The notes under the pieces: model-generated
Databases searched by the model: none
What the model saw: only the letters and a program-made list of their open reading frames with translations
Told to the model about the DNA's origin: nothing
Made by a program: the position numbers and the translations under genes
Source: Verrucomicrobiota bacterium
GTDB lineage: Bacteria > Verrucomicrobiota > Verrucomicrobiia > Chthoniobacterales > UBA10450
Assembly: GCA_003218375.1 (NCBI GenBank)
Contig: QHNH01000017.1
Location: 98,184-162,183, forward strand
DNA length: 64,000 bases
Direction: 5' to 3'
Part shown: positions 1 through 64,000 of the stretch, in pieces
Layout of the letters: each line of letters starts with the position of its first letter
Numbering within the stretch: the first letter of the stretch is position 1

Positions 1-1
1 G

Positions 2-3000
2 GGACAGATGATCTGGGAGCGCGAGTTGAAGACGAGCGCCGGCGTCGATAAGCCGGAGACGCTGCCGCTGAGCTGGGACGAGATCCTGGGCGAACATAAA
101 ACCGGGGCGGTGTTGCTCACCGCGGAATCGATCGATCCCGTCACGGTGGAAAAGAAACGCGTAGGCACGCAGGCAGTTGTCCAGTTAACCGACATCGGCT
201 CGGTCTGGAAACGCGATGCCGGCGGAATCACGCTCCACCTTTTCTCGCTCATGACCGGTCAGGCGCTCGCCGGCGTCCAGCTTCGCCTGCTCGATACCGA
301 ACGAAAGCAACTCGGCGAAGCGGTGACCGACGCCCAGGGCGGCGCACATCTTCCCTACGAGAGCGACTCGCGCTGGGTCTTCGCGCGACGCGAAGGCGAC
401 GCCCACCTGATCTCGATCAACAGCGGCGAGGCTTCGGTGCCGCTTTACCGGCTCGGCGTGACGGACGATTACGGCGAAGAAGAAACCGAGGTCCGCTCGA
501 TTTTCCTTTTCACGGAACGCGGCGTTTATAAACCCGGCGACGTCGTTCATCTCAAGGGAATCGCGCGGAACCTGAACGAAAATCAATCGACGCTGCCGGC
601 CGGCAGAAAAGTCACGGTCAAAGTGAACGACGCGAAAGACCGCGAGATCTTTAACAAAGCCGTGACGCTTTCGGAATTCGCCTCGTTCGCGGAAGAGATC
701 ACGATTCCGGCGGGCAGCCTCGGGAAATATCGCGTGGCCGTGACGGATGATGCGAAGGAGCATGCGCTCACGGGCAACTGCGATTTCCAGGTCCAGGAGT
801 ATCGCCCGAACGCGTTCGAGATCACGATTCCCGCGCCGCCGGCAGCGCCCGGCCCGCTCGCGCTCGATCTGCCGGTGACCGCAAAATACTTCATGGGCAA
901 ACCTCTCGTGAAAGCGAAGCTCACCTGGTCGCTGGTTGCGCGCGACGAGCCCTTCCGCCCAGAGGGACTGGCTGATTTCGCATTCTGCAACGCGATCGAG
1001 GATTTCCGCTTAAACAAAGCGCTCGATCGGATCTCGCAATTCAACGCCCAGGGCGAAGCGACCATCGACGCGGACGGATTCGCGAGGATCACCGCCCAGC
1101 TGCCGATCAACCCGAAGGCGCCGCAACCTCGGGCGACCAAGCTGCTTTGCGAAGTGACCGATCTCAGCCAGCAGACCGTTTCCGAGTCACGCTCGTTCGT
1201 CCAGCATGGCTCGAATTATTATTTCGGATTCCGTCGGCTCGATGGAGTCTTCAAGGAAGGAAATGCGTTGCCGATCGAGCTGATCGCGGTGGGCGCGGAT
1301 GGGAAGGTCCTGCCGTCCCCGGTCAAATCGAAAATTCGCCTGACCCGCATCACGTGGCAGACCAATCGTCTCGCGGCGGCCGGCGATACAACGGAGTTCG
1401 ACAGCAAAGCCGAGCTGCACGTGGAATGGGAACGCGAGCTGAACACGACGCCAGGCCTGGGGACCGATCGGAAACCGAACGTCGCCACGCTCAGCGACGC
1501 GGTCGCGGGAAAGCCCGGCCAGTATTTGCTCGAAGCGACGGGGAAAGATCCGCAGGGCCACGACATTCTGACTTCGGTAACCTTCGAAGTCGCGGGGGCG
1601 ACGGAGACGGTTTGGAATTATCGAAATCCGTACGCGGTCGATCTCGTGACGGACAAGGAAAGCTACGCGCCGGGGCAGACCGCGACGATCATGGTGAAAA
1701 CGCCGATCGCGGGCGACGCGCTCGTTACGATCGAGCGGGACCGGGTGCTGCGATCGTTCGTGACGCGGCTGAGCGGGAACGCGCCTTCCGTCCAGGTGCC
1801 GTTGACCGAAACCGACGCGCCGAACGTTTTCGTTTCGGTGATGTTGTTGCGCGGAGCGAACGAAAGCCCGCGCAAGATCAAGACGCCGGAATACCGGATC
1901 GGTTACTGCGAAGTGAAGGTGGCCCGGCCTAACGACAAGTTGGCCATCACCGTAAGACCAGGCCAGCCGACAGCGAAACCGGGCGACAAAGTCCAGCTCG
2001 ACGCAGATGTGCGCGATGCGAGCGGCCAGGCGGTGGCTGATTCTGAGGTCGTCCTTTTCGCGGTTGATGAAGGAGTGCTTTCCCTGACCGGATACAAAAC
2101 GCCCGATCCGCTGACGTTCTTCAACCAACGCCGCCGCCTCGCGGTGCAGACGAGCCTGACGCTGCCGACGCTCTTGAAAGAGGACGCCGACGAATCGGAC
2201 TTCGCGAACAAGGGTTATCTGATCGGCGACGCGAAAGGTGGCCCGCCGCTCCTGGAGGGCCTGCGGAAAAATTTCCTGGCCTGCGCGTTTTGGAACGCGA
2301 CTCTGCGGACCAACGGGCAGGGCCATGTCCACGCCGAGTTCACCGCGCCGGACAGCCTGACGCGTTATCGCGTGATCGCGGTCGCAGCGTCGAAGAAGAA
2401 TCAATTCGGGACCGGCGAATCAGCGATCGAGATCAGCAAGCCGGTCATGATCGAGGCGTCGCTGCCGCGATTCGGAAACTTCGGCGACAAACTCGTCTTG
2501 CGCGCGGTCCTGCATAACAACACCGAGGTTGCCGGCGAAGCCGATGTGGAATTGCAGTTCGATGCGACTGCGAAGGCTGGCGACACGAAGCGTCACGTGA
2601 GTCTACCCGCGAAGGGATCGATCTCGCTGGATTTCCCGGTGGAACTCGTCGCGACGGGTCACGCGCAATGGCGCTGGAGCGTTCGTTTCAGTGGCGGCGG
2701 GAACACTGGACTCACGGACGCATTGCAATCGGACCTCGAGATAAATTATCCGGCGCCGCTCGTTCGCGAAGTCCAAACCAAACGAATCGAAACCAACGAA
2801 GCGGAGATTTCTCGCATTTCCGATCCGCAGATTCTCGAGGGTACCGGGAAGATCGACGTCAACGTCGCGAATACGCGCGCGACGGAAATCCGCGAATCGC
2901 TCCGGCAGTTGCTTCATTATCCGTACGGCTGCGTCGAGCAAACGGCTTCGAGTCTGCTCCCGTGGCTGACGGTGCGCGACCTGCGTGCGACGCTGCCCGA

Positions 3001-4312
3001 GATGGCGAAGAGCGACGCGGAAGTCACCGAGGTCGTGAATAAAGGAATCAACATGCTGTTCACGATGCAGACCGGCTCCGGCGGGCTCAGTTACTGGCCG
3101 GGTGGCCGCGAGCCGACGCTGTGGGGAAGCGCGTATGGTGGTCTCGCTTTGGCACTGGCCCAGAAACAAAAATTCGCCGTGCCCGCCGCGGAAACGAAGA
3201 AGCTGTTCGGTTATCTCAGCGAACAACTGCGTGGCACGGCCAAAGACGCGACTGGTTATGGACTCTCGGATCGTTGCCTGGCCGTTTACACGCTGGCGAT
3301 CGCCGGCAAGCCGGAGCCGGCTTATCACGATCTGCTTTTCCAAAAGCGAGTAAAGCTTAGCGCGGAAGACCGGGCGCTCGTCGCGCTCGCCATTATCGAA
3401 AGCAAGGGACCGAAAAAGATGATCGAGGAGTTGCTGCGTCCGGCCGATGCGACCGACGGTTATCTCGAGCAGTTCTTCGGCTCGGTCGCGCGCGAGAACG
3501 CGCTCCATCTGATGGCGTGGACCCTCTATCAGCCGGCATCGCCGCGGGTGGATGAACTGGCGATCGAACTTTTCTCGCGCCGCAGCAACGGACATTGGAG
3601 CACGACGCAAGCAAATGCGTGGTCAGTCCTGGCGCTTTCATCCTATCTGCGCAAGATCGAGACGGGCGATCGCAATGCCAGCGGCGAAGTGCGCTGGAAC
3701 AAAACGGTGACGCCGTTTTCGGTGAGCGACGCGAAACCGCTGGCGACCGCCACATTCCCGATCGAAGGAAAAGGCGGCGCCGAACCGATCCGCCTCACCA
3801 AGACTGGCGGCAAAGTTTATTCGGAGACGACGGCGGAAGCGCGGCCGAAGCTGATCGAGCAACCGCGGCAAAATCGGGGCTACACGATCACGCGCCGCTA
3901 CGCGAAACTCGGCGACGACGGTAAACTGAGCGCAGTGGAAAATTTGCGAGTGGGCGATCGGGTGCTGGTCACGCTCGACATCGCGGTGCCGCGCCGGGCG
4001 ACGTATCTCGCCGTGGTCGATCCGTTGCCGGGAGTTTTCGAAGCGATCAACCCGGCGTTCAAATCGCAGGAGGTCGCCGCCGGCGAAACGCTCGGCACGG
4101 AGTGGGTGAGTGATTACAAGGAACTGCGGACCGATCGCGCCCTCTTTTTCTCGGACCTGCTGTATCCCGGCCAATACACGTTGCGCTATCTGGCGCGCGT
4201 TATCTCCGCCGGCGACGCCATCGCCCCCTCGGCGAAGATCGAAGAGATGTATCATCCCGAGCGAATGGGCACGACCGAAACGCTGCGCGTCCACACCGAG
4301 TCGCTGAAGTGA
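2..4312 (+). CDS. Alpha-2-macroglobulin family protein, 5'-partial
   Basis: A thioester protease trap of the bacterial A2M type, expected in the periplasm. The frame is open to the window edge, so the ATG at 8 is probably internal and the signal peptide and first domains are missing. A macroglobulin MG2-type domain is seen near residues 160-265 (motif GVYKPGD). A bait/A2M_N_2 region follows at about 640-760 and the A2M core at about 760-850. The thioester motif YGCVEQ has Cys975 and Gln978 (counted from 8), inside a helical thioester domain (about 970-1230), and a C-terminal beta-sandwich contains GDRVLVTL. The downstream pbpC starts with a GTG that overlaps this stop codon. In known bacteria A2M and PBP1C genes are often paired, which is read as protection of the envelope from proteases when peptidoglycan is breached. 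Family assignment is firm; the function in this organism is inferred. Confidence 0.95.
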   Translation, partial: GQMIWERELKTSAGVDKPETLPLSWDEILGEHKTGAVLLTAESIDPVTVEKKRVGTQAVVQLTDIGSVWKRDAGGITLHLFSLMTGQALAGVQLRLLDTERKQLGEAVTDAQGGAHLPYESDSRWVFARREGDAHLISINSGEASVPLYRLGVTDDYGEEETEVRSIFLFTERGVYKPGDVVHLKGIARNLNENQSTLPAGRKVTVKVNDAKDREIFNKAVTLSEFASFAEEITIPAGSLGKYRVAVTDDAKEHALTGNCDFQVQEYRPNAFEITIPAPPAAPGPLALDLPVTAKYFMGKPLVKAKLTWSLVARDEPFRPEGLADFAFCNAIEDFRLNKALDRISQFNAQGEATIDADGFARITAQLPINPKAPQPRATKLLCEVTDLSQQTVSESRSFVQHGSNYYFGFRRLDGVFKEGNALPIELIAVGADGKVLPSPVKSKIRLTRITWQTNRLAAAGDTTEFDSKAELHVEWERELNTTPGLGTDRKPNVATLSDAVAGKPGQYLLEATGKDPQGHDILTSVTFEVAGATETVWNYRNPYAVDLVTDKESYAPGQTATIMVKTPIAGDALVTIERDRVLRSFVTRLSGNAPSVQVPLTETDAPNVFVSVMLLRGANESPRKIKTPEYRIGYCEVKVARPNDKLAITVRPGQPTAKPGDKVQLDADVRDASGQAVADSEVVLFAVDEGVLSLTGYKTPDPLTFFNQRRRLAVQTSLTLPTLLKEDADESDFANKGYLIGDAKGGPPLLEGLRKNFLACAFWNATLRTNGQGHVHAEFTAPDSLTRYRVIAVAASKKNQFGTGESAIEISKPVMIEASLPRFGNFGDKLVLRAVLHNNTEVAGEADVELQFDATAKAGDTKRHVSLPAKGSISLDFPVELVATGHAQWRWSVRFSGGGNTGLTDALQSDLEINYPAPLVREVQTKRIETNEAEISRISDPQILEGTGKIDVNVANTRATEIRESLRQLLHYPYGCVEQTASSLLPWLTVRDLRATLPEMAKSDAEVTEVVNKGINMLFTMQTGSGGLSYWPGGREPTLWGSAYGGLALALAQKQKFAVPAAETKKLFGYLSEQLRGTAKDATGYGLSDRCLAVYTLAIAGKPEPAYHDLLFQKRVKLSAEDRALVALAIIESKGPKKMIEELLRPADATDGYLEQFFGSVARENALHLMAWTLYQPASPRVDELAIELFSRRSNGHWSTTQANAWSVLALSSYLRKIETGDRNASGEVRWNKTVTPFSVSDAKPLATATFPIEGKGGAEPIRLTKTGGKVYSETTAEARPKLIEQPRQNRGYTITRRYAKLGDDGKLSAVENLRVGDRVLVTLDIAVPRRATYLAVVDPLPGVFEAINPAFKSQEVAAGETLGTEWVSDYKELRTDRALFFSDLLYPGQYTLRYLARVISAGDAIAPSAKIEEMYHPERMGTTETLRVHTESLK

Positions 4313-6537
4313 AAACGCGCATCGCGTCGATCCTGGCGACACTCGCGGTGCTGCTAATCGCGGGCGAACTCGCGCTGAGGCTCGTTCCGATTCCGGGAAC
4401 GTTGTTGCGACCACCGGTGCAAAGCATCGCGCTCCTGGATCGGCACGGCATCCCCCTCCGGGAAACTCGCGTCGCCGAGCGCTTCAGCCGCGAACTGGCG
4501 CTGGAAGATGTGCCCGCTCACGTCATTGCGGCAGTCCTCGCCGCCGAAGACAAACGCTTCTATTCCCACCATGGGATCGACTGGCTCGCTGCGGGCCGGG
4601 CCGGGTTCGAGGGTTTGAAGCATGGTCACATCGTTTCCGGTGCATCGACGATCACCCAGCAGCTCGTAAAGATTTCCACTCATCGCCCGCGGAACTTGCG
4701 GGCGAAATTAATCGAGAGCGTCACCGCGCTTCGCCTCGAACAATCCTGGTCGAAAAACCAGATTCTCGCCGCTTACCTCAATCGCCTCGATTTCGGTAAC
4801 CTCAATATCGGGCTCGCGGCTGCCGCCGATTATTACTTCGGCAAACCGGTCTCCGATTTGAGCGATGCCGAAGGGGCGTTTCTGGCCGGACTGCCGAAAA
4901 ATCCCCGCAAACTGAACCCTCACCTCGCGCCCGAGGCCGCGCGCGGCCGTCAGCTCACTGTCCTCGAAAGGATGCGCGCCAATCATCAACTCGATCTGGC
5001 GCGATACGATGCCGCGATGGCCGAGCCGCTCACAATTCGCGCGCCGCAGCGCCGGTTTCGCGCGCCGCATTTCGTCGAAATGGTCCTGCGGCAATTGCCG
5101 GAGACGCCCGCCGCCGAATTGCGAACCACGCTCGACTTCCGTCTGAACGAACAGGTGGAAAAAATCGTGCGCGGCCGGCTCGCCCAGTTGCGCGAGCAGA
5201 ATGTTCGCAACGCCGCCGCGGTGGTGATCGACAACGCGACCGGTGACGTGATCGCGCTCGTCGGTTCCGAAAATTATTTCGAACCCGGAGCCGGACAGGT
5301 GAACGGTGCATGGGCCCAGCGCTCGGCCGGGTCGGCCTTGAAGCCGTTTACTTATTTGCTCGCGCTCGAACGCGGCGCGACCCCGGCCACGATGGTGGCG
5401 GACGTGCGGACAAGTTTCCCGGCGGCCGGCGGTTTTTATCGCCCGGAAAACTATAATCGCCGCTGTTACGGACCGGTCCGATACCGGACGGCGCTGGCCA
5501 GCTCGTTGAACATTCCGGCGGTGAAAGTGCTGCTCGCCGCGGGCGGGCCGGCCGCGTTGCACGAACGCTTGCGCGAGTGCGGCCTAACGACTCTGAATCG
5601 GCCCGCGGAAATTTACGGGCTTGGGCTCACCCTTGGGAATTGCGAAGCGCGGCTGCTCGAAATGACCAACGCCTACGCCAGCCTGGCGCGCCTCGGCGAG
5701 TTTCGTCCGTGGCGAGTGCTCAGCACGAGCACTTCTGCCGCGCACCGCTATTCGCGGCCGGAGCTAGTCTGGCAGATTGCCGATATTCTGAGCGACAATT
5801 CCGCGCGCACCCTGGCGTTCGGCATGAATTCCGCCCTGCGTTTCGATTACCCGGTCGCCTGCAAAACGGGCACGAGCACCGACTTCCGCGATAACTGGAC
5901 GGTCGGGTTCACGCCCGAATTTTCCGTCGGCGTTTGGGCCGGCAATTTCGATGGCGCGCCGATGCGCGAAGTTTCCGGGGTCACCGGCGCCGGCCCAATT
6001 CTTCACGCGATTTTTGATTATCTGCACGGCAATTATGGAACGACCTGGTACCGGACGCCGCCGGGAATCGTCGAGCGCACCATTCATCCGCTCACCGGAA
6101 AACTGCTCGCCGACGGCGACGCGCGCGGGGTCCGGGAAAAATTCATGGCCGATCGCCTGCCAGCCGCAGAATCCGCCACGGATTACGATCTTTCCGGCAA
6201 CGTCCAGCTCAACGCCGAATACGCCGACTGGTTTCGCAGCGCCGAAAACAGTTTGCACGACCGCGCTGTTCTGGCGACGGCTGCCGGCGAATTGCTGATC
6301 GCGTCGCCACTTCCCGGGAGCATCTACGTGGTCGATCCGGACGTGCCGTCGAGCCGCCGGATTCCGTTGATCGCGAACGGAAGCGCGAAAGTGGAATGGC
6401 AAAGCGATTCGCTCACCTGTCGTTCGGAAGCCGGCGTCGATTTCGCGCTGGCCAGGGAAGGCGAGCATCGCCTCGTCGTTACCGACCCGGCGACCGGACG
6501 CCGCGCGGAGACCCGGATTCGGATCCGGTTTCTGTAG
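4309..6537 (+). CDS. pbpC: Penicillin-binding protein 1C, bifunctional transglycosylase/transpeptidase
   Basis: A class A PBP of the PBP1C subgroup, polymerising and cross-linking peptidoglycan at the inner membrane. An N-terminal signal anchor covers about residues 5-25. The GT51 domain has catalytic Glu80 in AAEDKRFYSHHG and the ASTITQQLVK motif. The transpeptidase has SALK (nucleophile Ser342, Lys345), SLN (399-401) and KTGT (519-522). The last roughly 85 residues match the BiPBP C-terminal domain typical of PBP1C, starting near IASPLPGSIYVVDP. The GTG start overlaps the preceding A2M stop by four bases, so the two are translationally coupled. The TAG stop lies inside the palindromic repeat at 6532-6610. 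The length of 742 aa is normal for PBP1C. Confidence 0.96.
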   Translation: MKTRIASILATLAVLLIAGELALRLVPIPGTLLRPPVQSIALLDRHGIPLRETRVAERFSRELALEDVPAHVIAAVLAAEDKRFYSHHGIDWLAAGRAGFEGLKHGHIVSGASTITQQLVKISTHRPRNLRAKLIESVTALRLEQSWSKNQILAAYLNRLDFGNLNIGLAAAADYYFGKPVSDLSDAEGAFLAGLPKNPRKLNPHLAPEAARGRQLTVLERMRANHQLDLARYDAAMAEPLTIRAPQRRFRAPHFVEMVLRQLPETPAAELRTTLDFRLNEQVEKIVRGRLAQLREQNVRNAAAVVIDNATGDVIALVGSENYFEPGAGQVNGAWAQRSAGSALKPFTYLLALERGATPATMVADVRTSFPAAGGFYRPENYNRRCYGPVRYRTALASSLNIPAVKVLLAAGGPAALHERLRECGLTTLNRPAEIYGLGLTLGNCEARLLEMTNAYASLARLGEFRPWRVLSTSTSAAHRYSRPELVWQIADILSDNSARTLAFGMNSALRFDYPVACKTGTSTDFRDNWTVGFTPEFSVGVWAGNFDGAPMREVSGVTGAGPILHAIFDYLHGNYGTTWYRTPPGIVERTIHPLTGKLLADGDARGVREKFMADRLPAAESATDYDLSGNVQLNAEYADWFRSAENSLHDRAVLATAAGELLIASPLPGSIYVVDPDVPSSRRIPLIANGSAKVEWQSDSLTCRSEAGVDFALAREGEHRLVVTDPATGRRAETRIRIRFL

Positions 6538-6610
6538 CCGCCGCCCTCTGGGCGGCGTGGGATTGGCCGCCGCGATCGCTCTCACGCTTCGCATAGCGAA
6601 GCGGCTACAG
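6532..6610. repeat. Palindromic mini-element, CTGTAGCC family (copy 1)
   Basis: The ends are perfect 10-base inverted repeats, CTGTAGCCGC at 6532-6541 and GCGGCTACAG at 6601-6610. Inside are a GC hairpin (CGCCC/GGGCG) and a second hairpin CTTCGC-ATA-GCGAAG. The left end supplies the stop codon of pbpC. Related copies lie at 16016-16040 (right half) and 43739-43848. Confidence 0.85.
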
Positions 6611-6654
6611 AAGAGGTGCTTGACCCTGGCTCGAAAAAGCACAATCTCTCCGCT

Positions 6655-7032
6655 ATGAGAAATCTGACTCGCGGGATTTTACTGATCGTATTCACGTTCG
6701 CGCTCGGGCTCGCACCGATCCTGCAAGCCGCCGGCGATCGTTACGCGGCCGTTGCTTACTCACCGAAGACTGGCCGCTGGGGTTACGGCGCCAACTACGC
6801 AACGAAAAGTGAAGCGATCGCGCGCGCTCGCCGCGAATGCGGACGGTCTGACGCGCGCACCAACTGGTGCAAGAATGCCTGGATCGCCCTGGCGATTTCG
6901 GACGAAAGTCCGGGAGGCTGGGGTTCGGCCTGGGGTGAAACAGCCGACGCCGCGCGGGCGGCGGCAAGGCGGGAGTGTCTGGCCCGCAACCCGGACGCTC
7001 GCGTAATCGTTTGCGTCTCTGCCTACGAGTAA
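6655..7032 (+). CDS. Exported DUF4189 domain protein
   Basis: A small secreted or periplasmic protein of 125 aa. The ATG at 6655 is chosen over the in-frame ATG at 6616 because it directly begins a signal peptide (MRNLTRG, a hydrophobic core, cleavage near LQAAGD). The mature part has the DUF4189 pattern: AAVAYSP near the start, a repeating Gly/Ala-rich 'KSEAIARARREC' segment, then a second 'DAARAAARREC' segment. Several cysteines probably pair. The biochemical role of DUF4189 is not established. No clear operon link is seen; it follows the palindromic repeat behind pbpC. Confidence 0.8.
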   Translation: MRNLTRGILLIVFTFALGLAPILQAAGDRYAAVAYSPKTGRWGYGANYATKSEAIARARRECGRSDARTNWCKNAWIALAISDESPGGWGSAWGETADAARAAARRECLARNPDARVIVCVSAYE

Positions 7033-7246
7033 ACGGAACCGGGATCGGCGACCGGACGACCACTCGTTAGGCAGGGCGGCTCGCACTGCACCAAAATCCG
7101 CGGGCACGGCCGGTTCGGCCGAGCGGAGCCCCCTCCTGTTCGGAAAGGATGGGAAAATTTGGCTCGCCATTTTCCTGGTCGGGCTCGTTTTTCTGACCGC
7201 GTCTCTCTTCCACACGATCAACGTTCCGTGGGTCGAAGAAGACAAC

Positions 7247-8704
7247 GTGTTTGGCGCGGCCTACGCCCAGGCGGCCTGCAATAATCTCCGGGCGGGCCTT
7301 TCAGTTACCGCGGGAGTGCCGGCCACATTTTACGTCGGACCGCTGCCGATTCCGCCGGACGCTTATTATGTTCATCATCCGGTGCTCTTTCCTTTGCTGG
7401 TCACAGCTTCGGTGATGGCGCTCGGGGAAAAGGAGTGGGCCATAAAATTAGTGCCGATCGGTTGCTCGATTCTGAGCGCCTGGTTTCTTTGGATTCTCGT
7501 CGGCGATGCGATCAACAAGCGCGCCGCGACTTTCGCTGTTGCCTGTTTCGCGACGCTTCCGATGGAATTGCACTATGGGGACCTGGTTGACTACGAGCCT
7601 TGCCTCGTGATGTGGATGCTGGCCGCGCTGGTTTGCCTGCGAAACTGGGAAGTTCGCGGAGAGCGTCGTTGGACAATTCTGGCCGCCTTCTGTTGTTTCT
7701 GCGCGCTCTGGACAGACTGGCCCGGGTATTTGTTTACCGTCTCCGTCGCGGTTTCGTTTCTCCTGAAAAAGGAAGAATCATCACGTCGTTTCGCCAGCCT
7801 GCTGCTCGGAATGGCGGCCGTCTCCGGAATCCTGTTTCTTCTTCAGATTCGCTACGTCAATCCGGAGGCGTGGCGTGATTTGTGGACAGCGGTCACGATG
7901 CGACTCGGCAGCGGAGTACAATCGGGCTCTTCGGGAATCGCCCCAGGCGCAGCTCCGCATTTCGCTTTCGGCGAATGGCTCCACAGAATATTTCAGTCGT
8001 TAGGCCAGGATTATTTGCTGGCGGATTGGCTGTTCGTTGGGGTGGGGGCGATCTACCTGACGCGTAACCTGAAACAGCCCGGCTTCCGCTGGCTCGGAGG
8101 CGCCGTCCTGCAAATGGCGATTCCCGGCGTCCTCTACATGGTGCTGCTCCGGAATTGGTCTTTCATTCACGATTTCGCCAGCTTTTTCTGCATCGGTTCC
8201 ATCGCGATCCTTGGCGGCCTGGGGCTCGAATCCGTCTGGACCTGGATTGAGCGCGGGCCGCGCTCGAACATCTTGCGACCGGCTGGCGCTGTTGCGACTT
8301 TCGGTTTCCTGGTCTGGCTGGCGGTGGCCGGTTTTGCCCGCGCGGAAGAGATGCGCTCCCAGTTTCTCATCCTCGATGGAGACGCGCCCGAGCCGTCAAA
8401 TCTCATCCGGGACGTAGGAAGGCATCTGGCGAAAACTTTTCCGGCCGATGCCACGATCCTTTGCAACTTCGATCCCTATTACAGTTCGCTTTCGTATTAC
8501 GCTAAGAGAGAGACATTCACCAATCTCCGCACCAGCACGGAATGGAACGCCGTGGCTGCTGATCAGGGCGGGAGCGCGGTGGGTGGGATTCTGTGGCTGG
8601 GGGCGCCGTCTGCCGCGGATATTTTAGCCGGTCTGCCAACCGACGAGATCGTTCGGGTCGAAATTGACGGCGTCAGTTTCGCGGTCTGGAAGCGAGTCAA
8701 GTAA
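7247..8704 (+). CDS. Multi-pass membrane glycosyltransferase, GT-C (ArnT/PMT-like)
   Basis: A polyprenyl-phosphate-sugar dependent glycosyltransferase of the GT-C fold is likely: about ten hydrophobic helices alternate with loops, ending in a soluble C-terminal part. GTG 7247 is the only canonical start, but coding almost certainly begins upstream. The same frame is open back to 7007 and encodes a first transmembrane helix (about 7157-7207) followed by WVEEDN, the acidic loop motif expected at the GT-C active site. No ATG, GTG or TTG exists in that extension, so a rare start (for example CTG 7136) or a sequence error must be invoked. The 3' end overlaps the convergent gene at 8697. The substrate cannot be told from the sequence. 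Confidence 0.75.
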   Translation: MFGAAYAQAACNNLRAGLSVTAGVPATFYVGPLPIPPDAYYVHHPVLFPLLVTASVMALGEKEWAIKLVPIGCSILSAWFLWILVGDAINKRAATFAVACFATLPMELHYGDLVDYEPCLVMWMLAALVCLRNWEVRGERRWTILAAFCCFCALWTDWPGYLFTVSVAVSFLLKKEESSRRFASLLLGMAAVSGILFLLQIRYVNPEAWRDLWTAVTMRLGSGVQSGSSGIAPGAAPHFAFGEWLHRIFQSLGQDYLLADWLFVGVGAIYLTRNLKQPGFRWLGGAVLQMAIPGVLYMVLLRNWSFIHDFASFFCIGSIAILGGLGLESVWTWIERGPRSNILRPAGAVATFGFLVWLAVAGFARAEEMRSQFLILDGDAPEPSNLIRDVGRHLAKTFPADATILCNFDPYYSSLSYYAKRETFTNLRTSTEWNAVAADQGGSAVGGILWLGAPSAADILAGLPTDEIVRVEIDGVSFAVWKRVK

Positions 8705-9278
8705 GTGAGTCGAATGGCTGAAAGCTGCGCGGCGGCCCGAAGATTTCCCGGAGCACGATCGCCGTGCGCAAATCCTGGGGTGTTCCGAGTTTGATCCGCG
8801 CGGCGAATCCGGCGGCGGTGGTGCGTTGAATCTCCGGCGGCGGTTCGCTGGAAGTTTGCCGGGCCACGTCGCGCACCTCGAATTCGGGCACGGTCACGGT
8901 GCGCGCCGTTACCAATTCAACCGGCAAACCTGGCGGCGTTGGCGTCCGAAGCTCGGACGCTTCCGGCATCGGCGGAGGCGCGGTCGTGAGCGGAGGCAGG
9001 CGCGGAAAAATCCGCGGTTGCACCTCCCGCCGGCGCGGTGCCATCTTTGGCGGCGCGGACCTGGCCGGTTGACCGAGCGCCTCGAGGAATTTGCGGACGC
9101 GCTCTTCTTCCGTCTGGGTTTCGCCACCGCGCGTGATCGGCTGGCTCGGCGTGGACGGTGGCGCTTGCGTTTCCGTATTCTGCGCGTCTCCCTTGCCCTT
9201 CTGGATCAACCACCGCAACAACGCGACCGCCGCGATGATCAACAAAAACCCCGGATGGTCGAACAGGCTCGCCGCCAT
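8697..9278 (-). CDS. Small proline-rich membrane-anchored protein of unknown function
   Basis: 193 aa. A single N-terminal transmembrane helix (about residues 8-24, GFLLIIAAVALLRWLI) is followed by a long hydrophilic tail rich in Pro, Thr and Arg. The C-terminal 40 residues look more ordered (ARIKLGTPQDLRTAIVLREI). I do not recognise the family. It starts 12 bases after the stop of the flotillin-like gene on the same strand, so the two are probably co-transcribed and it may act with FloA at the membrane. Its stop overlaps the end of the convergent glycosyltransferase gene by eight bases. Confidence 0.7.
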   Translation of the reverse strand: MAASLFDHPGFLLIIAAVALLRWLIQKGKGDAQNTETQAPPSTPSQPITRGGETQTEEERVRKFLEALGQPARSAPPKMAPRRREVQPRIFPRLPPLTTAPPPMPEASELRTPTPPGLPVELVTARTVTVPEFEVRDVARQTSSEPPPEIQRTTAAGFAARIKLGTPQDLRTAIVLREIFGPPRSFQPFDSLT

Positions 9279-9290
9279 GTTTTCTACTTC

Positions 9291-10304
9291 CTAATTCTCC
9301 GCGCGGGGTTTGTCTCCGCCGGCGATTGACTCCCGCATCGAAGTATCGGCCTGGACGTTTTTCATCCGGACGTAATCCATGATGCCGAGATTGCCGGAGC
9401 GGAACGCATCGGCCATCGCCTGGGGCACGAGCGATTCGGCCTCGACCACCTTCGCCCGCATCTCCTGGGTCTTGGCGCGCATCTCCTGCTCGACCGCCAC
9501 CGCCGCGGCGCGGCGCACTTCCGCTTTCGCCTGGGCGATGCGCTTGTCCGCGTCCGCCTGTTCGCTCTGCAATTTCGCGCCGATATTGTCGCCCACGTCG
9601 ACGTCCGCGATATCGATCGAGAGAATTTCGAAAGCCGTGTTGCTGTCGAGACCCTTGGCCAGCACCGCCTTTGAAATGCGGTCAGGATTTTCGAGCACGT
9701 CCTTGTAAGAATCGGCCGATCCGATCGCGCTCACAATTCCTTCGCCCACGCGCGCGATGATGGTTTCCTCGGTCGCGCCGCCGACGAAACGGTCCAGGTG
9801 CGAACGGACCGTGACGCGCGCTTTCACCTTGGCCCCGATGCCATCTTTCGCGACGCCGTCGATCGTGGTGCGGCCCATCGATGGATTTGGCACGTCGATG
9901 ACTTTTGGATTAATGCTCGTGCGCACCGCTTCAAGCACCGTCTTGCCGGTTCCTTTGGTGGCGAGATCGATCGCGCAGGCGCGATTGAAATCGAGCGAGA
10001 TGCCGGCTTTGTCGGCGGCGATCAACGCGAGGATGACTTGCGAAACGTCGCCGCCCGCCAAATAATGCGCTTCGAGCGGATCGCTCGGGATGTCGATGCC
10101 GGCCTTCACCGCGGTGATGCGATTATCGACGATCATTCCTACGGGCACTTTCCGCAGCCGCATGCCCACCATTTTTCCCAGGCCGACGGGCGCGTTCGCG
10201 ATCCGGGCGCGAATCCAGAGCCCGAAGAAATTAAAAAGGATGATGCACAAGATGAACCCGAAGAGCGCGAGCACCGCGATGCCGACAAGATAAAGGGAAT
10301 CCAT
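9291..10304 (-). CDS. floA: Flotillin-like protein FloA (UPF0365)
   Basis: A membrane scaffold protein of functional membrane microdomains. The first about 28 residues form one hydrophobic segment ([19 protein letters not shown]). Next come the SPFH-like domain (from about residue 50) and an Ala/Glu-rich coiled-coil region (about 230-300: [37 protein letters not shown]). A length of 337 aa is usual for FloA/YqfA. The gene is divergent from argC, with about 100 bases between them that must hold both promoters. The following gene on this strand encodes a small membrane protein and may be a partner. No NfeD gene is adjacent, unlike in Bacillus. Confidence 0.93.
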
Positions 10305-10401
10305 GGCGGCAGGTTAACGAAGGCCGTTCAGCGCGGAAAGTTTATTCGCGCCGCGAATCTTTCGTTGCAATCGGAGCGAGACGGAATACGCATTGCGCTC
10401 G

Positions 10402-11451
10402 GTGAAAACGGGAGAGAAAACCAGGGTGGCGGTCGTGGGGGCGTCCGGCTACACCGGCGAAGAGCTGGTGCGGCTGGTCCTGCGTCATCCGCACGCTGAG
10501 CTGACGGCCGTGACTTCGCGACAGTTCGCGGGGAAAAACCTCGCGGAAGTCTTCCCCCGCACGGCGCTTCATCCGGCGGCGAAGTCGTTGCCGTTCAGCG
10601 ATTCGTCGCCGGAAAAAATCGCGGCGGAAGCGGAGCTGGTTTTCCTCGCCCTGCCGCATGGCATCGCGGTCGATTTTGCCGCACCGCTCTTGAAGGCCGG
10701 CGCGCGCGTGATCGATCTCAGCGCGGATTTCCGGATCAGGAACCCGGCGATCTATCGCGAATTCTACTGCCACGAGCATGGCGCGCCGGATTTGCTGGCG
10801 GAGGCGGTCTATGGTTTGCCGGAAGTTTATCGCGACGCGATTCGCGGCGCGCGACTGGTGGGTTGTCCCGGTTGTTATCCGACCAGCATTTTGCTGCCGC
10901 TGATTCCGTTGCTGCGCCAGAAGCTGATCGAGCCGGCCAGCATTATTGCCAACAGCCTGAGCGGAGTGAGCGGCGCGGGCCGGAAAGCGGAGCTGGATTA
11001 TTTGTTTGTGGAATGCAACGAAAGCGTCCGGCCTTACGGCGTGCCGAAGCACCGGCATCTCGCCGAGATCGAACAGGAATTATCGATCGCAGCCGCCGCG
11101 ACGGTGACGATTCAATTCACGCCGCATCTGGTGCCGGTGAACCGCGGCATTTTGACGACTCTCTATCTCAGGCCGAGTGCCATTGGTCAGGACACGAAAC
11201 GAATCGAGGCCGCGTTCCGCGATAGTTACGAGACTGAAGCTTTTATTCGTTTGCTGGACGACAAAACGCTGCCCGATACAAAGAATGTCGTTGGTTCCAA
11301 TGTCGTCGAGATCGCGTGGCGCCACGATCCCCGCACCGGCCGGCTGATCGTGATGAGTGCCGAGGATAATTTGGTAAAAGGCGCGAGCGGACAGGCGGTC
11401 CAGTGTTTCAACATCATGTGCGGTTACGAAGAAACCGCAGGATTGCTGTGA
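10402..11451 (+). CDS. argC: N-acetyl-gamma-glutamyl-phosphate reductase
   Basis: Third step of arginine synthesis: NADPH-dependent reduction of N-acetylglutamyl phosphate to the semialdehyde. The N-terminal Rossmann motif is VAVVGASGYTGEEL. The catalytic Cys lies in GCPGCYPTS, and the C-terminal KGASGQAVQ is also typical. GTG 10402 is preferred because it leaves a short N-terminus before the nucleotide-binding strand; an in-frame TTG at 10393 adds three residues. It is the first gene of the argC-J-B-D-F run. It is separated from argJ by a palindromic element at 11464-11577, so the transcript must cross a strong secondary structure. Confidence 0.96.
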   Translation: MKTGEKTRVAVVGASGYTGEELVRLVLRHPHAELTAVTSRQFAGKNLAEVFPRTALHPAAKSLPFSDSSPEKIAAEAELVFLALPHGIAVDFAAPLLKAGARVIDLSADFRIRNPAIYREFYCHEHGAPDLLAEAVYGLPEVYRDAIRGARLVGCPGCYPTSILLPLIPLLRQKLIEPASIIANSLSGVSGAGRKAELDYLFVECNESVRPYGVPKHRHLAEIEQELSIAAAATVTIQFTPHLVPVNRGILTTLYLRPSAIGQDTKRIEAAFRDSYETEAFIRLLDDKTLPDTKNVVGSNVVEIAWRHDPRTGRLIVMSAEDNLVKGASGQAVQCFNIMCGYEETAGLL

Positions 11452-11463
11452 AGGCTAAATTCT

Positions 11464-11577
11464 GGGGAGCGCACGCGCCCTCGCGTGCTGATTTCGGCGC
11501 CTCGCCGAAATTCTCTACGGGAAAAGTTCGCGATCGCGAGGGCGCGATCGCCAGCACGCGAGGCGCGTGCGCTCCCC
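11464..11577. repeat. Cruciform mini-element between argC and argJ
   Basis: A 114-base composite palindrome. The outer arms are GGGGAGCGCACGCGCC (11464-11479) and its exact complement (11562-11577). A second arm pair, CTCGCGTGCTG and CAGCACGCGAG, extends the stem to about 26 pairs with one bulge. Two inner hairpins follow: ATTTCGGCG-CCT-CGCCGAAAT, and GCGATCGCG paired with CGCGATCGC. No ORF fits inside. It ends four bases before the argJ start, leaving no visible Shine-Dalgarno sequence there. Confidence 0.88.
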
Positions 11578-11581
11578 GGCG

Positions 11582-12901
11582 ATGAAGAACCGCGTCGACG
11601 GTTTCAAAACAATCCCCGGCTCGATCTGTGCGCCGCGCGGATTCAAAGCGGCGGCGGTCTCTTGCGATATCAAACGGCTCGGTACCGGCAAGGGTTCCGA
11701 GAAAGGCCGCAAAGACGATCTCGCGTTGATCGTGTCCGACGTGCCGGCGGCTGTGGCCGGAATGTTCACGACGAACCAGGTCTGCGCGGCTCCGGTAAAA
11801 GTGAGCGCCCGAAATGCCGCGGGAAAATTCGCCCGCGCGATTGTGGTTAACTCCGGGAACGCCAACGCCTGCACCGGGACGCGCGGAATGGCGGACGCCG
11901 AAAAGATGACGGAGCTCACCGCGCAAAGTCTCGACCTCGAAGCCCGCGACGTGCTCGTCTGTTCCACCGGCCGCATCGGCGTGCCGATGCCGATGGGGAA
12001 CTTGAAGCGCGGGATCGCGGCGGCGGCGCGCCGATTGTCCGGAACGCGTTTGAGCGCGCGCCAGGCCGCCGAAGCGATCATGACATCCGATACCCGGCGG
12101 AAAGAGATTGCCGTGGAATTCGATCTCGGCGGTGCCCGCGTTCGGTTGGGCGGAATTTGCAAAGGCGCCGGGATGATTCAGCCGGGGATGACTCCCAGCG
12201 GGAAAAGGCCCGCGGCCGGATTGCATGCGACGATGCTCGCTTTCCTCACGACGGATGCCGCGATCGAACCGGATTTTCTGAAAGAGGCGCTCGAGAAGAC
12301 AGTCGCCCAAAGTTTCAACTGTATCACTGTGGACGGTGACATGAGCACGAATGACACGGTGCTGATTCTCGCGAATGGATTGGCGAAGAATCCTCCCGGA
12401 GGGAATCTCAAAACTTTTCAGCGCGCTCTGGATTTCGTCGCGCTCGAGCTGGCGAAAATGATCGTGCGTGACGGCGAGGGCGTGACTCGCTTCATCACGT
12501 TGCATGTCCACGGTGCGCGTACAGCGGCGGACGCGGAAGCGGTCGCGCGCGCGGTTGCGAATAGCACGCTTGTGAAGACAAGCTGGTTTGGCGGTGACCC
12601 GAATTGGGGGCGGATTTTGTGCGCGATGGGTTATTCGAACGCGAAAGTGGACGAGGCGAAAATCGATGTCGGGTATAGCCGGTCGGGAAAAAATAAGATC
12701 ACGTTTGCAGTCCGTCGCGGCCAGCCGACTCGCATTGCCTTGCGAACCTTGGGTGCCATCGTCAGCCAGCCGGAATTCGATCTGCATATTTTCCTGAACG
12801 CGGGCCGGCACGATTGCGTCCTCTACACGAGCGATCTCACGGAAGAGTATGTGGAGTTTAATAAGGGCAACCTGAGCGATCCGAAATCGCTCGGCGGTTA
12901 G
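11582..12901 (+). CDS. argJ: Bifunctional glutamate N-acetyltransferase / ornithine acetyltransferase
   Basis: Recycles the acetyl group from N-acetylornithine to glutamate, and in bifunctional forms also uses acetyl-CoA. The enzyme is made as a precursor that cleaves itself between Ala216 and Thr217 in HATMLAF; Thr217 becomes the nucleophile of the beta chain. Other family motifs seen are VVNSGNANACTG, CSTGRIG and GGDPNWGRI. Compared with the usual order, where the PNM stretch runs straight into ATML, there is an insertion of about 12 residues (TPSGKRPAAGLH) just before the cleavage site. ATG 11582 is chosen over an upstream in-frame GTG (11567) that lies inside the palindromic element. The stop is nine bases before argB. 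Confidence 0.95.
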   Translation: MKNRVDGFKTIPGSICAPRGFKAAAVSCDIKRLGTGKGSEKGRKDDLALIVSDVPAAVAGMFTTNQVCAAPVKVSARNAAGKFARAIVVNSGNANACTGTRGMADAEKMTELTAQSLDLEARDVLVCSTGRIGVPMPMGNLKRGIAAAARRLSGTRLSARQAAEAIMTSDTRRKEIAVEFDLGGARVRLGGICKGAGMIQPGMTPSGKRPAAGLHATMLAFLTTDAAIEPDFLKEALEKTVAQSFNCITVDGDMSTNDTVLILANGLAKNPPGGNLKTFQRALDFVALELAKMIVRDGEGVTRFITLHVHGARTAADAEAVARAVANSTLVKTSWFGGDPNWGRILCAMGYSNAKVDEAKIDVGYSRSGKNKITFAVRRGQPTRIALRTLGAIVSQPEFDLHIFLNAGRHDCVLYTSDLTEEYVEFNKGNLSDPKSLGG

Positions 12902-12910
12902 CGCAAACCG

Positions 12911-13786
12911 ATGCAGGAGATCATCACCAAAGCCGGAACGTTGCTCGAGGCGCTGCCTTACATTCAGCGTTTTCGCAGCCAAATCTTCGTCGTGAAATAT
13001 GGCGGCAGCTTCATGGATTCGCCCGATCCGACCGAGCGCCACCGCGTGGCCCACGAGATCGTTTTCCTGGAAGCGGTCGGGATCAATCCGGTGGTCGTGC
13101 ACGGCGGCGGCAAGGCGGTCACGCGCGCGGTGGAAGCCGCCGGCCTGACGACCACATTTCTCCAGGGACAACGCGTGACTGATGAAGCCACCGTGAAACT
13201 GGTGGACGATGTCCTTTCCCGCCAAATCAATCCGGAAATCGTCGCGGCGATCGAGGAGCTCGGTGGCAAAGCACGCGGGTTCGCCGGATCCGAAGTTTTC
13301 CGGTGCCGGAAATTTTCGCCTAACGACAAGGACGGGAACCCAATCGATCTCGGGTTCGTCGGCGAAGTTTGCGAAGTGAATGTGGAACCGTTGCGCGAAT
13401 GCATCCGGCGCAGCATCACGCCGGTGATCAGCCCCACCGCGCGCGGCGAGGACGGCCTCATTTATAATTGTAACGCCGATATCGCCGCGGCGCGGACCGC
13501 GATCGCGCTCAAGGCGCGCCGGCTTGTTTTCATGAGTGACGTCCCGGGGTTGCTCCGCGAGCCGGGCGACCCAGATTCTCTGATGAGCCATTTGAGCGCG
13601 AGCGAAGTGCCGGAGTTGAAAGCGACCGGCGTCGTGGGCGAGGGGATGATTCCGAAAGTGGACAGCGCCGTGGCGGCGGTCCAGAGCGGCGTCGAGAAAG
13701 TGCAGTTCGTCGATGGCCGCGTGCCGCATTCGGTGTTGCTCGAAATTTTCACCGACGCGGGCGTTGGAACGGAGGTGGTCCTGTGA
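12911..13786 (+). CDS. argB: Acetylglutamate kinase
   Basis: Phosphorylates N-acetylglutamate with ATP, the second and commonly regulated step of arginine synthesis. Amino-acid-kinase fold: VVKYGGSF near the N-terminus, the VVVHGGGKAV glycine loop, CNADIAAA, and FMSDVPGLL with GVVGEGMIPKV near the C-terminus. The N-terminal helix (TKAGTLLEALPYIQRF) is the extension associated with arginine-sensitive hexameric enzymes, so feedback inhibition is plausible. It lies between argJ and argD; its TGA overlaps the GTG of argD. Confidence 0.96.
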   Translation: MQEIITKAGTLLEALPYIQRFRSQIFVVKYGGSFMDSPDPTERHRVAHEIVFLEAVGINPVVVHGGGKAVTRAVEAAGLTTTFLQGQRVTDEATVKLVDDVLSRQINPEIVAAIEELGGKARGFAGSEVFRCRKFSPNDKDGNPIDLGFVGEVCEVNVEPLRECIRRSITPVISPTARGEDGLIYNCNADIAAARTAIALKARRLVFMSDVPGLLREPGDPDSLMSHLSASEVPELKATGVVGEGMIPKVDSAVAAVQSGVEKVQFVDGRVPHSVLLEIFTDAGVGTEVVL

Positions 13787-15102
13787 AGATCGAGATGGCG
13801 GGGGAGATGAAGACGGTGAAGGCGGATCGGCTCAGCGAGATCCGGAAGCTCTTTCAACGCAATGTCGTTCCGACCTATGCGCGGTTCGATCTGGCGCTGG
13901 ATCACGGCGAGGGCAGTTACGTTTTCGATGTCGCCGGAAAACGCTATCTCGATCTTGGCGGCGGCATCGCCGTTTGCGCGCTCGGTCACGCGAATCCGGA
14001 AATCACCGACGCGCTCCTCGAGCAATCGCGAAAGCTGCTCCACGTCTCGAATCTTTATTTCACCAAGCCGCAGGCGCAGCTCGCGGAAGCACTCGTTAGG
14101 CTGATCGGGCCCGGCCGCTGTTTTTTTTGCAACAGCGGCGCGGAAGCGAACGAGGGGCTTTACAAGCTCGCTCGAAAATTTGGGCACGACGAAGGCCGCT
14201 ATGAAGTCTTGACGACCGACGGCTCGTTTCATGGCCGGACGCTGGCGGGGATCGCGGCGACCGGACAGGAAAAGGTGAAGAAGGGTTTCGAGCCGATGAT
14301 GGACGGCTTTCGCCAGGTGCCGTTCAACGATCTCGACGCTATGCGCGCCGCGATCACGCCGCAAACCGCGGCGATCCTGGTTGAATCGATCCAGGGCGAA
14401 AGTGGTATCACCGTCGCGACGCCGGAATATCTTCTCGGGCTGCGGAAACTTTGCGACGAGCGCCGACTCTTGCTGCTCCTGGATGAAGTGCAGGCCGGGC
14501 ATTTTCGCACCGGCCGTTTTCATGGCTGGCAGCGAGTCCTGGAGAATGTTAGCGATCCTCGTTCCCAAGTTGCACTTGGGAACGGAGCCGCCGAATTCTT
14601 ACCGGATGCCGTCTCGATGGCGAAATCACTCGGCGGCGGATTTCCGATCGGCGCGTTCTGGGTGCGCGAGCCCTACGCCGATCTGCTTGCGGCCGGCACG
14701 CACGCCACGACCTTCGGCGGCAATCCGCTTGGGTGCGCCGTGGCCTTGAAGGTCCTCGAGATTATCGAGCGCGATCAGCTCGCCGATAATGCGCGCGAGA
14801 TCGGCCGGTTCATCAACGGCGAGCTGCAAAGATTGATCCGCAAATTTCCTGCGGTGCTGAAGGAAGCGCGCGGTTTCGGTTTGATGATCGGGTTGGAATT
14901 TCGAGCCGATGCACCGGCTTTCGGCGGCAGCGAAAAACCTCCGGCCCTTCAGGTGGTGGAGCGGTTGCACGCTGCCGGTGTCCTGACGATTCCGGCCGGG
15001 ACTTCCGTCATCCGACTCTTGCCAGCTCTGAATCTGACTCGCCCAGAAGCGATGGAGGGATTGCGCGCGATCGAGGCTGTTGTCGCAGAGTTGGCGACCT
15101 GA
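13783..15102 (+). CDS. argD: Acetylornithine aminotransferase
   Basis: A class III PLP-dependent aminotransferase converting N-acetylglutamate semialdehyde to N-acetylornithine. Motifs: YLDLGGGIAVCALGH, FCNSGAEANE (phosphate site), DGSFHGRTLA, LLLDEVQAGHFRTG, and the PLP lysine Lys281 in MAKSLGGG. GTG 13783 overlaps the argB stop by four bases and is taken as the start; ATGs at 13795 and 13807 are alternatives. An unusual stretch of about 20 residues lies between HGWQR and FLPDAVSM (about residues 250-270). It contains a perfect DNA palindrome (14560-14584) read in frame as RSQVALGN. This looks like a small element inserted without breaking the reading frame, in a surface loop just before the active-site lysine segment. 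Confidence 0.95.
   Translation: MKIEMAGEMKTVKADRLSEIRKLFQRNVVPTYARFDLALDHGEGSYVFDVAGKRYLDLGGGIAVCALGHANPEITDALLEQSRKLLHVSNLYFTKPQAQLAEALVRLIGPGRCFFCNSGAEANEGLYKLARKFGHDEGRYEVLTTDGSFHGRTLAGIAATGQEKVKKGFEPMMDGFRQVPFNDLDAMRAAITPQTAAILVESIQGESGITVATPEYLLGLRKLCDERRLLLLLDEVQAGHFRTGRFHGWQRVLENVSDPRSQVALGNGAAEFLPDAVSMAKSLGGGFPIGAFWVREPYADLLAAGTHATTFGGNPLGCAVALKVLEIIERDQLADNAREIGRFINGELQRLIRKFPAVLKEARGFGLMIGLEFRADAPAFGGSEKPPALQVVERLHAAGVLTIPAGTSVIRLLPALNLTRPEAMEGLRAIEAVVAELAT
14560..14584. repeat. Short palindromic insertion inside argD
   Basis: Eleven-base arms CGTTCCCAAGT and ACTTGGGAACG are separated by TGC. It is read in frame inside argD, in a segment absent from the usual family pattern. I recognise this kind of palindrome as a dispersed repeat in bacterial genomes, but copy number here cannot be counted; no second copy was seen in the window. 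Confidence 0.75.
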
Positions 15103-15104
15103 CC

Positions 15105-16004
15105 ATGAAAAATCTTCTCAGCATCGAACAGCTAACGCGGGCGGAGATGGACGACATCTTCCGCGTCGCCGCGCTGCAAAAACAGAACCGCGGGAAGCAC
15201 ACAGAGTTTCCGCTGCGGGGCCAAAGCTGGGGCCTCATTTTTTCCAAGCCGTCCACCCGCACGCGCGTTTCGTTCGAGGTCGGCGTGCGCGAGCTGGGAG
15301 GCGAAACGATTTTCCTGAACCCGAACGACATTCAGCTCGGCCGCGGCGAGCTGATCAAAGACACGGCGCGTGTTTTGGGGCGCATGATTCACGGCGCGAT
15401 CATCCGCACCTTTGCCCAGGCCGACATCGAAGAATTCGCCGATTTCTCCGGCCTGCCGACGATCAATGCGCTGACTGACGACGAACATCCCTGCCAGATC
15501 CTGGCGGACATTTTTACCTTCCAGGAAAAACGAGAAAACATTGAAGGCAAGATCGTGACGTTCGTCGGCGATGCCGCTTCGAACACGGCGCGCTCGTGGA
15601 TGTTCGCGGCCGGGAAGATGAACTTCGAATTGCGCCTCGCGGCGCCGGCGAAATACCAACCCAGCGCGGAATGGTTGAAGCGCGCCGGCGGCAACGTCGT
15701 TTGCAATCCGAACCTGCAGGAAGCTGCGCGGGGCGCCGACGTCCTCTACACCGACATCTGGGTCTCGATGGGAAAGGAAGGCGAAGAAGCCCGGCGTGAA
15801 GCGGAATTGGGACCGTATTGGATCAATCGAGATCTGGTGAAGCTGGCGAAGCCGGAAGCGCTGGTCATGCATTGCCTGCCCGCGCACCGTGGCCAGGAAA
15901 TAGATGACGCGACGCTCGAAGCTCACGCGCAAACGATCTTCGATCAGTCAGAGAATCGTCTGCATGTGCAGAAAGCGGTGCTGCTGGCGGTGGTGGGTTC
16001 ATAG
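15105..16004 (+). CDS. argF: Ornithine carbamoyltransferase, anabolic
   Basis: Transfers the carbamoyl group from carbamoyl phosphate to ornithine, giving citrulline. The carbamoyl-phosphate site is FSKPSTRTRVSFE; the ornithine-side motifs are HCLPAHRGQE and the preceding YTDIWVSMGKE. The length of 299 aa is normal. It starts two bases after argD and is the last gene of the cluster; argG, argH and argA are not in the window. Its stop is followed closely by the right half of a CTGTAGCC-type palindrome shared with the convergent amylase gene, which may serve both transcripts as an end signal. Confidence 0.96.
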   Translation: MKNLLSIEQLTRAEMDDIFRVAALQKQNRGKHTEFPLRGQSWGLIFSKPSTRTRVSFEVGVRELGGETIFLNPNDIQLGRGELIKDTARVLGRMIHGAIIRTFAQADIEEFADFSGLPTINALTDDEHPCQILADIFTFQEKRENIEGKIVTFVGDAASNTARSWMFAAGKMNFELRLAAPAKYQPSAEWLKRAGGNVVCNPNLQEAARGADVLYTDIWVSMGKEGEEARREAELGPYWINRDLVKLAKPEALVMHCLPAHRGQEIDDATLEAHAQTIFDQSENRLHVQKAVLLAVVGS

Positions 16005-16015
16005 CGCCGTCTCAC

Positions 16016-16040
16016 GCGTCTCATAGAGATGCGGCTACAG
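16016..16040. repeat. Right half of a CTGTAGCC-type palindromic element
   Basis: A hairpin with an ATA loop (GCGTCTC/GAGATGC, one G-U pair) is followed by GCGGCTACAG, the exact right end of the element at 6532-6610. The left end is missing. On the minus strand its CTGTAG supplies the stop codon of the GH13 gene. Confidence 0.7.
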
Positions 16041-18512
16041 CATGACCTCAAAATAGAACGCGGAGAGCGGCGGCATCTCCGCGATGGGAATCCCGGGATT
16101 TCCTGCTTCTGCAATCGTCACACGGATCTCGAGCGGTTTCTCGGTGAGCCATTCGATCAGCTTCAGTCTGGTATCGGATGATTCGCTTTTTAGGTCGAGA
16201 AACTGAAGCGCGCTTTCCGGGATGAGGATGCGAACATCGCGCAACGCTGTTTCCGGATGCAGGTTCGCGACGACGAGGAAACGCTGGCAGGTCAGCGGAT
16301 CGTAGCGAAGAAAAGCGTAAGTCCAGTGGCCGCTGGCTTGTTCGCCGGGAAGCCGGCCGAAGCGTTCGTTGTCGCGGTTGGCCGGATTGAGCGGGAAGAA
16401 TTTGCCGTCTCGATAGGCCGGTTCGCCGACGAGATTGATGAGGCGGCCATAGAAGGACCGTAAACTTTTCTGCTCGGGTGAAAGGCGGGCGCCGTCGTAG
16501 TTGTGATCGTTCACCCATTTAACGAACTCCGGCATCGACCAGTAATCGAAGATGCTCGTGCGCGCATCGTCGCCGCCGAAACCTTCCGCGCCGGCGCCGG
16601 GCTCACCGAGTTCCTGGCCGTTGTAAAGCATGATCGCGCCGCGCGACATTCCGTAGAGAATCGCCGCCACCGGCCGGCCGACATTCATGCCCACGCCGCC
16701 CCATTCCCCGCGCGCCGCCAGGCGAACTTCATCGTGGTTCTCCGCGTAGCGGACAGAATTGTGGCAGATGAAATCGTCCGCGATCTCGCGATCGATATCG
16801 TTGGCCCAGCCGGAGCCGTCGTAGATCCGTTTCAAGGCGCGATACGCCGGCGCATCGTAGACCGCGTTGAATCCGGCGTTCAACAAATCGAAGAGCACAT
16901 TCCCGTGTCCCCCATTAAGCTGCGAGACGACCGGATCGCTCCCGGGCACTTTCGCCGGATCGTCATTGTAAGCCTCGCCCATGAAGAACACGTCCGGCTG
17001 CCTCCGGCGCGCTTGCGCGATCGTCCACGACCACATCTCCGGCGGGACCATGTGCGCCATGTCGCAGCGGAAGCCATCCACGCCGAGCGCCTGCCAATGC
17101 TCGATGACCTGGTCGACTTTATTCCAGGTATCAGGGATCGCTTTGTCGGGCGACCAGGCGTTGGGATATTCGCGGACTGATTTCGAGGGATCGGTGAAAT
17201 CGAAGCCATAATTGAGCTTCACGGTCTCGTACCAATCGTTGAGCTGCGGCGTCCAACTCACCACGTTATTTCCCGTGACGCGCCCGAAGGTTTTTTCGCC
17301 CTCGAAAACTCCGTCGCATTTCGCGCCGGGCAACTGGCAGGTTGGGCTCATGGCCACGCCGTCACGAACTGTCGGCAACCGGAGCGGCGGGCCGTTCCCG
17401 TCCGGCGTAAGATAGAAAAAATTATTGTGCGGATGGAAAAACTTGGTGATGTCGTCGCCTCCTCCACCGAAGCCGCAACTGCCAAAATTGCAGTCCGGTT
17501 TCACGCACGAATCGTAGCTGCGCGCGACGTGATTCGGCACGAGATCGATGATCGCTTTCAGTCCGTGGGCGTGAAGCCGTTTGATGAGCTGCGCAAATTC
17601 CTTCAGCCGTTCCGCCGGCTTCTCCGCGTAGTCCGGGCAAACGTCGAAGTAATCTTTGATCGCGTAAGGACTGCCCGCGAGTCCCTTCAACAGATCGGTG
17701 TCATCGGCCGGCTGACCGAATTCGGAGTAATCGGTGGCGGTCGCCTGCTGCAAAACACCGGTAAGCCAGATATGGGTGAAACCCATCTGCCGGATTGCGC
17801 CCAGCGCTGCGTCGTTGATATCTGCGAACTGGCCCACCCCATTCTCCGCGAGGGTCCCGTTGCGCTTGCGGGTCTCGTTCATGTTCCCGAATAGCCTGAC
17901 GAACAGTTGATAGATTCGAGTCCTGGTTTCTCCCACATCGTGGCGTCGGCGCAAAGTCACTGAACCAGCCCGCTCCGATTCCAGCCGCAGTTCGTGGTGA
18001 TGCGGGATAAATTTATCGCCGATCCCCGCATCGACCGTCCGATCTGAGCAACCCCAGAACCAACCCCAGCCGTGGTTCGCGTTCGGATCTTTCGCGTAGA
18101 TGACGAAGTCAACGGCGCGAGCATTGCCCGCGACGGGACGAGGAATGCGAAAGTGAATTTCGCCATTGAGTTCGATTACGTCGAGGGCCTGGGTTAATTC
18201 TCGTTCTTTCCAGCGCCGCCCCTCCCATCTCCTGAGGAACGAAAAGATCTGACCGTTTCTGATTTCCGTGGAGAAAAGGAGATCGGCCTGGAAAGGTAGA
18301 AAGACGGTCGATCCTTCCGCGCCCGGCGCGAAGGGCAGGACGGCGGCGCCGATCTCCCGCTCAGTTCCCAGGACGAGAAAAATATTTTGCGGGTGCTCGA
18401 ACGGCCCGGGCGGACGATAACTGAAAAAGATCTCGTCCGCCGTTGCGGCGACGGCGATCAAGACATCGTCGGAGCCGGAAATTGTGTGCTGGCGCAAACC
18501 AGTCGGCGGCAT
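16035..18512 (-). CDS. Glycoside hydrolase family 13 (alpha-amylase-like) protein
   Basis: An alpha-glucan-acting enzyme with a TIM-barrel catalytic domain from about residue 215 to 700. The family's conserved regions are present: DLVPNHV, GFRCDMAH (nucleophile Asp484), FFMGEAYND (acid/base Glu513) and ENHDE (Asp594). An N-terminal region of about 200 residues of beta character precedes it, and a C-terminal beta domain follows. No signal peptide is seen at the chosen ATG, so a cytoplasmic location is likely. Hydrolase versus transferase activity cannot be decided from motifs alone. tRNA-Leu lies 46 bases upstream on the same strand. The stop codon is inside a palindromic repeat. Confidence 0.9.
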   Translation of the reverse strand: MPPTGLRQHTISGSDDVLIAVAATADEIFFSYRPPGPFEHPQNIFLVLGTEREIGAAVLPFAPGAEGSTVFLPFQADLLFSTEIRNGQIFSFLRRWEGRRWKERELTQALDVIELNGEIHFRIPRPVAGNARAVDFVIYAKDPNANHGWGWFWGCSDRTVDAGIGDKFIPHHHELRLESERAGSVTLRRRHDVGETRTRIYQLFVRLFGNMNETRKRNGTLAENGVGQFADINDAALGAIRQMGFTHIWLTGVLQQATATDYSEFGQPADDTDLLKGLAGSPYAIKDYFDVCPDYAEKPAERLKEFAQLIKRLHAHGLKAIIDLVPNHVARSYDSCVKPDCNFGSCGFGGGGDDITKFFHPHNNFFYLTPDGNGPPLRLPTVRDGVAMSPTCQLPGAKCDGVFEGEKTFGRVTGNNVVSWTPQLNDWYETVKLNYGFDFTDPSKSVREYPNAWSPDKAIPDTWNKVDQVIEHWQALGVDGFRCDMAHMVPPEMWSWTIAQARRRQPDVFFMGEAYNDDPAKVPGSDPVVSQLNGGHGNVLFDLLNAGFNAVYDAPAYRALKRIYDGSGWANDIDREIADDFICHNSVRYAENHDEVRLAARGEWGGVGMNVGRPVAAILYGMSRGAIMLYNGQELGEPGAGAEGFGGDDARTSIFDYWSMPEFVKWVNDHNYDGARLSPEQKSLRSFYGRLINLVGEPAYRDGKFFPLNPANRDNERFGRLPGEQASGHWTYAFLRYDPLTCQRFLVVANLHPETALRDVRILIPESALQFLDLKSESSDTRLKLIEWLTEKPLEIRVTIAEAGNPGIPIAEMPPLSAFYFEVML

Positions 18513-18558
18513 GGCCCGTTATTGCAGGAGAGAAGACGAGAAAAAGGAAGATTGAAAT

Positions 18559-18638
18559 GCTCGGGGGGGGACTTGAACCCCCATGCCTTGCGGCATACGC
18601 CCCTCAAACGTACGTGTCTGCCATTTCACCACCCGAGC
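18559..18638 (-). tRNA. tRNA-Leu (anticodon GAG)
   Basis: Read on the minus strand: 7-base acceptor arms GCTCGGG/CCCGAGC; a 3-base-pair D stem (GTG/CAC); anticodon stem TACGT/GCGTA with loop TTGAGGG, placing GAG at positions 34-36; a long variable arm (TGCC-GCAA-GGCA) as in class II tRNAs; and a T stem of five G-C pairs with loop TTCAAGT. CCA is not encoded. It should read CUC and CUU codons. Confidence 0.95.
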
Positions 18639-18756
18639 GTGTGGAGAGTGAAGGCTGGAATGTTCAACGGAGGGAGCTTTCTGGCAAGTGCTTCTCGCGT
18701 TTTGTAAGATTGGAGGGCCGAGCTCGTCCGACGCCGGGGTTTTTACAATCTAACGG

Positions 18757-28543: not shown

Positions 28544-30790
28544 GGGCGGTGGTGTGGGTATCAACTGATTTCGCGGCGTTTCCAGATCATAGATCGCGCC
28601 CCACTCGCCTGACGCGACGAGCGTCGCTTCCCGTTCCCACGGGCGCTTGCTCGCGGCGTAGTTCTGCTTTTCGTTGCGGCCCCAGAACAAATAGCGGGCG
28701 TGGAAGGAGCGGGCGAGTTCCTTCCAGTTTGGCGCGCCTAGCATCAGCGCCTGCAACTTCTTCTCCGTGTCCGCGAAATCGAATCCCTGGGTCCAAAGAT
28801 GGCCCGGATAACCGAGGACCATTTTTCTTCCTTGGAGCAGGATAGGGTGACCCCAGATCGGGTGACCGGCGAAACGCGCGTCCGCCGGCAGTTTCTTAAC
28901 AATCACTCCAACGCTATCCAGCTCGTAACGATCGGCTATGCCGTAGCCGGTTTCACTATCCTTTTTGGGGGCCAGTCCGCCAAACAGGGTGATAAGACCG
29001 GAAGTGAAGAGCGCCACGCAAACCACGGCCCGCAGAGGAACAGGCCAATGCACGATCAAGTCGGTCCAAAGAAACGGAAGGACAAGGAGGTAAGCCCAGG
29101 CGATGATCTTGATGTTGTCCCATTCCCAGGGAGCGAGCTTCACGAAGTAGCCAAGCAGGAAAATAGCGATGGCCGAAAGGAGGAATACCAGGCTAGCCGG
29201 CATCGTCGCGCTGGGAGCGCGATACTGTTTCCAAGCCCATCGTCCAGTCACAGCTATCGCGAAAGGCAGGGATAGGATAAACAACCAGCCGACCAACCGG
29301 AGACCGGTGCTGCCGCTCTCCCATATTCGTAGCTTGACCAGGTAGGCGAGAAGGAGAACCGGGATCGCCGGGACAAGGAACGCGCGACCTGCCGGCAGTT
29401 TGAAGTCGGGCGAGGAAAACATTTTCCAGAAGGCGAGGCCTGTAATTCCGATGAAGAAGAGGATCAGCGGAACCCAGAAGCCGAAATTGATCAGCCAAAA
29501 GGCCAGGTAGTTAAGCGGCTCGAATGGCAGAAACGACATTTTCATATCGCCCGGAACACCCTGGACCCAGCCCGGCTGCCATTTTATGAATGAGCCGGCG
29601 TGAAAGTAATCGGTAGTAATCCAGACGCAGAAGGTGGCGGGAAGCAGAGCCAGGCCGGCGATTAACATGGTTGTTTTGCCGACGTTGCGATCGCCCAGAA
29701 CAAAAAGGAAGGCGAGGACGACCGAGAGCGCGATGAAGGTATGCGAATGGTAGAGCGGCATCGTGGCGTAGAGCGATACCTCGAGCCAAAGAGGCAAAGG
29801 GGCGCGGCGGGGAGCGGGCAGGGTGGCGGCTCCTTCTTCCTCGGTTGGCGGCGGCTTCACTCGAGCTGGCTCGTCATACTCGGGAAAAAACCGTGCGCGC
29901 CATTGATAGAGCAGAAGAAGCGCGGCCGGAAAGGCGTAGAGCAGGCCGCGCTGGGTGACGAACATCGCCAGCGGAATACTTTTCCAGGCAATGTTATTCG
30001 CTCCCTGGTAATCGTGGAAGCTCGCCGTTTGCAAGAAACGAAAGATTGACAAGGCAATGCTTTTCAAACTGAGGACACCCTGGTTATCCCGAAAACTGAA
30101 TGTTTGCAGGATGCGAAATCCCACCACTCCGCCATTAAAGAGAAACGCGGCGATACCGAAAGTTCCCGCCCACCGATAAAGGGCATAGAAGGTGGCGATG
30201 GAGGCGATAAGACCAGTCCAGACAAGACCGCGGTTAACGTCGACCCCGAGGCAGGTCAGGAGCGCGTTGAATAAATCGATCCCGGCGGGATACCGCAGTT
30301 TACTGAAGGGTTCGATCGGGTTATCCGGCCAGAGAGGCACGCCGCTGGCGAAATGCTTTATATAAGTGAGGTGAAGGGAAAGGTCGCCGAGGTTGTTGAC
30401 CGATTGGACCTTCACTTCGTTGCCATCGTAGTAAATGAGCCAGGCAAAGGAGCGAACGGCAAAGATGGCGAAACAGGCGGCGAGCACCCAGAACCAGATG
30501 GATCCATACCGCCGGCGCGGAGTTTCGTTCGCCAGCGCTCTTCGGGCGCGCTCTTCGCGGCGTTGCTGGCGCTTGGACTTGGTCTCGGGAAGAGCGGGCG
30601 GCAGCTTCGGTTTGCGCACTCGCAGCGGAACCTCCGTCGTCGCCTGGTAGGCCAGGAATGCTATCAACAAGCCGGCTACGATGCAGAACGTAGCTATGGG
30701 CCGGCTTAATCCGTGGGCCAGGATTCCGGCGACCAGGCTAAGCAGCGTCGAAGCATTCAGAAAAGCGAGCGCAGCCGATAACCACTTCAT
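28526..30790 (-). CDS. Large multi-pass membrane protein, probable GT-C glycosyltransferase
   Basis: 754 aa with an estimated 14-16 hydrophobic helices. Two N-terminal helices are followed by a basic, charged loop (about 85-115). A loop with GDLSLHLTYIKHFASG and WPDNPIEPF after the next helix resembles the first outer loop of GT-C enzymes, where catalytic Asp/Glu residues sit. A second soluble insertion (about 310-335) is Pro/Glu-rich. The C-terminal about 100 residues look soluble. It starts 18 bases after the Agl23-like gene on the same strand, so the two probably work in one glycan-assembly step. Exact family and substrate are unknown. Confidence 0.7.
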   Translation of the reverse strand: MKWLSAALAFLNASTLLSLVAGILAHGLSRPIATFCIVAGLLIAFLAYQATTEVPLRVRKPKLPPALPETKSKRQQRREERARRALANETPRRRYGSIWFWVLAACFAIFAVRSFAWLIYYDGNEVKVQSVNNLGDLSLHLTYIKHFASGVPLWPDNPIEPFSKLRYPAGIDLFNALLTCLGVDVNRGLVWTGLIASIATFYALYRWAGTFGIAAFLFNGGVVGFRILQTFSFRDNQGVLSLKSIALSIFRFLQTASFHDYQGANNIAWKSIPLAMFVTQRGLLYAFPAALLLLYQWRARFFPEYDEPARVKPPPTEEEGAATLPAPRRAPLPLWLEVSLYATMPLYHSHTFIALSVVLAFLFVLGDRNVGKTTMLIAGLALLPATFCVWITTDYFHAGSFIKWQPGWVQGVPGDMKMSFLPFEPLNYLAFWLINFGFWVPLILFFIGITGLAFWKMFSSPDFKLPAGRAFLVPAIPVLLLAYLVKLRIWESGSTGLRLVGWLFILSLPFAIAVTGRWAWKQYRAPSATMPASLVFLLSAIAIFLLGYFVKLAPWEWDNIKIIAWAYLLVLPFLWTDLIVHWPVPLRAVVCVALFTSGLITLFGGLAPKKDSETGYGIADRYELDSVGVIVKKLPADARFAGHPIWGHPILLQGRKMVLGYPGHLWTQGFDFADTEKKLQALMLGAPNWKELARSFHARYLFWGRNEKQNYAASKRPWEREATLVASGEWGAIYDLETPRNQLIPTPPPSIPRQ

Positions 30791-30808
30791 TTGGATGCTG
30801 GCGCCGGG

Positions 30809-32410
30809 TTATTTCGCGGGCTTGCCCGAAAACTCGGGGACACGCCCCGGAAAGAGTTTGTAGAATACTTTCGTGTTGAAATAGAGCTTGGAAGTATCCT
30901 GGTAGGGCCGGATCGTCATCGGCTCCGTATAGTAGGTGTCGTGGAGCTTGGATTCGACTTCCTCAATCTTATCTTCCTGGACGACGAGAAAATCGCCGTC
31001 CAGCTTATCCGGCATGTTGTTGTGCTCGTAGTAGCCGACCTTCGTAAAGTCCCCGAGCATCCATGGGAGGGGATAGGTGCTGGTGCGGATCAAATGGCCT
31101 ACGAGTTGATAGTAGGTTGGATTCGCTTTCGCCAGGCGAAGAAGCGGTTTCGTGAGCTTCCAAACGTCGTTGTAGGTCTGCACGTAAACGTACGGTTCCC
31201 ATGCGAAAAACTGCCCCACGTTCGCTGGCGCGCTGCGTTCTGACTTCCAATTGAACTCGTTGAACGTACTGCACCGGAAGAAATTCAACGAGACACTGAG
31301 TCCGAGCGAGATCGCCAATAGGATTGCGGTCAAGGCGTAGGTGGCGCGGCGAAACTGGTCAGGCATGTTGAGAACCAAGGCTCCGAAAATGAAAAGCAGC
31401 GGCCAGACGATGCTGATGATGCACCATGGTGTCTTGTAGGTGACGATGCTATAGGCAAGGAAGGTGCCGACGCCGTAGATCGCCAAATAACGCAGGCTAA
31501 GGTTGCGAATCGTCTGGGTAAGGGGTGCAAGGACCAACGCGACAAGGACTGGCTGCTCATATCGCGTAATCAGTTGTAACCAGTAATAGACCGGTTTTTC
31601 ATGACCTGCGCCCTGGCTGCCCGTCTTGAACCAGGCAGCGAACGTCTTATACAAGCCGGTTACGCCGGGCCAGTTCATGAAGGCGCCGGAATAAAAAAAG
31701 ATGATGACAGCCAGGCCGGTCCCCGCGACAACGATAAGGTCGAGATAAGTCCAGCTCTGCTTCACGAGTTTCGCATCGGGCGTGGTCGTGATCCTATGCG
31801 ACATCCACGTAACGAAGCCAGCGATGAGGGCGCAGCCGACATGGATAATGTAGGTCTCCTTCGTCAAAATCATGCCGGCGAGACCCATGCCGGCGCACCA
31901 CAGATAATTAACGGTCCCCCGTTGCCACAGACCCAGCAGACCCAGGATGAAGAGCAGCGAGAAAAGAAGCAGCCAGACTTCGTGGATCGAGTAGCGGCCA
32001 TAGAAAACAAACCCGGGCGAGACCGCCATGGCGAGCGCGGCGAGGCGGCTGACATTGCGGCCGACGAACGGCTCGAACTTTAAAGTGAGATGAATCGAGA
32101 AGATGCTGGCCAGGACCACGGGCAAACGGATCGCCCAAAGGTTCCGGCCGAGAAGCGTCTGGCAGACCAGGAGAATATAGAAATGAAGCGGGCCGTGGTA
32201 ATTCGTGGGGTCGTAGCGGTAGAAGCCGCTCTTGACCATCTGGTCCACGAACCAGCCGTTGATCCCTTCGTCGAAGTGGGGCGGCTTGATCCCGAGCAGG
32301 AAAAAGCGGAGGAAAGCGCCGAGGCCCACGATGATCCAGGGCGTCCAATCGATTTCCCGCGCGCGCGCGAGCATGTCGTCGACTCGACTCCCGATCGTCG
32401 GAGAAATCAT
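30809..32410 (-). CDS. Agl23-like (TIGR03663-type) membrane glycosyltransferase
   Basis: 533 aa from ATG 32410. Longer in-frame starts (to 32491) would run into the divergent rfbB coding region and are rejected. The signature of the family is clear: LGIKPPHFDEGINGWF in the first outer loop (with the acidic pair expected at the GT-C site) and NYHGPLHFYILL after it, then about ten helices and a soluble C-terminal domain. In Archaea and some bacteria this family is tied to flippase or oligosaccharide assembly. It is divergent from rfbB by 37 bases and upstream of another GT-C-like membrane protein, pointing to cell-surface glycan synthesis. Confidence 0.82.
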   Translation of the reverse strand: MISPTIGSRVDDMLARAREIDWTPWIIVGLGAFLRFFLLGIKPPHFDEGINGWFVDQMVKSGFYRYDPTNYHGPLHFYILLVCQTLLGRNLWAIRLPVVLASIFSIHLTLKFEPFVGRNVSRLAALAMAVSPGFVFYGRYSIHEVWLLLFSLLFILGLLGLWQRGTVNYLWCAGMGLAGMILTKETYIIHVGCALIAGFVTWMSHRITTTPDAKLVKQSWTYLDLIVVAGTGLAVIIFFYSGAFMNWPGVTGLYKTFAAWFKTGSQGAGHEKPVYYWLQLITRYEQPVLVALVLAPLTQTIRNLSLRYLAIYGVGTFLAYSIVTYKTPWCIISIVWPLLFIFGALVLNMPDQFRRATYALTAILLAISLGLSVSLNFFRCSTFNEFNWKSERSAPANVGQFFAWEPYVYVQTYNDVWKLTKPLLRLAKANPTYYQLVGHLIRTSTYPLPWMLGDFTKVGYYEHNNMPDKLDGDFLVVQEDKIEEVESKLHDTYYTEPMTIRPYQDTSKLYFNTKVFYKLFPGRVPEFSGKPAK

Positions 32411-32447
32411 TGGCGCGACCTCGGCGGCGCTGCTAGTACCCGCAGCG

Positions 32448-33437
32448 ATGCGCATATTGGTGACCGGTGGCTGTGGCTTCATCGGGAGCAACTTTATTCG
32501 GTATATTTTGGAACATTACAAGCCGGCGTCGGTGAGCAATGTCGATGTGCTCACTTATGCCGGAAATCTCGCGAACCTGGACGGAGTCGCGGAGGAACAT
32601 GGCGAGCGCTACGAATTTTTCAAAGCCGATATCGCCAACGCCGACCAGATGGACGCGCTCATGACCGAGCATCCGTTTTATGCGGTCGTCAATTTCGCCG
32701 CCGAATCGCACGTTGATCGCAGCATCAACGATCCCCAGAACTTCATCCACACCAACGTCGTCGGCACCAGCATCCTGCTCGATTGCGCCCGGCGCCACGG
32801 CGTCCAGCGTTTCCTCCAGATCTCGACCGACGAAGTTTACGGGTCGTTAGGCGAAACCGGGAAGTTCACCGAGCAATCGCCGCTCGAGCCGAGCTCGCCC
32901 TATTCCGCGAGCAAAGCCGGTGCCGACCTCCTCGCGCTCGCCTGTCACAAAACTTTTGGCCAGGAAGTCATCGTCACCCGTTGCTCGAACAACTACGGTC
33001 CCTATCAGTTCCCCGAAAAACTGATCCCGCTCATGATCATCAACGCCATGCGCGACGACCCGCTGCCAGTTTACGGCGACGGCATGAACGTGCGCGACTG
33101 GATCCACGTCGAAGACCATTGCGCCGGAATCGTCGCCGCGCTCTTCGAAGGCCAACCCGGCGCCGTTTACAATTTCGGCGGCGACAGCGAGATGCCGAAT
33201 CTCGAAACCGTGAAGGCAATCCTGGGCAAGCTGGGCAAACCCGAGACCCTCATTTCCTACGTCACCGACCGCCTCGGCCACGATCGCCGTTACGCCATCG
33301 ATTCCTCCTTCGCCGAGCGCGAGCTAAAGTGGAAACGCCTCCACAATTTCAAGGAAGGCCTCGAGTCCACGATCGATTGGTACGCGAACAACCGCTTGTG
33401 GTGGGAACCGCTCCTCGAGCGCACCGGACGGCATTGA
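32448..33437 (+). CDS. rfbB: dTDP-glucose 4,6-dehydratase
   Basis: Second step of dTDP-L-rhamnose synthesis. An extended short-chain dehydrogenase: NAD-binding TGGCGFIGSN at the N-terminus, STDEVYGS with the active-site Thr-Asp-Glu, YSASKAGAD (Tyr and Lys) and RCSNNYGPYQFPEKL. ATG 32448 is chosen because the Rossmann strand follows directly; the open frame reaches 32232 but that part is antisense to the Agl23-like gene. 329 aa is typical. The rfbD-like gene (42783) that would finish the pathway is nearby but interrupted; rfbA and rfbC are not in the window. Confidence 0.95.
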   Translation: MRILVTGGCGFIGSNFIRYILEHYKPASVSNVDVLTYAGNLANLDGVAEEHGERYEFFKADIANADQMDALMTEHPFYAVVNFAAESHVDRSINDPQNFIHTNVVGTSILLDCARRHGVQRFLQISTDEVYGSLGETGKFTEQSPLEPSSPYSASKAGADLLALACHKTFGQEVIVTRCSNNYGPYQFPEKLIPLMIINAMRDDPLPVYGDGMNVRDWIHVEDHCAGIVAALFEGQPGAVYNFGGDSEMPNLETVKAILGKLGKPETLISYVTDRLGHDRRYAIDSSFAERELKWKRLHNFKEGLESTIDWYANNRLWWEPLLERTGRH

Positions 33438-33743
33438 ATCCTCAAACCGAGGAATACTGATCCCTAGGACTGACCCTTCCTTCTCCGCACGTGCGCAATG
33501 CAGCTATCCGGAAAGCAACCGATCCTCCCAACTTCAGATTGATTCTTGTTTGCGAGCTTGCGGTTAACGGTTGCACTTCGACTATACGGCGACCACAACC
33601 GACGGCGGAATACGTCCCTATGTCCGACACGGAACCCGAACCAGTCTCGTTATTGGCTAAAGGTGGTCGCTCGCCTAGAGAAAGCTTAGCCTCGGCGAGA
33701 ATGACTGAGAGACTCGAGGGATAAACACTGGGCGTTGGAAGGT
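33438..33743. other. Intergenic stretch, nothing recognised
   Basis: About 300 bases between rfbB and the convergent regulator gene. Short open frames exist but none shows a recognisable pattern, and I see no clear terminator hairpin. Confidence 0.5.
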
Positions 33744-34865
33744 TCAGATACTCTGAGCGAAAGCGCTGAGCGGGACGCGCAGTTTCGCTTCGGCGTCGAA
33801 GAAGGTAGGGCCCGACGACTGAAAGGCTTCCTGGTCGATCAGGTCGTCCACGATCTGTTCGGCGACCAGTTGCCAGTCGACGGTAACCAGATCGACCTGG
33901 ACGTCCGGCACGCGCGCGAAAGGCATGCTCACTGGTCCATTGATCAACGCGACTCGCTGCGCTTGCAGCAAATCCGCTACCGCATCCGGACCACGAAAGC
34001 AGAACTTCGACACCAGGGCGGAAGAAGAAAAGATGATGCCGCCGGTCTTCTTGCGTTGCAGCTCGCGCACGAAAGCTTCGCTTCGCTGGTTTTGATAGGT
34101 TGCCACAGACCAGGGAATCTCCAGTTCGTCGAGGATGCCGTGCAAGGTTTCGTCAAGGGCGGCTGAACGTTGTTCTTTCGACTCGACCACTGTGACTCGA
34201 TCGGGCTTCTGCGCTTTCCAATCAGTCAGCAAAGTCCGGATGGCCGATTCCCGGCGCACCTGGTAGCGGCAGGGGATATGGCAGTAGGAATCGTTCGCCA
34301 CGCCGAGGAGACGGATGCCCATGTCGGCCAGGTGCAAGGCGGTGAGGGCCGCTTCTTTACCGGGCTGAAACCAAACAACGGTGTCCACTTCATAAGCCTT
34401 GAACCGCTTGCTTAAGGCGTCGCTGCTGGCCTCCCCGGGTTCGAAGAAAGCCGTCGCTGCGGCAAATCCGCGGAGCCTTAGCTCGCGCCGGATCCGAATG
34501 AAAAACGTCCGGTAATCCTGGAGCGTGACAAACCGAGAGACCGACGCCGGGAACCCGACAAAGGAGCGAACTTTGAGTTGCCGGTCGAAGTGAAGACCTT
34601 GCAGGAGCGTCTTCGATCCGCGGACCCGGCTAAGAAGGCCTTCCTGTTCCAGGACGCGATAAGCTCGCGACACCGTGGAAACCGGGACATGGAAGTGCGC
34701 GGCAACGTCTCGCACGGAATGGAACGCGCGCGGTTGCTCTCGCTGGTTCTTGACCGCGACATCCCGCAGGATCGCGGTGAGCGCTTCAGTCTTATGATGC
34801 GCCTTGTCGAGCGCGCGCCGGTTGGGCAATGGGGCTAACACCCGCGTGACTTTTTTTCGAGCCAT
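33744..34865 (-). CDS. GntR-type winged-helix regulator with LacI-like effector domain
   Basis: 373 aa. A GntR-type winged helix at about residues 48-105 (FHSVRDVAAHFHVPVSTVSR, AYRVLEQEGLLSRVRGSKTLL) is followed by a periplasmic-binding-protein-like effector domain as in LacI/GalR regulators (about 118-373). The latter has VDTVVWFQPG, LADMGIRLLGV and GGIIFSSS strands. Such hybrids usually sense sugars or related ligands. The ligand and targets are not visible: rfbB converges on it, and upstream is gene debris. ATG 34865 begins a basic N-terminus (MARKKVTRV). Confidence 0.85.
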   Translation of the reverse strand: MARKKVTRVLAPLPNRRALDKAHHKTEALTAILRDVAVKNQREQPRAFHSVRDVAAHFHVPVSTVSRAYRVLEQEGLLSRVRGSKTLLQGLHFDRQLKVRSFVGFPASVSRFVTLQDYRTFFIRIRRELRLRGFAAATAFFEPGEASSDALSKRFKAYEVDTVVWFQPGKEAALTALHLADMGIRLLGVANDSYCHIPCRYQVRRESAIRTLLTDWKAQKPDRVTVVESKEQRSAALDETLHGILDELEIPWSVATYQNQRSEAFVRELQRKKTGGIIFSSSALVSKFCFRGPDAVADLLQAQRVALINGPVSMPFARVPDVQVDLVTVDWQLVAEQIVDDLIDQEAFQSSGPTFFDAEAKLRVPLSAFAQSI

Positions 34866-35066
34866 CTCCTGGAAGCTAAGGCCACTCCACAGCAGCCAAT
34901 TGTGTACTCAAGGTGTACCTAGCTGCTCCCAATCTGTTTGTCTAGCGATGGCTCCGGTTGTGGAGCGACCAACAACGATTGGAAGGCCACCGAGACCGGA
35001 CTCCGAGTGGTTATCGAAGTAGTCGAAATAACCCCGTTCCCCCGGATATTTCCTGAAAAAACAAAA

Positions 35067-35094
35067 CCGCGGCGAAACTTTCGCTTCGCCGCGG
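35067..35094 (-). terminator. Rho-independent terminator for the FN3 remnant
   Basis: Perfect ten-base stems CCGCGGCGAA (35067-35076) and TTCGCCGCGG (35085-35094) surround an eight-base loop. On the minus strand the hairpin is followed by TTTTGTTTTTTC. It stands about 85 bases after the stop codon at 35179-35181, as expected for the gene whose tail is preserved there. Confidence 0.8.
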
Positions 35095-35178
35095 CTCGCA
35101 AGATTTCTTTGGGAAAAACCTCTGTTTTGTCCTGGGGGACTTGTCCTTGGGGGACTCTGGGGGATTCCTTTCCGTTTC

Positions 35179-35310
35179 TTACACGACCATCGCGTTAGCC
35201 GGGCCGCCCCAACCGCTCGGGCCGGCGCTGCCGTTCGACTGCGCGCTCACCCAATAGACCTTGCCCGGGGTGAGACCACTGATCGTCGGGGAGCAACTGG
35301 CTTTGGAAGT
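35179..35310 (-). pseudogene. Orphan C-terminal tail of a fibronectin type III protein
   Basis: The minus frame ending at the TAA 35179-35181 reads ISGLTPGKVYWVSAQSNG, then SAGPSGWGGPANAMVV. This is the last strand pair and C-terminus of a fibronectin III domain, of the kind seen in FN3 proteins of soil Verrucomicrobia. Upstream (higher coordinates) the domain is missing; the frame instead runs open into the 21-base tandem array to 35601, with no start codon. The tail keeps its own terminator. It is read as a gene whose front was lost or replaced. Confidence 0.75.
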
Positions 35311-35562
35311 AAAACGACTCTGTTTGTCGTCAAAGCAACTCGTGTCGAGGTGAAAGCTACTCGGTTTTAGGAAAAACCGACTCTGTTTGCAGGCAAAGCA
35401 AGTCTGTTTGTGGTCAAAGCGAGCCGCTCTTGCGTCAAAGCAAGTCTGTTCGAGATCAAAGCAAATCGCTCTTAGGAAAAAGCGACTCTGTTTGCAGGCA
35501 AACCGACTCTGTTTCAGATCAAAGAAGGTCGCTTTCGAGCCAAACCGAGACGCTTTAACGGT
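35311..35562. repeat. Tandem array, twelve 21-base units
   Basis: Twelve contiguous units of exactly 21 bases, with no insertion or deletion. Ten start with AAAGC or AAACC; the consensus is close to AAAGCRACTCTGTTTGNNGNC. A thirteenth, weaker unit (35290-35310) overlaps the FN3 tail. Positions 1-3 are AAA in all twelve; positions 16-21 vary. The minus frame is open through all units and reads heptads such as DLKQSRF and ACKQSRF. The plus frame also gives heptads (for example KQVCLWS, NRLCFRS), with one TGA in unit 2. There are no spacers, so it is not CRISPR. Confidence 0.9.
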
Positions 35563-35627
35563 CGCGAAGCAGCGCTCGGGGAAAAGTTCTTGCCAAAGCG
35601 ATCATCCTTCGGCTTTAACTGCTCTTC

Positions 35628-36320
35628 GTGAAACTTCGGTTTCCCCTGGATTCGGTTATTGCCGGCCTTTTGCTAGCTGAGGCACTCTCTGCCGCCGCGC
35701 AAACGCTTCCCAGCCCGACACCACTTCCGTTCTCGTCGCCTTTGGCGTCAGCCACGATCGCACCGACGCCAACCATCGCGCCAACAGCAACACCGGCTCC
35801 TTCCATTCCGCCACCGCCCACGCCGCAGCCAGCGCCAATCGCCGCGTTTCCGGTGCCGCCACCAAATCCCGCGCCGCTGCTCGCGATGCCTGCGCGACGA
35901 GCGCCCGCCTCAGCTTCAAACCCTCCGACGCTCGTCCAGGTACAGCAGCTTACGCCCGTTGTCGAAATCTGGCGTCCTGCCGCTCTTACCCCTGAAGTTC
36001 CCACGCGCCGGGGCAAGTATCTCATCCCGGTTTTCATTGCTCCAAATGAAGTTCTGACAGTGCGGCTCCAGTTCGGACTTCTGGCTATTGGGAAAACTGT
36101 CGTGGTAACCAGAGCTCAGGGAGCGGTGCTTGATCCGCCGCAACAGGTTTTGGTTGTCCAATCTACCGGAGACTGCGCGGTCTCGGTCGCTTTGGCTCAA
36201 GGTTTTTCGAGCGGGGCAATCAAATTTTATTGCGAGGGAATCATAACCACCCTGCCCTTGTGGCGTTCCATTCCAGCGCAACAAGTCAGCCCGCAAGGCC
36301 GCACCGGACTCAAGCGATGA
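35628..36320 (+). CDS. Exported proline-rich protein coupled to the RHS gene
   Basis: 230 aa from GTG 35628. A signal peptide (MKLRFPLDSVIAGLLLAEALSAAAQ) is followed by about 75 residues rich in Pro, Thr and Ala (APTPTIAPTATPAPSIPPPP). A more ordered C-terminal part of about 120 residues has beta-type patterns (YLIPVFIAPNEVLTVRLQFG, GKTVVVTRAQG). I do not recognise the family. Its stop overlaps the ATG of the RHS gene (ATGA), so the two are translationally coupled. It may help export or anchor the RHS protein. Confidence 0.75.
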   Translation: MKLRFPLDSVIAGLLLAEALSAAAQTLPSPTPLPFSSPLASATIAPTPTIAPTATPAPSIPPPPTPQPAPIAAFPVPPPNPAPLLAMPARRAPASASNPPTLVQVQQLTPVVEIWRPAALTPEVPTRRGKYLIPVFIAPNEVLTVRLQFGLLAIGKTVVVTRAQGAVLDPPQQVLVVQSTGDCAVSVALAQGFSSGAIKFYCEGIITTLPLWRSIPAQQVSPQGRTGLKR

Positions 36321-39300
36321 GAAACCGATTCGCTTGTTTCGCTGTTATTGCCTGCGCGGCTTTTCTCGACTCTTCGTTGCTGGCGCAGGCTCCGGCCCCA
36401 ACTCCGGATGAAAATCCGACTGGAAACACAGGCGCGCTCAAGGAACAAATCCAGACAGCCGGCAGCTATAGCGCCCACTCGGGTAATGCCACCCGAATCG
36501 CAAATGATCTTCATCTGCCGGGGGCATTGGGAGTCTATGGATTGGATTTCACCAGATATTGGAATTCGCTCCATCCCGACTTGGATAATCCAAATGCGGA
36601 ATGGCCCATGGAATTTGGCGCTTCGGGCTGGTCGCACTCGTGGAGATGGAGTGCGGTCGAGGGTTCGGACATCTGGCAGACGGCCGAGGGCGGCGGTCCC
36701 CAAGGCACGCAGTACTGGGAGACCTCCATTACAATTGGTTTCCCCGACGGTCACAGCACCAAGTATAAAATTATTCGCGCTAACCGATCGTACCAGGGTG
36801 AATCGCCTGGATGCGCGGGCAGGATCGGCTGGGGCCCACCTTATCTCGATCAATGTGGGGAGAGGAACTGGCCTCCGCCCGGGTGGCTGCAAGATCGGCT
36901 CTGCGACATGGCCCAGGATGGCTCCGAGTTCTGGCTGCACCTGGCCGACGGTGGGTCGGTCCACTTCACCGGTGGTCCCGGGGTCTATCAGGCCACCGAA
37001 GTATTTGATCCCCACGGGCTCCGAACGGAACTGCAATATGGCGTCGATGGTTACTTGTTGAAAGTTTTGCAGGATGGCGGGCGCTGGCTCGATATAACGT
37101 GGGAGTACCGGGAGAATTTCTCCGTCCCCGTCATCACTAAAGTCCAAAGCGGCGGCTACGCCGGCGTCCAGACGGTTACTTATAATTACAACCGTTACCC
37201 GGACGTCGTGAATGGCGCGTTCCTGGTTCTTACATCCGTGGATTACCCCCATGATCGAGCGCCGGAACAGCCAAGTCACGCCATTTACACCTATGGCTTC
37301 GCCTACTCTGGCGATGACCCCAATGTGGGCCCGCAGGCTCCTTACCCACTGTTGAAAAGCGCGAACGATCCACGCTACCCCGGCGCGATGACAACCATCC
37401 GATACGATTATTACGGCGGCACCTGCCCGATCCCCAACGCGCCGCCTGATACACCGCCCCCCGATTATTATTGGCGGTTCTACCCGCAACCGTACGCCAT
37501 CGCCGCGGAGAAAAGCGGAGACACAGCTATTCCAGTCTCGAGCTTTGCCAACTTTTGTGCCAGCGCCACTCGCCAGGAAACGAACGGCTTTGGCGCTGTC
37601 CGCAACTTTTACTTTGGCGGCACGGCGGGCGTGCAAGGAGGCATGGGATACGGTTGCACCGGTTACCAGTTGGCCAAGGTAACCGATTTCTATACCGGCT
37701 CGCCCAATAATGTGCCCTTCGAATTCCAGAATTTTCTCTCTGGGGAGCCGCGGCAGGTTTGGGATGGCCGCAACATCCTTACAGACCTAGTTCTTACGCC
37801 CGGAGACTATAGCGGGCAGCCTGGCGAAATTCACCATACCGGTTCTGGTGATGGCAGCGCCCATTACTATGATCGCGTTAATGCCGGCGCTTCAGAGGCT
37901 CCGGATACAACTCGCATCCACAATCCTTTTAATCACTGGCTCTTTAGCCAGAGGGATGAACGCAATTTGACGACGACCTACGTCCGCGATTCCCGCCGCC
38001 GGGTAAAAGATATCATCTATCCCGTCACGGCGGAGCATTTCACTTACAAGGTATATGGTAACGGGGAAACATATAACCAGTTGGCAACCCACACGCTCCC
38101 CAGCGGGGCCGTTCAGACCTACGAATACGATGAGACTACTCACCGGCTGATCCGGGAATACAATTCAATAGACGGCTGGGACGCCCGCAAGGAATACACC
38201 TATGGCGATCCGCTCCAGCCGGGTCTCTACGACGATCTCGTTCACACCATGACCGATGGCCGCGCCCGCAGTTCGGGAGCTCCATACACCGTCATGATGG
38301 AATACAACGGCCGCAACCAGGTGATCGCGGTGCATTATCCACCTACCCCCGGAAGCTCGACGGATCCTCACGTTTCCTATGAGTACGCCGATGGTTACGG
38401 AAACTGCACCGCAATCACCAATGAATTGGGGCAACGCAGTGAATACACCTACGATTCCTACCGTCGCTGCATCTCCTACACCGAGCCGCTGAACGCACCG
38501 GATTGGGAGGGCGGTTCCACCGTGGCTTCGCGAACGTGGAATTGGATCTACGATCGCTGGATTGATGGAATCGGCCCGCGCGACGCCTCCGCCCACACCA
38601 AGAATGAATGGCGCATCCAGATCGAGCCCGCCTTCAACGGCGCCTGCGACCGCCGCATGACCGCCCGCGCCCACGACGTCAATAATCGCCTCGTTATTGA
38701 ATCAACCGGCTGGATCCAACCCTGCAATCAGCCGATCGGCAATTGGTATTTCGGTCCCGATGGCGAGAACCATTACTTCACCTACAACGAGAACGGCCAG
38801 AAGAATAGCTATACCGATCCCCTGGGCCGCGTGACCACCTACGAGTACGATCTGCGCAACCGGCTTTGGAAAACGAACGAGACGGTTAACACAGTCCCGC
38901 GCACGACCGAGACGCTCTACGACGTGACCAGCAACAAGACCCTCGTCACTTTTCCGGATAGTCGGACGCAGCAGTGGCGGGATTACGATTCATTCGGCCA
39001 AGCCTGGACGTTTATTGACGAACGCAATAACCCGACGAACCTGACTTACATCTGGGGGCCGATGAAGAAGCTCTACACCGTCACCACCCACCGGACCCGG
39101 GATGACGGAACGATGGAAGATCAGCCGACGACTTTCAGCTACGACCTCATGGGTAAGCCGATCGACGTTGAATTTCCGGATCACAGCCACGAAACAACGA
39201 CGTACTATTGCAAAGTCGGCCTCACTTCTTATTTTTGCGACCAGCCGCATAGTTGGACTACACGAAAAGGTCAGCAGAAAATCATGACCTACGATGCGCG

Positions 39301-41272
39301 GGGCCGCGAGATTTCGCACACTTGGAGTGACGACACGCCGGGCATCACCCGCACCTGGGATGATGCGAATCGCCTGACCGTTATTTCGAATTCCGTGTCG
39401 ACGGTCGACTTCGGCTACGACTCCGCGGGCCAGCCTTTGTGGGAAGGGAATACCATCGCCGGCTCCGGCAATTACACCCACATCAATTATCTCCGTTATC
39501 CCAATGGGTCGGTCTCCTACATGCAATATCCAAACAACCTCTGGGTGCACCACAATTACACGGCCCGCGGGCAGCTCAAAAACGTGCTCGATTGGAATTA
39601 CGGTTATTGGAAGCCCACGCTAACCTACTATTATCTGTATGACGGGAAGGTAAGCTGGCAGGATTACGTCAACGGCGTGCAGACGAGCTTTCATTACGAT
39701 GGACGGGGAATGATCGACTGGCTCCATCATCATCGGGTGTCGCCCTACCAGAACCTGGCCTGGCGCGAATATACACGGGACGAGCGGGACCGGATCATTT
39801 CGTGGCAGGCGGGCAGCGACAATAGCGTGAACCCGATGCAGGACGGTCGCGGGCACCGGTTCGCCTACGACGCCGAAGGGCAATTGACCGATGCCTGGTA
39901 TGGCCCCTACGACCCGGCGAACTCGACGGACGGGACGGTACGGGAAGATCATTTCAGCTACGACGCGCTGGGGAACCGGCGCGCGTCGAACTGGCAAGGC
40001 TGGGACAGCGCGATCAATTACCTGCGCAAGGACACGGGCTTGAACCAATACCGGAGCTGGCAACCCTACTCGCCGATTATCAATTACGATGACGACTTTG
40101 GCCCGCCGTGGGGGAGCCCGGGCGCGGCCAATGGAGTGGTAATGCAGGACGGCAATATCACCGCGAGCTATAACGCGTTGAACCAGCCGAGGGCGATCTG
40201 GACCGCGAGTTACGGGAGCAATTACCTGTGGTACGGCTATGATCCTTTGGGCCGGTGCGTGAAGCAATGGTTAGGGCCGGGGGATGGGTCCGCCCCGGGG
40301 TTCATCCGCTACAGTTATTACGACGGCTGGAACCTGATCGAAGATGGATCGAGCCCGTGGAACCCGGAGCACTTCTACGTGCACGGGGCGCGGGTGGATG
40401 AGATCGTGGCGAGTTACACCTGGGGAGAGCCCAGCTACCACCATTACGATGCCAACGGCAATTGCATGACCCTGACCAATGCCGCCGGAAACATCACCGA
40501 ACAATATTACTACGACGCATTCGGCAAGCCGTACCTGTTTGACGGCGCGGGGAACTGGCTTGCATCGTCACCCTCCGGAAACCGCTTCTTGTTCATAGGG
40601 CGAGAGTATTTGAGCGACTTGAAGCTCTACGATTATCGGAACCGTCTGTATAACCCGCAAATGGGCCGCTTCCTCCAGCCCGACCCGAAAGAGTTCGCCG
40701 CCGGTGACTATAACTTGTACCGTTATTGCCACAACGATCCGGTGAATCGCTCGGATCCGATGGGCTTGTGGCCCACGCCAATCCACGACCAAATTTACGA
40801 AACCGCACTCAAAAACACGCTTTCTCCCGACGAGCTTAAGACTATTAAGAATGAAAGTGCAAAGCAGGACGGGATAGGACATCAAACTGCGGCAGAGGCC
40901 TACAAACACGCAATGCGTAGCCCTGGACAATCCGTTGACGCCGCTCGCCGTGCTACACAAAACTATATTGCTAACAATCTGAAAAAGGCGATCCAGCAAC
41001 AGAAGGATGGGCACAGAGAATCCGCGCTCAAAGCGTTGGCGAAAGGGATGCACGCTATATCGGATAGTACGTCCCCAGCACATGAGGGGTATCAAGTATG
41101 GAATGGCTTGCCTAATCCTTTAACGGAATCACCGGAGAGTGTTGCGGCTAACCTCGCCAGTATGGCAAACCATGCGAAGCAAGAATCCGCAATCAGCCCC
41201 ACGAAACTCAATGAAACAAGCTCGCTCATTCGCGATTACTATCAAGCGTTTGAGTCAGGAGTAGCGCATTAG
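36317..41272 (+). CDS. RHS-repeat polymorphic toxin
   Basis: 1651 aa from ATG 36317, which begins a signal peptide (MRNRFACFAVIACAAFLDSS). Longer upstream starts fall inside the preceding gene. Tyr-Asp-rich RHS repeats fill about residues 200-1440 (YEYDLRNRLW, YDALGNRR, YGYDPLGRCV) and should form the hollow beta shell. The core ends with RFLQPDPKEFAAGDYNLYRY and DPMGL (1480-1484). The 167-residue tip that follows is AT-richer than the core. It has a His-rich pattern (PIHDQIYETAL, GIGHQTAAEAY, KGMHAISDSTSPAHEG with His1579, Asp1583, His1589) resembling zinc-dependent phospholipase C/S1-P1-like folds. A metal-dependent toxin is inferred. The next gene is a candidate immunity protein. Confidence 0.93.
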   Translation: MRNRFACFAVIACAAFLDSSLLAQAPAPTPDENPTGNTGALKEQIQTAGSYSAHSGNATRIANDLHLPGALGVYGLDFTRYWNSLHPDLDNPNAEWPMEFGASGWSHSWRWSAVEGSDIWQTAEGGGPQGTQYWETSITIGFPDGHSTKYKIIRANRSYQGESPGCAGRIGWGPPYLDQCGERNWPPPGWLQDRLCDMAQDGSEFWLHLADGGSVHFTGGPGVYQATEVFDPHGLRTELQYGVDGYLLKVLQDGGRWLDITWEYRENFSVPVITKVQSGGYAGVQTVTYNYNRYPDVVNGAFLVLTSVDYPHDRAPEQPSHAIYTYGFAYSGDDPNVGPQAPYPLLKSANDPRYPGAMTTIRYDYYGGTCPIPNAPPDTPPPDYYWRFYPQPYAIAAEKSGDTAIPVSSFANFCASATRQETNGFGAVRNFYFGGTAGVQGGMGYGCTGYQLAKVTDFYTGSPNNVPFEFQNFLSGEPRQVWDGRNILTDLVLTPGDYSGQPGEIHHTGSGDGSAHYYDRVNAGASEAPDTTRIHNPFNHWLFSQRDERNLTTTYVRDSRRRVKDIIYPVTAEHFTYKVYGNGETYNQLATHTLPSGAVQTYEYDETTHRLIREYNSIDGWDARKEYTYGDPLQPGLYDDLVHTMTDGRARSSGAPYTVMMEYNGRNQVIAVHYPPTPGSSTDPHVSYEYADGYGNCTAITNELGQRSEYTYDSYRRCISYTEPLNAPDWEGGSTVASRTWNWIYDRWIDGIGPRDASAHTKNEWRIQIEPAFNGACDRRMTARAHDVNNRLVIESTGWIQPCNQPIGNWYFGPDGENHYFTYNENGQKNSYTDPLGRVTTYEYDLRNRLWKTNETVNTVPRTTETLYDVTSNKTLVTFPDSRTQQWRDYDSFGQAWTFIDERNNPTNLTYIWGPMKKLYTVTTHRTRDDGTMEDQPTTFSYDLMGKPIDVEFPDHSHETTTYYCKVGLTSYFCDQPHSWTTRKGQQKIMTYDARGREISHTWSDDTPGITRTWDDANRLTVISNSVSTVDFGYDSAGQPLWEGNTIAGSGNYTHINYLRYPNGSVSYMQYPNNLWVHHNYTARGQLKNVLDWNYGYWKPTLTYYYLYDGKVSWQDYVNGVQTSFHYDGRGMIDWLHHHRVSPYQNLAWREYTRDERDRIISWQAGSDNSVNPMQDGRGHRFAYDAEGQLTDAWYGPYDPANSTDGTVREDHFSYDALGNRRASNWQGWDSAINYLRKDTGLNQYRSWQPYSPIINYDDDFGPPWGSPGAANGVVMQDGNITASYNALNQPRAIWTASYGSNYLWYGYDPLGRCVKQWLGPGDGSAPGFIRYSYYDGWNLIEDGSSPWNPEHFYVHGARVDEIVASYTWGEPSYHHYDANGNCMTLTNAAGNITEQYYYDAFGKPYLFDGAGNWLASSPSGNRFLFIGREYLSDLKLYDYRNRLYNPQMGRFLQPDPKEFAAGDYNLYRYCHNDPVNRSDPMGLWPTPIHDQIYETALKNTLSPDELKTIKNESAKQDGIGHQTAAEAYKHAMRSPGQSVDAARRATQNYIANNLKKAIQQQKDGHRESALKALAKGMHAISDSTSPAHEGYQVWNGLPNPLTESPESVAANLASMANHAKQESAISPTKLNETSSLIRDYYQAFESGVAH

Positions 41273-41278
41273 AGGACG

Positions 41279-41611
41279 ATGCAAATCGCAAAATTTATTA
41301 TTCGTGTCGCTCTTATTGTTCTCGGTGTCGCGCTGTTATTCGCTTTGCTTTGGACTATAGCTGTGCCGAATGATTACGGGGATATGCATATCGCCATAAG
41401 AACATTCTTCCTATTGATAGCCATACCTTATCACGTCTTGCTCGTTGCATTCCGTATGGACAGTTTTCATAGTGGTCGAACTGCAGCTATGATCTTGACA
41501 GTAGTAACTATTGAGATAGGTATCTTTGCTGCGGTACGAACGCTTGGCAAGAGTGCTCTCAGAAAGAAATCAAAGAGAGAAGGAGAAAAACAGAGAAGAG
41601 GTCAGTCTTGA
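41279..41611 (+). CDS. Small three-helix membrane protein, candidate immunity protein
   Basis: 110 aa with three hydrophobic segments (about residues 5-30, 38-58 and 66-88) and a basic C-terminus (KSALRKKSKREGEKQRRG). It starts six bases after the RHS stop on the same strand. Its base composition is visibly AT-richer than the surroundings, like the RHS tip. In polymorphic-toxin loci the gene directly after the toxin tip normally encodes the immunity protein. A membrane location would fit a toxin acting on lipid or at the membrane. The role rests on position; the sequence itself is not recognised. Confidence 0.7.
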   Translation: MQIAKFIIRVALIVLGVALLFALLWTIAVPNDYGDMHIAIRTFFLLIAIPYHVLLVAFRMDSFHSGRTAAMILTVVTIEIGIFAAVRTLGKSALRKKSKREGEKQRRGQS

Positions 41612-41636
41612 ATCGCCGCAAATTTCCTCGACGTGA

Positions 41637-41754
41637 GGGAAGATCATTTCAGCTACGACGCGCTGGGGAACCGGCGCGCGTCGAACTGGCAAGGCTGGGA
41701 CGGCGCGATCAATTACCTGCGCAAGGACACGGGCTTGAACCAATACCGGAGCTG
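41637..41754 (+). pseudogene. Orphan fragment of the RHS core
   Basis: 118 bases match 39942-40059 inside the RHS gene with a single visible difference (A to G at 41702). The frame then meets a stop. It has no start and no upstream core. It is a duplicated piece left after recombination at the toxin tip. Confidence 0.92.
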
Positions 41755-42269
41755 ATATGAGGCAACCAACGCAGGCTTTGGGCCAGCGATGCGTTAAGAA
41801 TAGACCCGAGTGCCGGCTTCTTGAGCTGTGCCGGGCGTGGTGACCGTGCGAAGCTCTTATCAACCAGGCGTTGCAACCAAAGGTCCACCCACTCCATCGG
41901 CTGTCCTCGTCAACCACGCTTCCCGCTCAAGGCCTCTTTCAGCCACGGGATAACTACGAAGCGAGTCAGCAACGTGACCGGCACCCGCTATGTGCCGGAA
42001 GATTGCACGGGAGCCGCCAGCAGTCACAGGCCCAGGCAATGTGGGCGGAGTGGGCAGATCGGCGCCGGCACCGGCGCGCTCCAATCGGATGAGCGCGGCA
42101 GGCCGACGCCTCGACGCAGCGAGGCGGGTTCTGAAGAGGGGGCAGAAGAAAACGCCCAACGCCCAACATCGAACGCCAAATGTCGAATAAGAAAGGCACG
42201 GAATAAAATCTTGCGTCGGGGCGGGAAGTTTTTTTTACTGACGAGAGCAACCAAACCGAGGGAAAAACT
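41755..42269. other. Non-coding stretch behind the RHS locus, with a short repeat
   Basis: No ORF here has a recognisable pattern. At about 42149-42186 there is a run of degenerate CGCCCAACATCGAA-like units resembling the arms of other dispersed repeats in this window. The remainder shows nothing that I can support. Confidence 0.5.
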
Positions 42270-42620
42270 ATGTGGCCACCAAAATTCAGTGATTGCATCG
42301 ATGCTTGTAATGTGGCGCGGCGGCGCTGTGAACGGGTGGTCACGGCGGGGCTGGCCCAGCCGGATGTCAATACGGTCGCGTCGGTGATCGTGACGGCGCG
42401 GGATTGCGCGCGGATCGCGACCCTGACGAGCCAGATGCTGGAGCGCGGTTCGAAGTACGCCTATCCGCTTTGCGAGGTATGCGCGCGCGCCTGTGAGGAG
42501 CTGGCCAAGGCGCTCGACAAGCATTCGAAGATCGAGGCGTTCTCGCGTTGTGCCGAGGCGTGTCGCAAGTGCGCGCAGGAATGCAGCAAGCTGGCGAAGG
42601 CGAAGAAACCCGCCCGCTAG
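42270..42620 (+). CDS. Cys-rich four-helix-bundle protein (DUF326 type)
   Basis: 116 aa, entirely helical, with paired cysteines along the helices: DCIDACNVARRRC, CEVCARACEELA and CAEACRKCAQECSK. This is the DUF326/Csp-like pattern of four-helix bundles that can bind copper(I) in their core. No signal peptide is seen, so storage or buffering in the cytoplasm is the likely role. It starts at ATG 42270 with purine-rich sequence upstream. A dispersed inverted repeat follows directly after its stop. Confidence 0.85.
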   Translation: MWPPKFSDCIDACNVARRRCERVVTAGLAQPDVNTVASVIVTARDCARIATLTSQMLERGSKYAYPLCEVCARACEELAKALDKHSKIEAFSRCAEACRKCAQECSKLAKAKKPAR

Positions 42621-42625
42621 GGCGG

Positions 42626-42762
42626 GAAGCTCCAAATCCCAAGCACCAAGCTCCAAAGAAACTCCAAACATCCAAGCTCCAACGAGTGGGCGAGAGAATT
42701 CCGCTTTGGTGTTTGGTGCTTGATGTTTCTCTGGAGCTTGGTGCTTGGAGCTTGGAGCTTCG
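42626..42762. repeat. Inverted repeat of CCAAGCTCC units
   Basis: The left arm is built from AAGCTCCAA, CCAAGCACCAAG and ACATCCAAG units. The right arm is the complement type (TTGGTGCTTGG, GGAGCTTGGAGCTT). About 45 bases separate the arms. It lies between the DUF326 gene and the broken rfbD gene and resembles the purine-rich repeats at 25901 and 26523 in design but not in sequence. Confidence 0.8.
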
Positions 42763-42782
42763 AAAGCTTAGGGTAGCTGACC

Positions 42783-43658
42783 ATGAAGCGCGTTGTTATC
42801 GTCGGTTCCGGCGGTCGGCTGGGCGCGGCGCTGGGGCGCGAATACTCGAACCAGTTCGACATCGTTGGGTTCAATCATGCGCAACTCGATCTCGGTACGG
42901 CCGAGCAGATGCGGGCGACGTTGGGCGGGTTGGAGTTCGAGGCGCTGATCAACACGGCGGCGCAAACGAATGTGGACCGGTGCGAAACGCATCAGGAAGA
43001 AGCGTTCGCAATTAACGGCGAAGCGCCGGGTGTGCTCGCGGAAATCTGCGCCCGGAAAGAGGCGCGGTTCATTCACATCAGCACGGATTATGTTTTCGAC
43101 GGCGAGAAGCGCGCGCCCTACACGGAAGAGGACGAAGCGCGGCCGATCAGCGTTTACGGCGCATCGAAGCGGGCAGGGGAACGGCGCGCGCTGGAGGCGA
43201 ACGAGCGGGCGCTGATTGTCCGCGTCTCGTGGGTCTTCGGGCCGGACCGGCCGAGCTTCATCGATTGGGCGCTGAACCAGGCGCGCGAGCACGAAGAGGT
43301 GAGCGCGATCGCCGACAAGTGGGCGACGCCGACTTACACGCTCGACCTGGCAGGTCTTTTGCAGCCGTTCATCGCAAATGGACAGGCGTAGGGATTGTTG
43401 CACCTCGCGAATACCGGCGGATGCAGCTGGCGGGAGTACGCGCAATGGGCACTTGATTGCTGCCGCGCGGAAGGCATTCCGATGAAGGCACGGAAGATTG
43501 GCGCGTCGTCGCTCGCGGAAATGAAGAGCTTCATCGCGAGACGGCCGGTTTACAGCGTGCTCTCGAGCGCGAAATACGAGGCGTTGACTGGACGGGCGCC
43601 GCGTCCCTGGCAAGAAGCGGTTTCAGATTTCGTGCGCGATTTCGTGGCGAAACGTTAG
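42783..43658 (+). pseudogene. rfbD: dTDP-4-dehydrorhamnose reductase gene with in-frame TAG
   Basis: The last step of dTDP-L-rhamnose synthesis. The reading frame covers the whole family length (about 291 codons) but is cut by TAG at 43389-43391. Before it: VVIVGSGGRLGAALG, NTAAQTNVD, HISTDYVFDG, YGASKRAGE and VRVSWVFGP. After it, in the same frame: LLHLANTGGCSWREYAQWAL and a normal C-terminus ending FVRDFVAKR. One base change explains the defect. The N-terminal 202 residues hold the NAD site and active site but lack the substrate-binding end, so a truncated product is unlikely to work. A sequencing error cannot be excluded. Confidence 0.85.
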
Positions 43659-43683
43659 CGGAGCTTTCGGCTTCCGCGGCGCG

Positions 43684-43731
43684 AATGGTTCGACCGGCAT
43701 CGCGGTGATGGAAGTGTACGGGCTGAATTAG
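43684..43731 (+). pseudogene. Orphan 3' end of the twin C-terminal domain (1)
   Basis: The frame reads NGSTGIAVMEVYGLN then stop, matching the last 15 residues of the twin-domain proteins (for example TTGIAVVEVYALN at 46475). Nothing of the rest of such a gene precedes it; rfbD ends just upstream. Confidence 0.85.
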
Positions 43732-43738
43732 CGCTCTT

Positions 43739-43848
43739 CTGTAGCCGTCGCCCTGTGGGCGACGCCGATTGACCCGGCGACGTCATCGCCGCGCTTCGCA
43801 CCCGCCTTCGCCTAGGCTTCGGCGTGGCAGGCAGCGAAGCGGCTACAG
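43739..43848. repeat. Palindromic mini-element, CTGTAGCC family (copy 2)
   Basis: CTGTAGCCGT at 43739-43748 and GCGGCTACAG at 43839-43848 are the terminal inverted repeats (9 of 10 pairs). The hairpin GTCGCCC-TGT-GGGCGAC lies inside the left end, and a CGCTTCG/GCGAAGC pair near the right. It is the same architecture as 6532-6610 but about 30 bases longer. Confidence 0.85.
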
Positions 43849-43913
43849 AAGCACCTTTGCGCCTGCCCTGATTCAACGTAATAACTAACAGGCGTTTTGC
43901 GGCGCGCCGGAAC

Positions 43914-46475
43914 ATGAAACAGGTTTCTTCGAGCGGATTTTTTCAGGTGAAGGTGGCGGCGAGTTTCGCTTTGTTCTTCGCGGGCGCGTTGCTGGCAATG
44001 ATGGCATGGTCGTCCGCCGCCGGGCCAAAACTGACCGGAATCGCGGCGAAGATCGCGCCGGAAGTTTTGGCGCAAACAGCCCAGGGCGGCAGCGCTTCCA
44101 TTATAATCCTGCTCGCCGATCAGGCGAACGTGAGCGCGGCCCATGAAATGAAAGACCAGGATGCGCGCGGCTGGTTTGTTTACAACACCCTGACGCAACA
44201 CGCGGCCCGCACTCAGGCTGCGCTCCGCGCGGAACTCGAAGCGCGTGGCGTAAGTTATCAATCTTTTTGGGCGGCGAACATGATCGTCGCCACGGCGGAT
44301 CGCGCGTTGCTCGAATCGCTGGCCGCGCGCGAGGACGTGGCGCGGATCGATTCGAACAACGCCGTGCGCTGGATCGAGCCGCCGGAGCTGACGAATTTCA
44401 GCGTGGCCCCGAACAGTCCGAGCGCGCCGAACACGGCCGAATGGGGTGTGCAAAATGTGAACGCTCCGTCGGTCTGGGCCCTGGGGTTCACCGGGCAGGG
44501 GATGGTGATTGGCGATCAGGATACCGGCGAACGCTGGACCCACAACGCGCTGAAGCCGCGGTATCGCGGCTGGGACGGCACCACCGCCGATCACAATTTT
44601 AACTGGCACGATGCGATCCACACGGGTGGCGGCGTCTGCGGGCCGGACACCGTCGCGCCTTGCGACGACAGCGGTCACGGCACGCACACGGCCGGGACGA
44701 CTGTGGGTGACGACGGCGCCGGGAACCAGATCGGCGTCGCGCCCGGCGCGAAATGGATCGGCTGCCGAAACATGGACCAGGGTAATGGGACGCCGGCGCG
44801 TTACACGGAGTGTTTCCAGTTCATGATGGCGCCGACGGACCTGAACGGGAACAACGCCGATCCGACCTTGCGCGCACACGTGCTCAACAATTCGTGGGGA
44901 TGTCCGGCGAGCGAGGGTTGCACAACGCGCGCGGAGTTGGAGACGATTATCAACAACACGGAGGCCGCGGGCATTTTCGTTGTCGTTTCGGCCGGCAACT
45001 CGGGCTCCGGTTGCTCATCGGTGAGCGATGTACCGGCGATTTACAGCGCCTCGTTTTCCGTCGGCGCGTACGACATCAACAACACCCTGGCCGGCTTCAG
45101 CAGCCGCGGACCGAGCACCTACTATACGCCAAATCTGCTCAAGCCCAATATCTCCGCTCCCGGGGTGAATGTGCGCTCGAGCTATTATTCGGGGGACACG
45201 ACTTATGCTAACCTGAGCGGTACTTCGATGTCCGGCCCGCACGTGGCGGGTGTCGTCGCGCTGGTCTGGTCTGCCCGTCCGCAATTGGTGCGCGACATCG
45301 CCGCGACCAAATCACTTCTCCAGAGCACGGCGAACCCTTCGGTAACGGTGACGCCGCCCCAGCTTTGCGGTGGAACGTTATCTACGACCGACATCCCGAA
45401 CAACTCTTTCGGCTACGGCCGGGTCGATGCGCTCGCGGCGGTGAATGCCTCGGGTTCACCGACGCCAACACCTACAGCCTCACCGACACCGACCGCGACC
45501 GCCACAGCTACAGCGACAGCTACAGCAACAGCAACGGCGACTCCTACTGCCACGGCCACAGCGACACCGACTGCCACGGCCACAGCGACACCGACTGCCA
45601 CCGCCACGGCAACCCCAACTGCAACCGCGACTGCGAGTCCTACTGCAACCGCTACGACTACACCTACCGCGACACCTACCGCCAGTCCGACACCTAGTCC
45701 TTCCACCGTCCTCGGGAATGTCTCGTCGCGCCTTCGCGTCGAAACCGGCGACAACATCCTGATCGGCGGCTTCATCGTTACCGGAACGCAGGATAAGAAG
45801 GTCGTGGTGCGGGCTCTGGGTCCGTCGTTGAATTTGCCGGGCAAACTGGCGAATCCGACGCTGGAGCTGCGCGATTCCGCCGGCGGCCTGGTGCAGGTGA
45901 ACGATGATTGGTCAACGTCGCCGAACCGTCAGGCGATCATCGACAGCGGCCTCGCGCCCAGCAACGACCTCGAGTCAGCGATCATTGCCACGTTGTCGGC
46001 AAACGGAAAGGCCTACACCGCGATCGTGCGCGGAGTTGGCGGCACCACCGGAACCGGAGTCGTGGAGGTTTACGACATCGATCGCTCCGTCGATTCGAAG
46101 CTGGCGAATATTTCGACACGCGGGTTTGTCCAGACCGGCGACACCATCCTGATCGCGGGAACGATTGTCGTGGGCCAGGCATCGCAGAAAGTCATCGTCC
46201 GCGCGATTGGCCCGTCCTTGAACATTGCCGGTAAACTGGCGGATCCGATACTGGAGTTGCGAGACGCCAATGGAGCGTTGATTCGGGCTGACGATAACTG
46301 GCGCACTGGCGGCCAGGAGACTGAGATCATGCAATCGGGAGTGGCGCCGACGAACGACCTGGAGTCCGCGTTGATCGAAACACTTCCAGCGAACAACGCC
46401 GCCTACACCGCGATCGTCCGCGGCATAAATAACACGACCGGCATCGCGGTGGTGGAAGTTTACGCGCTGAATTGA
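43914..46475 (+). CDS. Exported subtilisin-like serine protease with twin C-terminal domains
   Basis: 853 aa. An N-terminal signal or anchor (about 13-35) precedes an inhibitor-like propeptide region (SASIIILLADQ). The S8 catalytic domain (about 180-510) has Asp203 in DQDTGE, His255 in DSGHGTHTAG and Ser438 in SGTSMSGPHVAG. A Pro-Thr-Ala linker (about 515-595) and two copies of the roughly 120-residue domain follow, ending VEVYALN. All three catalytic residues are present. A kinase/sigma pair follows on the same strand about 225 bases later, separated by a hairpin element. Secretion and surface attachment through the twin domain are inferred. Confidence 0.93.
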   Translation: MKQVSSSGFFQVKVAASFALFFAGALLAMMAWSSAAGPKLTGIAAKIAPEVLAQTAQGGSASIIILLADQANVSAAHEMKDQDARGWFVYNTLTQHAARTQAALRAELEARGVSYQSFWAANMIVATADRALLESLAAREDVARIDSNNAVRWIEPPELTNFSVAPNSPSAPNTAEWGVQNVNAPSVWALGFTGQGMVIGDQDTGERWTHNALKPRYRGWDGTTADHNFNWHDAIHTGGGVCGPDTVAPCDDSGHGTHTAGTTVGDDGAGNQIGVAPGAKWIGCRNMDQGNGTPARYTECFQFMMAPTDLNGNNADPTLRAHVLNNSWGCPASEGCTTRAELETIINNTEAAGIFVVVSAGNSGSGCSSVSDVPAIYSASFSVGAYDINNTLAGFSSRGPSTYYTPNLLKPNISAPGVNVRSSYYSGDTTYANLSGTSMSGPHVAGVVALVWSARPQLVRDIAATKSLLQSTANPSVTVTPPQLCGGTLSTTDIPNNSFGYGRVDALAAVNASGSPTPTPTASPTPTATATATATATATATATPTATATATPTATATATPTATATATPTATATASPTATATTTPTATPTASPTPSPSTVLGNVSSRLRVETGDNILIGGFIVTGTQDKKVVVRALGPSLNLPGKLANPTLELRDSAGGLVQVNDDWSTSPNRQAIIDSGLAPSNDLESAIIATLSANGKAYTAIVRGVGGTTGTGVVEVYDIDRSVDSKLANISTRGFVQTGDTILIAGTIVVGQASQKVIVRAIGPSLNIAGKLADPILELRDANGALIRADDNWRTGGQETEIMQSGVAPTNDLESALIETLPANNAAYTAIVRGINNTTGIAVVEVYALN
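45461..45705 (+). repeat. Degenerate tandem repeat coding a Thr-Ala-Pro linker
   Basis: Units of the CCGACTGCCACGGCCACAG kind, 12-24 bases long, are iterated for about 240 bases and encode [11 protein letters not shown]-like sequence between the protease and the twin domains. Length variation between strains is likely. Confidence 0.8.
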
Positions 46476-46478
46476 AGA

Positions 46479-46538
46479 ATGGAGGGACGCCCGCTGGGCG
46501 TCCTCGGAATATGGGACGGACAGCGCCCGTCCCTCCAT
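46479..46538. terminator. Hairpin element after the subtilase gene
   Basis: Arms ATGGAGGGACG (46479-46489) and CGTCCCTCCAT (46528-46538) enclose a smaller hairpin CGCCC-GCT-GGGCG. It starts four bases after the subtilase stop. There is no T-run, so it may be a dispersed palindrome acting as an end signal rather than a classic terminator. Confidence 0.6.
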
Positions 46539-46543
46539 GGCCC

Positions 46544-46588
46544 GCAATTCTGCGCGGCGTGAACAACACGACGGGCATTGCCGTCGTC
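46544..46588 (+). pseudogene. Orphan piece of the twin C-terminal domain (2)
   Basis: The frame reads AILRGVNNTTGIAVV, identical to the end region of the protein at 52930 up to the last residues. It then diverges (CFPAKP) with no stop at the expected place. No other part of the domain surrounds it. Confidence 0.8.
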
Positions 46589-46700
46589 TGTTTTCCGGCC
46601 AAACCCGGCTGGGCCGTGAGCTGGCGCGAATCTATCGCTTTAATTTTTTCTGCCCTTTTTGCTCTCGTATTTCGCATTGGAGAGCGGATGATTTCGTTCG

Positions 46701-49541
46701 ATGAATGATCCCCCGAATCGCGAAGTGCTCGTGTTCAATGCGGCCTTGCAATTGCCTGCAAACGAGAGGGTCGGCTACCTGAGCGAAGCCTGTCGTTGCG
46801 ATATCGAACTGCACAGCCGCGTCGCAGCATTGCTTGTAGCGCACGAACGAGCGGGCACTTTTCTCCAGGAACCAGCCGATAGACCGCCAGCATCCTCAAT
46901 GGCGGCCGCTGCGCGACAGGCGAATCCCCGGCGGCGCCGGCTCGCGCCGGCGGGGGAAATCTCCGGCGATCACGCCGGGCGCTACAAACTACTCCAGCAA
47001 ATCGGCGAAGGCGGCTGCGGCATCGTCTATATGGCCGAACAGGAACAACCGGTCCGCCGGCGCGTGGCGCTCAAGGTCATCAAGCTCGGCATGGACACCA
47101 AACAAGTCATCGCCCGTTTCGAAGCGGAGCGGCAGGCACTGGCGCTGATGGACCATCCGAACATCGCCAAAGTGCTCGATGCCGGTGCCACCGAGACCGG
47201 CAGGTCTTACTTCGTCATGGAACTGGTGCGGGGCGTGAAGATCACCGATTTCTGCGATCAGAACGGACTTCCGACCGAAGCGCGGCTCCGATTGTTCATC
47301 CAGGTTTGTCACGCCATCCAACACGCACATCAGAAAGGCGTCATTCACCGCGACATCAAACCGACCAACATTCTAGTAACCGTGAATGACGGCGTGGCGG
47401 TCCCCAGGGTGATTGATTTCGGCATCGCAAAAGCGACGCAGGGTCGGCTCACCGATCAGACGCTCTTCACCGCGTTCGAGCAATTCATCGGCACGCCGGC
47501 TTACATGAGCCCGGAGCAAGCCGTGTTGACGAGCGTGGAAGTGGACACTCGCAGCGACATCTACAGTCTGGGCGTGCTGCTCTACGAATTGCTCACGGGC
47601 CAAACGCCTTTTGCCCAAAAGGACCTGCTCGCGTCAGGGCTGGATGAAATGCGGCGTACGATTTGCGAGAAAGATCCCGTTCGTCCTTCCACGCGGCTTA
47701 GCGCGATGGTGCCGAATGATCTGGCAACGGTGGCCTGCAATCGTCAATCCGAACCGCCACAGTTGATTCATCTGGTGCGCGGCGATTTGGACTGGATTGT
47801 CATGAAGTGTTTGCAGAAAGACCGCACCCGTCGCTATGAAACCGCGAATGCATTGGCGATCGACCTCGAACGGCACCTGAACCACCAACCGGTTCTGGCG
47901 CGCCCGGATACTCGGGCTTATCGGATTGCGAAATTTGTTCGCCGCCATCGCGCGGCCGCGACGTTTGCCGCGGTTGTTTTCATTGCTTTGATCGGCGGCT
48001 TGACCGGCACGATCACGCAGGCCCAGCGGGCGACGCGGCAGGCTGCCTTAGCGGAAAAGCAGCGTCATCGGGCTGACGAACAGGCGCGCGCGGCCAACGC
48101 GGAACGCGACTTCGCACTACGCCAGCTTTCCCGTGCCGAAGCCATCAATGACTTAAACACGTTCCTGCTCTCTGACGCCGCGCCGTCCGGCAAACCTTTT
48201 ACTGTAGGTGAACTGCTCGCGCGCGCCGAACGGATCGTTAACCGGCAATCGGGTGAGACCGACGAAAACCGAGTCGAACTCCTGATGGCGATCGGCCGCC
48301 AATATCAGGTCATGGACGAGCTTTCCAAAGCGCGCGAGTTGCTCGAGAAAGCTTACGCGCTCTCGCGCAATGTTAAGGAGCCGGCGGTTCGCGCGAAGGC
48401 CGCCGCCGCCTTGGGCGATGCACTCTCGCTAGCCGGTCAACACGAGCGTGGCGAGAGCCTTGTCACCGAAGGGCTGGCCGAATTGGGCGAGTTGCCGCAG
48501 TACGTATTGCCTCGCGTTTTTTGTCTTCTGCGCGGCAGCCATGTCGCGCGAGAGAACGGCAAATCGGGGTTGGGGCTGGAGCGCGTCATGACGGCGCAAC
48601 GACTTTTGCGGGAGTCAGCGCAGGGATCCCCACTGCTCGACCTGACGGTGGCGATGGACGTTGCCGAGTCCTATCGCTTGGCGGGGCGGCATCGCGAAGC
48701 GGCGGACGCCTTTGCAGCGGCCTTCAAACAGCTCTCCGCGCTCGGGCGCGACGACACGGATAAAGCTGCCACATTGCTGAACAATTGGGCTCTGGCAGTC
48801 GAAGTGCTCGGCCAACCACTCGAAGCCGAGCGGCTCTATCGGCGCGCGATTGCCATCGACATTGCCGAAGGAAACGAGGAAAGCGTTTCGCCGATGGTGC
48901 TCAATAATCTCGCGCGCGTCCTTGTTGAGCTGCGGCGATTCTCTGAAGCTGCCGACTACGCCGAGCGCGCATACGCCAAGGCGCAACGCGCCGGCGCGGA
49001 AAATGTGGTAAACCTTTCGCTTTACGTCCGAGGGTGCGCTTATCGGGACCTCGGCGACTTCACCCGCGCCGCGGAAATGTTTAACCAGGTCGAAGCGCGA
49101 TGGAAGCGCACGATGCCAAGCGGACACTTGGTTTTTGCCTCGCTCGCGTCACAGCGCTCACTGCTGACGCTGGCCATGGGCGATGCTCAGGCCGCGCTGG
49201 TGCAGGCGGAGCAGGCTGTCGCCCTTGCCGAAGCGAACCCGGCGGCTCACGACCACCTGAAGAGTTACCTTTTACGACGAGCCAATCTCCGGATGCAGTT
49301 GCAGAAGGTCGAAGAATCGCGAGCTGACGCGGCGCCGGTATTGGCCCTGCAACAAGCAGACGTTGGCACGAATTTTCTCTCATCTCTCATCGGTCGCGCT
49401 CATCTCGCATTGGGCCGCGCGTTGCGCGCACAAGGCAAGCTCGAAGAAGCGCGGGCGGCGTATGCGTCCGCGGTCGAACATTTGGAACCGACGCTCGGCA
49501 AGGATCATCCGGAAACGGTTGAAGCAGCGCGAGGCCCGTAG
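46701..49541 (+). CDS. Transmembrane Ser/Thr protein kinase with TPR region
   Basis: 946 aa. The N-terminal about 90 residues have the short helical segment often preceding such kinases (LSEACRCDIELHSRVAALL). The kinase domain (about 94-390) shows IGEGGCGIVY, Lys125 in VALKVI, HRDIKPTN with Asp218, DFG at 239-241 and GTPAYMSPEQ. A transmembrane helix at about 412-432 leads into a coiled-coil (KQRHRADEQARAANAERDF) and a long TPR-like helical region (about 480-940). It is followed, after a palindromic element, by a TIGR02999-type sigma factor, so the two form a regulatory pair. It lies between an exported protease and a row of exported beta-helix proteins, its likely regulon. Confidence 0.92.
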   Translation: MNDPPNREVLVFNAALQLPANERVGYLSEACRCDIELHSRVAALLVAHERAGTFLQEPADRPPASSMAAAARQANPRRRRLAPAGEISGDHAGRYKLLQQIGEGGCGIVYMAEQEQPVRRRVALKVIKLGMDTKQVIARFEAERQALALMDHPNIAKVLDAGATETGRSYFVMELVRGVKITDFCDQNGLPTEARLRLFIQVCHAIQHAHQKGVIHRDIKPTNILVTVNDGVAVPRVIDFGIAKATQGRLTDQTLFTAFEQFIGTPAYMSPEQAVLTSVEVDTRSDIYSLGVLLYELLTGQTPFAQKDLLASGLDEMRRTICEKDPVRPSTRLSAMVPNDLATVACNRQSEPPQLIHLVRGDLDWIVMKCLQKDRTRRYETANALAIDLERHLNHQPVLARPDTRAYRIAKFVRRHRAAATFAAVVFIALIGGLTGTITQAQRATRQAALAEKQRHRADEQARAANAERDFALRQLSRAEAINDLNTFLLSDAAPSGKPFTVGELLARAERIVNRQSGETDENRVELLMAIGRQYQVMDELSKARELLEKAYALSRNVKEPAVRAKAAAALGDALSLAGQHERGESLVTEGLAELGELPQYVLPRVFCLLRGSHVARENGKSGLGLERVMTAQRLLRESAQGSPLLDLTVAMDVAESYRLAGRHREAADAFAAAFKQLSALGRDDTDKAATLLNNWALAVEVLGQPLEAERLYRRAIAIDIAEGNEESVSPMVLNNLARVLVELRRFSEAADYAERAYAKAQRAGAENVVNLSLYVRGCAYRDLGDFTRAAEMFNQVEARWKRTMPSGHLVFASLASQRSLLTLAMGDAQAALVQAEQAVALAEANPAAHDHLKSYLLRRANLRMQLQKVEESRADAAPVLALQQADVGTNFLSSLIGRAHLALGRALRAQGKLEEARAAYASAVEHLEPTLGKDHPETVEAARGP

Positions 49542-49552
49542 CGGCATTTGTC

Positions 49553-49679
49553 GGAACATAGACTTGCAGTCTGTGCGCCCAGCGGGTTTGCAACCCGCTG
49601 TAACCCAACAATCCACGCCTTGAATCTCCAGCAGCGGACAACATGTCCGCTGGGCATACAGGCCAAAGGCCTATGTTCC
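49553..49679. repeat. Composite palindromic element between kinase and sigma genes
   Basis: The ends are GGAACATAG and CTATGTTCC. Inside are hairpins CAGCGGGTTTGCAACCCGCTG (as arms CAGCGGGTT/AACCCGCTG) and AGCGGACA/TGTCCGCT. CCCAGCGG and CCGCTGGG can also pair across the element. There is no ORF. It starts about 12 bases after the kinase stop. Confidence 0.8.
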
Positions 49680-49750
49680 CATCGGGCCAAACTGTCCGTG
49701 ACAATCGTTCCGATTTTTGCCACCCTACTCGCCACAAATCTCCGCGAGGC

Positions 49751-50314
49751 ATGAGTGAGGCTACCCTTCTGCTCAACGCAATTGAAAGCGGCGACGCGAA
49801 AGCCGCCGATCAAGTGTTGCCGCTGGTCTATGAAGAATTGCGCCGCCTCGCTGCGAGCAAGATGGCCAATGAAGCCGCGGGCCACACCCTGCAACCGACC
49901 GCGCTGGTCCACGAGGCCTGGCTGCGGCTCGTCGGCGACCACACCCCAAGTTTTCAGAACCGTGCGCATTTTTTTGCGGCGGCGGCCGAGGCGATGCGGC
50001 GGATTCTCATTGACCACGCCCGGCAAAAGCGCGCCGTTCGCCACGGCGGCGGCCAGCAGCGTGTGGAGTTAGAGTATGTGGAGCTGCCTTTCCCGGGCGA
50101 CGACGACCAACTCCTTGCGGTGAACGACGCGCTCGAACAGCTCGCAACTGCACATCCGCTCGAAGCCGAGGTCGTGAAGCTGCGTTATTTCGTGGGCCTA
50201 ACGCATGATGAAACCGCTGAAGCGCTCGGCATTTCCTTGCGAACGGCAAAATATTATTGGGCCCACGCCCGGGCTTGGTTGTTCAACGAAATCACGTCGG
50301 CGGAATCAAAGTGA
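49751..50314 (+). CDS. ECF-type RNA polymerase sigma factor (TIGR02999 type)
   Basis: 187 aa from ATG 49751; a longer in-frame start at 49643 lies in the palindromic element and is rejected. Region 2 includes VLPLVYEELRRLAASKM and the subgroup signature HTLQPTALVHEAWLRL. The segment FFAAAAEAMRRILIDHAR follows. Region 4 is VVKLRYFVGLTHDETAEAL with helix-turn-helix GISLRTAKYYWAHARAWL. The subgroup is typical of Planctomycetes and Verrucomicrobia and is often paired with Ser/Thr kinases, as here (46701). The first beta-helix exoprotein gene starts 220 bases downstream on the same strand. Confidence 0.9.
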   Translation: MSEATLLLNAIESGDAKAADQVLPLVYEELRRLAASKMANEAAGHTLQPTALVHEAWLRLVGDHTPSFQNRAHFFAAAAEAMRRILIDHARQKRAVRHGGGQQRVELEYVELPFPGDDDQLLAVNDALEQLATAHPLEAEVVKLRYFVGLTHDETAEALGISLRTAKYYWAHARAWLFNEITSAESK

Positions 50315-50533
50315 CTTTGTAGGCGGCGTTCCCTGACGGCCACGGTCTTGGCCTTCTCCAGCAAGGCTCGCCAGGCAATGGCCATGCCGGAAGCGGTTCG
50401 GCAGTTCTTATCGACCTTCGGCGTTCTCGACCGGGCGTCTTCACTTCGTTTGCCCTTTCCTGCCGGAAATCTCGCATTGCCTAATGATGAAATGATTTTC
50501 TCGCCGTCAAAGACGCCTACCCAAGGAGCTGCC

Positions 50534-52780
50534 ATGAAACCAGTCCGACCCAATACCAAACTCCTCCCGCCATCAACCAAGTCCGGCAGCTGCCGGATAG
50601 TTTTCAGAGATGCGCCGAAGTCCGGCAGCCGCCGGACGCTCCTGCTTTTTTCCATTGTCGTCCTGCTCGCGGGCAGCGCGACAGCTTTCATCACCGTCAA
50701 CAGCACTGGCAACGAAAGCGATGTCGCGCCCGGCGATGGCATCTGCGGGACAGTGCTTACCGGCGGTCAAAGCAGCGGCCCATGTACATTGCGCGCCGCG
50801 ATTGAGGAAGCGAACGCGCACGCCGGCCCGGATATCATTACCTTCAACATCCCGGCCTCGGATGCCAATTGCGCGAGCGGCGTTTGCACGATCACTCTCA
50901 GCTCGAGGCTGCCGAACCTGAGTACGGACATTACGATAAACGGTCCCGGACCGGCGCTGCTTACTGTCAGGGGGACTTCCTCTCTTCTTCACCTTCGCGT
51001 TATCAGCGTCATGACTACGGGCACGGTGAACTTGTCCGGTCTCACGATCAGCAACGGCACAGCCGGAGGAGTTTCCAACCTGGGCAGCGGAACGCTGAAC
51101 GTTACCAACTGCACGATCAGCAACAACGGCAATGGAACGACGAGGGGCGCGGGCCTTTTCAACGGCGACACCGCGACCACGAATATGACTAATACCACGG
51201 TGAGCGCCAATCTTTCGGGAGATGCCGGTGGTGGCGTCTATAACGAAGGCACCGCGCTGACAATTACGGGTAGCACGATCGCTGCTAATCACGTGGTCGC
51301 CTTCAGCAGCAATACGTCACCGGGCGGCGGAGGTGTGCTTGGTCAGCGTCTCAGGATCGTCAACAGTACGATCAACGGGAACGTAAGCGACGGAACGGGC
51401 GGCGGAATCGATGGAAGCGACAATGTTATCGTCAACAGCACGATTGCCGGAAACTTTGCCGCCACAGCCGCTGGCGGCATTTTTGCCAGTTTGTCGAATC
51501 AGATCACGAACTGCACGATCACCGGGAATTCGGTCACGATGAATTTGTCTGGCGCGCTCGGCGGCGGAGTTTACTTCGCCGAGGGATTGGGCGGCCTCAC
51601 AACGATCAAGAGCACCATCATCGCGCTGAATACTACCGCAAACAAACTGACACCGGATGTGCGCTACGATAACAGTAACACGCCGTTTACCAGCGCTGGG
51701 TTCAACCTGGTCGGAAAGGACGACGGCGGCAGATTTACCGCGGCTACCGATCGGCACGGCACCGTAGCCTCGCCGCTCGATCCAAAGCTCGATCCAAATG
51801 GTTTGCAAAATAACGGCGGCCCGACCCAGACTGTCGGCCTGCTTGTTGGCAGTCCGGCAATCGACAAAGGTACGAGCATCGGTCTGACCGGCCAGCTTAC
51901 TACCGATCAGCGCGGTAGCGGCTTTCCGCGGATGGTTGATAATTCTGCAATCCAAAACGCTTCCGGCGGCGATGGCACCGACATCGGCGCCTTCGAAGTA
52001 CAAGCAATTCCCACGGTCCTCGCTAACATTTCCACCCGGCTGCCAGTGCAAACCGGTGACAACGTTCTCATTGGCGGCTTTATTGTTACAGGCACGCAGA
52101 ACAAGAAAGTAATTATTCGCGCCCTGGGGCCGTCGGTGCCGGTGCCTGGAGCGCTGGCCAATCCCACCCTGGAACTTTACAGTGGATCGACGCTGCTGGA
52201 GTCCAACGACAACTGGGTCGATTCGCCGAACAAGCAAGCGATCATCGACAGCACCATTCCGCCGAGTAACAATCTGGAGTCAGCCATTGTGCGGACGTTG
52301 CCGGCCAACAGCTCCGCTTATACGGCGATCGTGCGCGGGGTAAACACCACCACCGGTATAGCAGTGGTAGAAGCTTACGATCTGGATCGCAGTGTGGATT
52401 CAAAGTTAGCTAACATTTCGACGCGCGGCTTTGTTCAAACCGGCGACAACGTCTTAATCGCCGGTACGATCATTCTTGGGCAAACGCCGCAGAAGGTCAT
52501 CATCCGCGCAATTGGTCCTTCGTTGTCGGTGGCAGGAAAACTGGCCGATCCCACGCTTCAACTTATCGATGGCAATGGCACGGTGTTGGAAGAGAACAAC
52601 AACTGGGTCGATAGCCCGAACAAACAGGCCATTATCGACAGCACCATTCCGCCCTCGAATGATTTGGAGTCCGCGATTGTGCGGACGCTGCCAGCCAACG
52701 GCGCCCAGTACACGGCGATCGTGCGCGGCGTAAACGACAGCACCGGCATCGCGGTGGTGGAGCTGTACGCGCTGAATTAA
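50534..52780 (+). CDS. Exported CSLREA beta-helix protein with twin C-terminal domains (paralogue A)
   Basis: 748 aa from ATG 50534, which has AAGGAG seven bases upstream; the open frame extends to 50348 but without a better site. A signal peptide has its hydrophobic core at about 38-50. The CSLREA-type motif follows (ITVNSTGNESDVAPGDGICG, CTLRAAIEEANA), then right-handed beta-helix turns of NCTISNNGNGT/STINGN kind (about 150-400). A choice-of-anchor-Q-like end (LQNNGGPTQTVGLL, SPAIDKGT, DIGAFE) precedes two tandem twin-domain copies (from about 495 and 622) ending ELYALN. It is the first of three paralogues in a row on one strand. Adhesion or surface display is inferred; no enzymatic motif is seen. 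Confidence 0.88.
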   Translation: MKPVRPNTKLLPPSTKSGSCRIVFRDAPKSGSRRTLLLFSIVVLLAGSATAFITVNSTGNESDVAPGDGICGTVLTGGQSSGPCTLRAAIEEANAHAGPDIITFNIPASDANCASGVCTITLSSRLPNLSTDITINGPGPALLTVRGTSSLLHLRVISVMTTGTVNLSGLTISNGTAGGVSNLGSGTLNVTNCTISNNGNGTTRGAGLFNGDTATTNMTNTTVSANLSGDAGGGVYNEGTALTITGSTIAANHVVAFSSNTSPGGGGVLGQRLRIVNSTINGNVSDGTGGGIDGSDNVIVNSTIAGNFAATAAGGIFASLSNQITNCTITGNSVTMNLSGALGGGVYFAEGLGGLTTIKSTIIALNTTANKLTPDVRYDNSNTPFTSAGFNLVGKDDGGRFTAATDRHGTVASPLDPKLDPNGLQNNGGPTQTVGLLVGSPAIDKGTSIGLTGQLTTDQRGSGFPRMVDNSAIQNASGGDGTDIGAFEVQAIPTVLANISTRLPVQTGDNVLIGGFIVTGTQNKKVIIRALGPSVPVPGALANPTLELYSGSTLLESNDNWVDSPNKQAIIDSTIPPSNNLESAIVRTLPANSSAYTAIVRGVNTTTGIAVVEAYDLDRSVDSKLANISTRGFVQTGDNVLIAGTIILGQTPQKVIIRAIGPSLSVAGKLADPTLQLIDGNGTVLEENNNWVDSPNKQAIIDSTIPPSNDLESAIVRTLPANGAQYTAIVRGVNDSTGIAVVELYALN

Positions 52781-52929
52781 CAGTCGTGCGCCCTTTTTTA
52801 TTTTTCCTCTGCCGGCACACTGTCCGACAAACGCGGGACTTAGGTTTGCTCCTCGCGCCGCGTTTTGATCAAGAAGCAGGCCTGTGCCGATTTGAGGCCT
52901 TGAAACGGCGCCAACTATCTTGGCTGCGG

Positions 52930-55782
52930 ATGGGAGCTGCTCTGCGGTTCCACGCGGAGATTGCGCCATCAGGTCTAGCGGGAGACTCTTTTGCAAGGTG
53001 CCGCGGATTCCTGGTGCTTCTCGTAGCGCTGATGGGATTCGGCGCTTTTGCTGTCCCTGCAAAAGCGCAAATTACTTTTCTATACACCGTCAAAAATACG
53101 TCTGATACGGTCGTTGCCAATGCGTGCGCCAATGCCACAGCCGGGTGCTCGCTGCGCGGTGCGATCCAGGCTGCGAACGCGAGTGGCGCCAGCACCATAG
53201 CCTTCGCGATCCCTGCAAATGATCCGTTCTGCACCGGCGGTGTTTGCACGATCAATCTAGGGTCAGCGCTGCCCGACATTACCGTGAACACAGAGTTCGA
53301 CGGCCCCGGCGCGGACAAGCTCACGGTGCGGCGCAACGCCGGGACCGAGTTCCGCATTTTCAATGTCACGACTGCAGGGACCGTGTTTTTGTTTGGGATG
53401 ACCATCAGTAACGGTTCGGTCAGCCTCAGCATGGAGCGCGGCGGCGGTGTTCAGAATGCGAGCACCGGCACGGTGAGCATCACTAACTGTGTGCTCAGCG
53501 GTAACTTTGCTTTCTTCGGTGGCGGCATAGAGAATGCGAGCAGCGGCACGATGAGCATCACTAACTGTGTGCTCAGCGGTAACGTTGCTTTCAAAGGCGG
53601 CGGCATAGATAACACTGGCGGGGGAACTGTGAACTCCGGCACAATGAATGTCGCCCACACGACCCTGACGGGTAACTCCGCTCCTTCCGCCGGCGGCATT
53701 TACAACAGTGGCATACTCAATGTCACCGACAGCACGCTGACGGGTAACTCTGCTAGCGCCGGCGATGGCGGGGGTATTTCCAACTTCAGCAACGGCCCCA
53801 TAACCGGCACGGCGAATATTACGAACTGCACGCTCAGCAATAACTCTGCTACCGCCGCGGGCGGCGGCATTTCGAATGCCAGCGCTGGCAGAGTAAACGT
53901 GACCAACAGCACGCTTTCCGGCAACTCTGTCCTTGGGCCTGTTGCCAGCTTTGGAAATGGACAGGAAGCTGACGGTGGCGGCATTGCCACTGGCAATGGC
54001 GATACCGTGACCATCACGAACTGCACGTTCGCGGGCAACTCGGCTGTGGGTGGTACAGGTGCAAGCAACAGCCAGGGCGGCAACGGCGAGGGTGGGGGAA
54101 TTTACAGCGACGGCGCAACCGTAACCATCATCAACAGCACCTTCTTGGGTAACTCGGCTACTGGTGGAGCTGGTGGTCCCTCCTCCGGTGCCGGGGGTGC
54201 GGGCGAGGGTGGTGGAATTCGTAATAAGACCGGCACTATTAGTATCAGCAATAGTACCTTCTCGGGCAATTCGGTTACCGGTGGCGTTACCGCTCCTTCC
54301 GGATTTGGACCCGGTGTGGGCGGCGGTATTAACAGCTCCGGCGTCACTCAGCTTAAGAGCACCATTATCGCCAGAAGCACGGCCAGCGCTTCTGGACCGG
54401 ATGTTAATGGCTCTTTTACTTCACAAGGCTTTAACCTGATCGGTAAGAACGACGGCGCGGCCGCGAGTTTTCCTACCGGAAACCCAAATGGGAGCGGCGA
54501 TATCGTCGGAACCGCCGCTTCTCCGATTGATCCCAAGTTCGATCCAGCCGGTTTGCAAAATAATGGCGGCCCGACTTCGACGACCGCGCTTCTTTTTGGC
54601 AGCCCGGCCATCGACAAAGGCATTAATACCGTCCTGGCCACCGTCACTAGCGCTATTAATAACTCGACGACAGCAATCAACGTTAATAACGCCAGCAATA
54701 TTCCTGCCGGAGCCGGCTATACGATCCTCATTGATAGCGAGCAGATGGTCGTGACCAGCAAAGCCGGCAATTCCTTGACCGTTACGCGCGGCGCGAACAG
54801 CACGATGGCGGCCTCTCATTCCACAGGAGCGAGTTTGTATCCGGCCTTTGATCAGCGCGGCACAGGCTTCCCGCGCACTTTTAACGATCCGGCGATTCCA
54901 AACGCGAACGGTGGCGACAACACAGACATTGGCGCCTTCGAAGTGCAAGTTGTAGCTCCTCCTCCCACACCTACCCCCACGCCGACACCAACAGCAACAC
55001 CTACGGCTACTCCTACCACCTTGGCTAATATTTCCACCCGGCTACCAGTGCAAACCGGTGACAACGTTCTCATTGGGGGCTTCATCGTGACCGGGACGCA
55101 GGACAAGAAAGTAATTATTCGCGCCTTGGGGCCGTCGGTGCCGGTGCCCGGAGCGCTGGCCAATCCCACGCTGGAACTTTACAGTGGATCGACGCTGCTG
55201 GAGTCCAACGACAACTGGGTCGATAGCCCGAACAAGCAAGCGATCATCGATAGCACCATTCCGCCACCGAACAATCTGGAGTCAGCCATTGTGCGGACGT
55301 TGCCGGCCAACAGCTCCGCTTATACGGCGATCGTGCGCGGGGTAAACAACACCACCGGCATAGCAGTGGTAGAAGCATACGACTTGGATAGAACGGTTAA
55401 CTCGAAGCTGGCGAACATCTCCACCCGCGGGTTAGTGCAGACCGGTGACAACGTCCTGATAGCTGGAACTATTATTCTGGGTCAAGCATCGCAGAAAGTA
55501 ATCATCCGCGCGATAGGACCGTCCCTGTCGGTGCCCGGAAAGCTGGCCGATCCGACGCTGGAGTTGCGCGATCAAAACGGCGGTCTCCTCGAGGCCAATG
55601 ATAACTGGGTGGACAGCCCGAACAAGCAAGCGATTATCGACAGCACGATCCCGCCCAGTAACAACCTGGAGTCTGCGATTGTGCGGACGTTGCCGGCGAA
55701 CGGCGCGAGCTACACCGCGATCTTACGCGGCGTGAACAACACGACCGGCATCGCCGTCGTCGAAATTTACGCGCTCCAATAG
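52930..55782 (+). CDS. Exported CSLREA beta-helix protein with twin C-terminal domains (paralogue B)
   Basis: 950 aa from ATG 52930; an in-frame GTG at 52786 would add 48 residues without improving the signal peptide (core GFLVLLVALMGFGAFAV). The CSLREA-like motif is shortened (TAGCSLRGAIQAANAS). Many beta-helix turns follow (ITNCVLSGN, VTNSTLSGN), including a 78-base direct DNA duplication near 53455-53610. A short extra domain (INNSTTAINVNNASNIPAG, QMVVTSKAGNSLTVTRG) sits before DIGAFE. A Pro-Thr linker (about 676-696) and two twin-domain copies end EIYALQ. Copy 1 is nearly identical at DNA level to that of paralogue A. It starts 149 bases after paralogue A. Confidence 0.87.
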   Translation: MGAALRFHAEIAPSGLAGDSFARCRGFLVLLVALMGFGAFAVPAKAQITFLYTVKNTSDTVVANACANATAGCSLRGAIQAANASGASTIAFAIPANDPFCTGGVCTINLGSALPDITVNTEFDGPGADKLTVRRNAGTEFRIFNVTTAGTVFLFGMTISNGSVSLSMERGGGVQNASTGTVSITNCVLSGNFAFFGGGIENASSGTMSITNCVLSGNVAFKGGGIDNTGGGTVNSGTMNVAHTTLTGNSAPSAGGIYNSGILNVTDSTLTGNSASAGDGGGISNFSNGPITGTANITNCTLSNNSATAAGGGISNASAGRVNVTNSTLSGNSVLGPVASFGNGQEADGGGIATGNGDTVTITNCTFAGNSAVGGTGASNSQGGNGEGGGIYSDGATVTIINSTFLGNSATGGAGGPSSGAGGAGEGGGIRNKTGTISISNSTFSGNSVTGGVTAPSGFGPGVGGGINSSGVTQLKSTIIARSTASASGPDVNGSFTSQGFNLIGKNDGAAASFPTGNPNGSGDIVGTAASPIDPKFDPAGLQNNGGPTSTTALLFGSPAIDKGINTVLATVTSAINNSTTAINVNNASNIPAGAGYTILIDSEQMVVTSKAGNSLTVTRGANSTMAASHSTGASLYPAFDQRGTGFPRTFNDPAIPNANGGDNTDIGAFEVQVVAPPPTPTPTPTPTATPTATPTTLANISTRLPVQTGDNVLIGGFIVTGTQDKKVIIRALGPSVPVPGALANPTLELYSGSTLLESNDNWVDSPNKQAIIDSTIPPPNNLESAIVRTLPANSSAYTAIVRGVNNTTGIAVVEAYDLDRTVNSKLANISTRGLVQTGDNVLIAGTIILGQASQKVIIRAIGPSLSVPGKLADPTLELRDQNGGLLEANDNWVDSPNKQAIIDSTIPPSNNLESAIVRTLPANGASYTAILRGVNNTTGIAVVEIYALQ

Positions 55783-55896
55783 GGACAAATCGCTCCCCAG
55801 ACCTCGATCCCTTGGGAGTGAGTTCCCGCCTTCATTCCGACCCCGAAAACATTCGGGGTTGCTTGCACTTTCCGGTCCGGAATCTCGCATTAGCTC

Positions 55897-58386
55897 ATGA
55901 TGAAGAGATCCCGACCGAAATCCGAACTCGCGCCATCAACTCAACCAGGAAAAACAGTTTTCCGAGATGCGCCGCAATCCCGCAGTCGCGGGACACTCTT
56001 CTTGTTTTTCGTTGCCGTGCCCCTGATCGGATTCTGGCTCGCCGTTTCCGCGCCGGCTGCGACCTTCACCGTCAACAGCACGGGCGACGAAAGCGATCCT
56101 GTGCCGAGCGATGGCGTCTGCGGCACGGTGGCAATCGACAAAACTCATTCCGGCGGGCCGTGCACGCTACGGGCCGCGATCGAGTCGGCGAATGCGAATG
56201 CGAATACGGACACGATCCAATTCAATCTTCCCGCCGGCTCGGTAATCAACCTGACCCAGGTCCTGCCTGACTTGAGCACCAACATGTCGATCACCGGCCC
56301 CGGCGCGAGCGTGCTGACTGTAAGGCGGGATACCGGCGGCAGTTACCGAGTCTTTCATGTGACAACCGCAGGGTTTGTTACTTTCTCCGGCATCACGATT
56401 AGCAATGGGCTCGGCGGCATCATTAACGACAACGCCGCCACCCTCACCGTTACCGGTTGCATAATCAGCGGCAATTCCACTACGAGCGGGCTTGGCGGCG
56501 CCATTTTCAACAATAGCACCGGCCCAGTGAATGTGACTGACAGCACGATGAGCGGTAACTCTGCTGGCAGAGGCGGCGCCATTTTCAACAACAGCACTGC
56601 CACGGTGACTGTCACCAACAGCACGCTCTCTAATAACCTTTCCAATGGAAGCAGCACCGTCGGTGGCGGCGGCATTTACAACAACAGCACCGGCACGCTA
56701 AACGTAACCAATAGCACTCTCTCCTCAAATCGTGCTACCGCTTCGGGTGCTAATAGTGCGAGTGGCGGCGGCATTTTCAACGCCAGCGGCACCGTGAACG
56801 TCACCAACTGCAAGATCGAAGGTAATGCGGCCAACTGTCCTAATGGCAACGCGAGTGGTGGCGGCATTTACAACGAAAGCGGCACAGTGAACGTCGCCAA
56901 CAGCGCCTTCCACTTTAACGATTGCGGTCCTGTTTCCGGTGCGAATTTTTTCGTTGCCGCCAGTGGCGGTGGCATTTTCAGCGCAAGCGGCACCCTGAAC
57001 GTCGCTAATACGACACTTAGCGCTAACTTCGCTTTCGCCATTAGTTCTGGGACCGCACGCGGTGCCGGCATTTTCATCAACACCGGCACAGTGAACCTCA
57101 CCAATAGCACGCTCAGCGATAACTCTTGTAGCGGGCACCCATCCTCCATGACGTTTGGCGGCGGCATCTTCAACGCGACTGGCGGCGTCACGGTCAAGAG
57201 CTCGATCATCGCCTTAAGCAGGGTAGTCGCGGATGACGGGACCGTGGGATCAAACCCGGATGCTTCTGGTTCGTTCACTTCGCAGGGTTTCAACCTGATT
57301 GGCAAGAGAGACGGCAGCACCGGCTTCACCCAGTCTACCGATCAGACCGGAACAGTGGCCTCACCACTTGATCCGAAACTCGACCCGGCAGGATTCCGGG
57401 ACAACGGTGGCCCTACTGGAACCGTCGCCCTTCTTCCCGGCAGCCCGGCAATCGATAAAGGCACCAGCCATTGCTCGACTTGTGGTTTGACCGGAGTCCT
57501 GACGACCGACCAGCGGGATGTCGGTTTTCCGCGCACCTTCGATGACCCCGCGACGCTGAATGCGTCCGGGGGCGATGGGACGGACATCGGCGCCTTCGAA
57601 GTGCAGACCAGCCTGGTGACCAGGCTCGCCAACATCTCGACTCGTCTGCCGGTACAGACCGGCGACAACGTCCTCATCGGAGGCTTTATTATCACCGGGA
57701 CGCAGCCGAAGAAGGTGATTCTGCGCGCGATCGGTCCATCCTTGCCCTTCGCAAATAAACTGGCGAATCCGACGCTGGAGTTATTTGGCCCGTCAGGCCG
57801 GATCGATTCGAACGATAACTGGGTCGATTCACCTAACAAGCAGGCGATCATCGATTCCACAATTCCGCCTTCAAACGATTTGGAGTCAGCGATTGTAGCG
57901 ACTCTTCCGGCGAACAACGCCGGCTACACGGCCATTGTCCGCGGGGTGAATGGTGGAACTGGCATTGGCGTGGTCGAAGCCTACGACCTGGATCAATCGG
58001 TCGATTCGAAGCTGGCAAACATTTCCACGCGCGGCTTTGTCCAGACCGGCGACAACATTCTCATCGCCGGCACCATAATTTTGGGACCGAACGTCCAGAA
58101 GGTGCTCGTGCGTGGGATCGGTCCTTCCTTGCAAATCTCAGGTAAGATGGGCGATCCGGCTCTGGAATTGCGCGATCAGAACGGCGACATCCTGCAAGCC
58201 AACGACAACTGGATCGATAGCCCGGATAAACAAGCCATCATCGACACCACAATTCCGCCGACGAACGATTTCGAGTCTGCCATCATCGCGACGTTACCCG
58301 CCAACGGCGCCAGCTACACCGCCATCCTGCGCGGAGTGAACAACACGACCGGCATCGCGGTCGTGGAAATCTACGCGCTCAATTAA
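55897..58386 (+). CDS. Exported CSLREA beta-helix protein with twin C-terminal domains (paralogue C)
   Basis: 829 aa. ATG 55897 or the adjacent ATG 55900 starts a signal peptide with core LFLFFVAVPLIGFWLAVS. The CSLREA motif is complete (FTVNSTGDESDPVPSDG, CTLRAAIESANANAN). Beta-helix turns rich in NNSTG and VTNSTLS follow (about 140-440), then the anchor-Q-like end (FRDNGGPTGTVALL, AIDKGT, DIGAFEVQ) and two twin-domain copies from about 575 and 703, ending EIYALN. Upstream DNA (GGAATCTCGCATT and ATGATGAA) matches that of paralogue A, showing the promoter region was duplicated with the gene. The stop overlaps that of the convergent regulator gene. Confidence 0.88.
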   Translation: MMKRSRPKSELAPSTQPGKTVFRDAPQSRSRGTLFLFFVAVPLIGFWLAVSAPAATFTVNSTGDESDPVPSDGVCGTVAIDKTHSGGPCTLRAAIESANANANTDTIQFNLPAGSVINLTQVLPDLSTNMSITGPGASVLTVRRDTGGSYRVFHVTTAGFVTFSGITISNGLGGIINDNAATLTVTGCIISGNSTTSGLGGAIFNNSTGPVNVTDSTMSGNSAGRGGAIFNNSTATVTVTNSTLSNNLSNGSSTVGGGGIYNNSTGTLNVTNSTLSSNRATASGANSASGGGIFNASGTVNVTNCKIEGNAANCPNGNASGGGIYNESGTVNVANSAFHFNDCGPVSGANFFVAASGGGIFSASGTLNVANTTLSANFAFAISSGTARGAGIFINTGTVNLTNSTLSDNSCSGHPSSMTFGGGIFNATGGVTVKSSIIALSRVVADDGTVGSNPDASGSFTSQGFNLIGKRDGSTGFTQSTDQTGTVASPLDPKLDPAGFRDNGGPTGTVALLPGSPAIDKGTSHCSTCGLTGVLTTDQRDVGFPRTFDDPATLNASGGDGTDIGAFEVQTSLVTRLANISTRLPVQTGDNVLIGGFIITGTQPKKVILRAIGPSLPFANKLANPTLELFGPSGRIDSNDNWVDSPNKQAIIDSTIPPSNDLESAIVATLPANNAGYTAIVRGVNGGTGIGVVEAYDLDQSVDSKLANISTRGFVQTGDNILIAGTIILGPNVQKVLVRGIGPSLQISGKMGDPALELRDQNGDILQANDNWIDSPDKQAIIDTTIPPTNDFESAIIATLPANGASYTAILRGVNNTTGIAVVEIYALN

Positions 58387-60611
58387 TAAACCGTCTTCGG
58401 TTCCGGACCTTCCAGAATCTTCTGGAAACGCGGATCGCTTCGCAGCGAATCCCATTCCCAACGGAGACGAAGATCAGCGAGCGTGATGTTATTCGGAAAA
58501 TCCGAACACTCAACCGGTCCGGGAGTGGAAAGCAGACGCTCAATCAGCGTGATGGCCTGGTCCGACTCGCCAAGGAGTGCGTAAACCAGCGCCAGATTGG
58601 CCGCATAGTTGGCACCGTGAAATGCGTTTTGGCTTTCGGGCTCGAGTTCGACAGCTCGACGAGCTTCGCGAATGGCATCGTCCTTCCTCTGCATGTAGGC
58701 GTAGAGTAATCCAAGGACGGCATGACGCTCGGCTACGTCGGGATTGTCGCGCACGCGCTTTTCGGCATCCGGCGTCGCCGCGGCAAAATAGCGCTGGGCC
58801 GATTCGATCTCGCCGCGAGCGAGGGCCATGCGGCCCTGGTAATATTCCCGAGGGGCGTCTCCGCCTGGAGAAAAATTTTTTAATCGAGTGTCAGTCAGGA
58901 TTTTTTCCGCTGTGGCATAATCCCGTTCCAGCATGGCCAAATCCCAGCGTGAAATAATCACCATTCCATAAGCCTCAATGCCGGCAGGGATGTTTTCTAA
59001 AATTTTTCTACCCGCGGCGGGATTGCCGTTGCGAAACACTTCAAGGTAAGCAAGGCCAATCTTGGGAGGCACAAAATCCGGCTTGATCGCCAGCGTGCGA
59101 TTGAAACCGGCCGTAGCGGCAGGCCAGTCACGCACAAAAAGGTAATTATTGGCCGCTTGGAAAGCGATGATGCGGTTGCGAGGATCGAGGGACCGAGCGC
59201 GTTCGAAGCTTGCCATCGATTCACGCCAGCGCCCCTGCCGGCGATAGATGCCACCGATGTAACCGTAGATCTCGGCGTTATTGGGAGAAGTCGCGGCGGC
59301 GACCTCAAACTCCTTCAGCGCTGCGTCGTACTTCTTCTCCCCCCAATAGAGGCAAAGACCGAGAGCCATATGCGCTTCGCCCAAGGCTGGCGATAATCGC
59401 AGAGCTTCCTCGGCCTGGGCGCGCGCTTTCGCCTTATGCGCGCGATCATCTGCGGGAAACTGGCTATTGAGCATGGAGGCCCGCGCGTAAGCCAGGGCAA
59501 ACCCTGGATCAAGCGCGATCGCTTGCAGGTAGATTTTCTCCGCCTCGACATAATCTTCCGTTCCACGCGCCGTCAGGTAAAGCACGTAAGCCTCCGAGTT
59601 AGTAGTGGGTTTGGCATCAAGACGCGCCTTTTCTTCCGGCGCGAGTTTCGCTTCCAGAGCGGTCGCGATCCGTTGGGCGATATCACTCTGGATCGCGAAG
59701 ACATCCGCCAGTTCGCGGTCGTAGGTTTCGGCCCATACATGCGTATTCGTGCGTGTTTCTATCAATTGCGCCGTCACCCGCACTTTGCCCCCGGCGCGCC
59801 GCACGCTTCCTTCGAGAACATTAGCCACGCCCAGCTCCTGTCCGATCTCGCGAAGATTCCGATGCGGACCGGCAACATAACTCGCGACGCTCGTGCGCGA
59901 GATGACTTTGAGATCGGCGAATTTCGCGAGCGCGGTCAGAATGTCGTCCTGCACTCCCTCGGTGAAAAATGCATTCTCCTTGTCGTCGCTGAGATTGGCG
60001 AATGGCAGCACGGCAATGCTTTTTTCCGGAAGCACAATCCTTGCGGATGGAATTTTGGCTGGCGCTTCAGGTGGATTTTGCGTTCGGCTGCGCCAGAAAA
60101 AGAGCGCGGCGGCAACACTCAGCCCCAGCACGGCTGCGATCGCCAGAGAGATTGGCCTGAAACTGCGGCGGTGATTCGGCTCGGCGATCGAAGCAATATA
60201 TTGTGTCTCGTTCTCTGCGAGCGCGCTTACGGCCGTCGGCATTCTCCGCTGCTGCGGGCCTCCATCGGCCTCGCGCATTTTGACGTTGGCGACAAAGCGG
60301 TAGCCGCGGCCTGGGATCGTGACGATGTAGTGATGGGAACCAGGCGTTTCCCCGAAAACGCGGCGCAGGGTCGAAATATTTTGGGTGAGATTATTTTCTT
60401 CCACGATGGAATCGGGCCAGACGGCCTCCATCAAGCGCTCCTTGTCCAGCACGGTGTCGTGATGCTCGACCAGGTAGAGGAGCGTCTCAAAAACGCGCGG
60501 CGTCAGCGGGACCGGCGCGCCCGCCCGCCACAAAAGGCGTTTTCCTGCATCCAGGCGGAACTCGCCAAACTCATAAACGTGCCCAGGCGGAGCATTCGTC
60601 GCGAGTTTCAT
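58383..60611 (-). CDS. Winged-helix transmembrane regulator with TolB-like and TPR regions (CadC-like)
   Basis: 742 aa. An OmpR/CadC-type winged helix is at residues 12-110 (FGEFRLDAGKRLLWR, LTPRVFETLLYLVEHH, YIVTIPGRGYRFVA). One transmembrane helix covers about 155-173. The outer part begins SIAVLPFANLSDD, a TolB-like N-terminal domain with VLEGSVRRAGGKVRVTAQLI, very close to that of the kinase at 22350. TPR-like helices run from about 345 to 720. It is a one-component regulator: sensing outside the membrane, DNA binding inside. It converges on paralogue C and is divergent from the small exported protein at 60889; the 277 bases between contain both promoters. Confidence 0.9.
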   Translation of the reverse strand: MKLATNAPPGHVYEFGEFRLDAGKRLLWRAGAPVPLTPRVFETLLYLVEHHDTVLDKERLMEAVWPDSIVEENNLTQNISTLRRVFGETPGSHHYIVTIPGRGYRFVANVKMREADGGPQQRRMPTAVSALAENETQYIASIAEPNHRRSFRPISLAIAAVLGLSVAAALFFWRSRTQNPPEAPAKIPSARIVLPEKSIAVLPFANLSDDKENAFFTEGVQDDILTALAKFADLKVISRTSVASYVAGPHRNLREIGQELGVANVLEGSVRRAGGKVRVTAQLIETRTNTHVWAETYDRELADVFAIQSDIAQRIATALEAKLAPEEKARLDAKPTTNSEAYVLYLTARGTEDYVEAEKIYLQAIALDPGFALAYARASMLNSQFPADDRAHKAKARAQAEEALRLSPALGEAHMALGLCLYWGEKKYDAALKEFEVAAATSPNNAEIYGYIGGIYRRQGRWRESMASFERARSLDPRNRIIAFQAANNYLFVRDWPAATAGFNRTLAIKPDFVPPKIGLAYLEVFRNGNPAAGRKILENIPAGIEAYGMVIISRWDLAMLERDYATAEKILTDTRLKNFSPGGDAPREYYQGRMALARGEIESAQRYFAAATPDAEKRVRDNPDVAERHAVLGLLYAYMQRKDDAIREARRAVELEPESQNAFHGANYAANLALVYALLGESDQAITLIERLLSTPGPVECSDFPNNITLADLRLRWEWDSLRSDPRFQKILEGPEPKTVY

Positions 60612-60888
60612 AAAGTTTCAGAAAAATTCAGTCCCATCCTAAGGACTTTCAGACCGGTTTGTTGGAAAATTACCATGAAAGAACGGACCCCATCCCGTCA
60701 CCAACAAGAGTAACAAAACTAGAAAAAGAACCAAGAGAAAGAACGAAAACCAAGTGAAGACAAGCGCCCATGTCATCGCATTGGTCTGCATGGCGTTGGC
60801 TGGTGGGCAAATGCGCACGTGGGCCGGATCGTCACGGGCACGGGATAAAAAAGTCCCCCGGAGCCAAGGGAAGAAAAGGAACCGAATT

Positions 60889-61311
60889 ATGACACGAAAG
60901 ATTCTATCTCTCATCGCGCTCACGACTCTCGCCGGGACACTCTCGCTCGACGCGGACCCGACGCCGAGCGCCGATAGCACATCGAGCAAGAACGCAAACA
61001 AAGTCGAAAGCGAAAAGCCACGGGCCAAAACCAACGCCGCCCCCAAGATGGCTCCGTTAGCGGAAGGTTGGAGTTACGTGAAGGGCGAATGGATTCATGC
61101 AGACGGCTACAAGTATGTGAACGGCCAGGTCGTTCGCACCGGCGCACAAACTCACAAACGTTCACCGAAGCCGCCTTCGAAGGCGCTTTTGAATTCTGTG
61201 AAAACCAAGCCCGCGCCCTCTCCGGATCCGAACAGCGCCGCTGGGAAAGCCGCCCAGAAAGAGCGGAACCTTACTCCGCGACCTGCCTCGCAAACTGGCA
61301 CGCACTTATAG
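60889..61311 (+). CDS. Small exported protein of unknown function
   Basis: 140 aa from ATG 60889, which has AAAAGGA eight bases upstream and begins a signal peptide (MTRKILSLIALTTLAGTLS). The in-frame GTG at 60754 also begins a signal-peptide-like stretch (MKTSAHVIALVCMALAGGQ); the second start is preferred for its ribosome site. The mature protein is Lys/Ser/Pro-rich, with a central ordered motif EGWSYVKGEWIHADGYKYVN and no cysteines. I do not recognise the family. It is divergent from the winged-helix regulator. Confidence 0.7.
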   Translation: MTRKILSLIALTTLAGTLSLDADPTPSADSTSSKNANKVESEKPRAKTNAAPKMAPLAEGWSYVKGEWIHADGYKYVNGQVVRTGAQTHKRSPKPPSKALLNSVKTKPAPSPDPNSAAGKAAQKERNLTPRPASQTGTHL

Positions 61312-61327
61312 CGCGCCACGAACCACC

Positions 61328-61464
61328 GATAGCACCGTCCCTCCGATCGATGATTTGGAGTCGGCGATTGTCCGCACGTTATCGCCTCGAATTACACCGC
61401 GATCGTGCGCGGCGTGAATGATACGACCGGCATCGCCGTCGTCGAAAGGTACGCGCTGAACTGA
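61328..61464 (+). pseudogene. Orphan 3' end of the twin C-terminal domain (3), frameshifted
   Basis: DSTVPPIDDLESAIVRTLS is read in one frame. After a small deletion NYTAIVRGVNDTTGIAVVER and YALN plus stop follow in another. This is the last about 45 residues of the twin domain, with the join at about 61380-61390. It lies between two intact genes, 16 bases after the small exported protein. Confidence 0.88.
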
Positions 61465-61517
61465 AATCGGACGCGGCCACCTCGGGGGTTGCAGCCGAAT
61501 AGTCTTTTGGGTTGTCG

Positions 61518-64000
61518 ATGCGGATTCGCATTTTTCGTGGTGCCCTGGTGGCAATCGGCCTGGTGGGCGTTCTCGCCCCCGCTCAGGCCGCAACCCTCAC
61601 CGTAAACAGCGCCGCGGACGCCGGGGGGACTTGCCCGGGAGCGACTTGCACACTCCGGCAGGCGATCGCTGCGGCGGCATCCGGCGATACCATCAACTTC
61701 GCCGCGGGTCTGACGACGATCACGCTGACGAGCGACGAGTTATTGATTAACAAGAATCTGACGATCGCCGGCCCCGGCGCGAATTTGTTGAGCGTTCAGC
61801 GCAGTGCCGCCGGCGGCACGCCGGATTTCCGCATCTTCAATATCGCATCCACCAGCATCAACGCCACCTTCTCCGGCTTGACGATTGCCAATGGAAAGAG
61901 TTCCGGCTCCGGCGGCGGCATTTACAACGCCAGCACCAGCACCGTGAATGTCACCAACTGTACGCTCAGCGGGAACCAGGCAAATATCGGCTTCGGCGGT
62001 GGCATCACCCACGACAGCGGTGGCGGTACACTGAATGTCATTAACTGCACGCTCAGCGGGAACACTGCCGGCTTCGCTGGCGGCATTTTCAACAATAGCG
62101 GCACGGTGACTATCACCAACAGCACTATCTCCGGAAACTCGACCAGCAACGACGGTGGTGGAATTTTCAGCAACAGCGGCACCGTGACTATCACCAACAG
62201 CACTATCTCCGGAAACTCTGCAACCGCCGGTGGCAGCAGCTCGGGCGGCGGCGTTTACAACAAACCTGGCGGCGGCAGCACGGTGAATGCGAGGAATACC
62301 GTTATTGCGAAGAACACGGCCACGATCAGCCCTGATTTCAGCGGCACCCTCACCTCGCAGGGTTACAACCTGATTGGTAACACCTCCGGCACGACCATCA
62401 CCGGCACCACCACCGGCAATCAGCTTAACGTCGATCCGAAGCTCGGCCCCTTGCAGAACAACGGAGGACCGACCTTCACTCATGCCTTGCTTTCCGGCAG
62501 CCCCGCTATCGAAGGAGGCGAGTCCAGCGGTGCAAACACCGATCAGCGCGGCTTCACCCGCCCAGTTGACACTCCTGCCATCACTAATGCCACCGGTGGC
62601 GACGGCAGCGACATCGGCGCTTACGAAGTGCAGGCCGACCAACTGCCCGGCTGCGGCAACACGATCGTGACTAACAACAATGACAGCGGGCCAGGCTCCC
62701 TCCGTTTCATCTTCGCCAATGCCTGCAATGGGGAAACGATTACTTTTGCTTCCAGCGTCGTCAGCCCGATCAACCTAACCAGCGGTGAGTTGTTGATTAA
62801 TAAGGCGATGACGATTAGTGGCCCGGGCGCGAATCTGTTAACCGTCCAGCGCGATGCTTCTGCCGGAAGCAATTTCCGCATCTTTCACATCACTTCCGGC
62901 GGCTTCAACTTCATCTCCGGCCTGACGATTGCCAATGGAAACCCGGACGACGTCGGCGGCGGCATTTACAACCAGTTTGGCAGCAGCTTGACGGTCACGG
63001 GCTGCGCCATCTCTGGCAATTTTGCAGGCAGTGTCGGCGGTGGCGGCATTGCTAACATCGGCGCCACCGCGACAGTCATCAACAGCACCATTTCCGGCAA
63101 CTCTACCAGCACTTCCGGCGGCGGAGTGGCTAACGCCTTTGGCACGGTGACGATTACTAACTCTACCATTTCCGGTAACTCTGCCACCGGCAGCGGGACC
63201 GACGGCGGCGGTGGCATCTTCAACGGCACCAGCGGTGGCGTGAACCTCACTAGCAGCACCATCACTAACAACTCTGCCAGCAATTTCGGCGGCTGCGCAG
63301 GTGTTCAAAATCCGAGCGGCGCGGTGAATGCCAGGAACACGATCATTGCCCTGAACACCTCCACCACGGGTTTCGGCTTCCCTGATTTCAAAGGCACGCT
63401 CACCTCGCAGGGCTTCAACTTCATCGGCAATAGCCAAGGCGCGACGATCACGCCTGCGCAGTTTACCGATCAGATCGGCACGGGCGCTTCACCGAAAGAT
63501 CCGCTCCTCGGGCCACTGAAAAACAATGGCGGTTCGACTCAGACGCACGCCCTGCTTTCCGGCAGCACGGCCATAGACAAGGGCGACTCCGGCGGGTCAT
63601 CCACCGATCAACGTGGCTACACCCGACCGGCTGATTTACCCGGCATCACTAACGTCACCGGCGGCGATGCCAGTGACATCGGCGCGTTTGAAGTGCCGGC
63701 CACGGTGCTCGCTAACATTTCAACGCGGTTGCGAGTGGAGACGGGCGACAATGTCCTAATCGGCGGCATTATTGTCACGGGCACGCAGATGAAAAAGATC
63801 ATCGTGCGCGCCATAGGACCTTCATTGCCCCTTGCCGACAAACTGGCGAATCCAATTCTCGAGCTGCACGATTCTTCCGGCGCGCTTCTGGAAGGTAACG
63901 ACAACTGGATTGATAGCCCGAACAAGAAAGCGATCATCGATAGCACCATACCTCCGACGAATGATCTGGAGTCGGCTATTGTGCGCAGTGTGGCGCCTGG
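61518..64000 (+). CDS. Exported beta-helix protein with two anchor-Q modules and twin domain, 3'-partial
   Basis: At least 827 residues from ATG 61518; the frame is open to the window edge. A signal peptide (MRIRIFRGALVAIGLVGVLA, cleavage near AQA) precedes a CSLREA-like motif (LTVNSAADAGGTCPGATCTL). A first beta-helix module ends LQNNGGPTFTHALL and DIGAYEVQ. A second N-terminal-like start (IVTNNNDSGPGSLRFIFANA) and helix module end LKNNGGSTQTHALL and DIGAFEV. The first twin-domain copy starts near residue 729 (VLANISTRLRVETGDNVLIG); the second should lie beyond the window. The double module sets it apart from paralogues A-C. A 78-base direct duplication is visible near 62090-62220. Confidence 0.87.
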   Translation, partial: MRIRIFRGALVAIGLVGVLAPAQAATLTVNSAADAGGTCPGATCTLRQAIAAAASGDTINFAAGLTTITLTSDELLINKNLTIAGPGANLLSVQRSAAGGTPDFRIFNIASTSINATFSGLTIANGKSSGSGGGIYNASTSTVNVTNCTLSGNQANIGFGGGITHDSGGGTLNVINCTLSGNTAGFAGGIFNNSGTVTITNSTISGNSTSNDGGGIFSNSGTVTITNSTISGNSATAGGSSSGGGVYNKPGGGSTVNARNTVIAKNTATISPDFSGTLTSQGYNLIGNTSGTTITGTTTGNQLNVDPKLGPLQNNGGPTFTHALLSGSPAIEGGESSGANTDQRGFTRPVDTPAITNATGGDGSDIGAYEVQADQLPGCGNTIVTNNNDSGPGSLRFIFANACNGETITFASSVVSPINLTSGELLINKAMTISGPGANLLTVQRDASAGSNFRIFHITSGGFNFISGLTIANGNPDDVGGGIYNQFGSSLTVTGCAISGNFAGSVGGGGIANIGATATVINSTISGNSTSTSGGGVANAFGTVTITNSTISGNSATGSGTDGGGGIFNGTSGGVNLTSSTITNNSASNFGGCAGVQNPSGAVNARNTIIALNTSTTGFGFPDFKGTLTSQGFNFIGNSQGATITPAQFTDQIGTGASPKDPLLGPLKNNGGSTQTHALLSGSTAIDKGDSGGSSTDQRGYTRPADLPGITNVTGGDASDIGAFEVPATVLANISTRLRVETGDNVLIGGIIVTGTQMKKIIVRAIGPSLPLADKLANPILELHDSSGALLEGNDNWIDSPNKKAIIDSTIPPTNDLESAIVRSVAP

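What the first reader, a model, noticed from the sequence alone, without database searches (positions are those of the whole stretch)
11464..11577. Large cruciform element inserted at the argJ start
A 114-base palindrome with a roughly 26-pair outer stem and two inner arms ends four bases before the argJ ATG, within an otherwise compact arginine operon. It removes any ribosome-binding site. It could lower or condition argJ expression, act as an RNA switch, or simply be a tolerated mobile element.
Basis: seen in the sequence. Interest (0 to 1): 0.55.

Follow-up and report, generated by a model that had tools for sequence, protein, structure and literature searches.

The report
Transposase-driven palindrome bridging argC and argJ
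The palindrome in front of argJ is one of about thirty copies of a small jumping element in this soil bacterium, and the enzyme that probably moves it is built, without breaking the reading frame, into the middle of the cell's own housekeeping enzymes.

Summary
The 114-nt palindrome is real and exactly where reported. It is one of 29 full-length copies (plus fragments) in the 3.96-Mb genome, each an inverted pair of double-hairpin ends: a REPIN-like miniature element. The same ends flank a 583-nt element coding for a REP-associated tyrosine transposase (RAYT; NCBIfam 89.5 bits, cut-off 80; nearest fold 4ER8) that lies in frame inside metH. Related RAYTs sit in frame inside RecG, MetH, AlaRS, ThrRS, CarB and PriA at recurring host positions across Verrucomicrobiota; in 98 relatives 55 of 61 strong hits lie in ORFs of 520 aa or more, without stops. 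At argJ, 5 of 6 readable same-genus genomes carry an element; G006 and five genomes of other genera do not. The insertion did not simply strip translation signals: in three species it is read as an ArgJ N-terminal extension; here a 45-codon ORF runs from argC's stop (GTGA) to argJ's ATG (ATGA). An RNA switch is not supported. I found no paper describing RAYTs embedded in host genes. Mobilisation in trans and translational coupling are inferred, not shown.

The parts
11464..11577 (+). REPIN-like palindromic element (inverted pair of double-hairpin ends)
   Evidence: sequence and fold; one of 29 full-length copies in the genome
11464..11488 (+). left end, hairpin 1: GGGGAGC GCACGCG-CCCT-CGCGTGC
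   Evidence: hairpin-1 stem GCACGCG/CGCGTGC in 46 of 58 ends of the copies; the type is also the end of the metH RAYT element
11491..11511 (+). left hairpin 2: ATTTCGGCG-CCT-CGCCGAAAT
   Evidence: fold; hairpin 2 fully paired over 8 bp in 51 of 58 arms with 16 different stems
11530..11551 (+). right hairpin 2: GCGATCGCG-AGGG-CGCGATCGC
   Evidence: fold; compensated variation across copies
11554..11577 (-). right end, hairpin 1 in inverse orientation
10393..11451 (+). argC (stop TGA 11449-11451)
   Evidence: ORF; NCBIfam TIGR01850 419.8 bits
11439..11442 (+). AGGA, possible Shine-Dalgarno sequence of the old argJ start, inside argC
   Evidence: read from the sequence; function inferred
11448..11585 (+). 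45-codon bridging ORF: GTG overlapping argC's stop, through the element, TGA overlapping argJ's ATG
   Evidence: translation; the same GTGA...ATGA arrangement in G005; translation itself not shown
11582..12901 (+). argJ, new ATG start 4 nt after the element
   Evidence: NCBIfam NF003802 431.8 bits; N-terminus compared with relatives
12911..16004 (+). argB, argD, argF, rest of the operon
   Evidence: ORFs; NCBIfam

Best explanation
The palindrome is a REPIN-like miniature element: the two ends of a RAYT transposon, each end being two hairpins, with the transposase gene missing between them. Shown: it is dispersed in this genome, the same ends bound a RAYT-coding element that lies in frame inside metH, and the argJ site is empty in a same-genus species and in other genera. 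Inferred: the resident RAYT (HUH/Y1 single-strand chemistry) cuts at such hairpins and moves the element in trans. The ends are poor in stop codons, so insertions in or next to genes can be translated as a linker. At argJ the insertion landed just behind the old start codon, which overlaps argC's stop. In three relatives the element is open in the argJ frame and would be an N-terminal extension of ArgJ. Here and in G005 the frame is shifted, and a 45-codon ORF leads ribosomes through the element to a TGA that overlaps a new argJ ATG, so coupling to argC would persist by termination-reinitiation (inferred). The RAYTs themselves live as in-frame domains of housekeeping enzymes, which probably keeps them expressed and hard to lose (inferred).
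For: Copies: L001-L029. Ends: the metH RAYT element (583 nt) has TCTGGGGAGCGCACGCGCCTCGCGTGC (TCC at the other end) plus a second hairpin at both ends. RAYT identity: NF047646 89.5 bits against cut-off 80; PDB sequence match 4er8 E 0.0026; predicted fold of a close homologue best matches 4er8, E 2.3e-7; HUH and Y kept in 81 of 85. Empty sites: G006 and G017, G019, G020, G023, G026. Hairpins: 51 of 58 arms fully paired with 16 stems, 98% pairing against 48% when right halves are re-dealt. RAYT-REP link: the five genus genomes with a GGGGAGCG-flanked RAYT have 52-122 pattern hits, the three without have 0, 7 and 0; the ACGCTTGYAGCGT type occurs only in G001 (22 hits, 0 in seven others), whose recG RAYT bears it. 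Stop-poor: 143 of 174 element frames open, shuffles 119 +/- 5.7, maximum 137. Embedding: 55 of 61 strong hits in ORFs of 520 aa or more; both flanks match the same host protein in 25 of 30 loci and for 58 of 82 RAYTs in 80 named loci. dN/dS 0.10-0.17 in the six pairs with dS below 1. Reading frames at argJ.
Against: G005 has ACGCG-type elements, also at argJ, but the only strong RAYT found there is flanked by the AGGCTGCC type, so a one-to-one pairing fails in 1 of 5. The tag next to the hairpin is TCT in 37 of 58 ends, not the GTAG of classical REPs. Because element frames are open 82% of the time, the open bridging frame alone could be chance. G006, the empty genome, groups with G000 and G005, so one insertion plus a loss, or two insertions, are both possible; left flanks of 12 and 20-21 nt leave it open. 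No transposition event was seen. In a phylum-wide draw only 6 of 193 genomes have this RAYT subfamily at E 1e-30.
Confidence: 0.82

Rival explanations
1. The element is a transcribed REP-like hairpin that tunes the operon: it blocks 3'-5' decay or pauses RNA polymerase between argC and argJ, so that argC and argJ-F are expressed at different levels.
For: Very stable RNA hairpin inside an operon; REPs are discussed as RNA elements (PMC3733652, passages and section 15 read).
Against: No terminator-like site (0 found); the site is empty in G006 and the hairpins differ between species, so no common regulatory sequence; the same elements lie at unrelated genes.
Confidence: 0.2
2. It is an arginine-responsive attenuator or riboswitch of argJ.
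For: Position directly before argJ, strong fold.
Against: No Rfam match at gathering thresholds; dispersed family with a matching transposase element; absent from the orthologous site outside the genus.
Confidence: 0.04
3. The RAYT domains are not mobile DNA any more but domesticated functional domains of MetH, RecG, AlaRS and the rest, and the palindromes are by-products.
For: RAYT lineages cluster by host site (21 label changes against 48.5 in shuffles, 0 of 200 as low); purifying selection.
Against: recG and metH of close relatives lack them; different RAYT lineages occupy the same recG site within one genus; several are flanked by ends that are dispersed in the same genome.
Confidence: 0.12

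Closest known systems
REPINs with RAYTs (Bertels and Rainey 2011, PMC3116915; passages read)
   Same: Inverted pair of palindromes forming a hairpin, conserved ends, variable inner part with compensatory changes, dispersed, associated with a RAYT flanked by the same palindromes.
   Different: Each end here is a double hairpin, the tag is TCT/GGGG and not GTAG-like, and the RAYT is mostly a domain inside host proteins.
TIRtrons / TIRYTs (Di Nocera et al. 2013, PMC3733652; sections 15, 16 and passages read)
   Same: RAYT-like gene with longer inverted ends, some with a GGGGWSAS motif, and dispersed families of those ends.
   Different: GGGGAGCG fits only the first part of GGGGWSAS; the passages read describe TIRYTs as genes, not as in-frame domains of host enzymes.
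Rickettsia palindromic elements and intragenic REPs (described in PMC3733652, section 15)
   Same: Palindromic elements translated in frame within protein-coding genes, including repair and tRNA-synthetase genes; Opitutus terrae, also a verrucomicrobium, has many.
   Different: There only the short palindrome is inserted; here the whole transposase comes with it and its ends match the dispersed elements.
Inteins
   Same: Mobile coding DNA carried in frame in conserved housekeeping proteins.
   Different: No Hint or intein domain found by Pfam in the five fused proteins scanned; no sign of protein splicing was sought beyond that.

Membership tests
REPIN | two REPs in inverted orientation forming a hairpin | tested here: met
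REPIN | dispersed, many copies per genome | tested here: met
   29 full-length loci; 30 forward and 22 reverse pattern hits
REPIN | compensatory changes in the stems | tested here: met
   16 different fully paired hairpin-2 stems in 58 arms
REPIN | GTAG-like tetranucleotide at the end | tested here: not met
   TCT 37, TCC 9, other 12 of 58
REPIN | mobilised in trans by the cognate RAYT | not testable with these tools
   only indirect: type correspondence
RAYT (NF047646) | curated profile score | tested here: met
   P0001 89.5 and whole MetH fusion 84.4 against 80; RecG fusion 68.9, AlaRS 56.3 and ThrRS 79.8 fall below
RAYT (NF047646) | HUH and catalytic tyrosine | tested here: met
   81 of 85; exceptions L166, L203, L217, L221
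RAYT (NF047646) | fold of TnpA-REP | tested here: met
   model of the L163 RAYT, core pLDDT mostly above 90; top PDB match 4er8
RAYT (NF047646) | gene flanked by two REPs in inverse orientation | tested here: met
   inverted ends of 19 nt or more (up to two mismatches) at 14 of 15 elements inspected; 16 nt at L163
RAYT (NF047646) | free-standing gene | tested here: not met
   6 of 61 strong hits only
TIRtron / TIRYT | GGGGWSAS in the ends | tested here: inconclusive
   GGGGAGCG matches GGGGWS, then C where A is expected
Rickettsia palindromic element | sequence relationship to RPE families | not tested
   RPE sequences were not compared
Intein | Hint/intein domain | tested here: not met
   none in five fused proteins
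Arginine riboswitch or attenuator | match to a described RNA family | tested here: not met
   0 matches at gathering score in the whole window

The most novel reading that the evidence does not exclude
Verrucomicrobiota harbour a class of protein-embedded transposons: RAYTs that persist as in-frame, obligately co-translated domains in the linkers of housekeeping enzymes (RecG, MetH, AlaRS, ThrRS, CarB, PriA) and from there feed populations of stop-poor REPINs, such as the one at argJ, whose insertions are themselves read through by ribosomes. Loss of the transposase by frameshift or stop would break the host enzyme, which would answer how non-proliferating RAYTs survive.
Probability: 0.5. Interest if true: 0.88.

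Novelty: new variant of a known kind. Interest (0 to 1): 0.74.

Why it matters
RAYTs are described as single-copy transposases that do not mobilise themselves, and what keeps them and their REPINs from extinction is called an open question (PMC3116915, passages read). Housing the transposase inside conserved enzymes is a concrete, testable answer, and it shows housekeeping enzymes carrying a folded transposase domain in a linker. The argJ case shows how a compact operon may absorb a 114-nt palindrome: either as part of the protein or as a small translated bridge that keeps stop-start coupling.

Tried and rejected
RNA families: none in the window at gathering score. Terminator or promoter at the junction: none. 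Target-site duplication: flanks of the copies are inverted (TCT..AGA), not direct repeats; compatible with IS200-like insertion but not proof. One ancestral insertion at argJ was considered; the tree puts empty G006 with G000 and G005, so I leave one-insertion-plus-loss against two insertions open. A one-to-one RAYT-REP type rule was considered and fails in G005. My notebook line that each species' argJ element has its own RAYT's type is therefore too strong (4 of 5), and its '27 pairs' for dN/dS should read 26; many of those have dS above 1 and are rough. Literature: searches listed no paper on RAYTs inside MetH, RecG or tRNA synthetases; most subscription papers and preprints are not in that library.

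Full report
Observation. The palindrome is at 11464-11577 as stated and ends four bases before ATG 11582. Its fold is far better than shuffles in RNA (z -10.7) and DNA (z -10.6). The operon is argC-argJ-argB-argD-argF.

It is a repeat. A search of the window's own genome (3.96 Mb, 52 contigs) gives 80 aligned pieces on both strands; 29 full-length copies of 109-137 nt, this one included, became loci L001-L029. Every one of them is an inverted pair of ends, each end being hairpin 1 (GGGGAGC GCACGCG..CGCGTGC) followed by hairpin 2. Hairpin 1 is nearly constant; hairpin 2 varies but stays paired: 51 of 58 arms are fully paired over 8 bp with 16 different stems, and pairing falls from 98% to 48% (maximum 59% of 1000) when right halves are re-dealt among copies. 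Element frames are open more often than in shuffles (143 of 174 against 119 +/- 5.7). Three of the 29 copies lie within recognisable genes: metH between its B12-binding and activation domains, and dnaE twice; two more lie in the N-terminal part of an ORF (Mur ligase, phosphoribosyltransferase) (ten of the eleven spanning ORFs listed were scanned, and five of these ten gave no Pfam family).

The transposase. Of 15 Y1_Tnp matches in the genome, one at C25:57360-57662 is bounded by the same ends. The element is 583 nt, and its ends carry hairpin 1 and hairpin 2 as in the argJ copy. Its product scores 89.5 with NCBIfam's REP-associated tyrosine transposase model (cut-off 80), matches E. coli TnpA-REP 4er8 by sequence (E 0.0026), and a close homologue (L163) is predicted with that fold (Foldseek top hit 4er8, E 2.3e-7).

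The surprise: it lies in frame inside metH, which reads through without a stop (Pfam shows Y1_Tnp between the S-methyltransferase and pterin-binding domains). In 98 relatives, 49 have a homologue at E 1e-12. Of 61 places at E 1e-30 (in 43 genomes), 55 lie in ORFs of 520 aa or more, six are free-standing at 211-234 aa, and none has an internal stop. Among the first 30 loci both sides match the same host protein in 25, one side in 3 (contig ends), and 2 are free-standing. In 80 named loci (82 RAYTs; these overlap the former set, and were fetched with an alignment of mostly embedded RAYTs, so the share is not an unbiased rate) both sides match in 58, one side in 12, none of my five references in 12. 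Of those last 12, three are PriA, two MmeI-like enzymes and one Ham1; five are free-standing (201-234 aa) and L241 has no recognised host; L242, half-matched to CarB, is an AICARFT/IMPCHase protein by Pfam. Host positions recur: RecG about 373-381, AlaRS about 458-465 and a second site about 331-341, ThrRS about 301-305, MetH about 363-368 and a second site near 603 of the C-part, CarB about 484-487. An even draw of 193 genomes of the phylum gave this subfamily in only 6, with 7 of 7 matches in ORFs of 730-1496 aa. One record is from a named strain, Ereboglobus sp. PH5-10, though its contig ends inside the gene.

Mobile or domesticated? HUH and Y are kept in 81 of 85. Nei-Gojobori dN/dS in 26 similar pairs is 0.05-0.17 where finite; in the six pairs with dS below 1 it is 0.10-0.17, one of these being a free-standing pair. 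RAYT lineages cluster by host site (21 changes against 48.5), yet recG is without a RAYT in G002 and G006 and holds only a decayed-looking remnant in G004, while G000, G001, G003, G005 and G007 carry RAYTs there, of different lineages and end types. metH site 1 has a RAYT only in G000 and G003 of 8; the other six genomes hold other palindromic inserts at that point. In 85 recG places with E at most 1e-35, 28 share a contig with a RAYT hit, with ORFs mostly 839-989 aa (shorter at contig ends), the other 57 mostly 640-830 aa. The AlphaFold model of a RecG fusion (L193, mean pLDDT 75) shows the RAYT fold at about 407-547 tethered by segments of pLDDT below 50 at 359-406 and 548-572, the REP-encoded parts.

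RAYT and repeat go together. The five genus genomes with a GGGGAGCG-flanked RAYT have 52, 69, 122, 99 and 64 hairpin-pattern hits (some overlap); the three without have 0, 7 and 0; the pattern was designed on known types, and G006 has a RAYT with other ends in thrS. The ACGCTTGYAGCGT type is found 22 times in G001 and never in the other seven, and G001's recG RAYT has it. Against this, G005 has many ACGCG-type repeats but no RAYT of that type was found.

The argJ site. Of 8 genus genomes, 6 could be read (G002 and G004 gave no argC match). Five are occupied, G006 is empty, and so are G017, G019, G020, G023 and G026 of other genera. In empty G006, G017, G019, G020 and G026 argJ starts at GTG or TTG overlapping argC's stop. 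In G001, G003 and G007 that start is in frame with ArgJ through the element (G001 has a run of N inside). In G000 and G005 that frame runs 45 codons and ends in TGA overlapping a new ATG. The element's type matches a resident RAYT in G000, G001, G003 and G007, not in G005. The ArgC+ArgJ tree groups G006 with G000 and G005.

Identity of the organism. G005's contig C41 (196,246 bases) has the length and RAYT place of PLCM01000015.1, Spartobacteria isolate palsa_1414, so the window is from the same genus, a Chthoniobacterales-type lineage of Verrucomicrobiota; this is an inference from contig identity.

Known or new. REPINs, RAYTs, TIRtrons and in-frame intragenic REPs are known (PMC3116915 passages; PMC2817692 passages; PMC3733652 sections 15 and 16 and passages; PMC6006769 and PMC8049555 passages). 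None of the passages read, and no paper listed, judged by title and start of abstract, describes RAYTs as in-frame domains of MetH, RecG or tRNA synthetases. I rate it a new variant of a known kind.

Shown: repeat family, matching RAYT element, in-frame embedding with host domains on both sides, covariation, empty sites, reading frames. Inferred: trans mobilisation, translation of the bridge, passenger status of the RAYT domain, and the persistence argument.

Noticed in passing
metH site 1 in G000-G007 (L243-L250): All eight genomes of the genus carry a palindromic insert in the same MetH linker, of several different palindrome types, all in frame: a recurrent landing site.
   Followed up: partly
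ArgJ near residue 275 in G003, G005, G007 (L085, L084, L086); ArgJ near residue 115 in G006 (L081): Other palindromic families inserted in frame within ArgJ itself; in G005 one element is nested in another, still in frame.
   Followed up: partly
window 6530-6612, 43736-43851, 46479-46538: Other long palindromes; the first two have TTCTGTAGC...GCTACAGAA ends, like the element nested in G005's ArgJ; genome copy number not counted.
   Followed up: no
L181 1098-5717: A Pedosphaera AlaRS ORF of 1540 aa holds two different RAYT domains.
   Followed up: no
L016 (G000:C25:55250-55368) and L165, L167, L177: The second MetH site holds a REPIN-like element in G000 and a whole RAYT element in other genomes.
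   Followed up: partly
L027-L029 (G000): A second repeat subtype, GGGTAGCGCACGCGTCTCGCG, resembles the ends of the RAYT in G000's recG.
   Followed up: partly
window 45700-64000: Large array of coding repeats: 390-nt spaced repeats and many 56-66 nt repeats.
   Followed up: no

Follow-up and report, generated by a model that had tools for sequence, protein, structure and literature searches.

A dispersed, tagless 16-base palindrome as the probable source of matching hairpins in two paralogous signal-peptide regions of a Verrucomicrobia genome

The window analyzed in this work, i.e., the whole 64,000-nucleotide stretch of contig QHNH01000017.1 of a Verrucomicrobiota bacterium, carries three adjacent genes (A, B, and C) for secreted proteins with choice-of-anchor Q domains (Table 1). 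The NF041518 model of this domain scored above its NCBIfam cut-off in all three genes (60.8 versus the cut-off of 25 in the case of gene A), while the CSLREA model TIGR04214 scored 33.8 in gene C and 24.5, just below the cut-off of 25, in gene A. Genes A and C are far diverged, with saturated synonymous divergence (dS about 1.6) and dN of about 0.34. Upstream of gene A, genes for a TPR-repeat serine/threonine kinase (46701-49541) and for a Sig-70_X6-type ECF sigma factor (49643-50314) were found, which possibly constitute a regulatory pair for the secreted proteins.

Table 1. Genes and palindromes distinguished in the analyzed part of the window.
Feature	Position	Strand	Description
Gene A	50534..52780	+	Beta-helix protein, secreted, with a choice-of-anchor Q domain and, at borderline score, an N-terminal CSLREA domain
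Gene B	52786..55782	+	Paralogue located between A and C
Gene C	55897..58386	+	Paralogue of A with both domains (CSLREA, choice-of-anchor Q)
Palindrome copy 1 in A, TCCGGCAGCTGCCGGA	50582..50597		Perfect 16-base palindrome (TCCGGC, AGCT, GCCGGA); codons S17-R21
Palindrome copy 2 in A, TCCGGCAGCCGCCGGA	50621..50636	+	6-bp stem TCCGGC/GCCGGA, loop AGCC; codons S30-R34
Palindrome in C, TCCCGCAGTCGCGGGA	55978..55993	+	6-bp stem TCCCGC/GCGGGA, loop AGTC; site of A copy 2

The original prediction, made from the letters of this stretch, had placed three palindromes within the signal-peptide codons of genes A and C, and all three are present exactly where it had put them. The signal-peptide assignment also held, with the correction that the palindromes lie in the long, positively charged n-region just before the hydrophobic core and not in the core itself. 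As the ATG of gene A follows AAGGAG, both A copies are located within the translated n-region. The palindrome of gene C, as had been proposed, occupies the same codons as the second copy of gene A; in the alignment, 13 of the 16 palindrome bases are identical, and the differences are the one stem pair switched from G-C to C-G and a single loop base. The codons TCC GGC AGC CGC CGG of gene A correspond to TCC CGC AGT CGC GGG of gene C (SGSRR versus SRSRG), i.e., the reported replacements of Gly by Arg and of Arg by Gly were read correctly. At the first A copy, about 10 bases are replaced relative to gene C, with a net gain of 6. None of the three palindromes has a stop codon in any of the six frames.

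Two further features of these leaders were observed. Gene C carries another perfect hairpin, GGAAAAACAGTTTTCC (55948-55963, 6-bp stem and 4-base loop), near the place of the first A copy. The two palindromes of gene A (50581-50637), in turn, are nearly complementary to each other (17-base arms with 23 bases between them) and are able to pair into one long hairpin, predicted at -36.6 kcal/mol over a 101-nt stretch.

Gene B has no such palindrome in its 5' region. It was rejected as a homologue with a broken stem, since this region gave no significant alignment to genes A and C (p of 0.08 for the best local match). Other homologues of the N-terminal region of A and C were found neither in the genus nor among 213 genomes of the order, and the search for compensatory changes in homologous signal-peptide regions, suggested together with the original prediction, thus yielded none beyond A and C. 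The comparison covers two sequences with one compensatory pair. The local folds of all three hairpins are better than those of shuffled sequences (z from -2.7 to -3.4), the entire C leader has an unremarkable fold (z of -1.1), and hairpins are generally abundant in these genomes, with 7-8 bp stems reaching several times the expectation. In simulations with three random substitutions in the 16-mer, 2.1% kept the stem intact; as the A/C pair was chosen after the fact, this counts as weak evidence. Hence, the above-chance case drawn from genes A and C alone is weak, and it is the genome-wide counts that carry the real signal.

These counts are strand matches, with a self-complementary copy scored on both strands and the reversed pattern serving as the control; the relatives are represented mostly by fragmentary draft genomes. 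Among 83 genomes of the family, the A-form TCCGGCAGCNGCCGGA was found in 53 (368 strand matches, 172 forward and 196 reverse, versus one for the control) and the C-form TCCCGCAGNNGCGGGA in 69 (498 strand matches, 238 and 260, versus two), the exact 16-mer of gene C being a common form of the C-type repeat across the family. The broken-pair intermediate TCCGGCAGNNGCGGGA, the pattern of which allows the same loop freedom as that of the C-form, gave only 30 matches (seven for the control), and the loop preference was absent. As both intact forms are common and the intermediate is rare, the swap that distinguishes A from C exists family-wide with hardly any intermediate. In the window's genome, the exact A-form occupies six sites, two of them in gene A (none for the reversed control), and among the relatives from 0 to 33 or more A-form sites per genome were noted. 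It should be stressed that the enrichment in the window's genome is far greater for exact copies than for one-mismatch ones, and that near-matches reach only about twice the control; such an excess suits recent copying followed by decay. A genome count of the palindrome had been proposed at the outset, and these are the values that it returned. An exact 18-mer search of the genomes of all species gave many phyla among the matches listed and was uninformative on function. The contig of one relative matches a Verrucomicrobia soil assembly around the palindrome (loci L061 and L118), which places the family within that phylum.

The conserved unit is the 16-base palindrome alone, with the family consensus (R)TCC-S-GC-N4-GC-S-GGA(Y). 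At 107 distinct sites the flanks hold almost no information outside the 16-mer, save a purine at position -1, i.e., before each arm, and the -1 and +1 bases do not lengthen the stem, forming Watson-Crick pairs at 37 of these sites versus 43 expected. The GTAG tag was found within 3 nt at 7 of the 107 sites (about 3 by chance), CGTC on 2 of 214 arms, and neither can be regarded as a tag of this palindrome. The flank GAGATGCGCCG has exact matches, genome-wide, at the A and C sites only, and it is therefore a trace of gene homology and not a part of the repeat. GATGCGCCG, which had been put forward as a flank belonging to the repeat, was ruled out as its component and lies outside it: the genome search found it exactly at two window sites only.

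Copies of the palindrome occur in either orientation, some of them in spacers or as the apex of larger REP-like hairpins, others in frame within conserved genes. ORFs of at least 200 aa, some of which will be spurious, contain about half of the sites, and seven in-frame copies are located inside Pfam domains (ABC_tran, NIF3, APH, PALP, Proton_antipo_M, Epimerase, and Lactamase_B_2). A larger repeat, TCATCCCGAG-tip-CGAGGGATCC, holds 11 of 105 distinct sites at its tip, and both A-form and C-form tips were found in it (TCATCCCGAG...CGAGGGA). In genome G001 (loci L318-L337), this REP-like repeat (TCATCCCGAG-tip-GAGGGAYCY) combines an invariant outer frame with a variety of exchangeable tips, i.e., CGCAGTC, CGAAGTC, CCGCGCAGACGGC, GCTGGCGAAGCGCGCC, and TCCGGCAGCNGCCGGATC. 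The TCATCCCGAG-tip repeat has 77 copies in the 400 kb sampled of G001, whereas 460 kb sampled from the window's genome contain 3.

Orthologous genes with filled and empty sites were distinguished for two enzymes. Within one genus, the gene for threonine synthase carries the exact palindrome in genomes G055 and G062, one with a single changed base in G049, and an altered form in G080; 19 other copies have the native sequence and no palindrome. The 16 bases substitute there for about 10 native ones (net +6). In the epimerase gene, the palindrome replaces about 7 native bases (net +9), and one and the same site is occupied by different stems, i.e., TCCGGCAGCTGCCGGA with the TCCGGC stem in G055 and G078 and TCCCGCGGACGCGGGA with the TCCCGC stem in G052. 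Decayed forms are present at this site in G065 and G051, and the palindrome is absent in 24 others. In the epimerase of G056 (L403), the place of the palindrome is taken by another insert, GTTGTAGCCGTTGATAG, which falls into the same length class. As the carriers are scattered across the (single-gene) epimerase tree, recurrent gain at one site is likelier than repeated exact loss. Altogether, the palindrome is broken in four of the nine carriers of these two genes. Genes A and C have the same anatomy, with a net gain of 6 at the first copy and one site with two stems at the second. Target duplications were not seen, and insertion is therefore read only from differences in length and sequence.

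Y1 transposases are the usual engine for REPs, and they are encoded in 80 of the 83 family genomes. At 50 Y1 loci examined (a subset of the Y1 loci), there was no A-form and one distant copy of the C-form, so that the association expected of a REP with its RAYT/Y1 gene was not seen there; the loci are bordered by other hairpins or by none. IS200-like Y1 genes of the family (L228-L257) have subterminal hairpins in pairs on their flanks, and three stem types recur among these hairpins, i.e., CCCAGCGC, CCTGGGGC, and CACCGGCC.

We consider it probable (roughly 0.7) that the hairpins of genes A and C are copies of a dispersed, REP-like but tagless micro-palindrome family that overwrites tolerant codons. 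Copies of the palindrome, presumably mobile or templated, would have reached spacers, reading frames, and the apices of larger REP-like hairpins across the genomes of this Verrucomicrobia family. Inside genes, the 16 bases of the palindrome would overwrite 7-10 native bases, and copies that keep the frame would survive in length-tolerant segments, one of which may be the signal-peptide n-region of A and C; elsewhere, judging from how the length varies there in the alignments, such segments are probably variable loops. The stem swap between A and C may then reflect two stem forms of the family at one site, reached by re-insertion, by overwriting, or because a single ancestral copy diverged, and neutral tolerance rather than function presumably explains why the copies are there. 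As native bases are replaced and target duplications are not seen, a patch-like event with single strands or hairpin tips may be suspected, for which short-patch illegitimate recombination is a candidate. In-frame insertion of a palindromic repeat family, one of the two options left by the original prediction, is thus well supported by the dispersal, the in-frame copies, and the filled and empty orthologous sites.

The other option, that a DNA or mRNA structure is selected in A and C (e.g., for early control of translation or export) and that the G-C to C-G switch is truly compensatory, appears quite improbable. A stem kept although synonymous sites are saturated, the 2.1% obtained in the simulations, the z-scores of the three local folds, and the hairpin nearby in gene C would all agree with it, and the last of these, which has to be treated as chance under the dispersed-repeat reading, counts against that reading. 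Nevertheless, the same sequences occur in either orientation in many unrelated genes and between genes, in orthologues of other genes the palindrome is often broken, the complete C leader folds in an ordinary way, and no homologues of the region beyond A and C were found in the 213 genomes of the order. As matching palindromes are dispersed genome-wide, selection on the RNA fold is not needed as an explanation. A palindrome older than the split of A and C, the stem of which was changed in C by structure-templated mutation (with one arm serving as the replication template for the other) without any selection, is a possible though less probable scenario. Templated correction of near-palindromes occurs in bacterial replication, the position and flanks of the two copies are shared together with 13 of the 16 bases, and the scarcity of the broken intermediate would fit fast correction; however, decayed copies in other genes stay uncorrected, and with the C-form itself dispersed over 69 of the 83 genomes a local event is unneeded.

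The perfect two-fold symmetry, the sharp unit with its purine at -1, and exact copies far above chance could also mark a site of DNA-protein binding (a symmetric operator or a nucleoid or segregation site) kept by selection in the manner of uptake or segregation motifs. We regard this as unlikely, given a copy number that varies so widely among the relatives, at least two stem forms, decayed copies in genes, and near-matches that do not resemble a gradual build-up of a motif. Least probable of all seems a GTAG-type REP mobilised by a RAYT (Y1) transposase, despite the almost universal presence of Y1 genes in the family and the intragenic GTAG/CGTC REP elements reported, among others, in Opitutus terrae, which also belongs to Verrucomicrobia (Di Nocera et al. 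2013, PMC3733652): the GTAG tag is close to chance, and the hairpins at the examined Y1 loci, where there are any, are of the three other stem types. As it shows neither the tag nor, at the loci examined, a linked Y1 transposase, the micro-palindrome was not classed as a GTAG REP.

Returning to the dispersed micro-palindrome family, it might tentatively be viewed as a new, minimal class of mobile DNA, although we hold this to be rather doubtful. It would be a palindrome of 16 bases that, lacking a tag and a transposase and leaving no target duplication, spreads by replacement of short native stretches (perhaps by way of single-stranded hairpin fragments or of tip exchange between hairpins), returns repeatedly to the same codons across species, and keeps its symmetry while the stem changes. 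An apparently compensatory intragenic hairpin can derive from a dispersed palindrome family and not from RNA selection, which is a trap for covariation-based searches. Moreover, in a soil bacterial family with good sampling, the orthologous sites with and without the palindrome allow the spread of tiny palindromes to be tested directly, and they are examples of a repeat adding a few residues to proteins.

Among the known systems, the micro-palindrome may be regarded as an analogue of intragenic REPs and of the Rickettsia palindromic elements (RPEs). Like the GTAG/CGTC REPs (PMC3733652), it is a short hairpin repeat dispersed in many copies, with both stem forms widespread; those elements have 6-9 bp stems, with several stem families in one phylum, and their copies also lie within ORFs, at times two per gene. 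It differs from them in the lack of a GTAG/CGTC tag, in a unit of only 16 bases, in low copy number, in the lack of an associated Y1 transposase among the loci examined, and in the replacement, rather than plain interruption, of native bases. With RPEs it shares the location of a palindromic repeat in frame inside functional protein genes (here seven Pfam domains and the filled and empty orthologues), tolerated across many unrelated proteins; the RPEs exceed it in length, as 20 or more residues are encoded by many of their single or grouped repeats, whereas the palindrome of the window contributes 5-6. Hairpin-forming elements of sponge mitochondria (PMC2800124) and palindromic repeats of Volvox (PMC2670323) are likewise selfish-looking, invade repeatedly, and differ between relatives, but both reside in organelle genomes, and the sponge elements are intergenic.
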